Shown here one piece after another: positions 1 to 64,000 of a stretch of DNA of 64,000 nt. The DNA lies in NCBI RefSeq assembly GCF_023277925.1, contig NZ_CP063832.1:2744001-2808000 (forward strand). The letters run 5' to 3'. Below the pieces are notes generated by a model. The model ran no database searches. It was not told the DNA's origin and worked only from the letters and a program-made list of their open reading frames with translations. This DNA is from Pseudomonas entomophila. Lineage in GTDB: Bacteria; Pseudomonadota; Gammaproteobacteria; Pseudomonadales; Pseudomonadaceae. Position numbers and translations under genes: made by a program. Numbering within the stretch: position 1 is the stretch's first letter; every line of letters starts with the position of its first letter.

Positions 1-1099
1 GGTTGGTCTGCTCGGCGATTGAGGTGATGACATCCACCACGCCGCCGATCGACTGGGTCTGCTCGGCCAGCGCATTGACCGCCTGGCCGATATCACCGAC
101 CGCCTCGCGCATGCTGCCCATCGCCCGCAAGCTCTGCTCGGCCAGCTCGCTGCCCTGCTGGGCGAGGTGGTCGGCGTCGCTGGCGGCATGAGCCGTGCTC
201 TGCACGTTGTGGGTGACCTGCTGGATGGTCGCGGCCATCTGCGCGATGGCCGTGGCCGACTGGTCGGTCTCGCTGCGCTGGCGGTCGAGCATCTGCGCCT
301 GGGCGCCGGACAGGTCGGAAGACTGCGCGGCCCGCGACTTGACCCCGACGCCGGCGTCCACCAGGCGGGTCAACGCGGTTTGCAGGCGCGCCTCTTCGCT
401 GATGATGGCCAGGTCGAGCTGGCCCTGTAGCCCAGGGTTGTCGCTGTAGGTCAGGGCCACCAGGGGGCTGGTGAAGGCCTTGGGGTGCTCTTCGAGCGTA
501 CGCCGGATGGCCTGGTTCTGCCGGTGCTCGACCAGGTACCAGGCCGCCAGCAGGCTGGCCATCAGCACCCCCAACGCCGCGTATGCAGGTAACCAGAGAT
601 AGGCGGCGGCCGACAACAGCCCTGCGCCGATCAACGGCCAGCCATGCCCGACGCCATGACCCAGACGCGCCACCCAGGGCACCGGAGAACGGCCGGCGCG
701 CAAGCGCGCATAAAGACTTTCGGCGCGGCGGATCTGTTCACGGGTCGGCACCGAACGCACCGATTCGTAGCCACTGATGCGGCCATTCTCGTAGATCGCC
801 GTGACATAGGCGCTGACCCAGTAGAAATCGCCGTTCTTGGCGCGGTTCTTGACCACGCCCATCCAGGGTTTGCCTTGCTTGATGGTGTCCCACATATGGC
901 CGAAGACCGCCGGCGGCATGTCGGGATGGCGCACCAGGTTGTGTGGCTGGCCTACCAATTCGTCGTAGGTGAAACCGCTGATGGCCACGAATGCGTCGTT
1001 GCAGTAGGTGATGCGGCTGTTCAGGTCGGTGGTGGAAATCAGCCGCTGGTGTTGGGGGAAGGTTCGTTCGTGCTCGGTGACGGGCAAATTCATGCGCAT
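1..1099 (-). CDS. Aer-like PAS-domain methyl-accepting chemotaxis protein (3' part beyond window)
   Basis: The protein starts with a PAS sensor domain (roughly residues 5-110). It carries the Aer-type stretch reading ITYCND and, further on, NLVRHPDMP, which in Aer proteins surrounds the FAD-binding pocket and senses redox or oxygen. A hydrophobic segment at about residues 160-195 would anchor it in the inner membrane without a periplasmic domain. A HAMP-like linker and the start of the cytoplasmic signalling helices (rich in Ala, Gln and Ser) follow. The C-terminal methylation and CheW-binding hairpin lies outside the window. The start at 1099 has AAGGGA upstream; a second in-frame ATG is at 1093. 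It probably drives energy taxis. It is next to the gbuR-gbuA locus, as a PAS chemoreceptor is in P. aeruginosa (from memory). Confidence 0.85.
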   Translation of the reverse strand, partial: MRMNLPVTEHERTFPQHQRLISTTDLNSRITYCNDAFVAISGFTYDELVGQPHNLVRHPDMPPAVFGHMWDTIKQGKPWMGVVKNRAKNGDFYWVSAYVTAIYENGRISGYESVRSVPTREQIRRAESLYARLRAGRSPVPWVARLGHGVGHGWPLIGAGLLSAAAYLWLPAYAALGVLMASLLAAWYLVEHRQNQAIRRTLEEHPKAFTSPLVALTYSDNPGLQGQLDLAIISEEARLQTALTRLVDAGVGVKSRAAQSSDLSGAQAQMLDRQRSETDQSATAIAQMAATIQQVTHNVQSTAHAASDADHLAQQGSELAEQSLRAMGSMREAVGDIGQAVNALAEQTQSIGGVVDVITSIAEQTN

Positions 1100-1239
1100 C
1101 GTTGGCGGTCCCTTGCTTATCCAGATGAGTGGAAAATTCATCAAAGCAAGTAGAGGTTTAGCAGAAGGCCATCACGTCAGTGGTCAAGTTTTGTAGGAAA
1201 TTTACTCGACCTGACGGGATGTGCTGAACGCGGCCTGGA

Positions 1240-2133
1240 TCAGCCCACGTTGAGCTGGCTCTTGAGCAGGTCGCGGAACGTCTGAATCAAGGGCTCCCGG
1301 CTTCGGCCCCGACGGATGATCAAGGAGAACGGTGCCTGGTAACCGAAGGTGGCCGGCGACAATACGCGCAGATCACCCTTGTCGACCCAGGCCTGGGCAT
1401 AGTGCTCGGGCAGGTAACCGATGTAGGCGCCGGAGAGAATCAGAATCAGCTGCGCTTCCATGCTCTCCACCGTCGCCGCGCTGTGCTTGAAGCCATGCCG
1501 GGCCAGTTCTGCCTGGCTCCAGTAACCACGCCCGACCATGCGCTGCTGGGTGATCACCGGTTCCGGAATGCGCCGCTCGGCGAACAGCGGGTGGCGGCTG
1601 CTGCAGTACAGCCAGTGCTGCTCACGGTACAGCGGCTGGTAGACCAGGCCGCTCATGCGCGAGGAAAAGGCGCCGATGGCCAGGTCCAGGCGGTTGTCCT
1701 GCACACCCAACTGCAACTCGTAGGGGCTGGAGACCGACAGGTGCAGGTGCACGGCCGGATGCTCCTGGCTGTAGGCGCCAATGGCTTCGGCCAATGGCAG
1801 GGCGCGATCACCCACGGTGGAGTCGATCACCCCGAGGTTAAGCGTGCCGCGCAGCTCACCCTTGAGCGCCGCCGCGTACTGTTCGAAGCCATCCAGCTCA
1901 CCCAGCAGACGCAGGGTTTCCTGATGGAACAGCTCGCCCTTGCTGGTCAGGCTGAAGCCGCCCCGGCCGCGATGGCAAAGCACGATGCCCAGGGCGCTTT
2001 CCAGCTGGCTCATGTAGGTGCTGATGGCCGAGGTCGACAGGTTGAGGTCGCGCTGGGCGTTGGCGAACCCCTGGTGGCGCACCACGCTGGCGAAGATGCG
2101 CAGCAGTTTCAGGTCGGGCAACGATGAGGCCAT
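1240..2133 (-). CDS. gbuR: LysR-family regulator, probable GbuR (guanidinobutyrase regulator)
   Basis: The 297-residue protein has the normal LysR length. Its N-terminal winged helix-turn-helix (about residues 8-65) contains the LysR pattern of a repeated Ala/Ser turn (STSAISTYMSQLE) and is followed by a periplasmic-binding-protein-like effector domain. It is transcribed divergently from the guanidinobutyrase gene with a 226-base gap, the classical arrangement of a LysR regulator and its target. In P. aeruginosa the same arrangement holds for gbuR, which activates gbuA in response to 4-guanidinobutyrate (established for that species, inferred here). A TTCAG-N6-CTGAA dyad in the gap is a candidate binding site. 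Confidence 0.8.
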   Translation of the reverse strand: MASSLPDLKLLRIFASVVRHQGFANAQRDLNLSTSAISTYMSQLESALGIVLCHRGRGGFSLTSKGELFHQETLRLLGELDGFEQYAAALKGELRGTLNLGVIDSTVGDRALPLAEAIGAYSQEHPAVHLHLSVSSPYELQLGVQDNRLDLAIGAFSSRMSGLVYQPLYREQHWLYCSSRHPLFAERRIPEPVITQQRMVGRGYWSQAELARHGFKHSAATVESMEAQLILILSGAYIGYLPEHYAQAWVDKGDLRVLSPATFGYQAPFSLIIRRGRSREPLIQTFRDLLKSQLNVG

Positions 2134-2192
2134 GGGGCAACGGGTCCGCAGACTGGAAATGGCCAGAGTCTAACTCGCCTGCACGCCGATAG

Positions 2193-2208
2193 TTCAGAAA
2201 ATCCTGAA
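2193..2208. promoter_or_regulatory. Candidate LysR (GbuR) binding dyad between gbuR and gbuA
   Basis: The sequence shows TTCAG, six bases, then CTGAA. This is an inverted repeat of the spacing LysR-type regulators commonly bind, and it lies between the divergent gbuR and gbuA genes, 60 bases from the gbuR start. Its function is inferred from position and symmetry only. Confidence 0.4.
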
Positions 2209-2359
2209 GTAAGTTTTTGTCGGTAGCGATTCTTCCCGGGCACTACCTTGCGCAGACTGCGGCGAAATGTCCCTGTCCGCCGACATGACCCGATCATCCA
2301 GGCGCGCGGCGGCACAGGTTCGAACAAACAGAACAATCGACCGACTGATGAGGCCCACC

Positions 2360-3310
2360 GTGGACAAGATTCTCCACCAACCACTGGGCGGCAACGAAAT
2401 GCCGCGTTTCGGCGGCATCGCCACCATGCTTCGCCTTCCCCACCTGCAAAGCGCCGAAGGCCTGGACGCCGCCTTCATCGGCGTGCCATTGGACATTGGC
2501 ACCTCGCTGCGCTCGGGCACCCGCTTCGGCCCGCGGCAGATCCGCGCCGAGTCGGTGATGATCCGCCCGTACAACATGGCCACCGGCGCCGCCCCGTTCG
2601 ACTCGCTGTCGGTGGCCGACATCGGTGACGTGGCGATCAACACCTTCAACCTGCTGGACGCCGTGCGCATCATCGAACAAGCCTACGACGAGATCGTCGA
2701 GCACAATGTCATCCCGCTGACCCTGGGTGGCGACCACACCATCACCCTGCCGATCCTGCGCGCCCTGCACAAGAAACACGGCAAGATCGGCCTGGTGCAC
2801 ATCGATGCCCACGCTGACGTCAACGACCACATGTTCGGCGAGAAGATCGCCCACGGCACCACCTTCCGCCGCGCGGTGGAGGAAGGCCTGCTCGATTGCG
2901 ACCGCGTGGTGCAAATCGGCCTGCGCGCCCAGGGCTATACCGCCGACGACTTCAACTGGAGCCGCCGTCAGGGCTTTCGCGTAGTGCAGGCCGAAGAGTG
3001 CTGGCACAAGTCGCTGGAACCGCTGATGGCCGAAGTGCGTGAAAAGGTCGGTGGCGGCCCGGTGTACCTGTCGTTCGACATCGACGGCATCGACCCGGCC
3101 TGGGCGCCTGGCACCGGCACCCCGGAGATCGGCGGCTTGACCACCATCCAGGCGATGGAGATCATCCGCGGTTGTCACGGCCTGGACCTGATCGGCTGTG
3201 ACCTGGTCGAAGTCTCCCCCCCCTACGACACTACCGGCAACACCTCGCTGCTGGGTGCCAACCTGTTGTTCGAAATGCTCTGCGTGCTGCCGGGCGTGGT
3301 ACGTCGCTAA
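2360..3310 (+). CDS. gbuA: Guanidinobutyrase (ureohydrolase/agmatinase family)
   Basis: This enzyme hydrolyses 4-guanidinobutyrate to GABA and urea in arginine/agmatine catabolism. The ureohydrolase dimanganese motifs are all present: GGDHT at about residues 123-127, DAHAD at 149-153 and SFDIDGIDP at 238-246, followed by APGTGTPE. The 316-residue length fits the family. The start chosen is GTG at 2360, because GATGAGG lies 6 bases upstream and the reading VDKILHQPLGGNE matches the usual N-terminus (MDK...). An ATG at 2348 would add four residues. The neighbouring LysR gene and the sequence NMATGAAPFDSL favour guanidinobutyrase over agmatinase. Substrate choice is inferred from recalled similarity to P. 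aeruginosa GbuA. Confidence 0.9.
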   Translation: MDKILHQPLGGNEMPRFGGIATMLRLPHLQSAEGLDAAFIGVPLDIGTSLRSGTRFGPRQIRAESVMIRPYNMATGAAPFDSLSVADIGDVAINTFNLLDAVRIIEQAYDEIVEHNVIPLTLGGDHTITLPILRALHKKHGKIGLVHIDAHADVNDHMFGEKIAHGTTFRRAVEEGLLDCDRVVQIGLRAQGYTADDFNWSRRQGFRVVQAEECWHKSLEPLMAEVREKVGGGPVYLSFDIDGIDPAWAPGTGTPEIGGLTTIQAMEIIRGCHGLDLIGCDLVEVSPPYDTTGNTSLLGANLLFEMLCVLPGVVRR

Positions 3311-3325
3311 TGCGGGCCGCTCCCT

Positions 3326-3411
3326 TGTAGGAGCGGCTTCAGCCGCGATCACCCGCGCAGCGGGTGCCCAGATACGGCGGTGCTTGCTTCGCGGCTGAAG
3401 CCGCTCACAGG
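3326..3411. repeat. REP palindrome pair (GTAGGAGCGGCTTCAGCCGCG type)
   Basis: Two inverted copies of the P. putida-type repetitive extragenic palindrome face each other: GTAGGAGCGGCTTCAGCC at the left and GGCTGAAGCCGCTCACAG at the right, with CCCGCGCAGCGGG between them. The pair fills the gap between gbuA and the symporter gene and may end gbuA transcription. The rest of the gap (to 3559) holds only the symporter leader. Confidence 0.8.
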
Positions 3412-3559
3412 GTAGTGATAGACGCCCTGAAAGTTTGACCCCGGCAGGAGCCATTCGGGAGGGCCATAGAGGCCCGCCAACACACGACAGGACCGCCGGG
3501 CGCCCTACACCGTCCGGACGGCCGATCTCGCCATAATAAAGATAATCGGGAGACCCCCA

Positions 3560-4939
3560 ATGGCCTTGGACATCATCGTTGTACTGATCTATGCCGTCGG
3601 CATGCTCGGGCTTGGCTGGTACGGCATGCGGCGGGCGAAGACCCACGAAGACTACTTGGTGGCCGGGCGCAACCTCGGCCCGACCCTGTACATGGGCACC
3701 ATGGCCACCACCGTGCTCGGCGGCGCCTCCACGGTCGGTACCGTGCGCCTGGGCTATGTCCACGGCATCTCCGGCTTCTGGCTGTGCGCCGCGCTGGGCC
3801 TGGGGATCATCGCCCTCAACCTGTTCCTCGCCAAACCCCTGCTACGCCTGAAGATCTTTACCGTGACGCAAGTGCTGGAGCGCCGCTACAACCCGATGGC
3901 ACGCCAGGCCAGCGCGGCGATCATGCTCGCCTACGCACTGATGATCGGCGTCACCTCGACCCTGGCCATGGGTACCGTGCTGCAAGTGCTGCTCGACGTG
4001 CCGTTCTGGATGGCGCTGCTATTCGGCGGCGGCGTGGTGGTGGTGTACTCGACCATCGGCGGCATGTGGTCGCTGACCCTGACCGATATCGTCCAGTTCA
4101 TCATCAAGACCGTGGGCCTGATGTTCATCCTGCTGCCGGTGTGCCTGTACAAGGCCGGTGGCTGGGACACCCTGGTGGCCAAGCTGCCGGCGGCCAGCTT
4201 CAGCTGGACCACCATCGGCTGGGACACCATCATCACCTACTTCCTGATCTACTTCTTCGGCATCCTGATCGGCCAGGACATCTGGCAGCGGGTGTTCACC
4301 GCCCGTGACGAGAAAGTCTGCCAGCGCGCCGGCACCACCGCCGGGATCTACTGCGTGCTGTACGGCCTGGCCTGCGCCATGATCGGCATGGCCGCCCATG
4401 TGCTGATGCCGGACCTGGCCAACCCGAACAACGCCTTCGCCGAGATGATCAAGGGCCAGTTGCCTGAAGGTATCCGTGGCCTGCTGATGGCCGCCGCCCT
4501 GGCCGCGATGATGTCCACTGCCAGCGCCGGCCTGCTGGCCGCCTCGACCACCCTGACCGAAGACCTGTTGCCCAAACTGCGCGGCGGCAAGCAGTCGAGC
4601 CTGGGCATCAACCGCCTGTTCACCCTGCTCACCGGCTTGGTGGTGCTGGGTATCGCCCTGGCGGTGAACGATGTGATCAGTGCCCTGACCCTGGCCTACA
4701 ACCTGCTGGTTGGCGGCATGTTGATCCCGCTGATGGGGGCGATCTTCTGGAAGCGCGCTACCACCGCCGGCGCCATCGCCAGCATGTCGCTGGGCTTCGC
4801 CACCGCGCTGTTCTTCATGTTCAAGGATGGCCTGGACGCCAACTCGCCGATCTACTACAGCCTGGTCGTCGGCCTGGTGAGCTTCGTGGTGGTCAGCCTG
4901 GCCTCGCGCAAGCCGGTGACGGCAGTCAACCTCGCCTGA
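3560..4939 (+). CDS. Sodium:solute symporter (SSS family), probable guanidino compound or amino acid uptake
   Basis: The 459-residue protein is almost entirely hydrophobic, with about 12-13 membrane segments, and fits the SSS/PutP family. It shows the early LVAGRNLGP motif (around residues 36-44), typical of these symporters, and TMATTVLGGAST nearby. GGGAG lies 7 bases before the ATG. It follows gbuA in the same direction after 249 bases and a REP pair, so it may have its own promoter. A similar symporter sits near gbuA in P. aeruginosa (from memory), suggesting guanidinobutyrate or a related nitrogen source as substrate; that is inference. The leader has an A-rich stretch (AATAAAGATAAT) close to the ribosome binding site. 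Confidence 0.85.
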   Translation: MALDIIVVLIYAVGMLGLGWYGMRRAKTHEDYLVAGRNLGPTLYMGTMATTVLGGASTVGTVRLGYVHGISGFWLCAALGLGIIALNLFLAKPLLRLKIFTVTQVLERRYNPMARQASAAIMLAYALMIGVTSTLAMGTVLQVLLDVPFWMALLFGGGVVVVYSTIGGMWSLTLTDIVQFIIKTVGLMFILLPVCLYKAGGWDTLVAKLPAASFSWTTIGWDTIITYFLIYFFGILIGQDIWQRVFTARDEKVCQRAGTTAGIYCVLYGLACAMIGMAAHVLMPDLANPNNAFAEMIKGQLPEGIRGLLMAAALAAMMSTASAGLLAASTTLTEDLLPKLRGGKQSSLGINRLFTLLTGLVVLGIALAVNDVISALTLAYNLLVGGMLIPLMGAIFWKRATTAGAIASMSLGFATALFFMFKDGLDANSPIYYSLVVGLVSFVVVSLASRKPVTAVNLA

Positions 4940-4973
4940 CATGTTCGCCGGTTTGCCGGCGAAGCAGAAACGC

Positions 4974-5010
4974 AAAAGGCCGCCGCATCGTGCAGATGCG
5001 GCGGCCTTTT
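4974..5010. terminator. Bidirectional intrinsic terminator
   Basis: A perfect 15-base stem (AAAAGGCCGCCGCAT / ATGCGGCGGCCTTTT) with a short loop lies between the convergent symporter gene and the small gene ending at 5019. The A and T runs at the stem ends make it usable in both directions. Confidence 0.85.
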
Positions 5011-5018
5011 GCCTGGTT

Positions 5019-5147
5019 TCAGCGGCGACGCGGCTGGCGCTTGCGCTGTTCTTCGTCGGTTGGAATCGGCACCGGCTGCAGCGGTGGCGGGAGCAAGCCC
5101 AGGGCGACGGCGAGGTCGTGGAGCCAGTTGTACATGCGTTGGTTCAT
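5019..5147 (-). CDS. PA1414-like small protein (42 aa)
   Basis: The short frame encodes 42 residues. The N-terminal half is an amphipathic helix (MNQRMYNWLHDLAVALG), followed by a proline-rich stretch (PPPLQPVPIP) and a strongly basic tail (RKRQPRRR). AAGGGGG stands 5 bases before the ATG. From memory this matches the PA1414 family of pseudomonads, an abundant small transcript or protein under low oxygen in P. aeruginosa. The adjoining LysR gene would then correspond to PA1413, and the gbu/symporter genes lie on the same side as in that species. The function is unknown. A nearly perfect ANR-type box lies upstream at 5262-5275, and a strong terminator follows the stop. Confidence 0.75.
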   Translation of the reverse strand: MNQRMYNWLHDLAVALGLLPPPLQPVPIPTDEEQRKRQPRRR

Positions 5148-5261
5148 AATGCCCCCTTGACGGGTCAGCCTCACGGTCAATCGATTCTGCGATGCTTCAT
5201 ACAGATCATAGACCTATGTCCTGTACTGCGCATGCCTACGATCTTACAGATATGGGCGATT

Positions 5262-5275
5262 TTGACCCGAATCAA
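5262..5275 (-). promoter_or_regulatory. Candidate ANR/FNR box upstream of the PA1414-like gene
   Basis: TTGACCCGAATCAA matches the ANR/FNR consensus TTGAT-N4-ATCAA at nine of ten defined bases. It is centred about 121 bases upstream of the small gene's ATG and overlaps the last codon of the LysR gene. Activation under oxygen limitation is inferred from the motif and from recalled behaviour of PA1414; no clear -10 element was fixed. Confidence 0.55.
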
Positions 5276-6165
5276 GCGGACGCCGCAGCATCCGACGGCC
5301 GGTCAATCGTTTCGCATTGTTGCAAATCGATCCACGCCTGCAGATTTGCACCGCGCATGCCCTGGCGCCACATCAACCAGGTCACGGCGTGATCGAAGGG
5401 TGCCTGCAATTGGTGCGTGCGCACCCGGTCACGCCCGGGCAGGCTGTCGAGCATCGATTGCGCCATCAGCGCCACGCCCGCCCCAGCGATAACACACGCC
5501 AGCATGCTCTGGTACGACTCGATTTCCATCACCCGGCCCATGGGCGTGTGGGCATGGGCGTACCAGGCCTCCAGCCGCATGCGGTACGAGCAGCCCTGGC
5601 GGAAGGTGAATACCGCCTTGCCGGCGACATCCTTGGCAGTGTGCACTGGCGGATGCTCGGGGCTGGTGATCAGCACCAGCGTCTCGTCGCACAGCGGTAT
5701 GCCATCCAAACCCGCCAGGTTGAGCGGCCCGTCCACCAGCGCCGCGTCCAGCCGGTGGCTCAGCACACCTTCCAGCAGCTCGCCGCTGGGCGCCGCCTGG
5801 ACTTGCAGGTTCACCTGCGGATAAGCCTGGTGGTAGCGCGCCAGTAGCGCTGGCAGGTGGATAGCCGCCGTGCTGTACATGGTGCCGAGCACGAAGTCCC
5901 CCGCCGGTTGACCACCTTGCACTGCCGCCATCGCCTCGTCGCGCAAGTTGGCCAGGCGGTTGGCGTAGTCCAGCAGCACCTTGCCGGCCGGCGACAGCTG
6001 CAAGCGCTGACGTTCGCGCAGGAACAACTCCACCCCCAGTTGCTCTTCGAGCTGGCGCAGGCGCGTGGACAGGTTCGACGGCACCCGGTGCAGGCGTTCG
6101 GCGGCGCGGGTAACCGAACCCTCCTCGGCCACAGCCTGGAAGATGCGCAGTTGACTGAACTCCAT
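5272..6165 (-). CDS. LysR-family transcriptional regulator
   Basis: The 297-residue protein has a LysR winged helix at the N-terminus (MEFSQLRIFQAVAEEGSV, then RAAERLHRVPSNLS) and an effector-binding domain with the typical YHQAYPQV start. The ATG at 6165 has GGAGAAGG directly upstream; an upstream TTG at 6177 lies inside that ribosome binding site and is unlikely. It is divergent from an MFS transporter with a 106-base gap holding a perfect TTCAAT-TTT-ATTGAA palindrome, so it probably controls that transporter. Position next to the PA1414-like gene suggests the PA1413 orthologue. Confidence 0.85.
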   Translation of the reverse strand: MEFSQLRIFQAVAEEGSVTRAAERLHRVPSNLSTRLRQLEEQLGVELFLRERQRLQLSPAGKVLLDYANRLANLRDEAMAAVQGGQPAGDFVLGTMYSTAAIHLPALLARYHQAYPQVNLQVQAAPSGELLEGVLSHRLDAALVDGPLNLAGLDGIPLCDETLVLITSPEHPPVHTAKDVAGKAVFTFRQGCSYRMRLEAWYAHAHTPMGRVMEIESYQSMLACVIAGAGVALMAQSMLDSLPGRDRVRTHQLQAPFDHAVTWLMWRQGMRGANLQAWIDLQQCETIDRPSDAAASA

Positions 6166-6201
6166 GACCTTCTCCAAAACAGAACAACTTGATCATCATT
6201 A

Positions 6202-6216
6202 TTCAATTTTATTGAA
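6202..6216. promoter_or_regulatory. Palindromic operator candidate between LysR and MFS genes
   Basis: TTCAAT-TTT-ATTGAA is a perfect 15-base palindrome in the space between the divergent LysR and MFS genes, 37 bases from the LysR start and 56 from the MFS start. LysR regulators usually bind such dyads; which protein binds here is inferred. Confidence 0.5.
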
Positions 6217-6271
6217 AGTCAATGCGCCCTACCCTGCCATCCATCGCATCCCTTCGTGCAGGAGACTTTCC

Positions 6272-7435
6272 ATGTCGCCCCTCGTGCAACTGCTGGCCAG
6301 CGCCGTGGCGCTGATGATGGCCATGGGCATCGGCCGCTTCGCCCTCACCCCGCAACTGCCCCGGCTGATCGCCGAAGGCCAGTTCGACCTGACGGCCGGT
6401 GGCCTGATCGCCGCAGCCAACTACCTGGGCTACTTCCTCGGCGCAGTGGATGGCATGTTCGCCCGCCAACCGGCCCAGGTGCGCCTGCGCCTGCACGGTG
6501 GCCTGTGGCTGTGCGTACTGCTGACCCTGGCCTCCTGGGCCGCCGATGGTTTCTGGAGTCACCTGCTGTTGCGCTTCGGCACGGGAGTGGCCAGTGCCTG
6601 GGTACTGGTGATGATTGCCAGCCTCAGCCAGCAGTTGGCCAGCGCCCATGGCCAGCAGCGCCTCGGTGCCCTGGTGTTCGCCGGGCCGGGCGTGGGTATC
6701 GCACTGACGGGCGTCCTGGCCTTGGCTGCGCACCTGCTCGGGCTTAACTCGGCGGCCCTGTGGCTGGTATATGGCGTTGCCGCGCTGGTGATGCTGTTGG
6801 CGGTGCTGCCGTGGCTGCCAAAGGCAATGGAGCCCACCGCCGCTGTCACCGTCGACAGTGGTCAGCGGCGCATCACCGGCATCGGGCGCCTGGGCCTGGT
6901 CTATGCGCTCTACGGGATTGGCTACATCCTGCCGGCCACCTTCCTGTCGCAAATGGCCAGTCAGCAGTATCACGGGCAATGGCTGGCCGAGCTGTTCTGG
7001 CCAGCGTTCGGGTTGGCATCGGCGCTGGGGGTACTGTTGGTCAGCCTGCGTCGCCCGGGGCGGACTTCAGGCTGGTTGACGGCAACCCTGTGGTTGCAAG
7101 GATTGGGCGTACTTGCCTGCCTGCTGGGTGGCGGTGTCGGCCTGGCATTGGGGGTACTGCTGTGCGGTGGGCCATTCCTGGCTTGCATGCAGTTGGTGAT
7201 GCAGCGCTCGCGGGAATTGGCACCTCATGCCACGCAACGCAATGCCGGGTTGCTGACTGCGTGCTTTGCCCTGGGGCAGTTGAGCGGGCCGTTGCTGGCG
7301 GCGGTGAGCAGCCATTTCAGTGGGAGCTTGCAGCCAGCGCTGGTATTGTCGGCTGTGGGGTTGGGGCTGGCTGGCGTATTGGTGAATGGTGTGCGGCGTC
7401 CAGCTTCCTGCGCCAACCTGGGACAGGTGGGTTGA
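6272..7435 (+). CDS. YbfB/YjiJ-type MFS transporter
   Basis: The 387-residue protein has twelve predicted membrane segments. It opens with a motif typical of the YbfB/YjiJ branch of the major facilitator superfamily (MGIGRFALTPQLP, then AANYLGYFLGA). The start is the ATG at 6272, preceded by AGGAG; in-frame codons further upstream lack a ribosome binding site and fall in the regulatory palindrome. The substrate is not predictable. Its divergent LysR partner and shared palindrome point to inducible export or uptake. Confidence 0.85.
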   Translation: MSPLVQLLASAVALMMAMGIGRFALTPQLPRLIAEGQFDLTAGGLIAAANYLGYFLGAVDGMFARQPAQVRLRLHGGLWLCVLLTLASWAADGFWSHLLLRFGTGVASAWVLVMIASLSQQLASAHGQQRLGALVFAGPGVGIALTGVLALAAHLLGLNSAALWLVYGVAALVMLLAVLPWLPKAMEPTAAVTVDSGQRRITGIGRLGLVYALYGIGYILPATFLSQMASQQYHGQWLAELFWPAFGLASALGVLLVSLRRPGRTSGWLTATLWLQGLGVLACLLGGGVGLALGVLLCGGPFLACMQLVMQRSRELAPHATQRNAGLLTACFALGQLSGPLLAAVSSHFSGSLQPALVLSAVGLGLAGVLVNGVRRPASCANLGQVG

Positions 7436-7448
7436 ATGAACTGACGCA

Positions 7449-7502
7449 TTCGCCGGCAAGCCGGCTCCTACAGAGTCCCGTAGGAGCCGGCTTGCCGGCG
7501 AA
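7449..7502. repeat. REP palindrome pair
   Basis: Two inverted copies of TTCGCCGGCAAGCCGGCTCCTAC face each other across 9 bases between the convergent MFS and EamA genes. The long stem could stop transcription from both sides. Confidence 0.85.
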
Positions 7503-7513
7503 CCGCCCGCCCG

Positions 7514-8440
7514 TTATCCCACGACCTTGCGCAGTTGCTGGCGTACCCAGGCTTCGGCGCTGACCATGATCACCCCAAGCAGTACCATCACCGCGCCGAT
7601 CACGAAGTTCAGGCTTAACGGCTCATCGAGCAGCAGCACGCCGAAGGTCACGCCGAACAACGGTGTAATGAACGAGAATACCGCCAGGTTCGACGCCAGG
7701 TACTTGCGCAGCAACCAGAACCAGGTCAGGTAACTCACAAAGGACACCACGATCCCCTGGAAAAGCACACTGCCCACCGCCAGCGGCGTCAGCGAGAAAT
7801 CGGCGATCTGCCCGCTGATCAGGGCGATCAGCACCAACCCGACAAACCCCACCGCCAACTGATAGAACAAGGTCAAGGTCACCGGTGCCTCGGACAATCG
7901 CGAGCCACGCACCACCACCGTGGTCGCGCCCCAGGCCAACCCTGCCAAGATCGCCAGGCCATCACCCAGCAACATGCGGCCATCGAGCTGATCGAGGGAA
8001 ATACCGCCAGCGAAGGCCAGGGCGATCCCGCCGAACGCCAGCAGGATGCCCAGCCACTGCAACAGCCGCAGCCGCTCGCTGGGCATCATGAAATGCAACC
8101 CGAGCGCTGTGAAGATCGGCGCGGTGTAGAGGAATACCGACATATGCGCCGCCGAGGTCAGCTTCAGCCCCTCGGCGATGAACAGGAACTCCAGGCCGAA
8201 CAAGCCACCGGCCAGCAGCCCGGCGCGCCAGGTCGTGCCAACCTGCCCCCAGCCACCCTTGAAGCAGACCAGCAGCCCCACCAGCAAGGCGGCAATGCCA
8301 TTGCGAAACGCCGCCTGCACCACCGGGGCGATATCCACGGCGGCGGACTTGATCAACACTTGCTGGCAGCCCCAGACCAGGCATAGCCCCAGCATGACCT
8401 GGAAGGCGAAGGCGTCGGGGTTCTTGCGGGCCGCTGTCAT
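7514..8440 (-). CDS. EamA/DMT-family transporter
   Basis: The 308-residue protein has ten predicted membrane segments made of two EamA repeats (about residues 12-145 and 158-295). Typical features are GLCLVWGCQQVLIK at the start and the second-repeat motif LLRKYLASNLAVFSF. GAGAGGG precedes the ATG. Members export amino acids, nucleobases or drugs; the substrate here is unknown. It is transcribed alone, between a REP pair and a divergent small exported protein gene. Confidence 0.85.
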   Translation of the reverse strand: MTAARKNPDAFAFQVMLGLCLVWGCQQVLIKSAAVDIAPVVQAAFRNGIAALLVGLLVCFKGGWGQVGTTWRAGLLAGGLFGLEFLFIAEGLKLTSAAHMSVFLYTAPIFTALGLHFMMPSERLRLLQWLGILLAFGGIALAFAGGISLDQLDGRMLLGDGLAILAGLAWGATTVVVRGSRLSEAPVTLTLFYQLAVGFVGLVLIALISGQIADFSLTPLAVGSVLFQGIVVSFVSYLTWFWLLRKYLASNLAVFSFITPLFGVTFGVLLLDEPLSLNFVIGAVMVLLGVIMVSAEAWVRQQLRKVVG

Positions 8441-8630
8441 GGGCGCCCTCTCGTCTGGCTGGATATCATTGCAAGGCTCGGCTGTGAGAATGGATCCCGA
8501 TTATTGAATGCACGAGCCAACGGATGCCAGGCCAATTTTCAACGCCAGCCATTTATATAGGGCCCGGCAGAATGAACTTCTTCCTCATTCAAGTTTTCAA
8601 CCGAACAGCCACTCGCTGGAGGAAAACGCA

Positions 8631-8900
8631 ATGAAATGGCTGTCATGCGTCGCATGCGCGACCTCGCTCCTCTGCTCCCTACAGGTCTGGGCCTGCACCC
8701 CGGAAGAGGCCACGCAGAAAAGGGAGGAACTCGCCGGGCTGGTGAGTCAACTGACTGAACAGAACCCGCAGAAGGCCAAGGAAATCAATGACGAGCTCCA
8801 GGGTATGAAGCTCGATACGGCCAGCAAGGACCTGCCAGACAAGTGTCAGCTGATCGACAAGCGGATCCAGGAACTGAAAACCGCGAAAAGCAGGACCTGA
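8631..8900 (+). CDS. Small exported protein of unknown function (89 aa)
   Basis: The ATG at 8631 follows CTGGAGGAAAACGCA, a strong ribosome binding site. The first 21 or so residues form a signal peptide (MKWLSCVACATSLLCSLQVWA, cleaved before CTPEEA). The mature part of about 68 residues is highly charged and helical with coiled-coil character and has two cysteines (in CTPEE and DKCQLID) that could pair in the periplasm. No family was recognised. It ends just before the convergent brnA gene. Confidence 0.7.
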   Translation: MKWLSCVACATSLLCSLQVWACTPEEATQKREELAGLVSQLTEQNPQKAKEINDELQGMKLDTASKDLPDKCQLIDKRIQELKTAKSRT

Positions 8901-8902
8901 GA

Positions 8903-9133
8903 TCAGCGCCGCTGTTGCGCCAGCATGTACTGGCGCAGCAGCTGGTTGATGCGGGTCTGGTAGCCCGCGCCCTGCGCCTTGAACCAGGCCAGTACATCGG
9001 CATCCAGGCGCATCGTCACGGTCTGCTTGGCGGGCAGCCGCAGCTCGGCACGGCGGAAGAAGTCATCGTCGAGCTCGGGAATGTCCGAGGTATCGACAGG
9101 CATGTGGTCAGTACTTGCGGATGGTTTCGACAT
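8903..9133 (-). CDS. brnA: BrnA antitoxin
   Basis: The 76-residue protein ends in the BrnA ribbon-helix-helix type module: KQTVTMRLDADVLAWFKAQG followed by a short helical tail rich in Gln and Arg. BrnA neutralises the BrnT ribonuclease and represses its own operon (established for the Brucella pair). The gene overlaps the 3' end of brnT by 26 bases, giving the usual toxin-first order. Confidence 0.9.
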   Translation of the reverse strand: MSKPSASTDHMPVDTSDIPELDDDFFRRAELRLPAKQTVTMRLDADVLAWFKAQGAGYQTRINQLLRQYMLAQQRR

Positions 9134-9389
9134 AGCGCGTTACCTCGCGTCGGGTGGCTCTTCGGGCGGAGATGATGCGGATCACATCCCCTTGCCTTGC
9201 GGTGTAGGCGACCACGCTGACCCATGCGTTGATCCAGCCCATGCTGATCCAGCGCGCCTCGTCGTAGTCGAATCGTTCGTCCCGCAATGCCAGCATCGGA
9301 TGCCGGAACATCTCGGGCACATCATTAAAGTCGATACCGTGCTTGCGGATGTTGAGCAGGTTCTTCTCCTCGTCCCATTCAAACGCCAT
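9108..9389 (-). CDS. brnT: BrnT toxin (RelE-fold ribonuclease)
   Basis: The 93-residue product begins with the BrnT signature FEWDEEKNLLNIRKHGIDF and ends with RIISARRATRREVTRYVE, both highly characteristic. BrnT is a RelE-like ribonuclease that halts growth when freed from BrnA. The start is the ATG at 9389; the frame stays open upstream but that part lacks similarity and covers the operator. A 20-base palindrome with one mismatched pair lies 11 bases upstream. Confidence 0.9.
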   Translation of the reverse strand: MAFEWDEEKNLLNIRKHGIDFNDVPEMFRHPMLALRDERFDYDEARWISMGWINAWVSVVAYTARQGDVIRIISARRATRREVTRYVETIRKY

Positions 9390-9399
9390 GGGACACCCT

Positions 9400-9419
9400 G
9401 TATTTACAGCTGTACATAC
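9400..9419. promoter_or_regulatory. Palindromic operator of brnTA
   Basis: GTAT-T-TACAG/CTGTA-C-ATAC is a 20-base palindrome with a single mismatched pair, placed just before brnT. BrnA-type antitoxins autoregulate their operons, so this is the likely binding site. The remaining bases to 9535 show no gene. Confidence 0.6.
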
Positions 9420-9535
9420 GCTACCCCCTCCTGGCTGAACATGCCAGAGGAGTATCGGGGTCAGCCGACTAATTGCATGGGCTCGGGAGCAGTTTGGGAA
9501 ATGAGCTACAGACACCTGGGGAAGGTGTGAATCAA

Positions 9536-9558
9536 CCCGCCATCGTTGCGATGGCGGG
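9536..9558 (-). terminator. Hairpin after the DEAD-box helicase gene
   Basis: CCCGCCATCG-TTG-CGATGGCGGG is a perfect 10-base stem 18 bases past the helicase stop codon. The T run after the stem is weak, so the terminator call is moderate. Confidence 0.55.
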
Positions 9559-9575
9559 CTTGCGGCAAGCGTGGC

Positions 9576-10901
<1,326 letters not shown>

Positions 10902-11044
10902 GGCGTAACCTCGGGCAAGTGCGAAAAATTCAAGTTGCATAGGGTAACGTTTTCCTTCGTCGGAGCCGAACTTCTTTTGGTAACTTTGCCCCGATTGGCA
11001 CTCTAACGCCCCTTCGTACCGCTATACAGACCGCTTTCGCACCC

Positions 11045-12337
11045 ATGGACATCCAACGCATCTGGCATGACACCCTCGACCTCTGGGGGACCCTCGACCA
11101 ACATCCACTGCTGCATGCCGCGCTCGGGCTGGGCGTGCTGCTGCTCGTCTCGCTGCTGGTCGGCCGCCTGGCCCGCTTCCTGGTCCTGCATGCCAGCCGC
11201 CTGCTGGCCCGCCAGCCCGCGCTTCGGTGGCTCGACGATCTGCGCCAGAACAAGGTGTTCCACCGCCTGGCCCAGACCACCCCCTCGCTGGTGATCCAGT
11301 TCGGCCTGAAGCTGGTGCCGGAGCTCTCCGACACCGCCCAGCACTTCCTGGGTAATTTCGCCCTGGCCTTCACCTTGCTGTTCATGACCCTGGCCCTGTC
11401 GTGCCTGCTCGATGCCCTGCTGGACATCTATGCCCGTACCGAACATGCCCGCACCCGCTCGATCAAGGGCTACGTGCAACTGGCCAAGATGATGCTGTGG
11501 ATCTTCGCCGCGATCGTGATCGTCGCCACCCTCATCGACCGCTCGCCGCTGTTACTGTTGTCCGGCCTGGGCGCCATGTCGGCGGTGCTGCTGCTGGTAT
11601 ACAAGGATACATTGCTGTCGTTTGTCGCCAGCGTGCAGCTCACCAGCAACGACATGCTGCACGTGGGTGACTGGATCGAGATGCCCCAGGTCGGCGCCGA
11701 CGGCGATGTGGTGGACATCACCTTGCACACGGTCAAGGTGCAGAACTTCGACAAGACCATCGTCTCCATCCCCACATGGCGCCTGATGAGCGAGTCGTTC
11801 CGCAACTACCGCGGCATGCAGCAGTCGGGCGGGCGGCGCATCAAGCGCAGCCTGTTCATCGACGCCGCCGGGGTGCGCTTCCTCACACAAGAAGAAGAAC
11901 ACCGTCTTAGTCAGGTTCGCCTGCTCGGCGACTACCTGGCGCAGAAACGCCAGGAGCTGCACAGCTGGAACGAGGCCCTGGGCCCGGTGGCGGAGCTGGC
12001 CGCCAACCGCCGCAAGCTGACCAACATCGGTACCTTCCGCGCCTTCGCCCTGGCCTACCTGAAGAACCACCCCAACGTACACCCGGACATGACCTGCATG
12101 GTCCGCCAGATGCAGACCACCGCCGAAGGCGTGCCGCTGGAGATCTACTGCTTCACCACCACCACGGCATGGGCCGAGTACGAGCGCATCCAGGGCGATA
12201 TCTTCGACTACCTGCTGGCGGTGCTGCCGGAGTTCGGGCTGAGCCTGTACCAACAACCCAGCGGCAACGACATGCGCATCGGATTGGCTGGCAGGTATCA
12301 ACTGGAGCAGGAGCCCCACGCGTACAGCAACGTCTGA
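11045..12337 (+). CDS. MscS-family mechanosensitive ion channel (YbdG-like)
   Basis: The 430-residue protein has about five membrane segments in the first 190 residues, then an MscS beta domain (HVGDWIEMPQVGADGDVVDITLHTVKVQNFD, here split across about residues 208-240). The pore-lining helix precedes it (LSGLGAMSAVLLLVYKDTLL). A long soluble C-terminal part follows. Length and layout resemble E. coli YbdG, the miniconductance channel that opens in mild hypo-osmotic shock. It is divergent from the helicase gene. No strong ribosome binding site precedes the ATG. Confidence 0.8.
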   Translation: MDIQRIWHDTLDLWGTLDQHPLLHAALGLGVLLLVSLLVGRLARFLVLHASRLLARQPALRWLDDLRQNKVFHRLAQTTPSLVIQFGLKLVPELSDTAQHFLGNFALAFTLLFMTLALSCLLDALLDIYARTEHARTRSIKGYVQLAKMMLWIFAAIVIVATLIDRSPLLLLSGLGAMSAVLLLVYKDTLLSFVASVQLTSNDMLHVGDWIEMPQVGADGDVVDITLHTVKVQNFDKTIVSIPTWRLMSESFRNYRGMQQSGGRRIKRSLFIDAAGVRFLTQEEEHRLSQVRLLGDYLAQKRQELHSWNEALGPVAELAANRRKLTNIGTFRAFALAYLKNHPNVHPDMTCMVRQMQTTAEGVPLEIYCFTTTTAWAEYERIQGDIFDYLLAVLPEFGLSLYQQPSGNDMRIGLAGRYQLEQEPHAYSNV

Positions 12338-12364
12338 CACAACGGTGTTGACGGCACTGGCCCA

Positions 12365-12449
12365 TTCGCCGGCAAGGCCGGCTCCTACAGGTACCGCGTT
12401 GAATCCAAATTTCACAACCGCCCCATAGGAGCCGGCCTTGCCGGCGAAC
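12365..12449. repeat. REP palindrome pair downstream of mscS-like gene
   Basis: Inverted copies of TTCGCCGGCAAGGCCGGCTCCTAC lie 30-40 bases apart. They follow the channel gene and precede the phosphonate-type operon. Confidence 0.8.
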
Positions 12450-12509
12450 ACCAACTCACATACCCCAAAAAAATTTCGCTGGGCTCACTGCAAAGCAGCC
12501 ATTAGAAAC

Positions 12510-12527
12510 AAATAGTTACAACTATTT
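12510..12527. promoter_or_regulatory. Palindromic operator candidate upstream of the phosphonate-type operon
   Basis: AAATAGTT-AC-AACTATTT is a perfect 18-base palindrome in an AT-rich stretch 135 bases before the first gene of the operon. Its size and symmetry suit a LysR regulator, and a LysR gene lies at the other end of the cluster. Binding is inferred. Confidence 0.5.
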
Positions 12528-12661
12528 CAGAATTATTAAACGCCAGCCTTCGGCAAATACGAATACCCACCCCGCCGCGCATCTCCTACCCTGCAGCCAG
12601 CACACCGAACCGCACCCTGCGGCTTTCGGCCAGGTATCGACACAAGGACTGCGAGCAAGCG

Positions 12662-13879
12662 ATGCGCCAAGACATCTCCCTGGAAAAACTCGACGAGCCG
12701 GATGGCGCCGACCACACCACACGCCGCAAGGCGCTGGCCGCAGGCAGCCTCGCCCACGGCGTGCACGACGGCCTGACCGATGTGATCTACGTGCTGCTGC
12801 CCATCTGGCAGGCGGCCTTTGGTCTCAGCTACGCCCAGGTCGGCCTGCTGCGCGGCGCTTATGCCGGGATGATGGCCGGTTTTCAGTTACTGGCCAGCCG
12901 CGGCGCGCGTCGCTGGGGACGACAAGCCCTGCTGGTCAGGGGCACCGCCCTGGCCGGTTTCGCCTACTTGCTGGCCGCGCAGGCCACCGACATCACCCTG
13001 CTGCTGCTGGCCTTGATGATCGGCGGCCTGGGTGCCAGCACCCAACACCCCCTGGCCTCGGCCCTGGTCTCGGATGCCTATGACGGCAGCGGCCGGGTCA
13101 AGCAGGCCCTGGCCCAGTACAACTTCGCCGGCGACATCGGCAAGGCCATCATTCCGGGGCTCACCGGTCTGGCGCTGGTGTACATCTCATGGCAGGCCAA
13201 TGCCACCCTGCTGGGGGCGCTCGGCATCGCCGCCGCTTTCGCCCTCTGGCTGCTGATGCCCAGCACCCAGGCCCACGACAAGGCCAGCAAGAAGGCCGGC
13301 AGCACCGACCAGGCCGGCAGCACGTCGGGCCTGATGGCGCTGATCGCCACCGGCACCCTCGACAGCGGCGTGCGCATGGGCTTCCTCACGTTCCTGCCGT
13401 TCCTGCTGCAAAGCAAGGGCGCCAGCACCGAGCACATCGGCCTGGCGCTGTCCCTGCTGTTCATCGGCGGTGCCTTCGGCAAGCTGTTCTGCGGCTACCT
13501 CGGCGCACGCCTGGGGCCGGTGCGCACGGTGATCTGCACCGAACTGCTCACCGCCCTGTTGATCCTGCTGGCGCTGGTACTGCCCTACGGCGCGCTGATG
13601 CTGGTCATGCCGCTGATTGGCGTGGCCCTGAACGGCACCTCGTCGGTACTTGGCGGCCTGGTGCCGGACTTCGCCCCCCGCGACCGCCGCGATCGGGTGT
13701 TCGCCTGGTTCTATACCGGCACCGTCGGTGGCGGCGCCCTGGCGCCGGTGCTGATCGGCGCAATCTCCGACCAGGCGGGGGTGAATGAGGGGCTGGTAGT
13801 GCTGGCCTGCGTGCTACTGCTGACCCTGCCCCTGTGCCTGGTCACCTACAACGGCATGAAAGGCCTGACCCGACGCTGA
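12662..13879 (+). CDS. MFS exporter, fosmidomycin-resistance-like
   Basis: The 405-residue protein has twelve predicted membrane segments. Between segments four and five it shows GLGASTQHPLASALVSD and then ALAQYNFAGDIGKAIIPG. This matches the layout of the Fsr branch (fosmidomycin resistance), where a Gly-rich turn, His-Pro and a LAQ..(N/G)..G..G pattern occur. It is the first gene of a tight four-gene operon (gaps of 40, 36 and 27 bases) ending in PEP phosphomutase. Fsr-type pumps export phosphonic acid antibiotics, so export of, or self-protection against, the operon's product is the natural inference. It starts at 12662; the 212 bases upstream hold the palindrome at 12510 and no gene. Confidence 0.8.
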   Translation: MRQDISLEKLDEPDGADHTTRRKALAAGSLAHGVHDGLTDVIYVLLPIWQAAFGLSYAQVGLLRGAYAGMMAGFQLLASRGARRWGRQALLVRGTALAGFAYLLAAQATDITLLLLALMIGGLGASTQHPLASALVSDAYDGSGRVKQALAQYNFAGDIGKAIIPGLTGLALVYISWQANATLLGALGIAAAFALWLLMPSTQAHDKASKKAGSTDQAGSTSGLMALIATGTLDSGVRMGFLTFLPFLLQSKGASTEHIGLALSLLFIGGAFGKLFCGYLGARLGPVRTVICTELLTALLILLALVLPYGALMLVMPLIGVALNGTSSVLGGLVPDFAPRDRRDRVFAWFYTGTVGGGALAPVLIGAISDQAGVNEGLVVLACVLLLTLPLCLVTYNGMKGLTRR

Positions 13880-13919
13880 GCTGGATGCCTGCGGATCGCC
13901 AACAACAAGGATGTGAACC

Positions 13920-15122
13920 ATGACCTACGAACTCTCGGCGCGCGCCGGCCGCATCGGCGCGCCCGGCACCTCGAGCATGCGCAGCAAAGCCAACGCCCTG
14001 CGTGACGCCGGCATCAAAGTGATCAACTTCGCAGCCGGCGAGCTGGCCACGGATGCAGCGCCGGACATGCGCAGCGGCGCCATCGCCGCGGTGCACGAAC
14101 AGTGGAACCGCTACACCCCGCCATTGGGTAACCCGCGCCTGCGCCAGGCATTGGCCAACAGTGTCAGCCAGCGCCTGGGCGTCACCTACGGCGCCGATGA
14201 AATCGCCGTGTCCAGCGGCGCCAAACAGGCCCTGTTCAACAGCGCGATGGTACTGCTCGATCCTGGCGACGAAGTACTCATCCCACGCCCCTACTGGGAG
14301 ACCTTCCCCACCCAGGTCGAACTGGCCGGTGCAAGCCCGGTGTTCATCGACACCCGGGCCGACCAGTACTCGTTGCGCAGCGCGGCGGTGAAAGCCGCCC
14401 TGTCACCACGCAGCAAGGCGATCATCATCAACACCCCGAACAACCCCACCGGCGTGGTCTATTCGCCCCAGGAACTGCTCGCCATCGGTGAACTGGCCCT
14501 GGAGCGCAAGCTCTGGGTCATCTTCGACGAGTGCTATCGCGGCCTGCTGCGCGGCGGCCAGCAACACCACAACATCGTCAGCCTGCTGCCCGAGCTCAAG
14601 GGATCGACCATCGTCATCGACTCGTTCTCCAAGAGCCAGGCCGTGACCGGCTGGCGGCTGGGCTATGCCTGCGCCCCCAAGGCGGTGGTCACGGCGATGC
14701 ACAACCTGCAGGCGCACACCACCTCCAACCCCAGCAGCCTGGCCCAGTACGCCGCGTTGACCGCCCTGGATGGCGAGGGCGCGCAACGCTTCGCCGCCGA
14801 CATCAACGCCCAGCTCGACCGCCAACTGGCGACGGCCACCGCCCTGCTAGGCCAGCTCGAAGGGATCCGCTTCGCACCGCCCCAGGGTGCCTTCTACCTG
14901 TACCTGGACATCGGCGACCTGCTGGGCAAGCGCTATCAGGACCAACCCCTGCGTGACGCCAGCCACCTGTGCGAGTTGCTGCTGACCGAGGCGCGCATCG
15001 CCCTGGTGCCCGGCTGCAGCAATGGCGACCCTCGCGCCGTGCGGCTCTCTTACTCGGTTAGCGAAGACGACCTGGTCGAAGGGCTGGGGCGCTTCGCCAC
15101 CTTCATCGCATCGCTTGCCTGA
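13920..15122 (+). CDS. Class I/II pyridoxal-phosphate aminotransferase, probably acting on phosphonopyruvate
   Basis: The 400-residue protein is a fold-type I aminotransferase of the AspC/AAT group. Visible are the substrate-side start (INFAAGELATDAAP), the ring-stacking Tyr region (YTPPLGNPRLR), NTPNNPTG at about 175-182, the Schiff-base lysine K238 in SFSKSQAVTGWRLGY, and the carboxylate-binding Arg near 377 (VRLSYSV). It lies between the exporter and the HDO-like gene in the phosphonate-type operon. In that setting the likely substrate is phosphonopyruvate, giving phosphonoalanine and pulling forward the unfavourable PEP mutase reaction. General aspartate or aromatic aminotransferase activity cannot be excluded. 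Confidence 0.8.
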   Translation: MTYELSARAGRIGAPGTSSMRSKANALRDAGIKVINFAAGELATDAAPDMRSGAIAAVHEQWNRYTPPLGNPRLRQALANSVSQRLGVTYGADEIAVSSGAKQALFNSAMVLLDPGDEVLIPRPYWETFPTQVELAGASPVFIDTRADQYSLRSAAVKAALSPRSKAIIINTPNNPTGVVYSPQELLAIGELALERKLWVIFDECYRGLLRGGQQHHNIVSLLPELKGSTIVIDSFSKSQAVTGWRLGYACAPKAVVTAMHNLQAHTTSNPSSLAQYAALTALDGEGAQRFAADINAQLDRQLATATALLGQLEGIRFAPPQGAFYLYLDIGDLLGKRYQDQPLRDASHLCELLLTEARIALVPGCSNGDPRAVRLSYSVSEDDLVEGLGRFATFIASLA

Positions 15123-15158
15123 ACCCGGACCTCCCCCCACCAACCGCGAGATCATGAC

Positions 15159-15986
15159 ATGAAGAAAACGGATTTCATGCTGTCATTCGTTGACCAGGCG
15201 CTGACCGATGTCCAGGACAAACGCCTGGCCAGCGCCCTGAGAAAGGGTTTCGACGTTCACGACGACCTGCTCGGTGACTACCTGGACACCTACCAGCGCA
15301 TCACCTCCGAGCCCTGGTCGCGCGACAGCCTGTGCACCTTCTTCTGCGGATGGCGCAGCCCGGATGGCGCCGCACATGCGGTGTCCAGCATCATCGTGCG
15401 ATTGCTCCAGGAGTCCGAGGCACTCGACGATGACCAAAACCGCCTGCGCCTGCTGGAGGCCGCGCGCCACTGCGGCGAGATCATCGTCGAGGATATCGGC
15501 CTGGGCGAGATGCACGGCCACCCGCACCACTCCAAGCTGTATGCGCGCATGGCCACGGCGATCTGCGGCTCGGACGACTGGCGCCTGCAGGACCGCTACC
15601 TGAACCCGGTGACCAAGGAATTCTCCAGTTGGGTCGGCAACAAGCGCCCGCTCGCCCCGCAACTGGTGGAAGCCATCGAGATGATGGCGATGACCGAGCT
15701 GTTCAACACCGGCGAATACAACGTGATGACACCCTTGTGGAAAGACTGGCTGAAGCAGGTGCAAGGCAAGCCCGCAGGCGAAGCGCACCGTATCGCCACC
15801 TTCCTCAGCGTGCATTGTGGCGCGGTCGAGGCCCAGCATTTCTTCCATGCCACCAGCGCCCTGGAACTCTATTGCCAGGCCACGGCACAGGCGCTCGACT
15901 ACACGCGGATCGAGGCGTTGTCGTGCGAATACGTGCAACGTGCCTGCGCACACCTGCACAAGATGGAGTCGGTCCTGACCGTCTGA
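15159..15986 (+). CDS. Iron-containing redox enzyme, heme-oxygenase-like fold (putative)
   Basis: The 275-residue all-helical protein fits the iron-containing redox (HDO) superfamily. Recognisable pieces are VEDIGLGEMHGHPHHSKLY at about 110-128, corresponding to the family's E...G.G....H..LY block, then AMTELFNTGEYNVMTP at about 177-192 (the E...P block) and FLSVHCGAVEAQHFFHA (about 215-231). Candidate metal ligands are E111, H124, E180, H219, E224 and H227. Spacing in the last block is one residue longer than the form I recall. Family members use O2 to cleave, decarboxylate or N-oxidise amino or fatty acids. Between an aminotransferase and PEP mutase, a phosphonoalanine-like substrate is plausible. 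Function inferred. Confidence 0.6.
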   Translation: MKKTDFMLSFVDQALTDVQDKRLASALRKGFDVHDDLLGDYLDTYQRITSEPWSRDSLCTFFCGWRSPDGAAHAVSSIIVRLLQESEALDDDQNRLRLLEAARHCGEIIVEDIGLGEMHGHPHHSKLYARMATAICGSDDWRLQDRYLNPVTKEFSSWVGNKRPLAPQLVEAIEMMAMTELFNTGEYNVMTPLWKDWLKQVQGKPAGEAHRIATFLSVHCGAVEAQHFFHATSALELYCQATAQALDYTRIEALSCEYVQRACAHLHKMESVLTV

Positions 15987-16013
15987 CACCCCCCTGATCA
16001 AGGAAGTGGCCCC

Positions 16014-16904
16014 ATGAACATCGTGAATCCCGATTCGCGCATCGACCTGCGCCAACTGTTCCATGACAAACCTTGCCTGCGCGTGCTGGAGGCGCACAGC
16101 CCGATATCGGCCATGCTGGCCAAGAACGTGCGCCTGGAGGCGCGCGGCGCCAGCCTGGGCTATGACGCCATCTGGTCCAGTTCGCTGACCGACTCGACCC
16201 AGCGTTGCCTGCCTGACATCGAGATCCTCTCGCCCAGCGACCGCCTCGAGCGGCTCAACGAGATCCTCGGGGTGTGCGACCTGCCGCTGATCTACGACGC
16301 CGACACAGGTGGCAAAGTCGAACATTTCGCCATCCATGTGCAGTGGCTGGCGCGCGCCGGCGTCTCGGCGATCGTCATCGAGGACAAGTGCGGCTTGAAG
16401 AAGAACTCCCTGCTGGGCCTCTCGGTGCACCAGGAGCAGGAGACGGTGGAGCACTTCTGCGAAAAGATCAGGGCCGGCACGCAACACCGGCCCGGTGACC
16501 GGATGATGATCTTCGCCCGCTGCGAGAGCCTGATCCTGGAAAAAGGCCTGGAGGATGCCCTGGCCCGTTGCAGCGCCTACACCGAGGCCGGTGCCGACGG
16601 CATCATGATCCACAGCCGCAAGCGCAGTGGCGAGGAGATCCTCGACTTCGCCCGGCGCTTCAAGCACCGCCACCCCGCCACACCGCTGATCTGCGTGCCC
16701 ACCAGCTACCCGCAACTCACGTTCTCGTGCCTGGCCGACGCGGGCTTCAACGCGGTGATCTACGCCAATCACATGCTGCGCGGTGCCTACTCGGCCATGC
16801 GCCAGGTGGCCACCAGCATCCTGGAGAACGACCGCGCCTACGAGATCGAGCCGGCCTGCATGCCCATCGACGAGATCCTCAGCCTGGTGCCGGGTACCCG
16901 CTGA
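16014..16904 (+). CDS. pepM: Phosphoenolpyruvate phosphomutase
   Basis: This 296-residue protein is a phosphoenolpyruvate mutase/isocitrate lyase superfamily member. It carries the PEP mutase signature EDK-x5-NS (E123, D124, K125 ... N131, S132), which separates true mutases from lyases and carboxymutases of the same fold. Also seen are IWSSSLTDS at 53-61, the magnesium-binding YDADTGG at 94-100 and the C-terminal VIYANHMLRGAY. It converts PEP to phosphonopyruvate, the entry step for almost all natural phosphonates. No phosphonopyruvate decarboxylase gene is present nearby; the aminotransferase two genes upstream may take the pulling role. It ends at a strong terminator. Confidence 0.9.
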   Translation: MNIVNPDSRIDLRQLFHDKPCLRVLEAHSPISAMLAKNVRLEARGASLGYDAIWSSSLTDSTQRCLPDIEILSPSDRLERLNEILGVCDLPLIYDADTGGKVEHFAIHVQWLARAGVSAIVIEDKCGLKKNSLLGLSVHQEQETVEHFCEKIRAGTQHRPGDRMMIFARCESLILEKGLEDALARCSAYTEAGADGIMIHSRKRSGEEILDFARRFKHRHPATPLICVPTSYPQLTFSCLADAGFNAVIYANHMLRGAYSAMRQVATSILENDRAYEIEPACMPIDEILSLVPGTR

Positions 16905-16911
16905 AGCCGTT

Positions 16912-16950
16912 GCCGATGCCAGGCACACCTACCTGGCATCGGCGGCCTTT
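16912..16950 (+). terminator. Terminator of the phosphonate-type operon
   Basis: A perfect 12-base stem (GCCGATGCCAGG / CCTGGCATCGGC) with an 8-base loop follows the PEP mutase stop by 7 bases and is followed by GGCCTTT. It also separates the operon from the convergent LysR gene. Confidence 0.8.
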
Positions 16951-16952
16951 CC

Positions 16953-17837
16953 TCAGGCGGCGCTCAGGTAGGAGAGCAGTTCGGTGACATGGCGGGGCAT
17001 GCTATCGGTGTGCCTGACCAACATCATGTGAACCTGCCGCGCCCAGGCTTCCTCCAGGGGCCGTGCCACCAATGCGCAGCAGCGCAAGTAGCGCTGCACC
17101 GCCGCGTCCGGCGCGACACCAATACCCACGCCCTCGGCGACCATCCGGCAGAACGCTTCACCCGTGGACACCTTGATCCTGAACTGCGCCTCGCTGCCAT
17201 CGTCCCGCGCCTGCTCCTCGATCAGTCGGCTCAGGGCAGTATCACCGCACAGGCCCACCTGCGGGTGTTGCAGCACATCGCGCAGGCGCAGTGTCGCCGC
17301 GTTAGCCAATGGGTGACGACGGGGCAGCACGACCACATAGTTGAGCACCGGCATGGCGATCGAAGCGCAGCCTTCCACCGGCGCACCGCCCGCGACCAGC
17401 CCCATGTCGACAAACCCTTCCCGCACGCCCCGGACAATCTCACCCGGGTTGCGTGCCTGCAGGTCGATGGCGATGTGCGCGTGCTCCGCCAGGTAGCGCA
17501 CCAGCCGCTGCTGGGTGGACTCGAAGGCCGTGAAGCCGTCGACGTACATGCGCATGCAGGCCACATCCTGTTCTTCGTGCCGGTCGAACTCGGCCTTGAG
17601 CACCTCCAACTGGCCGAGGATCTTGCGGGCATGGACCAGCAGGCGCCTGCCCGCCGCCGTCAGCACCAGGCCTTTGTGCTGGCGAAGGAACAGCCCCTCG
17701 CCCAGCTCGCCCTCCATCGATTTGATGCGCATGCTCGCCGCGCCGGGTGACAGGCAGGCACGCCGGGCACCCTGGGTCAGGCTGGGCGACTCGGCAATCT
17801 TTATGAACAGCTTCAGGTCAGTCAGGTCAAGGTTCAC
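16953..17837 (-). CDS. LysR-family regulator, probable regulator of the phosphonate-type operon
   Basis: The 294-residue protein has the LysR winged helix (LKLFIKIAESPSLTQGARRACLSPGAASMRI) split over residues 8-40 and the usual effector domain with a VRGVREGFVDMGLV stretch. It is convergent with the PEP mutase gene across only 48 bases, and the next genes belong to other families. This makes it the best candidate for binding the palindrome at 12510. That link is inferred from proximity. Confidence 0.8.
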   Translation of the reverse strand: MNLDLTDLKLFIKIAESPSLTQGARRACLSPGAASMRIKSMEGELGEGLFLRQHKGLVLTAAGRRLLVHARKILGQLEVLKAEFDRHEEQDVACMRMYVDGFTAFESTQQRLVRYLAEHAHIAIDLQARNPGEIVRGVREGFVDMGLVAGGAPVEGCASIAMPVLNYVVVLPRRHPLANAATLRLRDVLQHPQVGLCGDTALSRLIEEQARDDGSEAQFRIKVSTGEAFCRMVAEGVGIGVAPDAAVQRYLRCCALVARPLEEAWARQVHMMLVRHTDSMPRHVTELLSYLSAA

Positions 17838-17943
17838 GGTCTCTTCCTTGTATTGTTGTTCACGTCCATTTCATGACTGGCGATCTTGAGGTCACCTGCG
17901 CCTATCTTGCCCCTCGCTTCCTGCGTGGGCCAACCCTGGCGCC

Positions 17944-17976
17944 AGAAAAGACGAAGGCGCCCACCAGGGCGCCTTC
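17944..17976 (-). terminator. Terminator after EamA gene
   Basis: On the minus strand GAAGGCGCCC-TGGT-GGGCGCCTTC is followed by GTCTTTTCT. It lies 18 bases past the stop of the EamA transporter gene. The rest of the 17838-17994 gap holds no gene. Confidence 0.8.
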
Positions 17977-17994
17977 GGTTGGCAGCACGATCGG

Positions 17995-18876
17995 TCAACG
18001 CGACGAAGTCGCCCCTGGCAGCAGCGCTCGCTGGCCGCCCAGGCGGCTCAGCCACACCGACGCCAGGATGATCAAGCCGCCGATGGCCAGGCGCCCCAGC
18101 GGTTCGTCCTGGTTCCAGATCAGCAGGTTCAGCAACAGCCCCACCGGCACATGCAGGTTGTTCATCACCGCCAGGGTGCCGCCAGACACCAGGCAGGCGC
18201 CCTTGTTCCACCAGTACAGCCCCAGCGCGGTCGGGCACAGGCCGAGGAACAGCAGTACCAGCCATTGGGTGTCGGTGCTCGGCAGGCGCTGGGTGTTGCC
18301 AAACAGCAGGAAGGCCGGCAGCACAACGATCAACGCGCCCAGGTAGAAGTAGCCGAAGCGCCGGTAATGCGGCAGGTCACTGGGGTAACGGGCGACCAGG
18401 TGACGATACAGCACCTGGCCGGCGGCATAGGTGAAGTTGGCCAGTTGCAGCAGCAGGAAGCCGATGAAGAACTCGCCCGAAATGGTGTCGAAGCGGATCA
18501 CCGCCGCACCGGCCACCGCCACCAGCGCGGCCAGCAGCGCCCAGGGGTTGAAGCGCCGGTTCAGGGCGTCCTCGATCAGCGTGACGTGCAGGGGGGTGAG
18601 GATGGTGAACAGCAACACCTCGGGCACGGTCAGCACGCGGAAGCTCAGGTACAGGCAGACGTAGGTGATGCCGTACTGCAGTGCGCCGATCAGCAGCATC
18701 GAACGCAGGAAGCGTGGCTCGACCTGGCGCCAGCGGGTCAGCGGCAGGAACACCAGCCCGGCCAGAACCACCCGGGCGAGCACAGCGAAATAACTGTCGA
18801 CATGGCCGGCCAGGTACTCGCCGATCAGGTTGAAGGAGTACGCCTGGATCAGCGCGACGATTATCAGGTAGCCCAT
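17995..18876 (-). CDS. EamA/DMT-family transporter
   Basis: The 293-residue membrane protein has ten predicted segments in two EamA halves. The N-terminus lacks a long leader (MGYLIIVALIQAYSFN) and the first half contains VLARVVLAGLVFLPLTRWR, typical of drug/metabolite exporters. It ends in a strong terminator. The substrate is unknown. It is upstream of the LysR gene in the same direction but separated from it by 157 bases and the terminator, so it is probably a separate unit. Confidence 0.85.
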   Translation of the reverse strand: MGYLIIVALIQAYSFNLIGEYLAGHVDSYFAVLARVVLAGLVFLPLTRWRQVEPRFLRSMLLIGALQYGITYVCLYLSFRVLTVPEVLLFTILTPLHVTLIEDALNRRFNPWALLAALVAVAGAAVIRFDTISGEFFIGFLLLQLANFTYAAGQVLYRHLVARYPSDLPHYRRFGYFYLGALIVVLPAFLLFGNTQRLPSTDTQWLVLLFLGLCPTALGLYWWNKGACLVSGGTLAVMNNLHVPVGLLLNLLIWNQDEPLGRLAIGGLIILASVWLSRLGGQRALLPGATSSR

Positions 18877-18980
18877 GGTTGGCCCTCGTGGATCAAGGCG
18901 GCGACCTTAGCGGGTTGGGCCCGGCCAGTTCAACCATGGAGATTGTGGGTTTGTTCGCCTGCAAACCGGCGAACAGAATG

Positions 18981-19010
18981 AAAAAAGCCCGGCCATCACG
19001 ATGACCGGGC
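18981..19010 (-). terminator. Terminator of azoreductase gene
   Basis: Read on the minus strand, GCCCGGTCATCGTGATGGCCGGGC is followed by six T. It lies 50 bases past the azoreductase stop. Confidence 0.85.
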
Positions 19011-19060
19011 AGGCACACCCAAAGGAGCAACAAGGTGTCAGGTTGGGAATTCGTCGCCTA

Positions 19061-19660
19061 TCAGGCCACCGCGGCCAGCTTGGCCTTGGCCTGGTTCAGC
19101 CCCTTCTCGTGGAACTCGCCGCTCATGTTCAGGCCTTCGGCGTGGATGAAGTCCACGTCATGGATGCCGATGAAGGCCATCACCTGGCGCAGGTACGGTT
19201 CCTGGTGGTCGCTGCTGGCACCGGCGTGGATGCCGCCACGGGCGGTCAGGACGATGGCGCGCTTGCCTGCCAGCAAGCCTTGTGGGCCGGTCGGGGTGTA
19301 CTTGAAGGTGATGCCGGCGCGCAGCACGTGGTCCAGCCAGGCCTTGAGGGTGCTGGGGATGGTGAAGTTGTACATCGGCGCGGCCATCACCAGCACGTCG
19401 GCGGCCAGCAGTTCGTCGGTCAGGGCGTTGGAACGGCCCAGGGCGTCCACCTCGGCGGCGCTGCGCTGTTCCTCGGGCTTCATCCAGCCCCCCAGCAGGT
19501 CGGCGTCCAGGTGCGGCACCGGGTTCACCGCCAAGTCGCGCACGGTGATTTCGTCAGCCGGGTGCGCTGCCTGCCACTGCTGGATGAAATCGCGGGTCAG
19601 TTGACGGGAAACGGAATCCTGCTGGCGGGCGCTGCTTTCGATGATCAGTACGCGGGACAT
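19061..19660 (-). CDS. azoR: FMN-dependent NADH-azoreductase
   Basis: The 199-residue protein is a flavodoxin-fold quinone/azo reductase. The phosphate-binding start (LIIESSARQQDSVSR), the FMN motif APMYNFTIPSTLKAWLD split across about residues 94-110, and TARGGIH are all in place. It reduces quinones and azo compounds with NADH in the cytoplasm and is usually induced by electrophile or quinone stress. A LysR gene about 480 bases away may control it. Two copies of CTATCGAT lie upstream. Confidence 0.9.
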   Translation of the reverse strand: MSRVLIIESSARQQDSVSRQLTRDFIQQWQAAHPADEITVRDLAVNPVPHLDADLLGGWMKPEEQRSAAEVDALGRSNALTDELLAADVLVMAAPMYNFTIPSTLKAWLDHVLRAGITFKYTPTGPQGLLAGKRAIVLTARGGIHAGASSDHQEPYLRQVMAFIGIHDVDFIHAEGLNMSGEFHEKGLNQAKAKLAAVA

Positions 19661-19720
19661 GGGGTGCCTCCATCGGCGGTAAGGGGTGGCGATTCGATGG
19701 AGGTGAGATTAAGGGTTGAC

Positions 19721-19762
19721 CTATCGATAAAAAAGCGTAAAAAGTGGGATCAATCTATCGAT
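19721..19762. promoter_or_regulatory. Paired CTATCGAT sites upstream of azoR
   Basis: CTATCGAT occurs at 19721-19728 and again at 19755-19762, 34 bases apart, in the 111-base gap between azoR and the next gene. The spacing of about three helical turns suits a dimer-of-dimers regulator such as LysR. This is inference from repeat and spacing. Confidence 0.4.
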
Positions 19763-19771
19763 TAATCAGTT

Positions 19772-20086
19772 TTATTCCGCTTTGCAGTCCAGCAAGATGC
19801 GCAGCTTGATGATCTGCCGGTTGAACTTGGCGGTCACATCCACGCTCTTGCCGGCCGGCACGTTGACCCTGCGCACCCGTGGGGCCTCGGGGCCGTTGCG
19901 GAACATGACCTTGCAGGCCGCCGGCACCTGCCCATAGTTGTTCAGGGTGATGGCGCCGATGTCGTAGGCCGTGTCATAGGCGGTGTAGTCGACCTTGACC
20001 CCGGTCAGCTCCTTCTCCACGTCGATGGGGTAAGCCATGGCGGTGAAGGGCAGGCACAACAGCAAAACCGCACAACATTTCTTCAT
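19772..20086 (-). CDS. Exported protein of unknown function (104 aa)
   Basis: The first 18 residues (MKKCCAVLLLCLPFTAMA) are a signal peptide; the mature part begins YPIDVEK. The remainder looks like an all-beta domain with two cysteines (AACKV and LLDCKAE) that may form a disulfide. AAGGAGAGCG precedes the ATG. No family was recognised with confidence. It lies between azoR (same strand) and the divergent LysR gene. Confidence 0.7.
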   Translation of the reverse strand: MKKCCAVLLLCLPFTAMAYPIDVEKELTGVKVDYTAYDTAYDIGAITLNNYGQVPAACKVMFRNGPEAPRVRRVNVPAGKSVDVTAKFNRQIIKLRILLDCKAE

Positions 20087-20136
20087 ACGGGCGCTCTCCT
20101 TGAGAAGAGCGCAGCTTAGGACAACAGGAGCCCTAG

Positions 20137-21060
20137 ATGAAAGCGCCGCGCGTAACCCTGGATCAGTGGCGGACCCTGCAGGCGGTGGTCGACCATGGAG
20201 GGTTCGCCCAGGCCGCCGAGGCCCTGCACCGCTCGCAGTCGTCGGTGAGCTACACCGTGGCGCGGATGCAGGAGCAACTGGGCGTGCCGTTGCTGCGCAT
20301 CGACGGGCGCAAGGCGGTGCTGACCGAAGCTGGCAGCGTGCTGCTGCGCCGCTCGCGGCAGTTGGTCAAGCAGGCCAGCCAGCTGGAGGACCTGGCCCAT
20401 CACATGGAGCAGGGCTGGGAAGCCGAAGTACGCCTGGTGGTCGATGCTGCCTACCCCAGCGCCCGCCTGGTGCGCGCCCTGGCCGCCTTCATGCCGCAAA
20501 GCCGAGGTTGCCGGGTGCGGCTGCGCGAGGAGGTGTTGTCCGGGGTCGAGGAGGTGTTGCACGAAGGCATCGCGGATCTGGCCATCAGCAGCTTCAACAT
20601 CGGCGGCTACCTGGGCACCGAACTGAGCCCGGTGGAGTTCATCGCCGTCGCCCACCCCGAGCACGCCCTGCACCGCACCGGCCGCGAGATCACTTTCCAG
20701 GACCTGGAAAGCCAGTTGCAGGTGGTGATCCGCGACTCCGGCCGCGCGCAACCCCGCGACGTTGGCTGGCTGGGCGCCGAGCAGCGCTGGACCGTGGGCA
20801 GCCTGGGCACCGCCGCCACCTTCGTCAGCAGCGGCCTGGGCTTTGCCTGGCTACCCCGGCACATGATCGAGCGCGAGCTGCGCGAAGGCGTGCTCAAGCC
20901 CTTGCCGCTGGACCAGGGTGGCAGCCGCCACCCGCTGTTCTACCTTTATTCGAGCAAGGAAAAGACCCTGGGCCCGGCCACGCAGATCCTCATCGAACTG
21001 CTGCGCAATTTCGACACCGCGCCACTGGACGTGCCCTTCGCAGCCCCCCCGCAAGCCTGA
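20137..21060 (+). CDS. LysR-family transcriptional regulator
   Basis: The 307-residue protein carries the LysR winged helix near the N-terminus (TLQAVVDHGGFAQAAEALHRSQSSVSY) spread over about residues 14-45, and an effector domain with a LREEVLSGVEEVLHEG stretch. ACAGGAG precedes the ATG. It is divergent from the small exported protein gene and azoR, which are candidate targets, and is followed after 13 bases by an alpha/beta hydrolase gene. Confidence 0.85.
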   Translation: MKAPRVTLDQWRTLQAVVDHGGFAQAAEALHRSQSSVSYTVARMQEQLGVPLLRIDGRKAVLTEAGSVLLRRSRQLVKQASQLEDLAHHMEQGWEAEVRLVVDAAYPSARLVRALAAFMPQSRGCRVRLREEVLSGVEEVLHEGIADLAISSFNIGGYLGTELSPVEFIAVAHPEHALHRTGREITFQDLESQLQVVIRDSGRAQPRDVGWLGAEQRWTVGSLGTAATFVSSGLGFAWLPRHMIERELREGVLKPLPLDQGGSRHPLFYLYSSKEKTLGPATQILIELLRNFDTAPLDVPFAAPPQA

Positions 21061-21073
21061 GAGGACCGCGCCC

Positions 21074-21886
21074 ATGGCCTGTTTCGAACATGACGGATGC
21101 CTGCTGCATTACGAGGAACATGGCCAGGGCGAACCCCTGGTGCTGCTGCACGGGCTGGGCTCGAGCAGCCAGGACTGGGAGCTGCAGGTGCCCGAGTTCA
21201 GCCGCCACTACCGGGTCATCCTCATGGATATCCGCGGCCACGGCCAAACCTCCAAGCCGCGCCAGGGTTACCGGATCAAGACCTTCAGCGACGACCTGCT
21301 CGCCCTGCTCCGCCATCTGGACACCGGTCCGGTGCACTTCGTCGGGCTATCGATGGGCGGCATGGTCGGCTTCCAGTTCGCCGTCGACCACCCCGACTGG
21401 CTGCGCAGCCTGTGCATCGTCAACAGCGCCCCTGAAGTGAAGCGTCGCACCCGCAACGACTGGATCTGGTGGCTCAAGCGCTGGGGCCTGGCGCGCCTGC
21501 TCAGCGTCAAGACCGTCGGCAAGGGCCTGGCTGAGCGGTTGTTCCCCAAGCCGGAGCAGGCCGAACTGCGGCGCAAGATGGCCGAGCGCTGGGCACGCAA
21601 CGACAAACGCGCCTATCTGAAAAGCTTCGATGCCATCGTCGACTGGGGTGTGCAGGAACGCATCGGCCAGATCCGTTGTCCGACACTGGTGATCGCCGCC
21701 GACCACGATTACACACCGGTAACACTCAAAGAGCGCTATGTCGCCCTGATGCCCAACGCCAGGCTGGCGGTCATCGACGATTCACGGCACGCTACACCCC
21801 TCGATCAACCCGAGGTCTTCAACCTCACCCTGCTGCAATTCCTCGCAGCCGCGTCCACCTCTCAAGGATCTTTGAGCCCATGCTGA
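21074..21886 (+). CDS. Alpha/beta-hydrolase
   Basis: The 270-residue protein has the alpha/beta-hydrolase plan: oxyanion-hole [12 protein letters not shown] at about 24-35, MDIRGHG, the nucleophile elbow GLSMGG (Ser near residue 97), an acid in [10 protein letters not shown] and a catalytic His in DDSRHATP. The start at 21074 is the first codon with family similarity, 13 bases after the LysR stop. Its stop overlaps the ppiA start by 7 bases, suggesting coupled translation. The substrate is unknown; ester hydrolysis is likely. Confidence 0.85.
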
Positions 21887-22437
21887 AAAAACTTCTGCTC
21901 ACCGCCTGCTCGGTCGCCTTCGCCACCAGCGTCATGGCCTCCGACAAGACCCCGCATGTACTGCTGGACACCAGCTTCGGCCAGGTTGAAATCGAGCTGA
22001 ACGCTGAAAAGGCGCCGATCAGCACGAAGAACTTCCTCCAGTACGTGGACAGCGGCTTCTACAACAACACCATCTTCCACCGCGTGATCCCGGGCTTCAT
22101 GGTCCAGGGTGGCGGTTTCACCGACCAGATGGTGCAGAAGAACACCAACGACCCGATCCGCAACGAAGCCAGCAACGGCCTGCAGAACACCCGCGGCACC
22201 CTGTCCATGGCCCGCACTTCCGACCCGAACTCGGCCACCAGCCAGTTCTTCATCAACGTCGCCGACAACGACTTCCTCAACCCGGGCCGCGACCGTGGCT
22301 ACGCGGTGTTCGGCAAAGTCACCAAGGGCATGGAAGTGGTCGACCAGATCGTCAACTCGCCGACCACCGTCAAGAAAGGCATGCGCGATGTCCCGGCGGA
22401 CCCGGTGTACATCAAGTCGGCCAAACGCATCGACTGA
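21880..22437 (+). CDS. ppiA: Periplasmic cyclophilin-type peptidyl-prolyl isomerase
   Basis: The 185-residue protein has a signal peptide ([20 protein letters not shown]) and a complete cyclophilin domain. Catalytic and binding residues are visible in [30 protein letters not shown] and the GYAVFGKV block. It speeds cis-trans proline isomerisation during folding in the periplasm. Its start codon overlaps the hydrolase stop. Confidence 0.92.
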
Positions 22438-22488
22438 TCACGCGCCACACAGGGACGTGGGTCGGGTCACACAGGAGTCTTGTCACCC

Positions 22489-24321
<1,833 letters not shown>

Positions 24322-24340
24322 GCCATGCATTGTCCGGTTC

Positions 24341-24361
24341 GCCGGTTTGCCGGCGAACCGG
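24341..24361. repeat. Single REP-like palindrome
   Basis: TTCGCCGGTTTGCCGGCGAA lies between the convergent ABC exporter and FemAB-like genes and may act as a terminator for both. Confidence 0.6.
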
Positions 24362-24365
24362 ACTA

Positions 24366-25508
24366 TCAATCCCGGCGATACGGCAACATCCCCCGCGCCT
24401 CCTCGGCATAAGCCCGCACCCCGGCCCGCTCCTGCCCGAGAAAATCCGCCACTGCCCGCCGCAACCCCGGATGCAGCAGGTAATGCCACGAGCGCGTGAT
24501 CACCGGCTCGAAGCCGCGAATCAGCTTGTGCTCACCCTGCGCCCCTGCATCGAATCGCTGCAGCCCCTCGGCGATGGCGAAATCCATGCCCTGGTAGAAG
24601 CAGGTTTCGAAATGCAGTCGGTCGAACTCATCCAGGCAGCCCCAGTAGCGCCCGTACAGGCTGTCGCCGCCTAGCAGGCTCAAGGCCATGGCCACATCCC
24701 GCCCGTTCTGCCGGGCGATCACCACACGGATCGCCTCGGGCATGCGTTCGGCGACCAGGCTGAAGAACGTCCGCGTCAGGTAGGGCGTGCGCCGGCGTAC
24801 GGCATAGGTGTTGGCATAGCAGAGGTAGATGAAATCCCACTGCGCTTCGCTCAGCTCATCGCCCTTGTACCAGGCGAACGCGATCCCCTGCCCCGCCACC
24901 TGCTCACGTTCCTTGCGCATCTGCTTGCGCTTGCGCGAACTGAGGGTGTCGAGGAAGTCCTGGAAGTCTCGATAACCGCGGTTTCGCCAGTGGAACTGGC
25001 AGCCCAGGCGCTCCATCCAGCCCGGCAGGCTGGCGATGCTGTCGTCCAGCGCGGCATCCGAGAAGTTGATGTGTGCACCGGACAACCCGCCCTTCTCGAG
25101 ATATTCCGGCACAGCCTGCAACAGCAGCAGACCGTCGGCAGGGTCGGCAGCCAATAGCCGCGGCCCGCTCACCGGGCTGAACGGCACGGCCCCCAGCAGC
25201 TTGGGGTAGTAGGCGATGCCGGCGCGCTCACAGGCATCGGCCCAGCCATGGTCGAACACGTATTCACCGAACGAGTGCCACTTGCGATAGGCCGGTAGCA
25301 GCGCACGAACCTCGCCATCACGCTCCAGCACCAGGTGTTCGGCCGCCCAACCGGTGTCGGGCACCACACTGCCGCTGTCCTCCATGGCCGTGAGGAACGC
25401 ATGGCGCAGGAACGGCTGACCGTCCGGCACCAGCGCATCCCAGGTGGTCGCTGGCAGGTCGCGCAGGTGGGCAAGGCTGTGGAGGCTGGTCACATCGACA
25501 ACTCGCAA
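24366..25508 (-). CDS. FemAB/GNAT-like peptidoglycan-type acyltransferase (DUF482 family)
   Basis: The protein of about 380 residues matches the proteobacterial DUF482 or peptidogalycan family, which has a GNAT/FemAB fold. Recognisable blocks are WDALVPDGQPFLRHAFL near the start, YVFDHGWADACERAGIAYYPKLL (split over about 85-107), HWRNRGYRDFQDFLDTLSSRKRK and FDAGAQGEHKLIRGFEP. Function in the family is not firmly known. The start is uncertain: no in-frame ATG exists near the N-terminus, and TTG 25550, TTG 25508 or GTG 25493 are possible. Similarity begins just after 25508. Confidence 0.7.
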   Translation of the reverse strand: MRVVDVTSLHSLAHLRDLPATTWDALVPDGQPFLRHAFLTAMEDSGSVVPDTGWAAEHLVLERDGEVRALLPAYRKWHSFGEYVFDHGWADACERAGIAYYPKLLGAVPFSPVSGPRLLAADPADGLLLLQAVPEYLEKGGLSGAHINFSDAALDDSIASLPGWMERLGCQFHWRNRGYRDFQDFLDTLSSRKRKQMRKEREQVAGQGIAFAWYKGDELSEAQWDFIYLCYANTYAVRRRTPYLTRTFFSLVAERMPEAIRVVIARQNGRDVAMALSLLGGDSLYGRYWGCLDEFDRLHFETCFYQGMDFAIAEGLQRFDAGAQGEHKLIRGFEPVITRSWHYLLHPGLRRAVADFLGQERAGVRAYAEEARGMLPYRRD

Positions 25509-25732
25509 GAGAAAGAACGCCAGTATTGCCAAACCGGCCGTGACACTCAAATGACGGCCCGTTTACTTCACAACAGTGCCACTGTTTGGACATTATTCTG
25601 TCATTCCCCCCCGCAATACTTGCGCCTGTTTTCCGGAACCCCAGAACCTGTCTATTCAGGCCCTTTCCGAAGACATGCCAACTTGGGGGCGGGCGCTTGA
25701 GCCTCCCCACTTTTTCCAACAGGGAGAACCTT

Positions 25733-26977
25733 ATGCGTCTTGTTTCTACACTTACCGGAGTGAGCCTCACCGGCATGATGCTGGCTCTGAGTACTCCGGC
25801 CAGTGCTGCTGTCGACGCCAAGCTGCTCGAAATGCTCCGCGCCAATGGCTCGATCAACCAGGCGCAGTACAACGAACTGCAAGGCGACCTGGCAAAGGAA
25901 ACCAAGGAAAAGGCCGACCAGAAAGCCCAGTCCGAGCGCCTGAGCTCCTTCGAACAGAAAGTAGCATGGGCCGCCAAGACCCAGATCAAGGGTGACGTGC
26001 GCCTGCGTTACGAAGACGTCAACGTCGACAACCCCATTGCCCGCAGCGGCAACCAGGACCGCGAGCGCGTCCGCGCCCGTGTCGGCTTCTACAGCGAGAT
26101 CAACCCGCAGGTCGACGCCGGCGTGCGCGTGGCCACCGGCAGCAGCGCCGACGCCCGCTCCACCAACCAGAGCCTGGACAACTACTTCGAGAAGAAATCG
26201 CTGTGGGTCGACCTGGCCTACCTTGACTGGCACCCGACCGCCATCCCCAACCTGCACCTGATCGGCGGCAAGATGAACCAGCCCTGGGTGAGCATGGGCG
26301 ACATTATCTGGGACAGCGACATCAACCCCGAAGGCGTGGCGGTCACCTACAAGACCAACCTGGGCGGCGCCGAGCTGTTCGGTAGCGCCGGCCACTACAA
26401 CCTGAAAGATAACGTCGACGGCGACGGCGTGCAGTTCAAGCACGACGCACAGCTGTACCATGGCCAGCTGGGTGCCAAGTTCAACGCAGCCGACACCGTC
26501 AAGCTCACCGTGGGCGGCAGCATCTACGGCTACGACAACGACAAGGAGTCCGCGGCGCTGCGCTCGCTGGGCAACACTACCAACGAGTTCAACCTGGTGG
26601 AAGGCTTCGGTCAGTTGGACTTCACCGGCTTCGCCATCCCACTGTCGGCCTATGGCCAGTTCGTCAAGAACACCGAGAGCACCGACGGCAAGGACAAGGC
26701 CTGGCTGGCCGGCCTGAAGACCAAGCTGGGCGCCTGGAGCCTGGACTACAACTACCGCGACGTGCAGCGTAACGCCGTGGTCAGCCTGTTCACCGACTCC
26801 GACTTCGGCAACGGCTTCACCGGTTCCCGTGGCCACAAGTTCAAGGTGGGTTACGAGATCGACAAGAACTTCACCGTTGGTGGCGCCTACCTGATGGCCA
26901 AGACCGACTACTCCAACCTGCCGAACAGCGATGCCGACGTGGACACGCTGCAGGTGGACCTGGAAGCCAAGTTCTAA
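25733..26977 (+). CDS. Outer-membrane porin
   Basis: The 414-residue protein has a signal peptide (about residues 1-25, ending ASAAVD). A short helical linker (about 30-75) follows, rich in Glu, Lys and Gln like the coiled-coil of trimer-forming porins. The rest is a beta-barrel with alternating aromatic strands, ending in the outer-membrane signal LQVDLEAKF with terminal Phe. It resembles the putative porin family of pseudomonads. GGGAG lies 6 bases before the ATG. The substrate is unknown. A strong terminator follows, so it is a single-gene unit. Confidence 0.85.
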   Translation: MRLVSTLTGVSLTGMMLALSTPASAAVDAKLLEMLRANGSINQAQYNELQGDLAKETKEKADQKAQSERLSSFEQKVAWAAKTQIKGDVRLRYEDVNVDNPIARSGNQDRERVRARVGFYSEINPQVDAGVRVATGSSADARSTNQSLDNYFEKKSLWVDLAYLDWHPTAIPNLHLIGGKMNQPWVSMGDIIWDSDINPEGVAVTYKTNLGGAELFGSAGHYNLKDNVDGDGVQFKHDAQLYHGQLGAKFNAADTVKLTVGGSIYGYDNDKESAALRSLGNTTNEFNLVEGFGQLDFTGFAIPLSAYGQFVKNTESTDGKDKAWLAGLKTKLGAWSLDYNYRDVQRNAVVSLFTDSDFGNGFTGSRGHKFKVGYEIDKNFTVGGAYLMAKTDYSNLPNSDADVDTLQVDLEAKF

Positions 26978-26997
26978 GCAGCCGCTCCGTTGCTCAG

Positions 26998-27038
26998 GCG
27001 GGAAATGCCGACCCCATCCGGCATTTCCCGCTTTTTTT
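26998..27038 (+). terminator. Terminator of porin gene
   Basis: A perfect 13-base stem (GCGGGAAATGCCG / CGGCATTTCCCGC) is followed by seven T. Confidence 0.95.
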
Positions 27039-27058
27039 GCCTGCCAGCAATGCGTCGG

Positions 27059-27130
27059 CCCCTTCGCCAGCGAGGCTGGCTCCTACAGGTTGGGGTTCAC
27101 CCTGGACTGCCAGCCTCGCTGGCGAAGGGG
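27059..27130. repeat. REP-like inverted pair
   Basis: CCCCTTCGCCAGCGAGGCTG and its inverted copy face each other across about 30 bases between the convergent porin and ketosynthase genes. Confidence 0.8.
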
Positions 27131-27150
27131 CCGGTACTAGCGCTACGAAC

Positions 27151-28272
27151 TTAGCGCTTGCGCAGCACCACGCTACCGATCGAATACCCCGCACCAAACG
27201 AGCTCAAAACACCCAGCGCCCCCTCGGCCAGGTCATCCTGGTACAGGTGGAAGGCAATCACCGAACCCGCCGAACTGGTGTTGGCATAACGGTCGAGAAT
27301 CACCGGTGCATCTTCTTCGGCCACTTCACGCCCCAGCAGCTTCTTGACGATCAGGTGGTTCATGCTCAGGTTCGCCTGGTGCAGCCAGAAGCGCTTGACG
27401 TTGGAAGGTTGCAGGTCGTTCTCGGCCAGGTGCTGGCCGATCAGCTCGGCGACCATCGGGCAGACTTCCTTGAACACCTTGCGGCCTTCCTGCACGAACA
27501 GTTTGTCCTGCGCACCGATGCCCTCTTCCGCCGCGCGGTTGAGGAAGCCGAAGTTGTTGCGGATGTTGTTGGAGAACGCAGTCAAAAGCTTGGTGCTGAC
27601 GATATCGAACTGGTGCTTCGAACTGGCCAGGTCGGCACGCTCGACCAGCACGGCGGTGGCGGCGTCGCCGAAGATGAAGTGGCTGTCGCGGTCACGGAAG
27701 TTCAGGTGGCCGGTGCAGATCTCCGGGTTGACCACCAGCACCGCGCGTGCCTGGCCCAATTGCACGCTGTTGGCGGCGGTCTGGATGCCGAAGGTGGCCG
27801 AGGAGCAGGCCACGTTCATGTCGAAGGCGAAACCCTGGATACCCAGCGCCTGCTGCACTTCGATGGCGATGGCCGGGTACGGGCGCTGCAGGTTGGAGCA
27901 GGCGACGATCACCCCGTCGACATCGGCGGCAGTGCGGCCGGCACGCTCCAGCGCCTGGCGGGCGGCGGCCACGCCCATCTCGCAGAGGATCGACTGCTCG
28001 TCGTTGCTGCGCTCCGGCAGGCGCGGCTTCATGCGCTGCGGGTCGAGGATGCCGGCCTTGTCCATGACGAAGCGGCTCTTGATGCCCGAGGCCTTCTCGA
28101 TGAAGGCCGCGTCGGACAGTGGCGCCGCCACGACCTCGCCACGCTCGATGGCGGCGGCGTTTTCAGTGTTGAACTGCTGCGCCCAGGTGTTGAAGGAGGC
28201 CACCAGTTCTTCGTTGGAAATGCTCTGGGCCGGGGTGTACAGGCCGGTGCCGCTGATCACGACGTTGTGCAC
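27151..28272 (-). CDS. Beta-ketoacyl-ACP synthase III-like enzyme (FabH family)
   Basis: The 373-residue protein has the thiolase-fold Cys-His-Asn triad of FabH enzymes: Cys in VACSSATFG (about 155), His in LHQANLSMN (about 296) and Asn in YANTSSAG (about 329). It is longer than housekeeping FabH (about 320) and has an insertion near residues 40-70, like the FabH2-type proteins of pseudomonads. It condenses an acyl-CoA with malonyl-ACP. The GTG at 28272 has AGAGGAACGACC upstream; longer reading to 28359 runs into a REP region. It stands alone. Confidence 0.85.
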   Translation of the reverse strand: MHNVVISGTGLYTPAQSISNEELVASFNTWAQQFNTENAAAIERGEVVAAPLSDAAFIEKASGIKSRFVMDKAGILDPQRMKPRLPERSNDEQSILCEMGVAAARQALERAGRTAADVDGVIVACSNLQRPYPAIAIEVQQALGIQGFAFDMNVACSSATFGIQTAANSVQLGQARAVLVVNPEICTGHLNFRDRDSHFIFGDAATAVLVERADLASSKHQFDIVSTKLLTAFSNNIRNNFGFLNRAAEEGIGAQDKLFVQEGRKVFKEVCPMVAELIGQHLAENDLQPSNVKRFWLHQANLSMNHLIVKKLLGREVAEEDAPVILDRYANTSSAGSVIAFHLYQDDLAEGALGVLSSFGAGYSIGSVVLRKR

Positions 28273-28378
28273 GGTCGTTCCTCTGGTCTGGGGCCGGCGC
28301 CGGAAGGGCGCAGGCCAAAAATTGGGGTTCGATACTGGCACCTTGGTACCAATTTGCAATCGTAATAATCCGTATTGG

Positions 28379-28497
28379 CGAGGGCTTTGCCCTCGATCGC
28401 GGGTAAACCCGCTCCTACAGGGACACCACCGACTTCAGAATCGGCGATAAACCTGTAGGGGCTGGCTTGCCAGCGAATGGGCCGCAATGCGGCCGCA
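28379..28497. repeat. REP cluster between fabH-like and hrpA genes
   Basis: Short palindromes GAGGGCTTTGCCCTC, GCGGGTAAACCCGCTCCTAC and TGTAGGGGCTGGCTTGCCAGCGAA follow one another. No gene was seen in this gap (28273-28529). Confidence 0.7.
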
Positions 28498-28529
28498 AAT
28501 TCCTGCAAGTGTGCCACAAATCAGCGAGG

Positions 28530-31500
28530 TTAGGCTTCCACCAGACTCCACTGCTTGCTCAGGCGCTTGTCGGAAACCGGCACCTTGGTGCCCAACTGCT
28601 GACCGAACAACGACACCCGGTATTCCTCCAGCAACCAGCGATACAGTGTCAGTTGCTCGTCCCGCTTGCCCTCCTGGGCATGCTTGTCGGCCCGGGCCTT
28701 GTACTGTGCCCAGCAATTGGCCAACTCGCCGCTCCATACCCGGTCCTTCTGCACCTGCGAACCCAGCTTCTCCAGGCGCAGTTCCACCGCCTTGAGGTAG
28801 CGCGGCAGCTCCTTGAACCAGGCGCCCGGCGTCTCGCGCACGAAGCCCGGATACACCAGATTGGCCAGTTGTTGCTTGATATCGTTGAGGGCCACCGCCT
28901 GGGTCAGGTCGATCTTGCCCTTGAAGCGCTTCTGCAAGCCATGCCACAGCTTCAGCACCTCCAGCGCCTGGCGTGCCTGGCGCTCGGCGTGCTCGGCCCA
29001 ACTGCCACGCTTGCGCTCGGCCAGCGAAGCCAGGCCTGCGCCGTCACGCGGCAGTGGGTCTTCGCCCTCGAGCACACAGCTGTCCAGGCTGGCCAGCAGG
29101 ATATCCTCCACCAGCGCCTCGACCCGGCCCAGCTCGCGGTACAGCAAACCCAGCTCGGTCAACCCCGGCAGCTTGCCGCGCAGGAACTTGGCCGGCTCCG
29201 CCAGTTGCTGCAGCAACAGGCGCTGCAAGGCGCGACGGTGCTGGAACTCGGCCTCGGCCAGGGTCGAGAAACGCCCTTCGCGCACGCTGCCGTTGTCCTC
29301 GACCAATGCCGGGTAGACAGTCATCGACAACCCGGCGATCTTCTGCTGGGCAGTCTGCGCCACCTGGGAGAACGCCTTGGCCTGCACCGGTTGCTCGGCC
29401 TTCTCGTTGCGCGGCAGAGCCAGGGCGGCTTGGCTGGCGGCGGCGAAGCGCGCGGTCAGCTCGGCCAGGTCGCGGCCTTCGCCAAGGAACTTGCCCTGTG
29501 CGTCGACCACCTCGATGTTCATGCGCAGGTGCCCCTCGACCAGGCTGGCGGCTTCGGCCCAGGCCTCGTCGGACACCCGTGCCCCGGTCATGCGCAGCAG
29601 TTCGTGGCCCAACGCCTGGGGCAACGCCCCCTGACCGAAGGCCAGGCGCGACAAGGCTGCCTTGACGAAGTCCGGCACCGGCACGAAATTCTTGCGCAGG
29701 GCCTTGGGCAGGTTGCGCACCAGGGCGATGCACTTGGCTTCCAGCAGGCCGGGCACCAGCCACTCCAGGCGCTCGCCCGGCAGGCTCGGCAGCAGGGGGG
29801 CCGGCACCCGCACGGTGACACCGTCACGCGGGTGGTTCGGTTCGAAGTGGTAGCTCAGCGACAGGCGCAGATCCCCCACCTGCAGGTGGTCCGGGTACTG
29901 CGCGGCGGTGACTTCGCTGGCCTCGCGGGCCAGCACGTCCTCTTCACGCATGATCAGCAGGTTCGGGTCCTTCTGGCTGGTCATCCGGTACCAGCTGTCG
30001 AAGGTCGCGGTCTGGTGGATTTCTTCCGGCAACCGCGCCTCGTAGAAGGCGTACAGCGTCTCTTCGTCGGCGAGGATGTCCCGTCGGCGGGCCTTGGCCT
30101 CCAGTTCATCCAACTGCTCGAGCAGGCGCTTGTTGGCCGCCAGGCACTTGGCCCGCGACTGGATCTCGCCACCGACCAGGCCTTCGCGGATGAACAGCTC
30201 GCGCGAAGTGGCCGGGTCGATCGGGCCGAAGTGCACGGGCCTGCGGCCGACAATGATCAACCCGTACAGGGTGATCTGCTCGTAGGCCACCACCTGGCCG
30301 CGCTTCTTCTCCCAGTGCGGTTCGAAGTGGTTCTTCTTGATCAGGTGGGTGGCCAGTGGCTCGATCCAGTCCGGCTCGATCTTGGCCACCATGCGCGCGT
30401 ACAGCTTGGTGGTTTCCACCAGTTCGGCAGTCATCACCCACTGCGGGCGCTTGCGGCCGATGCCGGACGACGGGTGAATCCAGAAGCGGCGCTGGCGCGC
30501 GCCCTGGTAGTCGCCCTCTTCGGCCTTGTGGCCGATCTGGCTGAGCAAACCGCTGAGGATGGCCTTGTGCATGCGCGGGTAGTCGCACGGCTCCTTGTTC
30601 ACCGCCAACTGCAAGTCACGGCAGATGAGCGCCAACTGGCGATGGGCATCGCGCCATTCACGCAGGCGCAGATAGTTCAGGAAGTTCTTCCGGCACCAGT
30701 TGCGCAGCGGGCTGGCGGTGAGCGCCTGGCGCTGCTCCTCGAAACCGCGCCACAGGTTGACCAGCGCGGCGAAGTCGGAATCGACGTCCTTCCACTGCGC
30801 ATGGGCCTGGTCGGCGGCCTGCTGGCGCTCCGGCGGGCGCTCGCGTGGGTCCTGTACCGACAGGGCGCTGGCGACGATCAGCACTTCCTGCAGGCTGCCC
30901 TGGCGTGCGCCTTCGAGCAGCATGCGGCCCATCCGTGGGTCGATCGGCAGGCGCGCCAGTTGGCGCCCCAGCGGTGTGAGTTGGTTCTCGCGGTTGACCG
31001 CCGACAGCTCCTGCAGCAGGTTGAAACCGTCGCTGATGGCTTTGCCATCTGGCGGCTCGATGAACGGGAAGGCATCGATGGCACCCAGGCGCAGGTGCAA
31101 CATCTGCAGGATCACCGCGGCCAGGTTGGTGCGCAGGATCTCCGGGTCAGTGAACGCCGGTCGACCGTTGAAATCCTCTTCGCTGTACAAGCGGATGCAG
31201 ATACCCGGCTCGACCCGGCCACAACGACCTTTACGCTGGTTGGCGCTGGCCTGGGATACCGCCTCGATCGGCAGGCGCTGGACCTTGGCCCGGTAGCTGT
31301 AGCGGCTGATGCGCGCGGTGCCGCTGTCGATCACGTAGCGGATGCCCGGCACGGTCAGCGACGTCTCGGCGACGTTGGTCGCCAGCACCACGCGTCGGCC
31401 GCTATGCGATTGGAAGATCTTCTGCTGCTCGGCCGGGGTAAGGCGCGCATACAGCGGCAGGATTTCGGTGTGGCGCAACTGGGCCTTGCGCAGGATTTCG

Positions 31501-32435
31501 GCGGCGTCGCGGATCTCGCGCTCACCGGGCAGGAACACCAGCACGTCGCCCGGCCCCTTGCCCTGGCTACGCTCGTGGTGGGCGATCTCGTCGAGGCTGG
31601 CGAGGATCGCCTGGTCGACGGTGAGGTCATCCTCGACCTGGTTGCCCTCCTCGTCCTGCTCGCTGGTCAGCGGGCGGTACCAGGTGTCCACCGGGTAGGT
31701 GCGGCCCGACACCTCGATGATCGGCGCGCCATCGAAGTGCTGGGAGAAACGCTCCAGGTCGATGGTCGCCGAGGTGATGATCAGCTTCAGGTCCGGGCGG
31801 CGGTGCAGCAGGGTCTTGAGGTAGCCGAGCAGGAAGTCGATGTTCAGGCTGCGCTCGTGGGCCTCGTCGACGATGATCGTGTCGTAGCGTTCGAGGAAGC
31901 GATCGTGCTGGGTCTCGGCCAGCAGGATGCCATCGGTCATCAGCTTGACCAGGGTGTTCGACTCGCTCTGGTCCTCGAAGCGCACCTGGTAGCCGACCAG
32001 CGCCCCCAGCGGTGTGCCGAGCTCTTCGGCGACCCGCGCCGCCACGCTGCGCGCCGCGATGCGCCGGGGCTGGGTGTGGGCGATCAAGCCATGGCTGCCA
32101 CGGCCCAGCTCCAGGCAGATCTTCGGTAACTGGGTGGTCTTGCCCGAGCCGGTCTCGCCGGCGATCACCAGTACCTGATGCTCGGCCAGGGCCTTCTTGA
32201 TCTCGTCGCGCTTGGCGGCGATGGGCAGGCTGTCGTCGTAGCGGATGGCCGGCACGCTCTGCTGGCGCGCGGTGACCTGGGCGCAGGAGGCCTGGACCTT
32301 CTCCACCCACTGCGCGAGCTTCGCTTCGTCGGGGCGCTTGCGCAGCTCATGCAGTTGCCGCCGCAGGCGATGGCGGTCGGCGATCATGGCGTGGTCGAGG
32401 TTTTGCAGCAACTGGTCGATGGCGTGGTCTGTCAT
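28530..32435 (-). CDS. hrpA: ATP-dependent RNA helicase HrpA
   Basis: At 1301 residues the length equals that of E. coli HrpA (about 1300). The DEAH-box helicase core is complete: GETGSGKTTQ near residue 90, TQPRRIAARSVA, DEAHERSLN near 188, TSATID, VATNVAETSLTVPGI and QRKGRCGR. The HA2/OB region and a long HrpA-specific C-terminal domain follow. It acts in mRNA processing and rescue of stalled ribosomes (known from E. coli). The start at 32435 (MTDHAIDQLL) gives the family N-terminus; the frame is open up to 32579 without similarity. Confidence 0.93.
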   Translation of the reverse strand: MTDHAIDQLLQNLDHAMIADRHRLRRQLHELRKRPDEAKLAQWVEKVQASCAQVTARQQSVPAIRYDDSLPIAAKRDEIKKALAEHQVLVIAGETGSGKTTQLPKICLELGRGSHGLIAHTQPRRIAARSVAARVAEELGTPLGALVGYQVRFEDQSESNTLVKLMTDGILLAETQHDRFLERYDTIIVDEAHERSLNIDFLLGYLKTLLHRRPDLKLIITSATIDLERFSQHFDGAPIIEVSGRTYPVDTWYRPLTSEQDEEGNQVEDDLTVDQAILASLDEIAHHERSQGKGPGDVLVFLPGEREIRDAAEILRKAQLRHTEILPLYARLTPAEQQKIFQSHSGRRVVLATNVAETSLTVPGIRYVIDSGTARISRYSYRAKVQRLPIEAVSQASANQRKGRCGRVEPGICIRLYSEEDFNGRPAFTDPEILRTNLAAVILQMLHLRLGAIDAFPFIEPPDGKAISDGFNLLQELSAVNRENQLTPLGRQLARLPIDPRMGRMLLEGARQGSLQEVLIVASALSVQDPRERPPERQQAADQAHAQWKDVDSDFAALVNLWRGFEEQRQALTASPLRNWCRKNFLNYLRLREWRDAHRQLALICRDLQLAVNKEPCDYPRMHKAILSGLLSQIGHKAEEGDYQGARQRRFWIHPSSGIGRKRPQWVMTAELVETTKLYARMVAKIEPDWIEPLATHLIKKNHFEPHWEKKRGQVVAYEQITLYGLIIVGRRPVHFGPIDPATSRELFIREGLVGGEIQSRAKCLAANKRLLEQLDELEAKARRRDILADEETLYAFYEARLPEEIHQTATFDSWYRMTSQKDPNLLIMREEDVLAREASEVTAAQYPDHLQVGDLRLSLSYHFEPNHPRDGVTVRVPAPLLPSLPGERLEWLVPGLLEAKCIALVRNLPKALRKNFVPVPDFVKAALSRLAFGQGALPQALGHELLRMTGARVSDEAWAEAASLVEGHLRMNIEVVDAQGKFLGEGRDLAELTARFAAASQAALALPRNEKAEQPVQAKAFSQVAQTAQQKIAGLSMTVYPALVEDNGSVREGRFSTLAEAEFQHRRALQRLLLQQLAEPAKFLRGKLPGLTELGLLYRELGRVEALVEDILLASLDSCVLEGEDPLPRDGAGLASLAERKRGSWAEHAERQARQALEVLKLWHGLQKRFKGKIDLTQAVALNDIKQQLANLVYPGFVRETPGAWFKELPRYLKAVELRLEKLGSQVQKDRVWSGELANCWAQYKARADKHAQEGKRDEQLTLYRWLLEEYRVSLFGQQLGTKVPVSDKRLSKQWSLVEA

Positions 32436-32543
32436 GGGGCTTTTTAGTGATGCAGGTGAGGCCTGCTTTTTCATGATCGGCATTCGTAAGGGGTGGGATT
32501 GTCGCAGATTTGCCAGCCAGATGCTGCCTGTACCGGCCCGTCG

Positions 32544-32570
32544 CTGTAGGAGCCGGCTTGCCGGCGAACC
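32544..32570. repeat. Single REP element
   Basis: CTGTAGGAGCCGGCTTGCCGGCGAACC, one copy of the common REP, lies upstream of hrpA. Confidence 0.75.
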
Positions 32571-32655
32571 ACTACGCAATGTTTAACCAACCCTGGAGTG
32601 AACGTCGCCATTCACTGCTTTAATCAACGTTACGCACCGTGTGAGTATCCAAGGC

Positions 32656-32820
32656 ATGCTTCCCGCCCCGATCATCGCCCGCCCGCTGTCCCGCCCTTCG
32701 CAAGCGAAGGCCAGGGCCCGTGCCGGCGAGAATCCGCTGGTCCACATCATCCTCGCCTTCTGGGCCCTGTGGCACTGCCGCCACGCGCGCCCACCGGATA
32801 CTCCGCTCAAGCACCCCTGA
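32656..32820 (+). CDS. Possible small ORF (54 aa) ahead of the glutamine-synthetase-like gene
   Basis: An ATG at 32656 opens 54 codons giving a basic N-terminal half (arginine, lysine and alanine) and a hydrophobic stretch VHIILAFWALW, ending 69 bases before the synthetase gene. The ribosome binding site is poor. It could be a small membrane peptide or leader, or chance. Apart from it, this 454-base gap holds only a REP copy and promoter-like sequence. Confidence 0.25.
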   Translation: MLPAPIIARPLSRPSQAKARARAGENPLVHIILAFWALWHCRHARPPDTPLKHP

Positions 32821-32889
32821 CCCAACCCGGCCATCAATGGCCGATTGACTCAGCCTGACCGCTCGCCTGCGCGGCGGTCCTGCGTGCCC

Positions 32890-34269
32890 ATGAGCGAACC
32901 CACCATGCACTTTGCACCTGTAGAGCAAGCCCGACGATTCCTGGCCGACAACCCCGATATCGACCTGATCGAACTGTTCATCCTCGACGCCAACGGCGTG
33001 CCCCGCGGCAAGCTGCTGCACCGCGAGGAACTGCTAGCCGTGTTCGACACCGGCCGCCCGCTGCCCAGCACCATCCTCGGCCTGACCCTAAACGGCGACG
33101 ACGTGGAAAACTCCGGCCTGGTGTGGGATGTCGGTGACATCGACTGCCGCGCCTACCCCTTGGACGGCAGCCTGGTGCGCCTGCCCTGGCGCCGGGTACC
33201 GACCGCCGCCGTGCAGGTCAGCATGCACCCCAGCGAAGGCCTGCCGGCCAGCGTCGCCGACCCGCGCCACGTGTTGATCCACGCCATCGAAGCCCTCAAG
33301 GCCGACGGCTATCACCCGGTCATGGCCTGCGAGCTGGAGTTCTACCTGCTCGACCAGCAACGCGACGCCCACGGCCGGCCGCAGCCGGCGCTGGACAACG
33401 ACGGTGGCCGCCCACGTACCACCCAAGTGTATGGCCTGCGCGAACTGGAGCAGATCGAGCCGTTCCTCGCCGACCTCTACGCGGCCTGTAAGGCCCAGGG
33501 CATTCCCGCGCGCACCGCCATCTCGGAGTACGCGCCCGGCCAGGTGGAAATCACCCTGGAGCACGGCGACGCGCTCGCGGCCATGGACCAGGCCGTGCGC
33601 TACAAGCGCCTGGTCAAGGGCGTGGCCAACGCCCACGGCATGCAGGCCTGCTTCATGGCCAAGCCGTTCGCCCAACTGGCCGGTACCGGCATGCACATGC
33701 ACCTGAGCCTGGCCGACGCTGCCGGCAACAACCTGTTCGCCAGCGAGGACAAGGCCGGTACGCCGCTGCTGCGCCAGGCAGTGGCCGGCATGCTGCGCCA
33801 CCTGCGTGAATCGCTGCTGCTGTTCTGCCCCAACGCCAACTCGTTCCGCCGTTTCCAGGCCAACAGCTATGCGCCGCTGGCGCCGACCTGGGGCGTGGAC
33901 AACCGCACGGTCAGCCTGCGCGTGCCCGGTGGCCCAGCCAACAGCCGGCATATCGAGCACCGCATCTGCGGCGCCGACGCCAACCCCTACCTGGCCGCCG
34001 CCGCGATCCTCGCCGCCACCCACCAGGGCATCCGTGAGCAGCTCGACCCCGGCGCGCCGGTCGAAGGCAACGGTTATGCCCAGGCCACTGAACACCTGCC
34101 CACCGACTGGCTCACCGCCCTCGACGCCCTGGAGCGTTCGAGCTGGGCGCGCGAGGCGCTGGGCGAGGCATTCCTCGGTGTGTATCTGAAGGTCAAGCGC
34201 GCCGAGCACCGCCAGTTCATGGCCGAGGTCGGCGAACAGGACTGGCGCTGGTACCTGCACCAGGCCTGA
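32890..34269 (+). CDS. Glutamine-synthetase-like gamma-glutamylpolyamine synthetase
   Basis: The 459-residue protein is a glutamine-synthetase-fold ligase. Visible are the beta-grasp start with DANGVPRGK, the metal-binding CELEFYLLD, the active-site GTGMHMHLSL and FRRFQANSYAPL with NRTVSLRVPG, and the glutamate-flap region HRICGADANPYLAAAA. It belongs to the PuuA/SpuI group that joins glutamate to putrescine or other amines, starting polyamine breakdown. The next gene, 29 bases on, is an FAD amine oxidase of the PuuB type, which supports this. The start is ATG at 32890; an ATG at 32905 is also possible. Confidence 0.85.
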   Translation: MSEPTMHFAPVEQARRFLADNPDIDLIELFILDANGVPRGKLLHREELLAVFDTGRPLPSTILGLTLNGDDVENSGLVWDVGDIDCRAYPLDGSLVRLPWRRVPTAAVQVSMHPSEGLPASVADPRHVLIHAIEALKADGYHPVMACELEFYLLDQQRDAHGRPQPALDNDGGRPRTTQVYGLRELEQIEPFLADLYAACKAQGIPARTAISEYAPGQVEITLEHGDALAAMDQAVRYKRLVKGVANAHGMQACFMAKPFAQLAGTGMHMHLSLADAAGNNLFASEDKAGTPLLRQAVAGMLRHLRESLLLFCPNANSFRRFQANSYAPLAPTWGVDNRTVSLRVPGGPANSRHIEHRICGADANPYLAAAAILAATHQGIREQLDPGAPVEGNGYAQATEHLPTDWLTALDALERSSWAREALGEAFLGVYLKVKRAEHRQFMAEVGEQDWRWYLHQA

Positions 34270-34298
34270 TGCCCACGAGATTACAAGAAGGAACCACC

Positions 34299-35606
34299 AT
34301 GAATGCAGCAGTGAACAATGGCCCGGCCCAGCGCGCGCCATCCTATTACAGCGCCACCCTCAACGACACGACCGAGTACCCCACGCTCAGGGGCACGGTG
34401 CAGGTGGACGTGGCAATCATCGGCGGCGGTTTCACCGGCGTCGCCACCGCCGTGGAACTGGCCGAGCGCGGCCTGAAAGTGGCCATCGTCGAGACCAATC
34501 GCATCGGCTGGGGCGCCAGCGGGCGCAACGGCGGCCAGGTCACCGGCAGCCTGTCGGGTGACGAGGCCATGCGTACGCAGATGCGTGATCGCCTTGGCAG
34601 CGAAGTGGATGACTTCATCTGGCACCTGCGCTGGCGCGGCCACCAGATCATCGAGCAACGAGTCGCCCGCTATGGCATCGCCTGCGACCTCAAGCATGGC
34701 CACCTGCACGCGGCGATGAAACCGTCGCACCTGAACGAACTGCGCGCCTTCGAGGCCGAGGCCCAGCGCCGTGGCATGGGCGACCAGGTGCAACTGCTCG
34801 ACCGCAGCGCCATGCAGCGCCACCTGCAAAGCCCGCTGTACCTCGGCGCGCTGAAGAACCACCGCAACCTGCACCTGCACCCGCTCAACCTGTGCCTGGG
34901 CGAGGCCCGTGCCGCCCATGGCCTGGGCGCGTTGGTGTTCGAGAATTCCGAAGTGCTGGACATCGTCCACGGCCCACGCCCGGCCGTGGTCACCGCCCAG
35001 GGGCGCATCGAGGCGCGCCAGGTGATGCTGGCCGGCGACGTGTACCACAAGCTGGAAAAGCGCCAGCTCAAGGGCAAGATCTTCCCGGCCATGGGCGGCA
35101 TCGTCACCACCGCGCCGCTGGGCGAACTGGCCGAGCAGATCAACCCCCAGGACCTGGCGGTGTACGACTGCCGCTTCGTCCTCGACTACTACCGCCTGAC
35201 TGCCGACAAGCGCCTGCTATTCGGTGGTGGCGCCAACTATTCCGGGCGTGATTCGCGGGATATCGAAGCCGAGCTGCGCCCGTGCATCGAACGCACCTTC
35301 CCGGCGCTCAAGGGCGTGCCGATCGAGTTCCAGTGGAGCTGCGCCATGGGCATCGTGGTCAACCGCATCCCGCAGCTGGGCAAGCTGTCGGACAACGTCT
35401 GGTATTGCCAGGGCTATTCCGGGCACGGCATCGCCACCAGCCATATCATGGGCGAGATCATGGCCGAGGCGCTGACCGGGACGTTGGAGAAGTTCGACAC
35501 CTTCGCGGCGTGCAAGCACATCAAGGTGCCGATGGGGGACTTGCTAGGGAACCCGCTGCTGGCGGCGGGGATGTGGTACTACCAGATGCTCGAGAAACTG
35601 CGCTGA
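34299..35606 (+). CDS. puuB: FAD-dependent gamma-glutamylputrescine-type oxidase
   Basis: The 435-residue protein is a DAO-family flavoenzyme. It has an N-terminal Rossmann dinucleotide motif (VAIIGGGFTGVATA, near residue 40), then WGASGRNGGQV, typical of PuuB-like oxidases, and a C-terminal FAD-contact YSGHGIATSHIMGE. AAGGAACCACC precedes the ATG at 34299. Together with the ligase upstream it would oxidise the gamma-glutamylated amine to an aldehyde on the way to GABA. GABA is also the product of guanidinobutyrase elsewhere in the window. The exact amine is not certain. Confidence 0.82.
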   Translation: MNAAVNNGPAQRAPSYYSATLNDTTEYPTLRGTVQVDVAIIGGGFTGVATAVELAERGLKVAIVETNRIGWGASGRNGGQVTGSLSGDEAMRTQMRDRLGSEVDDFIWHLRWRGHQIIEQRVARYGIACDLKHGHLHAAMKPSHLNELRAFEAEAQRRGMGDQVQLLDRSAMQRHLQSPLYLGALKNHRNLHLHPLNLCLGEARAAHGLGALVFENSEVLDIVHGPRPAVVTAQGRIEARQVMLAGDVYHKLEKRQLKGKIFPAMGGIVTTAPLGELAEQINPQDLAVYDCRFVLDYYRLTADKRLLFGGGANYSGRDSRDIEAELRPCIERTFPALKGVPIEFQWSCAMGIVVNRIPQLGKLSDNVWYCQGYSGHGIATSHIMGEIMAEALTGTLEKFDTFAACKHIKVPMGDLLGNPLLAAGMWYYQMLEKLR

Positions 35607-35620
35607 AGCCTTTACAGCAG

Positions 35621-35676
35621 TTCGCCGGCAAGCCAGCTCCTACCTGTGACGCGTAGGAGCCGGCTTGCCGGCGAAC
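35621..35676. repeat. REP palindrome pair
   Basis: TTCGCCGGCAAGCCAGCTCCTAC and an inverted GTAGGAGCCGGCTTGCCGGCGAA lie 10 bases apart between the convergent oxidase and fadD1 genes. Confidence 0.85.
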
Positions 35677-35685
35677 AGATCGCAA

Positions 35686-37383
35686 TCAGGCGATTTTCTT
35701 CAGCCCCTGCTTCTTCAGCTCTTCGTCACGCAACTCGCGGCGCAGGATCTTGCCAACGTTGGTGGTCGGCAGCGCGTCGCGGAACTCGATGTAGCGCGGC
35801 ACCTTGTAGCCGGTGACGTTGGCGCGCATGTGCTCCATCACCTGTTCCTTGGTCAGGGTCATGCCCGGCTTGACCACGATGAACACCTTGATCACCTCGC
35901 CGGACTTCTCGTCCGGCACGCCAATCGCCGCGCTCTGCAGCACGCCCGGCAGGGCGGCGAGCACGTCTTCGAGTTCGTTGGGGTACACGTTGAAGCCCGA
36001 GACCAGGATCATGTCCTTCTTGCGGTCGACGATGCGCATGTAGCCATCCGGCTGGATCAGGGCGATGTCGCCAGTCTTCAGCCAGCCATCACTATCAAGA
36101 ATCTCGGCGGTGGCCTCTTCGCGCTGCCAGTAGCCCTTCATGACCTGCGGGCCCTTCACGCACAGTTCGCCCACCTCGCCCAGGGGCAGTTCCTGGCCGT
36201 TGTCGTCGATGACCTTGCACAACGTGGATGGCACCGGAATACCAATGGTACCGACCTGGTTGGCATCGGACGGGTTGACCGCCGCCACCGGGCTGGTCTC
36301 GGTCATGCCGTAGCCTTCGCAGATGGCGCAGCCAGTCACGGCCTTCCAGCGCTCGGCCACGCTCAGTTGCAGGGCCATGCCGCCGGACAGGGTGATCTTC
36401 AGCGCCGAGAAGTCCAGGTTGCGGAACGCCTCGTTGTTGCACAGGGCGACGAACAGCGTGTTCAGGCCGACGAAGCCGCTGAACTTCCACTTGCCCAGCT
36501 CCTTGACCATGGCCGGCAGGTCACGCGGGTTGCTGATCAGAATGTTGTGGTTGCCAATCAGCATCATCGCCATGCAATGGAAGGTGAAGGCATAGATGTG
36601 GTACAGCGGCAGCGGCGTGATCAGGATCTCGCACCCTTCGTGCAGGTTCGAGCCCATCAGTGCACGGCACTGCAGCATGTTGGCGACCAGGTTGCGGTGG
36701 CTGAGCATCGCGCCCTTGGCCACGCCGGTGGTGCCACCGGTGTACTGCAGCACGGCCACGTCGTTGGGTTGCGGGTTGGCCTCGGTGACCGCCCCGCCCT
36801 TGCCCAGCGCCAGGGCATCGTTGAAGCGCACGGCGCCCGGCAGGTTGTAGGCCGGCACCATTTTCTTCACGTACTTGATGACGCTGTTGATCAGCAGGCG
36901 CTTCAGAGGTGGCAGCAGGTCGGCCACTTCGGTGACAATGACGTGTTTGACCTGGGTCTTGGGCACCACCTTTTCCGCCAGGTGCGCCATGTTCGCCAGG
37001 CACACCAGCGCCTTGGCGCCAGAGTCGTTGAACTGGTGCTCCAGCTCCCGCGCGGTGTACAGCGGGTTGGTGTTGACCACGATCAGGCCGGCGCGCATGG
37101 CGCCGAACACGGCGACCGGGTATTGCAGGACGTTCGGCAGTTGCACGGCGATGCGATCGCCGGGCTTGAGGTCGGTGTGCTGCTGCAGCCAGGCGGCGAA
37201 GGCTCCGGACAGCGCGTACAGCTCGCCGTAAGTGAGGGTCTTGCCCAGGTTGCTAAAGGCTGGTTTATCGGCAAAGCGTTGGCAGGATTGCTTGAGTACC
37301 GCCTGGATATTGGGGAATTCGTCAGGATTGATTTCCGCCGTGACCCCGGCTGGGTATTTATCCTTCCAAAAATGTTCGATCAT
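35686..37383 (-). CDS. fadD1: Long-chain fatty acid-CoA ligase FadD1
   Basis: The 565-residue protein is an adenylate-forming acyl-CoA ligase. It has the phosphate loop YTGGTTGVAKGAM (about 212-224), GYGMTETSP, the hinge region GWLKTGDIA and the C-terminal lysine motif PTTNVGKILRRELR. It activates fatty acids at the inner face of the membrane for beta-oxidation. AAGGAGCGGG precedes the ATG at 37383. The related fadD2 lies upstream in the same direction after 463 bases, the arrangement known in P. putida and P. aeruginosa. The spacer is long, so fadD1 probably has its own promoter. Confidence 0.92.
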   Translation of the reverse strand: MIEHFWKDKYPAGVTAEINPDEFPNIQAVLKQSCQRFADKPAFSNLGKTLTYGELYALSGAFAAWLQQHTDLKPGDRIAVQLPNVLQYPVAVFGAMRAGLIVVNTNPLYTARELEHQFNDSGAKALVCLANMAHLAEKVVPKTQVKHVIVTEVADLLPPLKRLLINSVIKYVKKMVPAYNLPGAVRFNDALALGKGGAVTEANPQPNDVAVLQYTGGTTGVAKGAMLSHRNLVANMLQCRALMGSNLHEGCEILITPLPLYHIYAFTFHCMAMMLIGNHNILISNPRDLPAMVKELGKWKFSGFVGLNTLFVALCNNEAFRNLDFSALKITLSGGMALQLSVAERWKAVTGCAICEGYGMTETSPVAAVNPSDANQVGTIGIPVPSTLCKVIDDNGQELPLGEVGELCVKGPQVMKGYWQREEATAEILDSDGWLKTGDIALIQPDGYMRIVDRKKDMILVSGFNVYPNELEDVLAALPGVLQSAAIGVPDEKSGEVIKVFIVVKPGMTLTKEQVMEHMRANVTGYKVPRYIEFRDALPTTNVGKILRRELRDEELKKQGLKKIA

Positions 37384-37451
37384 GGAAGCCCGCTCCTTCA
37401 GCAACAGCGAATTCGGTATGCGTCGATGCGCTTATTATTGATATGGGATGA

Positions 37452-37468
37452 CGGTTCATTGCAAACCG
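37452..37468. promoter_or_regulatory. Inverted repeat upstream of fadD1
   Basis: CGGTT-CATTGCA-AACCG lies about 70 bases before the fadD1 start, in an AT-richer stretch. It could be an operator for a fatty-acid regulator, but it does not match the PsrA box as I recall it. Confidence 0.25.
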
Positions 37469-37649
37469 GATCATCTGAAAGCGCGCCGAGAGTAACAGCT
37501 TTGCCAGGGGTCGCCTAGAGGCCAGGATAGGCCGAATAGTCACAAAAATGACTCAATGAACAATGCAGGTCATTTTTAGAGTAATTATCCAAAATGTCGC
37601 AATATCGGCTGAAAACGCCGAGATAGAGCATCTAGACCCGCCACAAGAA

Positions 37650-37820
37650 TTTGTGGGAACGCGCTCACCCGCGAATACGGTAGTGAACCGACCCACCCAT
37701 TCGCGGGTAAGCCCGCTCCCACAGAAACCGCACCGGCCTTTCGCCGGTAAGGCCGGCTCCTACATTAACCGCGCCGGCACCACACCTGAGCCGGCTTTGC
37801 CGGCGAAAGGGCCGGTGCGA
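37650..37820. repeat. REP cluster in the fadD2-fadD1 gap
   Basis: At least four palindromes occur in a row: TTGTGGGAACGCGCTCACCCGCG, inverted ATTCGCGGGTAAGCCCGCTC, TTCGCCGGTAAGGCCGGCTCCTAC, and CCGGCTTTGCCGGCGAAAGGGCC. No gene was seen in the whole gap 37384-37846. Confidence 0.75.
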
Positions 37821-37846
37821 TCACCACAACACGGCCTGTGTAAATC

Positions 37847-39535
37847 TCACGCGATATCACGCAACTCACGCCGCAGGATCTTGCCCACCGGCGTCATCGG
37901 CAGCGACTCCCGCACGACAATCTGCTTGGGCACCTTGTACCCGGTGAAGTTGGCCTTGCAGTAGGCCTTGAGCTCATCGACGTCGAGCCCGCCCTCACGC
38001 GCCACCACGAACAACTTCACCGCCTCCCCCGAACGCTCGTCCGGCACGCCGATGGCCGCGCAGTTGGCCACCTGCGGGTGGTTCATCACCACGTCCTCGA
38101 TTTCGTTGGGGTACACGTTGAAGCCGGAGACGATGATCATGTCCTTCTTGCGGTCGACGATGCGGGTGAAACCATCCGGGTCGATGATCGCGATGTCGCC
38201 GGTCTTGAACCAGCCGTCAGCGTCCAGCGCCTGGGCGGTGGCCTCCGGCTGCTGCCAGTAGCCCTTCATCACCTGCGGCCCCTTGATGCACAGCTCGCCC
38301 CGTTCCCCCAACGCCTGCTCGATGCCAGCGTCGTCGATCACCTTGAACGCGGTGTTCGGTACCGGCATGCCCACGGTGCCCAGGCGCGCCAGCTGGCCGT
38401 AGGGGTTGGTGCTGGCCACCGGCGAGGTTTCGGTCAGGCCGTAGCCCTCGACGATACGGCAACCGGTCAGCGCCTCCCAACGCTCGGCGGTGGCCTTGAC
38501 CAAGGCGGTGCCGCCTGAGTTGGTGACCTTGAGGGCAGAGAAGTCGAGGGCCTTGAAACCAGGGTTGTCCATCAGCGCGACGAACAGGGTGTTCAGCCCC
38601 AGCAACGCCGAAAAGCGCCACTTGCCCAGCTCCTTGATGAAGCCCGGGATGTCCCGTGGGTTGGTGATCAGCACGTTGTGGTTGCCGGTGACCATCATGC
38701 ACATGCAGTTCGCGGTGAAGGCATAGATGTGGTAGAGCGGCAGCGGCGCGATCATCACCTCCTGCCCTTCCTTGATCAGCGGCTGGCCGTCGGGGCCGCG
38801 CTGGCCGAAGCAGGCCAGGACCTGGAGCATGTTGGCGACTAGGTTGCCGTGGGTGAGCATCGCGCCCTTGGCCAGGCCCGTGGTGCCGCCGGTGTACTGC
38901 AGCACGGCGACATCGTCGAGCGCCTGCGACACCGGCTGGTGGCCAAGCCCGCGCCCCTGGCGCAGTACCTGCTTGAACGACACTGCCTGGGGCAGCTGGT
39001 AAGCGGGCACCATCTTCTTCACCTTGTCGACCACGGTATTGACCAGCCAGCCCTTGAGCGAGGGCAGCATGTCGCCCATCTTCGCCTCGATCAGGTACTC
39101 GATGCCGGTGTCGTGCAACACTTCCTGCACACGCTTGCCGAACATGTTCAGGTAGACCAGGGCACGGGCGCCGGAGTCCTTGAACTGGTGGCGCATCTCG
39201 CGCTCGGTGTACAGCGGGTTGGTGTTGACCACGATCAGCCCGGCGCGCATGGCACCGAACACCGCGATGGGGTATTGCAGGACGTTGGGCATCTGCACCG
39301 CGATGCGGTCGCCCGGCACCAGCTCGGTGTGCTGCTGCAGCCAGGCGGCGAAGGCCGCAGAGTGGCGGTCGAGCTCGGCGTAGCTGAGGGTTACCCCCAG
39401 GTTGCTGAACGCCGGGCGGTCGGCGAAACGCTTGCAAGAGCGCTCGAAGACATCGACGACAGACTTGTAAGCATTCATGTCAATGGTGGAAGGCACGCCC
39501 GCCGGGCGCTTGTCGTTCCAGAAATCGGCTTGCAT
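37847..39535 (-). CDS. fadD2: Long-chain fatty acid-CoA ligase FadD2
   Basis: The 562-residue paralogue of the previous ligase carries the same motifs: YTGGTTGLAKGAM, GYGLTETSP, GWFKTGDIA and the terminal MTPVGKILRRELRD. The two proteins share long identical stretches (for example NVLQYP and AVFGAMRAGLIVVNTNPLYT), so they are an old tandem duplication. AGAGG precedes the ATG, and between them lies AACAACAA, a perfect Hfq/Crc-type A-rich motif. This suggests catabolite repression of translation. Confidence 0.92.
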   Translation of the reverse strand: MQADFWNDKRPAGVPSTIDMNAYKSVVDVFERSCKRFADRPAFSNLGVTLSYAELDRHSAAFAAWLQQHTELVPGDRIAVQMPNVLQYPIAVFGAMRAGLIVVNTNPLYTEREMRHQFKDSGARALVYLNMFGKRVQEVLHDTGIEYLIEAKMGDMLPSLKGWLVNTVVDKVKKMVPAYQLPQAVSFKQVLRQGRGLGHQPVSQALDDVAVLQYTGGTTGLAKGAMLTHGNLVANMLQVLACFGQRGPDGQPLIKEGQEVMIAPLPLYHIYAFTANCMCMMVTGNHNVLITNPRDIPGFIKELGKWRFSALLGLNTLFVALMDNPGFKALDFSALKVTNSGGTALVKATAERWEALTGCRIVEGYGLTETSPVASTNPYGQLARLGTVGMPVPNTAFKVIDDAGIEQALGERGELCIKGPQVMKGYWQQPEATAQALDADGWFKTGDIAIIDPDGFTRIVDRKKDMIIVSGFNVYPNEIEDVVMNHPQVANCAAIGVPDERSGEAVKLFVVAREGGLDVDELKAYCKANFTGYKVPKQIVVRESLPMTPVGKILRRELRDIA

Positions 39536-39538
39536 TTA

Positions 39539-39546
39539 TTGTTGTT
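39539..39546 (-). promoter_or_regulatory. Candidate Hfq/Crc target motif in fadD2 leader
   Basis: On the mRNA, AACAACAA lies between the ribosome binding site (GAGG) and the fadD2 start codon. It matches the AAnAAnAA catabolite-activity motif bound by Hfq with Crc in pseudomonads. Function is inferred. Confidence 0.5.
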
Positions 39547-39737
39547 CCTCTGCCGGGACCGTCCCTGACCTGATCGCCGAGTGGCAAAAAGGCGTTCTGC
39601 CGACGTTAGCAGCAATGTCGAAGGTGGCAAATACGCCAAGTGCCGCCATTAACATTGTGAATCTTATTTCTGCCCTTCCTGCAATCCGGCCCTTTGCGCA
39701 TAAACTGTGGGTCAACCTCAGCGCGCAAGGACCCGCC

Positions 39738-40682
39738 ATGCCCCACGACGCCTTCTGGCTCCCCGCCAGCGAGCATTGCAGCCTGTATGTGCACCAGTGG
39801 CTACCGAGCAAACCGGTCAAGGCCGTGGTGTTGCTGGCCCATGGCATGGCCGAACATGCGGCGCGCTACCAGCGCCTGGGCCAGGCCCTGAACGACGCGG
39901 GCTACGCCTTGATCGCCCACGACCAGCGCGGCCATGGGCACACCGCCGAGCTGGGCAGCCTGGGCCTGTTCGCCAGCCATAATGGCTGGAATGCCGTGGT
40001 CAACGACCTGGGTCTGCTGGCCCAGCACATCGGCCAGCAGTTTCCCGGCACACCGCTGTTCCTGTTCGGCCACAGCATGGGCAGCTATATCGCCCAGGCC
40101 TACCTGCTGCACCACAGCGCCAGCCTGCAGGGGGCGATCCTCAGCGGCTCCAACTTCCAGCCCGTGGCGCTGTACCGTGCGGCGCGCCTGATCGCCCGGC
40201 TCGAGGCCTGGCGCCAGGGCCCGCAGGGCAAGAGCGCGCTGATCGATTGGCTGTCGTTCGGCTCGTTCAACAAGGCGTTCAAGCCCAACCGCACTGCCTT
40301 CGACTGGCTCAGCCGCGACGCGGCCGAGGTGGACAAGTACGTCGCCGACCCGCTGTGCGGCTATCGCTGCAGCAATCAGCTGTGGCTCGACCTGCTGCAG
40401 GGCCTGGCGCAGATCAGCCAGAAGAAGAACCTCGCGCAGATCGACCCGAACCTGCCGATTTTCGTGTTGGGCGGCGAATGTGATCCGGTGAGTGCCGGCA
40501 AGCGTCTCACCCTTTTGGCCGACGCCCTGCGCGCGACCGGCAACCGCCATGTGCAGTTGCGCGTCTACCCTGGCGCCCGGCACGAAGTGCTCAATGAAAC
40601 CCATCGCGACGAGGTCACCGCCGATATCATCGGCTGGCTGGAGCAGGCGCTGGCCCTTGGCCGCCCTGCCCGCAGTGAATGA
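39738..40682 (+). CDS. Alpha/beta-hydrolase, monoacylglycerol-lipase-like
   Basis: The 314-residue protein has the Hydrolase_4/lysophospholipase plan: LLAHGMAEHAARY at about 34-46, HDQRGHGHT, the nucleophile GHSMGS (Ser near 117), an acid in GGECDPVS and His in PGARHEVLNE. The start at 39738 follows AAGGACCCGCC. It is divergent from fadD2 and followed after 34 bases by the phaJ-type gene. This fits lipid breakdown: release of fatty acids, activation by FadD1/FadD2 and channelling to hydroxyacyl-CoA. Confidence 0.85.
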   Translation: MPHDAFWLPASEHCSLYVHQWLPSKPVKAVVLLAHGMAEHAARYQRLGQALNDAGYALIAHDQRGHGHTAELGSLGLFASHNGWNAVVNDLGLLAQHIGQQFPGTPLFLFGHSMGSYIAQAYLLHHSASLQGAILSGSNFQPVALYRAARLIARLEAWRQGPQGKSALIDWLSFGSFNKAFKPNRTAFDWLSRDAAEVDKYVADPLCGYRCSNQLWLDLLQGLAQISQKKNLAQIDPNLPIFVLGGECDPVSAGKRLTLLADALRATGNRHVQLRVYPGARHEVLNETHRDEVTADIIGWLEQALALGRPARSE

Positions 40683-40716
40683 TTGGCCCCCTCGTCCACC
40701 GCTCAAGGAAGCCCCG

Positions 40717-41187
40717 ATGACCCAGGTCACCAACACGCCTTACGAAGCCCTCGAAGTCGGCCAGAAAGCCGAATACCAGAAGCCCGTCGAAGAGCGGGAC
40801 ATTCAGCTGTTCGCCGCGATGTCCGGTGACCACAACCCGGTGCACCTGGACGCCGAATTCGCCGCCAAGAGCATGTTCCGCGAGCGCATCGCCCATGGCA
40901 TGTTCAGCGGCGCGCTGATCAGCGCCGCAGTAGCCTGCACCCTGCCTGGCCCCGGCACCATCTACCTGGGGCAACAGATGAGCTTCCAGAAGCCGGTGAA
41001 GATCGGCGACACCCTGACCGTGCGCCTGGAAATTCTCGAGAAGCTGCCCAAGTTCAAGGTGCGCATCGCCACCAACGTCTACAACCAGAACGACGAGTTG
41101 GTGGTCGAGGGCGTGGCCGAGATCCTGGCACCACGCAAGCAGCAGACCGTCGAGCTGGTGAGCCCGCCGAATTTCGTGGCGAGCTGA
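40717..41187 (+). CDS. phaJ4: (R)-specific enoyl-CoA hydratase (MaoC family), PhaJ4-type
   Basis: The 156-residue hot-dog protein has the MaoC active-site block AAMSGDHNPVHLDAEFA (Asp and His at about 37-44) and IAHGMFSGALIS. PhaJ enzymes turn trans-2-enoyl-CoA from beta-oxidation into (R)-3-hydroxyacyl-CoA, a precursor of medium-chain polyhydroxyalkanoate. AAGGA precedes the ATG. The order fadD1-fadD2-lipase-phaJ4 is as recalled in P. putida and P. aeruginosa. Confidence 0.85.
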   Translation: MTQVTNTPYEALEVGQKAEYQKPVEERDIQLFAAMSGDHNPVHLDAEFAAKSMFRERIAHGMFSGALISAAVACTLPGPGTIYLGQQMSFQKPVKIGDTLTVRLEILEKLPKFKVRIATNVYNQNDELVVEGVAEILAPRKQQTVELVSPPNFVAS

Positions 41188-41239
41188 GCGGCTGGCCTGC
41201 GCGTCAGGGAAGTCGACGGAAGAGTTTCAGCGCCCTGTA

Positions 41240-41269
41240 GATCGAGCGCCGCCCGCGCGGCGCTCGATC
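41240..41269. terminator. Strong hairpin between convergent phaJ4 and sigma-factor genes
   Basis: GATCGAGCGCCGC-CCGC-GCGGCGCTCGATC is a perfect 13-base stem. No T run follows on either strand, so it may be a structural terminator for both sides or a variant repeat. Confidence 0.5.
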
Positions 41270-41335
41270 TCAATACCACTACAAAACCTCCGCTCTGCCC
41301 CTGGCCACCCCAACAGGCCCTCGCCAAATCTCGGC

Positions 41336-42577
41336 TCATACCCCCAGCTCCCGCAGGCGCCGCTCGATATGCCGCCGCTCCGGCCCCTGGCGGGCCAACG
41401 CCAGGGCCTGTTGCCAGGCGCCACGGGCCTGTTCGACATGGCCCAGCTGCCGATGCAGCTCCGCCCGCGCGGCATGGGCCAGGTGGTAGTCGCCCAGCTC
41501 GCCCCGCTCAAGAATCGCCTCCACCGCCCGCAGCCCCACCGCCGCGCCATCGCGCCTGGCCAGCGCCGCCGCCCAGTTCAGCTCCACCACCGGCGACGGC
41601 CAGTGGCGCAGCAACAGCTCGTACAACCCGACGATCTCCGCCCAGTCCGTCGCCTCGGCGCTGGGGGCCTCGGCGTGTAGCGCGGCAATCGCCGCCTGCA
41701 CGCTGTACGGGCCAATCTCGCGGCCGCGCAGGGCCTGGCGCACCAGCTGGCAACCTTCCTCGATCTGCGCACGATCCCACAGGCCACGGTCCTGCTCGTC
41801 GAGCACCACCAGCTCACCCTCGTCGTCGCTGCGCGCACGCTGGCGCGACGCCTGCAGCAGCATCAGCGCCAGCAGGCCGAGCACTTCCGCGTCCGGCAGC
41901 AACTGCGCCAGCAGGCGCCCCAGGCGGATCGCCTCGTCGGTCAGCTCGCGGGTAACCACATCCTCCCCCGACGACGCCGAATAGCCCTCGTTGAACACCA
42001 GGTAGATCACCCGCAACACGCTTTCCAGACGCTCGGGCAGCTCGGCCAGCGCCGGCACCTGGTACGGGATCTTTGCGTCGCGGATCTTCGCCTTGGCCCG
42101 CACGATGCGCTGGGCGATGGTGGCCGGGCTCTGCAGGAAGGCGCGGGCAATCTGCTCGGTGGTCAGGTCGCAGACTTCACGCAGCGTCAGCGGCACCTGG
42201 GCGTCGGCCGCCAGCGCCGGGTGGCAGCAGGTGAAGATCAAGCGCAGGCGGTCGTCGGCCAGCAGCTCCTCTTCGCCCGGGTCCTGGGTCTCGCCTTCGA
42301 GCAGCATGATCAGGTCGGCCTGGGAACGGTCGAAACGGGCGCGCCGGCGCAGGGCGTCGATGGCCTTGAAGCGCCCGGTGGAGACCAGCCAGGCGCGCGG
42401 GTTGTCGGGGATGCCGTCGCGCTGCCAACGCTCCACGGCGATGAAGAAGGCATCGTGCATGGCCTCCTCGGCCAGGTCGAAATCGCCCAGCAGGCGGATC
42501 AGCGTGGCCAGGATGCGCCGCGACTCCTGGCGGTAGACGGTCTCGACCTGCCGGCGAACCTGTTCGGTGGGGGTCAT
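41336..42577 (-). CDS. ECF42-type RNA polymerase sigma factor with C-terminal extension
   Basis: The 413-residue protein joins sigma regions 2 (DFDLAEEAMHDAFFIAVERW, about 31-50) and 4 (LREVCDLTTEQIARAFL, about 131-147) to a long C-terminal domain. That domain begins AEGYSAS-like (here FNEGYSASSGEDVV) and contains helical TPR-like repeats ending HIERRLREL. This is the layout of the ECF42 group, which lacks an anti-sigma factor and lies beside YCII/DGPF genes, as it does here. The extension is known to be needed for activity in Streptomyces. The start overlaps the SRPBCC stop by one base. A matching promoter lies at the head of the operon. Confidence 0.85.
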   Translation of the reverse strand: MTPTEQVRRQVETVYRQESRRILATLIRLLGDFDLAEEAMHDAFFIAVERWQRDGIPDNPRAWLVSTGRFKAIDALRRRARFDRSQADLIMLLEGETQDPGEEELLADDRLRLIFTCCHPALAADAQVPLTLREVCDLTTEQIARAFLQSPATIAQRIVRAKAKIRDAKIPYQVPALAELPERLESVLRVIYLVFNEGYSASSGEDVVTRELTDEAIRLGRLLAQLLPDAEVLGLLALMLLQASRQRARSDDEGELVVLDEQDRGLWDRAQIEEGCQLVRQALRGREIGPYSVQAAIAALHAEAPSAEATDWAEIVGLYELLLRHWPSPVVELNWAAALARRDGAAVGLRAVEAILERGELGDYHLAHAARAELHRQLGHVEQARGAWQQALALARQGPERRHIERRLRELGV

Positions 42578-43062
42578 CAGTCCGGCATCCGCTGGGTCAC
42601 CACCTCCACCAGGCGGTCCAGGCTTTCTCCCCAGCCCTGGTGGAAGCCCATTTCCTCATGGGCGCGGCAGTCGGCGGCGTTCCAGTGCCAGGCGCGGGCG
42701 GTGTAGCGGGTCTTGCCCTGCTCGTCGTCGAAGCTGACCACTGCGGTCATGAACGCCTTGTCGGACGGCACCCAGCCAGGGCGGAAGGCATCGGTGAACA
42801 CCAGCCGGTGCGGCGCATGGATTTCCAGGAATACGCCCTGGTGAGGGTACTCGGTGCCGTCTGGGGCGCGCATCAGCGTGCGAAACAACCCGCCCGCCCA
42901 TAACTGCATCTCGCATTCCGGGGTGGTCATGCCATGGGGGCCCCACCACTGCATCAGCCATTGCGGTTCGGTCCAGGCGCGGAACACCTTGGCGGGCGGG
43001 GCGTCGATCAGGCGGCTGATGGCCAGCTCATGCTGGGGTACTGCCGGTTGTACCAGAGTCAT
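42577..43062 (-). CDS. SRPBCC (AHSA1-type) family protein
   Basis: The 161-residue protein has the START/AHSA1 helix-grip fold: ISRLIDAPPAKVFRAWTEPQ near the start, QWWGPHGMTTPECEMQLWAGG and the C-terminal helix HQGWGESLDRLVEV. Such proteins bind small hydrophobic ligands. It sits third in the ECF42 operon, coupled to the sigma gene. Its role there is unknown. Confidence 0.85.
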   Translation of the reverse strand: MTLVQPAVPQHELAISRLIDAPPAKVFRAWTEPQWLMQWWGPHGMTTPECEMQLWAGGLFRTLMRAPDGTEYPHQGVFLEIHAPHRLVFTDAFRPGWVPSDKAFMTAVVSFDDEQGKTRYTARAWHWNAADCRAHEEMGFHQGWGESLDRLVEVVTQRMPD

Positions 43063-43083
43063 GCTTGTCGTTCTCCATCCGGT

Positions 43084-43428
43084 TCAGGGTTGCAGTTCGC
43101 GCACCGGCCGCACTTCGACGCTGCCGACCCGCGCCGCCGGGATGCCCTTGGCGATGTTCAGCGCCTCGTTGAGATCGCGCGCATCGACCAGGTAGAAGCC
43201 GGCCAACTGCTCCTTGGTTTCGGCGAAGGGGCCGTCGGTCAGGCTCATGCGGCCACCGCGCACGCGCACCGTGGTGGCGGTTTGCACGGGCTTGAGCGCC
43301 TCGGCGGCGAGCATCCGCCCGGAGCCCTGGATAGACTCGGCGTAGGCCATGCATTCGGCGTCTTCGGGGCTGTCCGGCAGGCTGTGCAGCAACCCCTCGT
43401 CACAATAGACCAGGCACAGGTATTTCAT
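43084..43428 (-). CDS. YciI/DGPF-domain protein
   Basis: The 114-residue protein has the YCII fold with the DGPF signature in TDGPFAETKEQLAGFYLVD (about residues 63-81). It starts MKYLCLVYCDEG. DGPF proteins are the hallmark partners of ECF42 sigma factors; their biochemical job is not known. Confidence 0.88.
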   Translation of the reverse strand: MKYLCLVYCDEGLLHSLPDSPEDAECMAYAESIQGSGRMLAAEALKPVQTATTVRVRGGRMSLTDGPFAETKEQLAGFYLVDARDLNEALNIAKGIPAARVGSVEVRPVRELQP

Positions 43429-43470
43429 GATCGTCTCCAGGGTGAGGTGGCGATAGGCGGTCGACGGCGT

Positions 43471-43896
43471 TCAGGGTTTGAGATCGAACAGCGCTTTTTG
43501 CGTTTCCATGTCGAACGGCGCCGACCAGTGCTCATGAATCACCTGCCATTGCCCGGCGTTGCGCCGGTAGCCCACGGTGACACGCATGAAACCGCACTGG
43601 CTTTCGTCGTCCGACGGGCCGCAGCGATTGAGCCAGTGGGCCAGGGCCAGGTCGCCGTCGGCGTGCACGGTCAGTTGTTCCACCTCGAACACCATGGGGC
43701 CGGTGCAGTAGCCCATGCACATTTCCCAGTGCGCGCGGTAGACGGCCTTGCCCTTGAATTGCAGGGCCTGGATGGCGTCGAAGGCGAGGATGTCGTCGGC
43801 GTAGGGGGCGACGATGCGCGCCACGTCGCGCTCGCGCACGGCCTCGATCCAACCTGCGATCAACTGGCGAATTTCGTTTTCGGCTGCGGTGTTCAT
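43471..43896 (-). CDS. SnoaL/NTF2-like protein
   Basis: The 141-residue protein is of the SnoaL/DUF4440-like NTF2 fold: an N-terminal helix pair (IRQLIAGWIEAVRERDVARI), then DDILAFDAIQALQFKGK and a curved sheet ending HEHWSAPFD. It is the first gene of the ECF42 operon, directly behind the candidate sigma-specific promoter. The substrate is unknown. Confidence 0.8.
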   Translation of the reverse strand: MNTAAENEIRQLIAGWIEAVRERDVARIVAPYADDILAFDAIQALQFKGKAVYRAHWEMCMGYCTGPMVFEVEQLTVHADGDLALAHWLNRCGPSDDESQCGFMRVTVGYRRNAGQWQVIHEHWSAPFDMETQKALFDLKP

Positions 43897-43958
43897 CGGT
43901 GTTTTCTCCGAAGCATCTTCAGCAAGTGGCGCCGGGGCATTCCGGCGCCTTCAACACT

Positions 43959-43986
43959 AGTCGAACGGGAAAACGGCAGATCGACA
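43959..43986 (-). promoter_or_regulatory. Candidate ECF42-dependent promoter
   Basis: On the minus strand TGTCGA, 17 bases, then CGACT lies 63-90 bases before the first gene of the operon. As I recall, ECF42 promoters have TGTCGA at -35 and CGA(T/C) at -10, so both elements match. This supports autoregulation of the operon. Confidence 0.6.
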
Positions 43987-44001
43987 ACTGCCCGCAAATT
44001 T

Positions 44002-44454
44002 TCAGTCGAGGGGCGTGACCGGCTTGAGGAAGTACACCACCCGCTCGGTCTCGGCAAAGCCCAGGGCCGCGTGCATATGCTGGCTGCCGAGGTTGTCCAG
44101 TGCGGCGTCCGAAGCCAGTTCGCGGCAGCCTTTGCCGGCGGCCCAGCGTTCGACGGCCGCGATCAGCTGGCGGGCGATGCCCTGGCCGCGCCGGGCCGAC
44201 TCGACGAAGATGCCTTCGAGGTACGCCACCGGCGAAGTATTACTGCCATTGACGTAGTCATGGCGCACCGACGCCTCGGCCAGCCCTAGCGCCCTGCCCT
44301 GCTCGTCGTACGCCAAAAGGGCCACAAAGGTATCGGGGCGGCGGGCAATATCGGCCATTTCCGCCAGGTGCTCGGCCGCCGCGCTGTCGGGCCAGAGGGC
44401 GCTGCGCAGGTACAGCCAGGCCGGGGTGGTCGGGTCGGTGCAGGGGTGGATCAT
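44002..44454 (-). CDS. AAC(6')-type aminoglycoside N-acetyltransferase (GNAT)
   Basis: The 150-residue GNAT closely follows chromosomal AAC(6')-I enzymes. It shows LRSALWPD near residue 20, ASVRHDYVNGSNTSPVAYLEGIFV at about 62-85, the acetyl-CoA loop RRGQGIARQLI, and the C-terminal HMHAALGFAETERVVYFLK. These enzymes acetylate the 6'-amino group of aminoglycosides such as tobramycin and amikacin. Whether it confers resistance here cannot be told. Its ATG overlaps the stop of the upstream GyrI-like gene (ATGA), so the two are translated together. Confidence 0.75.
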   Translation of the reverse strand: MIHPCTDPTTPAWLYLRSALWPDSAAAEHLAEMADIARRPDTFVALLAYDEQGRALGLAEASVRHDYVNGSNTSPVAYLEGIFVESARRGQGIARQLIAAVERWAAGKGCRELASDAALDNLGSQHMHAALGFAETERVVYFLKPVTPLD

Positions 44455-44948
44455 GATCGCTCCAGGGGAATCCAGATTTCCATCAGGGCCTGCGGGTCCG
44501 CCGGGTCGTAGCCGGCCGGGTAGCGCTCGAAGACGGCGGCGTCGGCCTGGCGCTTGCCCGAGGCTGGCAGCCATTGGGTAAAGATGGCGTCGAAGGTCGC
44601 CTTGATGCACTCCAGGCTGCCCCGGTGTTCGAACACCGCATAGTGCTGGGGTGCCAGGACGAGGGTGGTGAAGCCTTCGGGCAGTGTGGCCATGCCGGTC
44701 ACCTCGACACCCGCCAGGTAGTCGAACGCGCCTTGGCCGTCGGGGTTGTGGCACACGCCGTAGCTGTCGTGGCCATGCTGGCCGGGGACACGCCCGAGCC
44801 ATGGGGCGAAGCGCTGCCAGAGCAACTTGAGCTCGGCCAGGCGGGAGAAGTCGTAACGGTTGGACAAACCGGCCAGGTGCAGCGTGCGGCCGTCCTCGAA
44901 GCGAGCGGGGGTTGGCTGGGGCATGGGGGCGGGTCTCGGTGGGCGCAT
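44451..44948 (-). CDS. GyrI-like small-molecule-binding domain protein
   Basis: The protein of about 157-165 residues is a single GyrI-like/effector-binding domain without a DNA-binding part. It has GLSNRYDFSRL, WLGRVPGQHGHDSYGVCHNPDG, VEVTGMATLPEGF and the final LMEIWIPLERS. Such domains bind or hydrolyse small toxic compounds. The start is either ATG 44948 (GAAAGG upstream) or ATG 44924. It is coupled to the AAC(6')-like gene. Confidence 0.75.
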   Translation of the reverse strand: MRPPRPAPMPQPTPARFEDGRTLHLAGLSNRYDFSRLAELKLLWQRFAPWLGRVPGQHGHDSYGVCHNPDGQGAFDYLAGVEVTGMATLPEGFTTLVLAPQHYAVFEHRGSLECIKATFDAIFTQWLPASGKRQADAAVFERYPAGYDPADPQALMEIWIPLERS

Positions 44949-45137
44949 TCCCGGGAACCTTTCGGGCGGGGCTGCGCGTTGCCTTGGGGCTTGGAGGCAC
45001 GGTAGTGGCAGCTTGCGTTTGCGTCAATCCGGGGGATTTGGGCTATAGGTTCAAGGAGCCTTCTGGCTAATTGCAGCCATGACTTAAGTTTGCTCGCGCT
45101 TTCTCAACAATTGACGGCGATAGCTTGCGTGAACCGC

Positions 45138-45494
45138 CTAACCTAGCAGCAAGTCTCTGATATAGGAGCTGCGAGTTCCACCACCGATCCAAAAGTTTGT
45201 CACCGCGTTCAGAACCTCAGGCTCCATACGGAGTGCGGTATATGCAGCATCATGCATAAAGTGACTAGCCCCTTCATCCAGCCTGGACTCAAACAAGCTC
45301 CCTACCAAAATACAACCTATGGCTGCTCGCACCATCCAAGGTTCCGTCCGCGCTTCAAGAATATGAATCGCCGGAGAAATCAAGGAAACATCTGCCAGAA
45401 TAATCTCCCAATCCTCTCCCATATCCTCGATAGCAAGACCTAACAGTTCGGAAACTCGCGAACACACATCCGGTGGCGCGCCATAGTACGTCAT
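45138..45494 (-). CDS. Unrecognised small protein, last gene behind the Rhs immunity array (118 aa)
   Basis: The ATG at 45494 has AGAGGGAGCTCG upstream, a strong ribosome binding site. The reading frame extends to a TTG at 45548 that overlaps the previous stop, so translation from there is possible but less likely. The acidic, helical product does not resemble the four immunity-like domains upstream; residues such as DMGEDWEIILADV and EARTEPWMVRAAIGC suggest helical repeats. It may be an immunity gene for another toxin or a remnant. No family was recognised. The gap 44949-45137 holds nothing recognisable. Confidence 0.55.
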   Translation of the reverse strand: MTYYGAPPDVCSRVSELLGLAIEDMGEDWEIILADVSLISPAIHILEARTEPWMVRAAIGCILVGSLFESRLDEGASHFMHDAAYTALRMEPEVLNAVTNFWIGGGTRSSYIRDLLLG

Positions 45495-45544
45495 CGAGCT
45501 CCCTCTAAGCGCGCTCCCTCTTGGATTACTAAAATCATGTCTGT

Positions 45545-46300
45545 TCAAACACCAAACCTAGCATCATCAAAACCTTCATAGAGCCTCACCAGATTATTAC
45601 AAGCCCCCATTATCTTCCCTCTCCTAGAATGAAAACCTTTACAACAGACATTCTTCCCACACCAATCGCGAATATAACAAGCACCTACAAACATAGGACA
45701 AACAACATGCTCACCCGCAAAATCAAACGACATCTTATGCTTCTCGTATCTCAGATACGCAGGAATGCCTTCCGAATTACCATCGCACCCCGGATATACT
45801 CCAGACATGCCTAGACCTATCCCCTCGCACCTCAAGAGGGACTCAACCACGACCTCAATATAGTCTCCTCTGTTCAAACCAGAACCAACAAACATATCAA
45901 ATAAACATTTCCCAGGTATTCCGCTCAGAGTGAGATTACTCATACCACCATAGAGCCCCACCAGTTTTTTACACCATTCAATCACTACTCCTCTATCAGT
46001 AACCACCTCCCTATCACACCACTCCTCTATATACTTTGCGCCTTCAGCCATTGAGCAAACAACATACTCATCCATATACTCGAAAGACATATCAAACCCA
46101 TAAGGATCCAAATAGTCCGGGACACTTAGAACGTCACTATCACACCCAAGATAAACACCTACCATCTCCAGCCCTACACCCTCAAACCTCAGAAGACTAT
46201 CAATTAAAATATCCAGACAACTCTCATACCTCAAGCCATCCGACATATACAACACCCCCATACAAGCCCTCATTATCTCTCTATCATCAACGCTAAGCAT
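45545..46300 (-). CDS. Tandem double-domain immunity-like protein (251 aa)
   Basis: The protein consists of two diverged copies of one domain of about 120 residues (about 1-125 and 126-251). Each has the pattern LLxxEGxGLxMxGVYxGCD, a xxPxYL turn, a MSFxx...EHVVC-like block and WC near the end. The same domain makes up the next two genes upstream. The ATG at 46300 follows GGAAGAGG, and alignment with the paralogues confirms it (all begin 12 residues before a conserved Cys). The low GC and position behind an Rhs toxin support an immunity role; the fold is not identified. Confidence 0.65.
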   Translation of the reverse strand: MLSVDDREIMRACMGVLYMSDGLRYESCLDILIDSLLRFEGVGLEMVGVYLGCDSDVLSVPDYLDPYGFDMSFEYMDEYVVCSMAEGAKYIEEWCDREVVTDRGVVIEWCKKLVGLYGGMSNLTLSGIPGKCLFDMFVGSGLNRGDYIEVVVESLLRCEGIGLGMSGVYPGCDGNSEGIPAYLRYEKHKMSFDFAGEHVVCPMFVGACYIRDWCGKNVCCKGFHSRRGKIMGACNNLVRLYEGFDDARFGV

Positions 46301-46388
46301 GCTTGCCTCTTCCCTCAAGTGCTTGATATCAAATCACTTCATTTCTCTCTTTCAGAAACCACTTCCATCATGCGTCACCTTAATCCCA

Positions 46389-46748
46389 TCACCCACCGTA
46401 TAGACTCATTAAACACTGACACTTCCCCATCACCTCCCTCTTATTCTTGTTTACATTTATCTCACACCACTCACTAATCTTTCTCGCCCCTTCAGACATT
46501 TCATATATGGCGCTCTCACCGATGAACTCAAATGCCATTCCATTTTCAACACCAACTAAATATCTCGGGACATTATCAAAATCTTCGTCTCGCTGAATAT
46601 ACACACCAGACATTTCAATCCCCATACCTTCGAACTGCAACAAACACTCAAGCAAAACATCAAGATAACTTTCCACATGCAAAGCCCCAGAATCCCTAAA
46701 ATCCATCAGGCATGCACCAACAATCTCATCACAACTAAATCCCTTCAC
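46389..46748 (-). CDS. Immunity-like protein, single domain (119 aa)
   Basis: This is a paralogue of both neighbours: LLQFEGMGIEMSGVY, VPRYL, MAFEFIGESAIYEMSEGA, ISEWCE and a final LMSLYGG. The GTG at 46748 is chosen because TAGGTGG lies 5-6 bases upstream and because the resulting N-terminus aligns without gaps to the first-copy protein (M-K then 11 residues to Cys). A GTG at 46757 adds three residues. It lacks the C-terminal extension of the copy next to rhs. Confidence 0.65.
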   Translation of the reverse strand: MKGFSCDEIVGACLMDFRDSGALHVESYLDVLLECLLQFEGMGIEMSGVYIQRDEDFDNVPRYLVGVENGMAFEFIGESAIYEMSEGARKISEWCEINVNKNKREVMGKCQCLMSLYGG

Positions 46749-46891
46749 GACGCCCACCTAACCCAATGAAACGCACTGACTATCACCCAATACCCCCTAA
46801 TCCAAGCCTACATATCAACCCATAACTCCTATCTTCCTACCTCTTACGGTGTGAAGTCCCTCAATTTTCCAGCGACACTCTAACCCCCCTC

Positions 46892-47269
46892 CTACCTCCC
46901 AGCAAAACAATCCCCATCATAGAGCGATACGAGCTTATTACACGCATACAGAACGGCTTCCCTCTCACAGTAAATTTTTTCATTACACCAAGCACGTATA
47001 TGCCTCGCCCCCTCTGACATAGTGCAGACATAGATCTCACCCATAAACTCAAAAGCCATATATCCCTTACGGCCAATTAAATATGAAGGAATCATCTGAA
47101 AATCCTCATCACACGCCAAGTAAACACCAGACTCCTCCACAGCAACTCCTTCATACACCAACAGCTTTTCAAGCATCACAAGCATATAGCTATCTGCATA
47201 ACTACTTGAGCACTCCCTGAACCCCGCCAAACAATTCCATATAATTGACTTATCGGCTTCTAGTTTCAT
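46892..47269 (-). CDS. Immunity-like protein directly behind the Rhs toxin (125 aa)
   Basis: The first gene after the toxin tip, and so the likely cognate immunity protein. It shows LLVYEGVAVEESGVYLACD, IPSYL, MAFEFMGEIYVCTMSEGA and IRAWCNE. The ATG at 47269 agrees with the paralogues; a GTG at 47278 overlaps the rhs stop and would add three residues. Immunity proteins bind the toxin tip and protect the producer from itself and its sisters. It resembles, from memory, small CdiI-type immunity proteins of ribonuclease toxins; this is not certain. Confidence 0.7.
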   Translation of the reverse strand: MKLEADKSIIWNCLAGFRECSSSYADSYMLVMLEKLLVYEGVAVEESGVYLACDEDFQMIPSYLIGRKGYMAFEFMGEIYVCTMSEGARHIRAWCNEKIYCEREAVLYACNKLVSLYDGDCFAGR

Positions 47270-47274
47270 TTTAC

Positions 47275-50200
47275 TCACTTCATGGATGGATGGAAATTAA
47301 CTACTACACCCGCATCATCTCTATAGACCCTGAACTTTATACCACGAAACACCGAATTATAAATTCTTTCACCACTTTTCAACGACCCCTGATAACCTAA
47401 AACCGCAGCTTCAAGACCTGCCTCATAAATCTCATCAGTAGAAATCACCCGAGGATCATATACAGTCTTAGGATTATCGAACTTTTTAATACCTACAACT
47501 TCCAACGCAGATGTCAGTTTATCCCTACCGTAAGTAATCTCAGAAATCCCTGGCGGGCCAGCCCGCTCCGAGAGCACATGCAAACCTAGATCATCAACAG
47601 CCCTCATGAACTCCTCTCTGTCATGCACCCCTTTCACTCCGGGCTTTACGGAGTACCCATCAAATTTTGACAAATGATCTTTTATACCCGCCTTAATAGA
47701 AATTCCTTTATAACTACATATCTCCGGACAAACCGACGACAACCCCAACGGATCCACCCACCCCGTCGGATTCACACCATACAAGTACCCATTGACCCCA
47801 CCCGCCAATCCAATCGGATCCGGCGTTAGATACCGCCCTGTCTGTGGGTTGTAATAACGGTGTCGGTTGTAATGCAGCCCGGTTTCTTCATCGTAGTACT
47901 GCCCCTGGAATCGCAGGGGGTTGTCGATGTGGTCCACGTCCAGGCGCAGGACAAGGCCATAGGCGCGGTAGCGCGCCGACCAGCGAACGCGCCCGCTGCT
48001 CGAGGTCAACTCCTGGGGCGTGCCGAGGTGGTCGAGGTGGTAGTGCAGGGTTTCGGCGGGACCGTCGCCGTCGCGCAGCAGCATCACCATGGGGCGGAAG
48101 CCGCCGGGTTCGTAGACGTAGCTGCGCCAGCGGCCCTGGCAGTGCTCGGCCAGCAGGCGCTCGCCCTGCCAGATGAACGTGGTGACGGTGTCGCCGACGG
48201 CCTTGGACACGCGGCGGCCGAAAGCGTCGTAGCGATAGCGGGCCTGGCGGCCGTCGGGTAGGTCGACGCAGGCCAAGCGGTGCTGGCTGTCGTAGTGGTA
48301 GCGGGTGACCAACTGCTGGCCATGGCCGCGGCGCTCGCTCACCTGGTTGCCGAAGCGGTCGTAGTCGTAGTGGCTGTCGCCGTGCATCAGCAGGCGGTTG
48401 GCCTCGACCCGCACATCGCGCGGGTCGCCGCGCAGGCCGCTCTGGGCCAGGAGGTTGCCGGCGGGGTCGTGGACGAAGTACTCGGCCAGCTCGCCGCGCA
48501 CGGCGGTCAGGCGGTCCAGGGGGTCGTACTGGTAGGTGCGGGTGCCGCGGCGGGTGTCTTCCAGGCGGGTGAGGTTGCCGCAGTCGTCGTAGTGGTAACG
48601 CCGCAGGAACACCGAGCCTTCCTTGCGATCGACACGCTGGGCCAGCAGGCGGCCCTGGCCGTCGTACTGGAACTGACTGAGCAGGTCGCCCTGCTGGCGG
48701 GCCACTTCGCGGCCAAGGTGGGTGCGGTGGGTGGTCAGGCGCTGGCCGTCGAGGTCGATGGCCTGCAGGTAGTCGCCGGGCTGGTAGCGGTAGCCCAGGC
48801 GGCTGCCGTCGGGCAGCCGGCAGTGGCTGATCCGGCCCATGGCGTCGTAACCGTAGTGCAGGGTCGCCCAGCCCTGGTGCTCGGTTACCAGGCGGTCGCA
48901 CAGGTCATACGTGTAGGCCAGCGGCCAGTGGCCGTCATCCACCTGCACCAGGCGGCCGAGGGCATCGTAGCTGTGCTTGATCTGCTGCCCGTCGGGCAGG
49001 GTCTTGACCAGCAACCGGCCCCGTTTGTCCCGTGTGTAGCGGGTCAGCCACGGCTCACCGGCCTCGCCGTGCTCGGTCTTTTCCAGCAACTGGCCGTTGG
49101 GGTCGTAGCGGTAGCGGGTGACCTGCCCGTCGAAGCCGGTCTCCTCGGCGAGCAGGCCATTGCGGTGGTAGGCCAGGCGGTAGCGTTCGCCACGCTCGTT
49201 GACCACCTCCGACAATTGCAACTGGGCGTTGTCGTAGCGGTAGCTGAGAAAGCTGCCATCCGGGTCGATGCGCCGGGACGGCAGGTGCAGCCCGTCGTCG
49301 TATTCGAAGCGGGTCACCCGCCCCAGTTCGTCGCGCTGGGCGGTCACCCGGCCATAGGCGTTGTATTCATAGCGGCGCACGCCGCCACCGGGCAACGACA
49401 CCTCGCTCAGGCGCCCGGCCAGGTCCCACTTGTACTGGGTGACCGCGGCGTTCTCGCGCTGGCGCATCACCAACCGGCCCAGGGCGTCGTAGCGGTAGCG
49501 CCGCGAGCCGCCGCCCGGCAGGGCTTCGCTGACCAGCTGCCCGGCGGCGCTCCAGCCCAGCTCGTGCAGGCTGCCGTCGGCCTGGCGGATGCCGACCAGG
49601 CGACCCTGCGGGTCGTACAGGTAACCGGTGACCTGCCCGCACGGGTCGGTCTGGCGGATCACGTCACCCTGGGCATTGCGCTGGTACAGCCAGCGAGCCT
49701 GGCCACGGCGTACTTCGCAGACATGGCCGTCGCGGTAGTGGTAGTGGGTCGCCTCGCCGTCTTCGGGCCGCACCGACAGCAAGTGCCCGGCGTCGTCGTA
49801 GCTGTAGACGGTTTCGGCGCCCAGCGGATTGCGCTCGGCTATCAAGCGGCCGTGAGCGTCGTAGGTCTTGTGGTGCTCGGCGCCATCGGCGTCGACCTGG
49901 CGCACCAGCCGGGCCTTGTCGTCGTGCTGGAAGACCTGCTGGCTGCCGTCGGCGTTATGCACCGTGACGGCGCCCAGTCCATCCCACTGGTAGCGCGCCT
50001 CCAGGCCCGGCACGCTGGACCAGTGGCGCACGCAGCGGGCCTGCTTGCCTTCGCCCTCCCATTCCCAGTAGAACGCCGCGCCGCCCGCCAGCCGCCGCTC
50101 GAGGATGACGTTGGCGGCGTCGTAGCGGTAGCGCTCACGCTCGTCCAGGCCGTTGCCCGCCTCGATCAGTTGCCCGGCGTCGTTGTAGTGGTAGCTGGCC

Positions 50201-52083
50201 AGGGTCGCCACGCACACCCAGGGCGACTGCTCGCGGCCCTTCGCATCCAGCAGCGGCTGGCGCACCTGCAGCTCCAGCGCCACCAGGCGGCTGGCCTGGT
50301 AGGCCAGGTACAGGCGGTTGCCGGCGCCGTTGTCGACATGCTCCAGGCGCCCGGCGCGGTCATGGCCCAGGGCGAGGCGGTTGCCGTAGGCGTCGCTCAG
50401 GGCCACCAGGCGGCCGTCGATGAAATGCAGGTAGCGCGGGCGCTCGCCGGCCTCGGCGATCACCAGCTCGCCCTCGGCCTCACCGAGGAAGATCGCCGCG
50501 TTGCTCAGGCTGTTGCAGATGAATGGGCGGCGGCTGTCGGGCATCGGGAAGCGGGTGCGACGGTTCTCGTGGTCGCACCACACCACGCCCTGGCCGTCGG
50601 CCTGCAGCTGGTGGCACAGGCTGTGGCTCCATCCGGGGCCCAGGCCGTGGTCGATCTCGGCCGCGCTGGTGCGGTACATCCGCACCCAGGCCAGCGGCAG
50701 CACGCCGAACAACTCGGCATCCTGCAGTGTGAGCAGCTCCTCGCCGGTGACCATCGACACCGGGCAACGGTTTGTGACGGTCTCGTCGGCGCGCTGGGCA
50801 GGCTTGTCGCTGGGGGTGCGGGGCTGGCTGGGGGCGTCGGGCAGGTCCGCTTCCGGCTCCACCCGCAGAGTAGCCTGACGCTTGCCGCGCACCACCGAGA
50901 CGGCGTCGTCCACCAGCATGTCGAGGTCTTGCGGGGCGCTCTTGATGGCCAGCGGCACCTTGGCCGCGCTGTTGACCTCGACGCTGCCGCCCGTCAGCAG
51001 CGGCTTGGCCAGGCGGGCATGGGCCGCCAGGGCGTGGTCGCGGCTGAGGTCGATCAGCCGTTGCAGGCTTGCGAGCAGGTCGCTGGCGAAACCGCCAGCG
51101 TGCTTGAGGGCCTTGGCGGTAAGCCGGAACGCCAGGCCCAAGCCTCCGGACAGCACGATGCCCAGCAACACGTCGAGCAGCAGGCCGGCATTGAGCATGG
51201 CGTAGGCCTGGGCCTGCCATTCGGGCGGGGTCAGGGCGAGCCACTGCAGGATCGCGGTGGCATAGAAGAACATCAGCAGCTCGTCGTGAAGCATCAGGTT
51301 GGCGGTATGCAGCAGGCTGGCCGCCTGGGCCTTGAGCTTCTGGAAGTCCGCCTCGCTGATGTGCTGCAACAGCTTGTCGCGGGCACCATCGAGGTTGAAC
51401 AGCAGCTTGACCAGGGTCTTGAGGTCGTCGAGCAGGTTCATCAACGCGCTGCTGACACCCTCGTACATCGCCGAGTTGATGTCCTTCAAGCGCTGCCACG
51501 ACCCCACCGGCGGCATGCGGTCCCAGTGCGGGCCAATGCGCTCGGCCCACTCGCTGTCGAGCCAGCCCTTGAGCTGGTCGAGCAGGCCGTCGTAGGAGCC
51601 GTGCAGCGCCTGGATTTCGGCCGGGCCGACCTTGGGGTGGAACAGCAGCGTGTAGCGGCGGTTGGCATGGCAGCCGCTGATGGTGGCCCGGCCGTGCTCG
51701 TCGAGCAGGCCCTCGAAACGCTGCGGGGCCTGGCCTGGCGGCACTTGCTCCACCAGTTCGTAGGGCGTGCCACCGATGGGCACGAAGGCCAGGCTCTCGA
51801 AGCGGTGCACGATGTTCAGCACGCCATTGGCCGGGCAGTTGGCGTAGCCAGTGATCGCGCGTGCCCCCAGCCCCTTGGCCTGGCGCATCACCTCGTTGCC
51901 CTCGCTGTCGCTCAAGCGCAGCTCCTGCTCAAGGTCCAGCGCCCAGCCCAGCCACAGGGTGTCCTGCAACTGCTCGAAAGTGGCCAGGCTGTGCTGGCGG
52001 AAGTGGTCTATCCGCGCCGGGCCGTCGGGCTTGTGGGCGTCGAAGTTGTCGTAGAGGAACTTGGCGTAGATGAGGAGGCTCAT
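47275..52083 (-). CDS. Rhs-family type VI secretion effector with variable C-terminal toxin
   Basis: The 1602-residue protein has three parts. An N-terminal region (1 to about 480) has hydrophobic stretches near 290-350. A long Rhs/YD-repeat cage starts near NRCPVSMVTGEELL, with dozens of YRYDxxGR-type repeats, and ends at DPIGLAGGVNGYLYGVNPTGW and DPLGL. A 154-residue tip follows (47278-47739) with DHLSKFDGYS, GVHDREEF, KTVYDPRVIS and a final FRVYRDDAGVVVNFHP. The tip resembles CdiA/Rhs ribonuclease-type toxins I recall. GC drops sharply at the tip. The start overlaps the DUF4123 stop (ATGA). No PAAR domain is visible. Confidence 0.88.
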   Translation of the reverse strand: MSLLIYAKFLYDNFDAHKPDGPARIDHFRQHSLATFEQLQDTLWLGWALDLEQELRLSDSEGNEVMRQAKGLGARAITGYANCPANGVLNIVHRFESLAFVPIGGTPYELVEQVPPGQAPQRFEGLLDEHGRATISGCHANRRYTLLFHPKVGPAEIQALHGSYDGLLDQLKGWLDSEWAERIGPHWDRMPPVGSWQRLKDINSAMYEGVSSALMNLLDDLKTLVKLLFNLDGARDKLLQHISEADFQKLKAQAASLLHTANLMLHDELLMFFYATAILQWLALTPPEWQAQAYAMLNAGLLLDVLLGIVLSGGLGLAFRLTAKALKHAGGFASDLLASLQRLIDLSRDHALAAHARLAKPLLTGGSVEVNSAAKVPLAIKSAPQDLDMLVDDAVSVVRGKRQATLRVEPEADLPDAPSQPRTPSDKPAQRADETVTNRCPVSMVTGEELLTLQDAELFGVLPLAWVRMYRTSAAEIDHGLGPGWSHSLCHQLQADGQGVVWCDHENRRTRFPMPDSRRPFICNSLSNAAIFLGEAEGELVIAEAGERPRYLHFIDGRLVALSDAYGNRLALGHDRAGRLEHVDNGAGNRLYLAYQASRLVALELQVRQPLLDAKGREQSPWVCVATLASYHYNDAGQLIEAGNGLDERERYRYDAANVILERRLAGGAAFYWEWEGEGKQARCVRHWSSVPGLEARYQWDGLGAVTVHNADGSQQVFQHDDKARLVRQVDADGAEHHKTYDAHGRLIAERNPLGAETVYSYDDAGHLLSVRPEDGEATHYHYRDGHVCEVRRGQARWLYQRNAQGDVIRQTDPCGQVTGYLYDPQGRLVGIRQADGSLHELGWSAAGQLVSEALPGGGSRRYRYDALGRLVMRQRENAAVTQYKWDLAGRLSEVSLPGGGVRRYEYNAYGRVTAQRDELGRVTRFEYDDGLHLPSRRIDPDGSFLSYRYDNAQLQLSEVVNERGERYRLAYHRNGLLAEETGFDGQVTRYRYDPNGQLLEKTEHGEAGEPWLTRYTRDKRGRLLVKTLPDGQQIKHSYDALGRLVQVDDGHWPLAYTYDLCDRLVTEHQGWATLHYGYDAMGRISHCRLPDGSRLGYRYQPGDYLQAIDLDGQRLTTHRTHLGREVARQQGDLLSQFQYDGQGRLLAQRVDRKEGSVFLRRYHYDDCGNLTRLEDTRRGTRTYQYDPLDRLTAVRGELAEYFVHDPAGNLLAQSGLRGDPRDVRVEANRLLMHGDSHYDYDRFGNQVSERRGHGQQLVTRYHYDSQHRLACVDLPDGRQARYRYDAFGRRVSKAVGDTVTTFIWQGERLLAEHCQGRWRSYVYEPGGFRPMVMLLRDGDGPAETLHYHLDHLGTPQELTSSSGRVRWSARYRAYGLVLRLDVDHIDNPLRFQGQYYDEETGLHYNRHRYYNPQTGRYLTPDPIGLAGGVNGYLYGVNPTGWVDPLGLSSVCPEICSYKGISIKAGIKDHLSKFDGYSVKPGVKGVHDREEFMRAVDDLGLHVLSERAGPPGISEITYGRDKLTSALEVVGIKKFDNPKTVYDPRVISTDEIYEAGLEAAVLGYQGSLKSGERIYNSVFRGIKFRVYRDDAGVVVNFHPSMK

Positions 52084-52820
52084 GGGGTGATGTCCTTGTT
52101 CACGTGCGCCAGCAGCCGTTCCATGGCTGGCGTGTCGAGCGGGGCACCCAGGGCCAGGCGCTCGACCTTGCAGCGCAGGGTGGCCTCGGGGAGGGCGAAG
52201 TAGAGATCGGGGTGGACCTCGCGCAGCCATTGCATGAGGTTGTCGATGACCGGGCCGGGGTCGCGCCGGTGCAGGTGCTCGAGCAGTTCGGCGCTGACCG
52301 GCCACCAGGGAAACGGCTCGATGTTCAAGCGTGCGGCCTGGCGCAATGGGCGCGCCTGGCCGTTGCTCCAGACCCGGCTGAACACCGGCAGCAACGCAGG
52401 CGCCCCGGCCTGCTCGTGGTCGAGCAGGGCCAGCAACTGGTGGCCGTCCCACAGGCGCAGGAACACCGCGGTGCCGTCCGGCAGCTTCACCTGGGTCAGG
52501 CTGCGCAGGTAGTCGAACACCTGGGCGGGCGGGTACGACGACACCGCCAGCCAGCCCCAGTCACGGCAGCGGGCAGTGCCGCACCAGGTGAGGAAGTCGC
52601 CCTGGGGCGCGGCTTCCACCAGGTAGGGCATGGCTTCGAGCCAGCCGGCGTAGGGGGTGCCTTTCCACAACGGCATGGGCACTTGAAGACCATCGTGGCG
52701 GCGGTAGGCCGCCAGCGCGTCGGCTTCGCTGACGCTGCCGAATATGGCGTACAGGCGTTCGCCATCGGCCAGGGGATTGGCCGCGAGCCAGGCTTCGGGG
52801 GTGAGGGTTTCACAGGCCAC
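52080..52820 (-). CDS. DUF4123 effector adaptor/chaperone (Tap)
   Basis: The 246-residue protein has the DUF4123 layout: EAWLAANPLADGERLYAIFG near the start, TPYAGWLEAMPYLVE, FLTWCGTARCRDWGWLAVSS and FLRLWDGHQL. DUF4123 proteins load a specific effector onto the VgrG spike. The GTG at 52820 has AAGGAGG 5-6 bases upstream and is preferred to GTG 52826, which abuts it. It overlaps vgrG by 11 bases and rhs by 4, so the three genes are coupled. Confidence 0.85.
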   Translation of the reverse strand: MACETLTPEAWLAANPLADGERLYAIFGSVSEADALAAYRRHDGLQVPMPLWKGTPYAGWLEAMPYLVEAAPQGDFLTWCGTARCRDWGWLAVSSYPPAQVFDYLRSLTQVKLPDGTAVFLRLWDGHQLLALLDHEQAGAPALLPVFSRVWSNGQARPLRQAARLNIEPFPWWPVSAELLEHLHRRDPGPVIDNLMQWLREVHPDLYFALPEATLRCKVERLALGAPLDTPAMERLLAHVNKDITP

Positions 52821-54852
52821 AGGCACCCTCCTTGCACCGCTCGCACTCTTCGCAGAACGCGGCGCTGCGGCGGAAGGTGTCGAGCTGCGCCTGGGTCAGC
52901 GGCCGAGCTGCCGTGGCCTGCTCGGCCTGGGCGGTGGCGCCCGGTGGCAGCGGCATGGCCGGGGTGCCGCCGGCGACCTGGCCGTTGGAATCGACATAGA
53001 GCCCCTTGCCGATGGTCACCCCGTTGGCATCGACCCGCACGAAACCGCCCCCGGCGCGCAGCACCACCTCGCTGCCGGCATCGAGCACCAACCGCCTGCC
53101 GGCTGACAGGTGGACCTCTTGCCCGGCCTCGACCAGCAACGCCTGGCCGAGCTTCATGTGCCGGGAGTTGGTGATGCTCAGGTGGTCGTCGCCGCGCAGC
53201 TCAGTCTTGCGGTCGCCATGCACGGTGCGGTGTTGCTGGGCGTGGTACTCGCTGTGGACATCGCCGTGCACAGTGTCGTGGCGCTCGTTGCGGACCTGAA
53301 TGCGCTGGTCGTTGCCTACGCTCTGTTCCCAATCGCGCTGGGCGTGAATGAAGATCTGCTCCTGCCCCTGGCGGTCCTCGATGCGCAGTTCGTTGCAGCC
53401 CTCGGCCCCCGGCGAGCTGGCCGTCTTGAACACACTGCGGGTCTTGTTTGCCGGCAGTTCCAGGGGCGGCAGGTGCGCGGCGTTGTAGAGGCAGCCGGCG
53501 ACCACTGGCCGGTCGGGGTCGCCGTCGAGGAACGCCACCAGCACTTCCATGCCCACCCGGGGAATGACCAGGCTGCCGTAGCCGTTGCCCGCCCAGTTGC
53601 TGGCCACGCGCAGCCAGCAGCTGGTCTTTTCGTCGCGCTGGCCGTCGCGGTCCCAGTGGAACTGCACCTTGATCCTGCCGAGGGCATCGCAGTGGATTTC
53701 TTCACCTGCCGGGCCGGTCACCCTGGCGGTCTGGGCGCCATGGATGCGTGGCCGCTGGCCGGGCGCCGGTGGCCGATAGGGAGTGCCCCAGGGCAACGCC
53801 TTGAACTGATTGCGGTAACCCTGCCAGGTCGCCGCCCCGCCTTCGCCGCCGGCCTCTTCCAGGACCTGGGGCTGATGGCCTTCGTGGGTGACCTCGGCCA
53901 GGAGCCACAGTGCGTTCCAGGCATCGCGTGGGTGCGCTTCAAGGGTGAAGAAATGGCCACTGCGCAGGGCCGGCTGGTCGCTCTTGCCTTCGGCTTGCAG
54001 GTAGTCGGCCCGGAGGCTTTCGAGGGCTCGCTGGCTCATTTGGCGAGCGCCGTCGCGGTCGGTGAAATCCCCGGGAAAACCGTAGTCCTCGACGTCCGGC
54101 TGGGGCACGGGCAGCTTGGGCTGGTGCGCGCCGTGCAGCACCAGGTTGGGCTTTTCGAAGTCGTAGCCACGCCGGCTGGCCCGGGCGGTGCGGGCCGCCA
54201 CCCGGGCGCCGAACTGGTTGACCACCGCCTGCTCCCGGGCCTGGCCGCTGTCGGGCGCGAAGCGGGTCGGCCGGGCCAGGCGCGGGAAGGCGCTCTGGTC
54301 GTCGCCGAACACCAGCAGGTGGCCGTCGGGGCTGTGCTCGAAGTGGTAGTGCAGCCCCTCCTCCGCGCACAGGCGCTGGATGAACGCGAGGTCGGTCTCG
54401 TCGTACTGGGTGCAGTAGTCGCGCTTGGGGTAGACCGTGGGGCCGAGTTGGAAGCGGTAGGCGTCGGTGAGAATGCCGTGGGCCTTGAGCACCGCGGCGA
54501 TGATCTGCGGCACGGTCTGCTGCTGGAAGATGCGCAGGTCGCGGTTGTACTCGAGGTAGGCCAGGCGCGGGACCAGCTCCAGACGGTAGTGGGTCAGCCG
54601 GGCGCCGGTATCGCCTTGGGCGACGCAGGCGATCTGCCCGTGAATGCACTGGCCGTCGCCGCCGATCTGCAAGGTCGCCAGTTTGTGCAGCAGGTGTTCC
54701 AGGTCGATGGCCGGGTCTTCGCTGACCAGTTCGACATTGAACAGGTAAGGTGTGCCGAGCGCCTCCCTGCCGGTGAAACGCAATACTTGCAAGTCCGTTT
54801 GAACACCGTGGACCTGCAAGCTGAATCGGGGCTGATCTCCTGATCCGAACAT
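52810..54852 (-). CDS. vgrG: VgrG spike protein (TssI)
   Basis: The 680-residue protein has the gp27-like part with YLFNVELVSED and the QYDETDLAFIQRLCAEEGLHY block (about 155-175). The gp5-like OB domain with WLRVASNWAGNGYGS and PRVGMEVLVAFLDGDPDRPV follows, then the gp5 C-terminal needle and a cysteine-rich tail (CEECERCKEGACG). The tail may be the docking site for the adaptor encoded next. VgrG tips the type VI secretion tube. AAGGATGGCGA precedes the ATG. No structural T6SS genes are in the window, so this is an auxiliary vgrG cluster. Confidence 0.93.
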   Translation of the reverse strand: MFGSGDQPRFSLQVHGVQTDLQVLRFTGREALGTPYLFNVELVSEDPAIDLEHLLHKLATLQIGGDGQCIHGQIACVAQGDTGARLTHYRLELVPRLAYLEYNRDLRIFQQQTVPQIIAAVLKAHGILTDAYRFQLGPTVYPKRDYCTQYDETDLAFIQRLCAEEGLHYHFEHSPDGHLLVFGDDQSAFPRLARPTRFAPDSGQAREQAVVNQFGARVAARTARASRRGYDFEKPNLVLHGAHQPKLPVPQPDVEDYGFPGDFTDRDGARQMSQRALESLRADYLQAEGKSDQPALRSGHFFTLEAHPRDAWNALWLLAEVTHEGHQPQVLEEAGGEGGAATWQGYRNQFKALPWGTPYRPPAPGQRPRIHGAQTARVTGPAGEEIHCDALGRIKVQFHWDRDGQRDEKTSCWLRVASNWAGNGYGSLVIPRVGMEVLVAFLDGDPDRPVVAGCLYNAAHLPPLELPANKTRSVFKTASSPGAEGCNELRIEDRQGQEQIFIHAQRDWEQSVGNDQRIQVRNERHDTVHGDVHSEYHAQQHRTVHGDRKTELRGDDHLSITNSRHMKLGQALLVEAGQEVHLSAGRRLVLDAGSEVVLRAGGGFVRVDANGVTIGKGLYVDSNGQVAGGTPAMPLPPGATAQAEQATAARPLTQAQLDTFRRSAAFCEECERCKEGACGL

Positions 54853-54959
54853 TCGCCATCCTTATGCCAGGTACGCTCACGGCGCCGCACCCACACAAAA
54901 GTGCAAGTACGGGGCGCGTTGAAGCCGTTGAGAAGTACCCAAAGCATAAGGCAATGAAC

Positions 54960-55169
54960 GTGCGCAACTTTTGCGCAGCCATACACAAGCAAATGATTTA
55001 AAAAGAGAAACGCGAATTTATTTCAATTTATTTTTATATTAAATAACGACAAATAATTGCCCACGCAAAACAATCAATAAGACGCTTCCCAGTACAAAGT
55101 AGGAGGTGCCCCACAAACCTAGAAATATATAAACAAATTTATAAACAAAAACGGCGCAAAAGTTCGCAC
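54960..55169. mobile_element. AT-rich element with near-identical terminal inverted repeats (MITE-like, tentative)
   Basis: GTGCGCAACTTTTGCGC at 54960-54976 and GCGCAAAAGTTCGCAC at 55154-55169 are inverted copies identical except for one extra base. Both point inward from the ends of a 210-base, very AT-rich stretch. No reading frame of note lies inside and no clear target duplication was seen. It lies upstream of vgrG and just past the LysE gene, and could equally be a paired regulator site in a silencer-bound promoter. Confidence 0.4.
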
Positions 55170-55189
55170 CACACATCTGCAACGAACAC

Positions 55190-55831
55190 TCAAACGGATG
55201 CAGTGAGGATGAATTCGCGATAACCGGAGACAATCACATACACCGCGAAATAGCAGAAAATGGCCGCCGACAGCAGGTAGGAGCACGTCAGCAGCCGATC
55301 ACCGAGCAGGCGCCCGCCATGGCTGGCGATACCGCACAGCGACAGGCACCAGACCAGCCCGGCGGCGAAGAAGCCCCCCAGGAACAACCCAGCGTCGAGC
55401 AGGCTGCCGCCACCGGACCTGGAGATCAGCACCCCACCCACCGCCGCGAACCAGAGGATGGCGCTGGGCGAGGACATGGCCAGGAAGATCCCGCGCAGGA
55501 ACTCGCGCCAGCCCGACTCCACCACCACCTCGCCCCGCGACTCCAGGTGCCCGCCGCGCCAGGCCGCCAGCAGCATCTTCAGGGCGAACCACACCAGCAG
55601 CGCCGAGCCGCCCAGCCACAGGGTCCAGCGCACGCTTTCGAACTGCAGCAGCACGGTCATGCCGGCCAACGCGGCAATCGCGTAGACCAGGTCGCCGACG
55701 CAGGTGCCCAGGCCCAGCCAGAACCCCTGGAGGAACCCGCGCTGCATGGCCAGGGTGATCATGGCGATGTTGGCGATGCCGATATCCAGGCAAAGGGACA
55801 GGCTGAGCAGGAAACCGTTGGAGAAGGGCAT
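55190..55831 (-). CDS. LysE/RhtB-family amino acid exporter
   Basis: The 213-residue protein has six predicted membrane segments and the LysE-family start LSLSLCLDIGIANIAMITLAMQRG with GFWLGLGTCVGDLVYA. Such proteins export amino acids. It follows a threonine-dehydratase-like gene after 83 bases in the same direction, and both lie opposite a MocR regulator. This suggests joint control of an amino acid. Confidence 0.88.
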   Translation of the reverse strand: MPFSNGFLLSLSLCLDIGIANIAMITLAMQRGFLQGFWLGLGTCVGDLVYAIAALAGMTVLLQFESVRWTLWLGGSALLVWFALKMLLAAWRGGHLESRGEVVVESGWREFLRGIFLAMSSPSAILWFAAVGGVLISRSGGGSLLDAGLFLGGFFAAGLVWCLSLCGIASHGGRLLGDRLLTCSYLLSAAIFCYFAVYVIVSGYREFILTASV

Positions 55832-55914
55832 GGCACACTCTGGACGAATTCGGGGGTGCCCATTGAACCCGAGGGTAGACGGAGCGTACAGGCTGAATTT
55901 GCATCCATACCTAT

Positions 55915-56880
55915 TCAGGCATATTCCTCCCCCGCCAAGACCTGCGCATATCGCGCCCGATCCACATTCGCCCCACTGAGCACCACCGCGACGCGCTTGC
56001 CGACCTGACGTTCGCGCTCCTGCAGCAACGCCGCCAAGGCCGCGGCGCCGGCGCCTTCGGCGGTGTTGTGGGTGGCTTCGTGGTACAGGCGCATGGCGGC
56101 CGCGATTTCGCGGTCATCTACCCGCACGATGCGCGCGGCATTTTCGCGAACCAGGGCGAACGCCTCCGGATGAGGCACGCGGCAGGCCATGCCGTCGGCG
56201 AACGTGTCTGCGGTGGCGGTGGTGACGATGCGCCCCTGCTCGAAGCTCTGGGCATAGGCGTCCGCAGCACTGGAGACCACGCCGACGATCTCGGTGTCCA
56301 GCCCCAGCAGGTTGCGCGCCTGGATCAGCCCGCAGATGCCCGAGCCCATGCCAATGGGCACGTACACGCAATCCAGCGCGCTTACCGCCTCGAACAGCTC
56401 CAGGGCGTAGGTGGCCACGCCTCGCACCAGCTCCGGGTGGAACGACGGCACCATCGCATAGCCACGGGCCTCGGCGATCCGCGCCGCCTCCTCTCGTGCC
56501 ACATCGAAGTCGACACCGTGCTCCACCAACTCGGCGCCCAGTGCGCGCATGGCGGCGTTCTTCTCGCGGGAGTTGCCTTTCGGCACCACGATCACCAGCG
56601 GCAGGCCCGCCTGGCGCGCCGCCAGGGCCATGCTCTGGCCGTGATTGCCTCGGGTCGCGGTGACCAGCCCACGCGGCACCTGGCCGCTGGCCAGCAGTGC
56701 GCGCACGTAGACCAGGCCACCGCGTACCTTGAAGGCACCGGTGGGCGCATGGTTCTCGTGCTTGACCCAGACCTGGCAGCCCAACCGCTCAGCCAGCAGC
56801 GGCCAGGCGTGCTGCGGGGTTGGCGGAACATGCTGGTGGACGAACGTGGCGGCTTCGCGCAGGGCGGGCAGGTCGAACAT
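55915..56880 (-). CDS. Threonine dehydratase-like PLP enzyme
   Basis: The 321-residue fold-type II enzyme has the Schiff-base lysine in HAPTGAFKVRGG (about residue 51), the substrate loop TRGNHGQSMA and the Gly-rich phosphate cup PIGMGSGICG. It lacks the regulatory C-terminal domain of IlvA, so it is the catabolic form (or a serine/threonine deaminase or racemase relative). The ATG at 56880 is chosen because GAAGG lies 9 bases upstream; ATG 56889 sits on it. It is divergent from the MocR gene with 75 bases between. Confidence 0.85.
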   Translation of the reverse strand: MFDLPALREAATFVHQHVPPTPQHAWPLLAERLGCQVWVKHENHAPTGAFKVRGGLVYVRALLASGQVPRGLVTATRGNHGQSMALAARQAGLPLVIVVPKGNSREKNAAMRALGAELVEHGVDFDVAREEAARIAEARGYAMVPSFHPELVRGVATYALELFEAVSALDCVYVPIGMGSGICGLIQARNLLGLDTEIVGVVSSAADAYAQSFEQGRIVTTATADTFADGMACRVPHPEAFALVRENAARIVRVDDREIAAAMRLYHEATHNTAEGAGAAALAALLQERERQVGKRVAVVLSGANVDRARYAQVLAGEEYA

Positions 56881-56929
56881 GGCGGGCATCCTTCATCGGT
56901 TGGGGTTGAACCGATGCTAAGCGCCGGGC

Positions 56930-56961
56930 ATTGTATGGGTCCAAAGTTATATTGCATGGGT
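56930..56961 (+). promoter_or_regulatory. Direct repeats overlapping the mocR start (candidate MocR operator)
   Basis: ATTGTATGGGT at 56930-56940 and ATTGCATGGGT at 56951-56961 are direct repeats differing by one base, with starts 21 bases (two helical turns) apart. MocR regulators typically bind two direct repeats. They lie at the start of the gene and in the gap to the dehydratase gene. Confidence 0.55.
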
Positions 56962-58341
56962 AGCAATTTCGTGTGGACGCCCCTCCTGCAAGACGACGGC
57001 AAGCCCCGCTACCTGGCGCTGGTCGATGCCATCGCCGACGCCATCGAGCGCGGCGAACTCACGGTAGGCCAGCGCCTGCCACCGCAACGGCGCCTGGCCT
57101 GGGCCCTGGGGCTCAACCCCAGCACCACGCAGCAGGCCTACCGCGAAGCGGCGGCGCGCCATCTGGTTTCCGGCGAGGTGGGTCGCGGCACCTATGTGCT
57201 GGCGGGGAGCAAGGAGGCGACGTTGTTCCGCCTCAAGCAGCCCGATCGCCAGCATCCGGTGATCGACCTGTCGACCAACGTGCCCGTGGCCGATCCGCAC
57301 AATCGCGACCTCGAACAGAGCCTGCGCGGCTTGCTCGAACAGGGAGAAACCGCCCTGCTCGACCATTACCTGGGGCCCGACCCGCTGATGCTGGGGCGCA
57401 TTCAAGGAGCCCGCTGGCTGGCCAATCGCGGCCTGGACCTGGCACCAGAAGAGGTACTGCTCTGTGGTGGTGCCCAACAGGCCCTGACCCTGGTGCTGCA
57501 GTCGTTGTGCCAGGCGGGGGAGCCAGTGATGGTCGAGGCGCTGACTGCCCCAGGCATCAAGGCGGCTTGCCGCCAGCTGCGCCTGCCGGTGCATGGCGTG
57601 GCCTTGGATGACCAGGGCCTGCGCCCGGACGAGCTGGACCGCGTCGCACGGGCCAGTGGTGCGAGGATACTGGTGACCACCCCGACCCTGCACAACCCGA
57701 CCGGGGCCTGCATGGACGAAGCCCGGCGCCAGGCGCTGGCGGAGGTCGCCAAACGTCATGCGTTGCTGGTGATCGAGGATGATGTGTATGGCGCCTTGAC
57801 CGATCAGCCACCGCTCTACCCGTTGCTTGAGGGTCGAGGCGTACTGATCACCAGCCTGTCCAAGACCGTGGCCGCCGGCCTGCGCCTGGGATGGATCGCG
57901 GCCCAACCGGCGTTGCTGGAGCAAATCGACCCTTACGCCCAGGCTACCCACTGGTCGGTCTCACCCTTGAACCTGCATATCGCCTGCCAGTGGATCGCCG
58001 ACGGCACCGCCGCCCGGCGTCTGGCATGGCAACGAGAAGAGCTTGGCGAACGCTGGCGCCTGGCGCGGGCGCTGCTGGGGGATGCGCTGCCGATCACTGG
58101 CGTGCCATCACCTCATGCCTGGCTGGCCACGCCAGGTGAAGCCGAGACGGCGGTTGCCCGGTGTCGGGCGCAAGGGGTGGAGATTGTGCCGGCTAGCGTG
58201 TTCGCGGTGGGCACGGACAGCGTACGGGCGGTGCGGGTCAGCCTGTCGGCGGCGCACAGCCGGGCGCAGTTGAAGCAGGGGCTGGAGCTTGTGGGAGCAA
58301 CTGTCTTGCAGGGTGCTCGGGATCTACACCTGCCCCTGTAA
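56956..58341 (+). CDS. MocR-type regulator (GntR DNA-binding plus aminotransferase domain)
   Basis: The 461-residue protein joins a GntR winged helix (about 12-80, with LPPQRRLAWALGLNPSTTQQAYRE) to a class I aminotransferase-like domain. The PLP lysine lies in TSLSKTVAAGLRLGWI and the family HNPTG motif in TPTLHNPTGAC. Such MocR proteins regulate amino acid, GABA or vitamin B6 genes. The likely targets are the divergent dehydratase and LysE genes. The start may be 56956 or 56935; neither has a clear ribosome binding site and both fall in the repeats. Confidence 0.85.
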   Translation: MGSNFVWTPLLQDDGKPRYLALVDAIADAIERGELTVGQRLPPQRRLAWALGLNPSTTQQAYREAAARHLVSGEVGRGTYVLAGSKEATLFRLKQPDRQHPVIDLSTNVPVADPHNRDLEQSLRGLLEQGETALLDHYLGPDPLMLGRIQGARWLANRGLDLAPEEVLLCGGAQQALTLVLQSLCQAGEPVMVEALTAPGIKAACRQLRLPVHGVALDDQGLRPDELDRVARASGARILVTTPTLHNPTGACMDEARRQALAEVAKRHALLVIEDDVYGALTDQPPLYPLLEGRGVLITSLSKTVAAGLRLGWIAAQPALLEQIDPYAQATHWSVSPLNLHIACQWIADGTAARRLAWQREELGERWRLARALLGDALPITGVPSPHAWLATPGEAETAVARCRAQGVEIVPASVFAVGTDSVRAVRVSLSAAHSRAQLKQGLELVGATVLQGARDLHLPL

Positions 58342-58456
58342 GGGCGGCCTTGTGTCGCGAAAGGGCCGTAAAGCGGCCCCGGCGACCTTTGCAGCAACAC
58401 CGAAACCTGGGGCTGCCATGCAAGCCCATTCGCGACACAAGGCCGCTCCCACAGGG
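58334..58456. repeat. Degenerate REP pair
   Basis: TGTAAGGGCGGCCTTGTGTCGCGA at the left and TTCGCGACACAAGGCCGCTCCCACAG at the right form a long inverted pair with a GGGCCGTAAAGCGGCCC hairpin between. It separates the mocR gene from the convergent DUF2790 gene. Confidence 0.75.
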
Positions 58457-58506
58457 ATTGCGCACGGCTTGGGGTTGCCCCGCCACCATGCCCCCTGTTG
58501 CACGGC

Positions 58507-58764
58507 TCAATTCAACCGGCAACCCTCACCCAAGGCGCGGTACTGGAGGGTGTGCACCTGCCCTTGGTGGTCCTCGTAGGTCATGGTGGCAGGCACCACT
58601 TCGCACACGTTGGGGATGGTCGACAAGCTGATCACGCGCTTGATGTCGAGGTTGGTGGAATAGTCGTACTGCTCGACGGCGGGTTGGGTGTCTGCGGTCT
58701 TGGCCTGGTCCGCGACGGCGAACGGGGACATACCGACCAATGCAAGAATCAGTAAGGCTTTCAT
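58507..58764 (-). CDS. DUF2790-domain exported protein
   Basis: The 85-residue protein has a signal peptide (MKALLILALVGMSPFAVA) and the DUF2790 body: VEQYDYSTNLDIKRVISLS, then PNVCEVVPATMTYEDHQG and a terminal Cys (EGCRLN). Small DUF2790 proteins are common and multicopy in Pseudomonas; some are copper-responsive as I recall. The function is unknown. Upstream, 58765-59030 shows no gene. Confidence 0.8.
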   Translation of the reverse strand: MKALLILALVGMSPFAVADQAKTADTQPAVEQYDYSTNLDIKRVISLSTIPNVCEVVPATMTYEDHQGQVHTLQYRALGEGCRLN

Positions 58765-59030
58765 GGATATCGACCTTGATGGCTATCAAGCTGATCGCGT
58801 GACTTCTGATGCCGTCAATGGCCCGGAGAAGTTGTCATCGACTGCTGGGATGACACGAAGTACCGATCCCGCTTTATCGTACTGCCGGGGGGATGAGGGA
58901 AAGTCTACTCCCCGCCCGGAATAGTTGAACCCTAGCGTCGGATATTCACCCTTGCCGGATTTGCAACAATCTGCGACAAAGCGCGGCCTGGCGTTCAGGG
59001 GCCGAACAGGAAAGTGCCTGTTCCGGCGTA

Positions 59031-59055
59031 TTCGCCGGCAAGCCGGCTCCTACGG
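59031..59055 (+). repeat. Single REP element
   Basis: TTCGCCGGCAAGCCGGCTCCTAC ends 13 bases before the GNAT start codon, so a REP stem lies just ahead of the ribosome binding site. Confidence 0.75.
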
Positions 59056-59067
59056 GGAGAACACTTT

Positions 59068-59517
59068 TTGACAGCGTTGACCTGCATAGCCCTTCCACAG
59101 TTGCAACGTCGCCTGCTGGAGCACTTCTATCGCCGGCACGGCTCGCGCATGCGCGCCAGCGGCGAGGGGGAGCTGTGGGTGGCCCGTGCCGATGAAATCG
59201 TTGGAGGTATGACCCTGCAGGCTGTGGCACAAGGGCACTGGCTTACCGGCCTGTTCGTCGCACCGCAGTGGCGTGGACGGCAGGTCGCATCGTGCCTGGT
59301 GGAAGCGGCTTTGACAGGCCGCCCGGGCCCGACCTGGCTGTTCTGCCACCCAGACTTGCAAGCGTTCTACCAGCGTTTGGGCTTTACCCTCACCAGCACC
59401 CTGCCCGAGGCGCTGGCCTCGCGCCTGGCCCGCTACCAGCGCAGCAAGCCACTGCTGGCGATGGTGCGAAATCAATCGTCGGCCACATCAAGCCCGGGGA
59501 ACAGCACCTCGGTGTAG
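59068..59517 (+). CDS. GNAT-family N-acetyltransferase
   Basis: The 149-residue protein has the GNAT core: [32 protein letters not shown] with acetyl-CoA loop WRGRQVA, and a C-terminal FYQRLGFT. The start is TTG at 59068, with GGGGAGAAC upstream; the frame further up runs through a REP copy. Its last 46 bases overlap the 3' end of the convergent deformylase gene. The substrate is unknown. Confidence 0.75.
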
Positions 59518-60008
59518 CCGAACTTGCTGAAGTCCTGAATACGCGAAGGGTACAGGCGACCGATCAAGTGATCGCATTCGTGCTGCACCACCCGCGCATG
59601 GAAGCCATCGGCAAAGCGATCGATCGGGTTGCCGTCCGGATCGACGCCGGTATAGCTGATGTGCTTGTAGCGCGGCACCACGCCGCGCAGCCCCGGCACC
59701 GAGAGGCAGCCCTCCCAGCCATCCTCGACCTCGGTGGACATCGGTGTGATCACCGGGTTGAGCAGAATGGTCCGGGGCACGGCTTCGGCATCCGGGTAGC
59801 GCTCGCTGCGCTCGAAGCCGAAGATCACCAATTGCAGGTCGATGCCAATCTGCGGCGCGGCCAGGCCCACGCCACCGACATGGGCCATGGTTTCGAACAT
59901 GTCGTCGATCAGCTGGCGCAGCTCAGGGCTGCCCAGCATGTGCTCGGGGACCGGCGGGGCGATGCGCAGCAAGCGTTCATCGCCCATCTTGAGAATGTCA
60001 CGGATCAT
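59472..60008 (-). CDS. def: Peptide deformylase
   Basis: The 178-residue protein has all three deformylase motifs: [10 protein letters not shown] (46-55), EGCLS (99-103, the metal-ligand Cys) and HECDH (143-147, two His ligands and catalytic Glu). It removes the formyl group from new proteins. It follows the YihY-type gene with a one-base overlap, so it is translated with it. The housekeeping copy is usually beside fmt, so this is probably a second deformylase. Confidence 0.93.
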
Positions 60009-60964
60009 CAGGTATTCGGCTCGCGGGTCTGGGGTGCGTGTTCGACGGGATGCTCATGGCCGAGCACGGTGATGGTATCCCGGTGCTGGTCGCCCGCGAA
60101 GTCCTTCTCGCCAGGGTTCTTGCCTTCGGCCGACATGTGCTCGATCACTGCGTTCATCTCCGCCCCCAACAGCAGCACGGCGGCGGAAATGTAGAAATAC
60201 AGCAACAGCACGATGATCGCACCGATACTGCCGTACATGGCGTTGTAGTCGGCGAACGTCTTCACGTAGTAGGCAAAGCCCAGGGAGGCGACGATCCACA
60301 CCACCACCGCCAGCACCGAGCCAGGGGTGATGAAACGGAATTTCTGCCTCACATCGGGCATGACGTAGTAGATCAAGGCCACTGCCACCATCATCAGGAT
60401 GATGATCGCCGGCCAGCGCAAGATGGTCCACACCACGACCACCGCCTCTTCCAGCCCCACCTGCGAGGCGATCCATTCCATCACCTGCGGCCCCAGCACC
60501 ATCAGCGCGGCCGCCGCCAGCAGCATGCCGGCAATGCCGACGGTGTAGATGATCGACAAGGGGAAGCGCTTCCACACCGGCCGCCCTTCGGGCACATCGT
60601 AGGCGGCGTTCATCGCGCTCATCATCAGGCGCACGCCGGCCGAGGCCGTCCACAGGGCGATCACGATACCCACCGAGAGCAAACCACCCTTCGATTGCTG
60701 CAACTGGTCGATCACCGGGTTGACCTGCTCCAGGGCCTGGGGTGGCAGCACCAGTTCTGACTGCAGGCGCAGCCAGGAGAAGAAGTCCGGCAGGTGCAGG
60801 AAACCGATCAGGGCGATCAGGAACAACAGGAAGGGGAACAGCGAGAACAGCATCTGGTAGGCCAGCGCGCTGGCATAGGTGGACATCTCGTCGTCGAGGA
60901 ATTCCTTGACGGTGCGCACCAGCACGCGGTGCAGGGGCAAGCCGCGCAGCTCGGGGAAAATCAT
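60008..60964 (-). CDS. YihY/BrkB-family inner-membrane protein
   Basis: The 318-residue protein has six predicted membrane segments and the YihY/BrkB pattern: [24 protein letters not shown] near the start, [21 protein letters not shown] and [29 protein letters not shown]. The function of the family is not settled; it was once wrongly called ribonuclease BN. A charged tail of about 40 residues follows. Confidence 0.88.
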
Positions 60965-61082
60965 AGCGTCTCCTTTCGCCGCTTGATCGTCGTGGCAATA
61001 CGGACAAGTCTAATAGACCGCGCCCGAGCTGTGACTACTCAACGCCAATTGCAAGAAAACGGCTACAACCGAGATGACTAAC

Positions 61083-61146
61083 CGTAGGAGCCAGCCTTGC
61101 TGGCGAACAGCGTCAAACCTGATCGCCAGCAAAGCTGGCTCCTACA
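61083..61146. repeat. REP-like inverted pair
   Basis: GTAGGAGCCAGCCTTGCTGGCG and GATCGCCAGCAAAGCTGGCTCCTAC face each other across about 16 bases. Confidence 0.85.
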
Positions 61147-61168
61147 CAAAGCGTGGATCAGCGCATTA

Positions 61169-61348
61169 TCAAGGCTTCTTCACCGCATCCTTGACCTTAC
61201 CCACCGCCTGCTGCGCTTCGCCTTTGATTTCCTGAGCCTTGCCTTCGGCGCGCAACCGGTCGTTGCCGGTGGCCTTGCCAACGCCCTGCTTGATGTTGCC
61301 CACGGCCTCGTTGGCCAGCCCTTTCGCTTTGTCTTTGGTGCCGCTCAT
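61169..61348 (-). CDS. CsbD-family stress protein (59 aa)
   Basis: The protein is a 59-residue CsbD-like helical bundle: [20 protein letters not shown] and the repeated [24 protein letters not shown] precedes the ATG at 61348. CsbD proteins accumulate in general stress; the molecular role is unknown. The upstream gap to 61598 holds one REP copy (61495-61520). Confidence 0.88.
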
Positions 61349-61494
61349 GGGAGAACTCCTTGCGCAAAAGACACGGGGAATCGTGTCGACAACAGGTCGA
61401 CTCGCAGGCATGCGCCAGAGTTTCAATTTGTTCGAAACGCACCTGCCGAATGGCAAACAAGGGGGCATGTTGGCGTGTTGACTGTACCGGCCCT

Positions 61495-61520
61495 TTCGCC
61501 GGCAAGCCGGCTCCTACAGG
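61495..61520 (+). repeat. Single REP element
   Basis: TTCGCCGGCAAGCCGGCTCCTACAGG, one copy of the common REP. Confidence 0.75.
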
Positions 61521-61598
61521 TTTGGTGGTGAGCTTGCCCCTTTGCGCACCACCTAGCACAATGTCAGGCCTTTCTAGCGTCAACCCGCAGGAACCTGC

Positions 61599-61979
61599 AT
61601 GAAACTCGACAAACCCACCGCCATCGCCCGCCGCAACGCGGCGCTGACCCGGCCGGTGCTCGACCGCGACAACACCCTGTTCGCCATCCTCGACAAGAAG
61701 CGCAACCTGTGGTGGTTCGAAGTGCCGGTGGCACTGCTGCGCAAGGGCCAGCCCGACTGGGTCAACCTGCTGCTGCACACCCCGGAAACCGACGAGCTGC
61801 AGCACCTGAAGGTGCCGGTCAACTTCCTGCGCGCGCATCAGGAGCAAATGGAAGTGCGCCACCCCGGCAAGCGCCGCTCCACCATCAGCCTGGCCCTGAG
61901 CGCCGACCGCGACTCGCTGCTGCGCGACACCCGCCCGGGTGGCGAGCAGCTGGACTTCCGGACCTTCGTGCAGGCCTGA
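61599..61979 (+). CDS. Uncharacterised protein (126 aa)
   Basis: The 126-residue protein is rich in Arg, Leu and Asp and has no signal peptide. It contains LFAILDKKRNLWWFEVPVALL and VNLLLHTPETDEL. CAGGAACCTGC precedes the ATG. Its stop abuts the stop of the convergent cvfB gene (61979/61980). No family was recognised with certainty. Confidence 0.7.
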   Translation: MKLDKPTAIARRNAALTRPVLDRDNTLFAILDKKRNLWWFEVPVALLRKGQPDWVNLLLHTPETDELQHLKVPVNFLRAHQEQMEVRHPGKRRSTISLALSADRDSLLRDTRPGGEQLDFRTFVQA

Positions 61980-62816
61980 TCAGGCGCGCTCGATGCGATC
62001 GTCATGGATGACGATCCGGCCCTGCTTGAACAGTGCGCCGATCGCCTTCTTGAAGTTGCCCTTGCTGACATTGAACATCTGGCTGATCACCGCCGGGTCG
62101 CTCTTGTCGCACACCGGCAGCACACCGCCGGCAGCTTCCAGGCGTTGCATGATCTGCTCGTGCAGGGTGTCGGCCAGCGCCTCGCCGACCGGCTGCAGGC
62201 TCAGGGCGATCTTGCCGTCGTGGCGCACTTCCTTGATAAAGCCCTTCTCGTGCATGCCCGAACGCAGGAACTTGAACACCTCGTTCTTGTGGATCAGGCC
62301 CCAGTGGCGATTGTTGATGATCGCCTTGAAGCCCATGGGCGTCTCGCCGGCCACCAGCAGCTCGACCGGCTGACCGGCCTTGTATTGCGCCGGGGTGCGG
62401 TCCAGGTAGCGGTCCAGTTTGGCTGTGGCGGTGATGCGACGGGTGCGTTTGTCGAGGTAGGCGTGGACCACGCAGTAGTCGCCGATCTTCAGCGGCTTGG
62501 ACTCCTCCGAGTACGGCATCAGCAGGTCCTTCGAGAGACCCCAGTCGAGGAAGATGCCGGCGCCGTTGATGTCCTTGACCTTGAGGCTGGCGAACTCGCC
62601 CACCTGCATTTTCGGCTTTTCGGTGGTGGCGATCAGCTGGTCTTCGCTGTCGAGGTAGATGAACACGTTGAGCCAGTCGTCGAGTTCGAGCTCGGCGTCC
62701 TTGGGGAAGTAACGCCGTGGCAGCAGGATTTCCCCGTCGGCACCGCCGTCCAGGTACAGGCCGAATTCCACGTGCTTCACGATTTGCAAACTGTTGTAAC
62801 GCCCAAGCAGAGCCAT
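61980..62816 (-). CDS. CvfB-type S1 RNA-binding protein
   Basis: The 278-residue protein has repeated S1-like OB domains and a C-terminal winged helix, as in CvfB. The first S1 part reads GRYNSLQIVKHVEFGLYLDGG; the next has DINGAGIFLDWGLSKDLLMP; the last has FKAIINNRHWGLIHKNEVF. The winged helix has VISQMFNVSKGNFKKAIGALFKQGRI. It binds RNA and affects virulence-factor levels in other bacteria (known from Staphylococcus). Confidence 0.88.
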   Translation of the reverse strand: MALLGRYNSLQIVKHVEFGLYLDGGADGEILLPRRYFPKDAELELDDWLNVFIYLDSEDQLIATTEKPKMQVGEFASLKVKDINGAGIFLDWGLSKDLLMPYSEESKPLKIGDYCVVHAYLDKRTRRITATAKLDRYLDRTPAQYKAGQPVELLVAGETPMGFKAIINNRHWGLIHKNEVFKFLRSGMHEKGFIKEVRHDGKIALSLQPVGEALADTLHEQIMQRLEAAGGVLPVCDKSDPAVISQMFNVSKGNFKKAIGALFKQGRIVIHDDRIERA

Positions 62817-62946
62817 TTCCGAAGATCCTCAAGACAAGGCGGCTATTCTAACACCTGACCCGCCCGGCTGCCCGAGCGTCCATTCGCCGGAACCGCCGCG
62901 CGCCCCTTGCGTCCACCGCCTGGCCAGCCCTGCAAGGACCCACCCC

Positions 62947-63795
62947 ATGCTCAAGCGCCTGCTCATCGCCGTCGGTGTCGCCCTCGCCCTGGCGGCCTGC
63001 AACCGCATCGACCTGGCCTACCGCAACCTGGACCACCTGGTGCCCTGGTCGCTGGGCGACTATCTGGACATGAACCGCGAACAAAAGCGTTTGCTCGACG
63101 AACGGCTCAAGGAGCAGTTGGCCTGGCACTGCCGCACGCAGCTGCCCGGCTACCTCGACTGGCTCGACCAGGTGCGCTCGATGGTCGCCAACGACGCGGT
63201 GACCGATGACGCCTTGCAACAGCGCGCCCACGAGGCACGCCAGGCCATCGGCAGAGTCGCTGCCGCCATCACCCCGTCGGCCACCGAACTGCTGCGCGGC
63301 ATGAACGACCAGCAGGTGGCCGAGATGCGCCAGGCGTTTCGCGCCGATATCGCCAAACGCCAGAAAGCCTACGCCGACACACCGCTGATCAAGCAGATCG
63401 AACAGCGCGCCGCACGCATGCAGAAGCGCCTGGAGCCCTGGCTGGGCGAGCTCAGCACCGAGCAGTACCAGCGGGTGATGCGCTGGTCCCAGGCCCTGGG
63501 CGACCAGAACCGCCAGTGGATCGCCAACCGCGCCCACTGGCAGCAACAGCTGATGCTGGCGCTCAACCAGCGGGGCGACACCAGCTTCGAACCGCGCCTT
63601 GCGCAGTTGCTGCAGCGCAAGGAGAGCCTGTGGACGCCGGAATACCGCCAGGCGTTCCAGAGCAGCGAGCAGGAGGCGCGCAGCCTGCTGGTGGACCTGA
63701 TGAAGCAGAGCAGCCCGGCGCAGCGTCAGCACCTGCAACAGCAGCTAGGCAAGGTTCGGGCGGATTTCAGTGAAATGAAGTGTCTGAAGCGTTGA
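62947..63795 (+). CDS. DUF6279-type lipoprotein
   Basis: The 282-residue protein has a lipoprotein signal with lipobox LALAACNRIDLAY (Cys at about residue 18). The mature part is all helical and begins YRNLDHLVPWSLGDYLDMN, which fits the DUF6279 family as I recall it. It likely sits in the outer membrane facing the periplasm. The function is unknown. Confidence 0.8.
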   Translation: MLKRLLIAVGVALALAACNRIDLAYRNLDHLVPWSLGDYLDMNREQKRLLDERLKEQLAWHCRTQLPGYLDWLDQVRSMVANDAVTDDALQQRAHEARQAIGRVAAAITPSATELLRGMNDQQVAEMRQAFRADIAKRQKAYADTPLIKQIEQRAARMQKRLEPWLGELSTEQYQRVMRWSQALGDQNRQWIANRAHWQQQLMLALNQRGDTSFEPRLAQLLQRKESLWTPEYRQAFQSSEQEARSLLVDLMKQSSPAQRQHLQQQLGKVRADFSEMKCLKR

Positions 63796-63802
63796 ATGCC
63801 CT

Positions 63803-63823
63803 GTTCGCCGGCAAGCCGGCTTT
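63803..63823 (+). repeat. Single REP element
   Basis: TTCGCCGGCAAGCCGGCTTTC lies right after the lipoprotein gene. Confidence 0.7.
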
Positions 63824-63861
63824 CACGGAGAAAACCATAACCAATTGATTGGCGAGACCTT

Positions 63862-63942
63862 TGTAGGAGCGGCTTGAGCCGCGATCACCCGCGAAGCAGG
63901 TGCCAGCTACCACGTTGCCTGTATCGCGGCTAAAGCTCCTAC
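63862..63942. repeat. REP pair of the GTAGGAGCGGCTT type
   Basis: TGTAGGAGCGGCTTGAGCCGCGATCACCCGCG and an inverted copy ending AAAGCTCCTAC form a pair like that at 3326-3411. Beyond it, to 64000, nothing was recognised. Confidence 0.8.
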
Positions 63943-64000
63943 CAGGAATCCGCGCCGTGAGCGAACCACTCTCAGCGCCCCCTGCGCCGATACGGAAACA

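Follow-up and report, generated by a model that had tools for sequence, protein, structure and literature searches.

What compound is made by a block of genes that sets a PEP mutase beside a heme-oxygenase-like protein is the question raised by the window, a 64,000-nucleotide stretch of Pseudomonas entomophila DNA. The gene set probably makes and exports a small carbon-phosphorus compound. We consider it likely that a five-gene genomic island is involved, in which the PEP mutase PepM, an aminotransferase (AT) and an oxidase, HDO1, acting on phosphonoalanine, would yield a phosphonate exported by an MFS transporter under the control of a LysR-type regulator. No matching characterised cluster was found in the open-licence literature, in keeping with the original prediction, which knew of no characterised natural product from exactly such a gene set.

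Gene content and borders of the inserted unit

Four open reading frames, all on the forward strand and separated by 40, 36 and 27 bases, lie where the original prediction had placed them. Family models identify the first as an MFS transporter (12662..13879, 405 aa; Pfam MFS_1, E 5.1e-40), the proposed exporter of the product, the second as a PLP-dependent class I/II aminotransferase (13920..15122, 400 aa; Pfam Aminotran_1_2, E 2.1e-62) and the fourth as PepM (16014..16904, 296 aa; Pfam PEP_mutase, NCBIfam TIGR02320). The third, HDO1 (15159..15986, 275 aa), has no Pfam match and is a proposed heme-oxygenase-like diiron oxidase for phosphonoalanine. The order MFS-AT-HDO-PepM is also present in Citrobacter youngae (L092).

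The idea of a compact four-gene unit held for the genes and their spacing, but not for the extent of the unit, to which a fifth gene belongs. This gene, convergent with pepM, encodes a LysR-type protein (16953..17837, reverse strand; Pfam HTH_1 and LysR_substrate). On the left, the insertion is bordered by an MscS-type channel gene (11045..12337, forward strand), which lies outside the pathway, and on the right by an EamA transporter gene (17995..18876, reverse strand), a core gene found in 181 of 199 Pseudomonas genomes. Thirty EamA loci from the 181 matching genomes were examined, and relatives kept the empty insertion site, with the MscS gene directly beside EamA, in eight of them. The LysR gene is retained in P. 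entomophila (L072) and P. soli (L073), and none of the six cluster-less site loci compared contained a DNA match to it. Since the convergent LysR gene travels with the cluster, the inserted unit extends to 17837; LysR is the probable regulator of the gene set. In comparison to P. soli, the dN/dS values were 0.115 (MFS), 0.181 (AT), 0.105 (HDO1) and 0.115 (PepM), and the range of 0.105-0.202 for all five genes indicates purifying selection. A terminator-like site (17977-17952) was noted on the EamA strand, just beyond the end of the EamA gene.

The exporter had been described as Fsr-like. It is an MFS transporter, but its similarity to E. coli Fsr is remote (23% over 321 aa, E 6.8e-9), which points to a common broad family with no sign of orthology. 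The exporter was found without PEP mutase or HDO1 in 39 of 199 Pseudomonas genomes, and in five genomes its gene stands alone at the same chromosomal site; the survey covered 48 places, with neighbours examined at 34 of them.

The three putative biosynthetic enzymes

Judging from its family scores and loop, the 16014 gene encodes a PEP mutase, rather than a hydrolase or an isocitrate-lyase-like enzyme. PepM scored 420.7 bits with the TIGR02320 PEP_mutase model of NCBIfam (cut-off 319.55) and 154 with the TIGR02321 hydrolase model (cut-off 374.4). Its loop, EDKCGLKKNS, contains an intact EDK-x5-NS, which we take to be the PEP mutase motif, and the original assignment was thus borne out. An isocitrate-lyase-like enzyme was rejected on the TIGR02320 score and the intact loop. 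EDK-x5-NS is likewise intact in 11 aligned cluster PepM sequences and in L068, L089 and L070. The loop of a hydrolase-like gene of G155 reads EDKTFPKDTS; the residue that is N in PepM is T in this gene and in PDB 2dua, a difference that presumably separates mutase from hydrolase activity. In the PepM tree, which has very long branches and includes no characterised mutase, the 11 cluster rows grouped together with L068 (92/96), and the cluster by itself was grouped weakly (82/59).

The second gene encodes a class I/II PLP enzyme of the aspartate-aminotransferase type, its best PDB sequence match being aspartate aminotransferase 1j32 (E 1.6e-75); among the best 25 of 81 NCBIfam models, none reached its cut-off. 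It carries the motifs GAKQALFN (from 100), SFSKSQAVTGWRLG (from 235) and RLSYS (from 375), to which we assign, as an assumption, the PLP lysine and the carboxylate-binding arginine. The predicted aminotransferase therefore stands, and we propose that it is a phosphonopyruvate transaminase forming phosphonoalanine. Phosphonopyruvate decarboxylase is indeed absent from the annotated block, as had been claimed. This absence is not in itself odd, since a PEP mutase step drawn forward by transamination is already a characterised route, as described for PnaA and PnaD (PMC11867202).

The AlphaFold model of HDO1 (pLDDT 93.6) predicts the seven-helix heme-oxygenase-like fold of diiron oxidases (HDOs), and on this model we propose that it is such an enzyme. 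The heme-oxygenase-like character given to the third protein in the original prediction is supported in this way by a predicted fold that is invisible to sequence libraries. Searches with the single protein gave no family match in Pfam, NCBIfam, PADLOC or PDB sequences, and neither did searches of sequence-family libraries with a 42-row alignment, composed of 34 of 56 homologues, the window protein and seven members of the paralogous HDO2 family (excluding six fragments and some near-duplicates). Distant HDO1 relatives of 330-357 aa were also without any family match. Comparison with a PF14518-type profile, for which an ORF was taken from 15 of 30 loci and 13 rows were used, returned a probability of 9.7%, a weak test in which some rows are perhaps in the wrong frame. 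The candidate metal ligands D112, H124, E180, E186, H219, E224 and H227 are invariant, and the actual set may be of either the 3H/3C or the 3H/4C type. The ligand spacing of CADD differs from that of HDO1, which has D112-H124 in the first helix and H-x4-E-x2-H in the third. HDO1 has no detectable membership in the sequence families of the known HDOs (UndA, BesC, HrmI, RohS, PolF, AetD, SznF, MboA and CADD), and differs from them in its partnership with PepM. We know of no HDO-type oxygen-dependent iron enzyme linked to phosphonate chemistry. Characterised HDOs are described as acting mostly on amino or fatty acids (PMC13108848), and MboA, the HDO for mangotoxin, a Pseudomonas toxin, as acting on a peptide substrate (PMC13185094).

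Conserved neighbours and the cluster fumarase

A total of 21 HDO1 loci were mapped (19 in Pseudomonas, one in Citrobacter and one in Roseateles), and the linkage of AT, HDO and PepM is conserved across the three genera. The conserved neighbours that the original prediction had proposed to list are AT (21/21), PEP mutase (19/21, all three genes being linked in these) and exporter relatives of at least 40% identity (19/21), accompanied by a second HDO in 17 loci and a distinct class II fumarase (FumC) in eight. In most relatives the cluster is larger, with an additional HDO and an additional exporter, and in some it includes a fumarase. In the Roseateles locus (L089), a divergent PepM (33% identity) lies beside the same type of HDO, AT and FumC, so the linkage survives replacement of the mutase. 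HDO1-type genes were present in 9 of 199 Pseudomonas genomes, and PepM exceeded its cut-off in all nine. In the wider class, leaving aside G000, HDO1 itself was found in none of the other 368 genomes drawn (E<=1e-5), with a remote relative in one; searches of plasmids with the HDO returned only two remote relatives, and E. coli genomes contained nothing closely matching the Citrobacter cluster.

FumC is absent from the window block. The extra fumarase in related clusters suggests, without proving, that the product is directed at fumarase, and this copy probably protects the producer. Where a second HDO and a fumarase are both present, the product is probably oxidised further. A model for such a role is the small PepM cluster for flavophos in Burkholderia, which likewise has an exporter and in which, according to the text available, a duplicated target enzyme, lumazine synthase, confers resistance (PMC12871164). 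That text describes a 2-phosphonomethylmalate route and no transaminase or HDO, and a flavophos-type cluster was rejected for the window.

Alternatively, the fumarase of related clusters may act in the pathway itself, adding a group to an intermediate phosphonate or removing one, rather than serve as a protective duplicate of the target, a reading that we doubt. The aspartase/fumarase superfamily to which it belongs has members in natural product pathways, such as nitrosuccinate lyase, and the cluster FumC passes the cut-off of the aspartate ammonia-lyase subfamily PRK12273 (513.7 and 520.3 versus 510). However, it also exceeds the TIGR00979 fumC_II equivalog cut-off (720.6 and 728.7 versus 664.75) and scores merely 49 and 46 bits with the nitrosuccinate lyase model. 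The motifs GSGTQSNM, HPND, GRTHLQD and GSSIMPGKVNP are the same as in E. coli FumC, and the gene is missing from 13 of the 21 loci that retain AT and HDO1, as expected of an optional gene.

The proposed pathway and its alternatives

We infer the substrate of HDO1, the order of the steps, export and regulation as follows. PepM would convert PEP to phosphonopyruvate, and AT would convert the latter to L-phosphonoalanine, probably with aspartate as the amino donor, as with PnaA, pulling the unfavourable PepM step. HDO1 would then oxidise phosphonoalanine with O2, the MFS protein would export the bioactive phosphonate, and LysR would control the gene set. For the HDO1 reaction, N-oxygenation (to a hydroxylamine, oxime or nitro compound) is a tentative candidate, and cleavage of a C-C bond (decarboxylation giving a phosphonate of the aminovinyl, aldehyde or nitrile type) an equally tentative one; desaturation or hydroxylation at C-beta is unlikely, and any other reaction very unlikely. 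Among the systems compared, there is a close likeness to the Streptomyces phosphonoalamide pathway, as far as described (PMC11867202): a PEP mutase (PnaD) and an aspartate-aminotransferase-type enzyme (PnaA) without a decarboxylase, and a phosphonoalanine branch that is also predicted here. Unlike that pathway, the window block has an HDO and no ATP-grasp ligases. The likeness is drawn from gene content; the main text of that paper mentions neither Pseudomonas nor a fumarase or oxygenase.

It is quite unlikely that the cell exports phosphonoalanine as such, or a conjugate produced elsewhere at a later stage, with HDO1 an accessory enzyme, acting for example on aspartate, whose product is co-secreted. 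This would suit two loci (L090 and L091) in which AT and HDO1 are retained and no PepM was found anywhere in the genome, and the HDO2 genes, which five Pseudomonas genomes, an Azospirillum plasmid and G403 carry in simple units of regulator, HDO and MFS that lack PepM. Nevertheless, HDO1 occurs in a genome without a detected PepM at just 2 of the 21 loci and in none of the nine survey genomes, and many conserved polar sites of HDO1 (35 rows), including R66, H73, R142 and R250, differ in HDO2 (7 rows).

A cell-surface pathway, in which phosphonoalanine would be joined to a polymer, is highly improbable. It is expected for a related PepM-AT pair in G145 that has no HDO match; the nearest non-cluster PepM (59%) and AT (51%) lie, in L068, beside nucleotidyltransferase, sulfatase-family and glycerophosphotransferase-like genes. 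The reading was rejected for the window, as neither its block nor the conserved set of the 21 mapped loci contains surface-pathway genes; the block has instead an MFS transporter, whose relatives are also found without biosynthetic genes. Pnt-type surface clusters, as described (PMC6697681), have PepM in common with the block, which lacks their nucleotidyltransferase and surface transferase; the G145 pair looks Pnt-type. Least credible of all is a catabolic operon of transaminase, phosphonopyruvate hydrolase and oxidase for phosphonoalanine, to which the pairing of a class I/II AT with a PEP mutase superfamily protein and the nearest PDB sequence to PepM, a phosphonopyruvate hydrolase, might point, and which was rejected on the TIGR02321 score far under its cut-off and the intact mutase loop.

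With oxidation of phosphonoalanine by HDO1 as the preferred reading, the linked loci may, possibly but doubtfully, represent an undescribed, widespread phosphonate cluster family whose diiron HDO turns phosphonoalanine, an aspartate mimic, into a fumarase-directed antimetabolite. Producers would have exporters and some of them a fumarase insensitive to the drug, and many non-producing pseudomonads would retain exporters and the regulator only, as immunity. If true, HDO chemistry would join phosphonate biosynthesis, together with a new branch after phosphonoalanine; three enzymes would suffice to reconstitute the pathway, and every key step could be followed by 31P NMR with purified proteins. 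Fumarate hydratase is the concrete target predicted from the optional fumarase, and producer versus exporter-only genomes would offer a natural experiment in chemical warfare and immunity among pseudomonads.

The operon and its PEP mutase

The genome under study (5,755,740 bases in one contig, with the window at C1:2744001-2808000) has P. entomophila among its closest named relatives, as judged by the 97% identity of HDO1, the proposed heme-oxygenase-like diiron oxidase (HDO) encoded by the third gene. The ORF map bore out the four tightly spaced genes of the original prediction, MFS (12662-13879), the aminotransferase AT (13920-15122), HDO1 (15159-15986) and PepM (16014-16904), all on the forward strand and separated by 40, 36 and 27 bases. 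By Pfam and NCBIfam, the first ORF encodes an MFS transporter, the second a class I/II aminotransferase and the fourth a PEP mutase, with no family assigned to the third; the compact set was confirmed as a whole. The dN/dS values against P. soli were 0.115 (MFS), 0.181 (AT), 0.105 (HDO1), 0.115 (PepM) and 0.202 (LysR, the adjoining convergent regulator gene, 16953-17837, reverse strand); with this reference, purifying selection acts on all five genes.

The PEP mutase identity claimed for the fourth gene held, as PepM passed the NCBIfam TIGR02320 cut-off (420.7 bits versus 319.55) and scored far below those of two other models, TIGR02321 for the hydrolase (154 bits, cut-off 374.4) and the one for methylisocitrate lyase (101 bits, cut-off 354.4). 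Its loop reads EDKCGLKKNS, while that of a hydrolase-like gene in genome G155 reads EDKTFPKDTS. In a single-sequence PDB search, the top match was a phosphonopyruvate hydrolase, with a mutase a close second. Three further superfamily members in the genome share 26-32% identity with PepM. In a long-branched tree of 18 rows, with no characterised mutases among them, the cluster proteins joined the PepM of Pseudomonas G145 (92/96), separate from these three own-genome paralogues.

AT resembled aspartate aminotransferase in a PDB sequence search and contains the motifs of the PLP lysine and of the carboxylate-binding arginine. It reached no curated cut-off among the best 25 of 81 NCBIfam models. 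In the phosphonoalamide pathway (PMC11867202), PnaA, described as a transaminase of the same superfamily as AT, forms phosphonoalanine from phosphonopyruvate, taking the amino group from aspartate, and thereby couples PEP mutase. In the proposed route, PepM would convert PEP to phosphonopyruvate and AT would yield phosphonoalanine, both established family chemistry. HDO1 would then oxidise phosphonoalanine with O2, as gene linkage suggests, and MFS, judging by its family, would export the product.

Conserved neighbours of HDO1 and the cluster fumarase

A scan with one genome per species, with genes counted by identity thresholds, gave 21 HDO1 loci (19 in Pseudomonas, together with Roseateles depolymerans and Citrobacter youngae). 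AT and HDO1 were present at 21/21, PepM and MFS at 19/21, the paralogous HDO2 and the second exporter MFSX at 17/21, and the class II fumarase FumC at 8/21; the window block carries no FumC. In most Pseudomonas, the layout was the regulator LysR2 next to MFSX-HDO2-MFS-AT-HDO1-(FumC)-PepM. The Citrobacter block has the identical set of four genes to the window, and the Roseateles order is PepM-HDO1-AT-FumC, with a PepM of another lineage (33% identity; TIGR02320 307.7, slightly below the cut-off; loop EDKLFPKSNS). HDO1 (at least 71% identity) occurred in 9 of 199 Pseudomonas genomes, all nine with PepM above the cut-off, which 11 of the 199 possess overall; HDO2 was found in 9/9 of these genomes versus 5/190 of the others. 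The linkage is countered by loci L090 and L091, where PepM was not found in the genome at E≤1e-60, although AT and HDO1 were both present, and L090 retains a weak 18-aa FumC-like scrap 3' of HDO1 (E 0.004), so both may be decaying clusters.

An additional LysR gene (46-47% to LysR2) lies between MFS and AT at L076 and L077 (~7530-8480). At L068 (7167-13960, G145), a PepM-AT pair (59% and 51% to those of the window) is accompanied by nucleotidyltransferase, sulfatase-family and glycerophosphotransferase-like genes, probably a surface phosphonate cluster. At L071 (5047-7285), probably a locus for phosphonoalanine catabolism, a PEP mutase relative of the hydrolase-like kind (EDKTFPKDTS) has an aminotransferase (34%) and an ABC-permease-like gene as neighbours.

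The cluster FumC (461 aa) exceeded the TIGR00979 class II fumarase cut-off (720.6 and 728.7 versus 664.75) and, slightly, that of the aspartate ammonia-lyase subfamily PRK12273, and fell below that of the other fumarase model, NF009089; the active-site motifs of E. coli FumC are preserved. The cluster copies formed one clade (100/97; 12 rows, one Roseateles gene twice). They shared 55-58% identity with the best other FumC in nine Pseudomonas genomes, and the Roseateles copy shared 73% with a Pseudomonas cluster copy, against 48% for the other FumC of its genome. This pattern argues that FumC moves with the cluster and is not a recent duplicate of the host gene. A recent precedent, in the flavophos cluster (PMC12871164), is a second copy of the target enzyme serving self-resistance. 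By analogy, the product of the FumC-bearing clusters may inhibit fumarase; alternatively, FumC would have a role in the pathway instead.

Island borders and exporter-only genomes

The cluster is bordered by MscS (11045-12337, forward strand) and EamA (17995-18876, reverse strand), the latter a core gene found in 181/199 Pseudomonas genomes. Among 30 EamA loci examined, 3 carried the cluster and 5 the MFS gene alone between MscS and EamA; MscS directly adjoined EamA in 8 and lay ~1.1 kb off in 1, and 13 had no cluster, MFS or MscS within 1.5 kb. No trace of AT, HDO1, PepM or LysR was detected at six re-examined cluster-less sites. Thus, in the lineage of the window, the insertion comprises MFS-AT-HDO1-PepM together with LysR.

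The exporter family (E≤1e-110) was present in 48/199 genomes, 9 of them cluster genomes; neither PepM (E≤1e-60) nor HDO1 was found in the remaining 39. Exporter-only neighbourhoods made up 26 of the 34 places examined out of 48 (12 with MFSX beside MFS, 5 site copies and 9 with MFS and no MFSX), and nearly all 12 MFSX-MFS pairs adjoined a partial LysR2 gene at the edge of the locus. In the exporter tree, which has long branches and several unresolved forks, the exporter-only copies were nested among cluster copies. We read them as immunity retained by non-producers; they may instead serve general efflux.

Elsewhere in the window, the region 45545-52452 (reverse strand) has the arrangement of Rhs loci whose tips vary. 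The gene for an RHS-repeat protein (47275-52452, reverse strand) is followed there by a low-GC stretch (at 46001-48000, GC 0.456 and GC skew -0.447), which contains an orphan ORF of 257 aa.

Other HDO units and the place of the cluster

In the window genome, the MFSX-HDO2 unit with its divergent LysR2 lies at a separate place, 2140 kb (L044, G000:C1:2133000-2148000; HDO2, the second HDO of this genome, at 7445-8329, reverse strand), and a gene that weakly matches ATP-grasp comes after it; this unit may serve a separate amino-acid or peptide pathway. HDO2 units without PepM occurred in four further Pseudomonas genomes (L047-L050). The family scan of L048 revealed ATP-grasp-like, AbrB-type, DmpG-type aldolase, acylating acetaldehyde dehydrogenase and aminotransferase genes, and the ORF layout of the other three was similar. 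A minimal HDO-exporter unit recurs among remote relatives as a two-gene set of HDO and MFS with a divergent regulator (L131, 8959-11085, and L133, 5182-8509), hosted by an Azospirillum plasmid and a genome of the wider class. On a Nostoc plasmid (L132, 8905-16971), a remote relative lies directly 5' of two long ORFs which resemble NRPS genes by reading. A third HDO-like subfamily (330-357 aa; L020, 1120-2193, and L025, 1195-2187) has every candidate metal ligand in common and no Pfam or NCBIfam matches; remote matches of this kind were present in 10 Pseudomonas genomes that had neither HDO1 nor HDO2.

Full-text searches of the open-licence PMC literature, preprints in PMC included, turned up neither a PepM-HDO cluster nor a fumarase-directed phosphonate in any paper. 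MboA, the HDO of mangotoxin, was discovered by a screen for HDOs adjoining ATP-grasp genes (PMC13185094, main text), a text in which the words pepM, phosphonate and phosphonoalanine are absent. The original prediction was correct in outline. To it are now added the predicted HDO fold, the borders of the island, a wider family, the fumarase and the genomes that carry exporters only.
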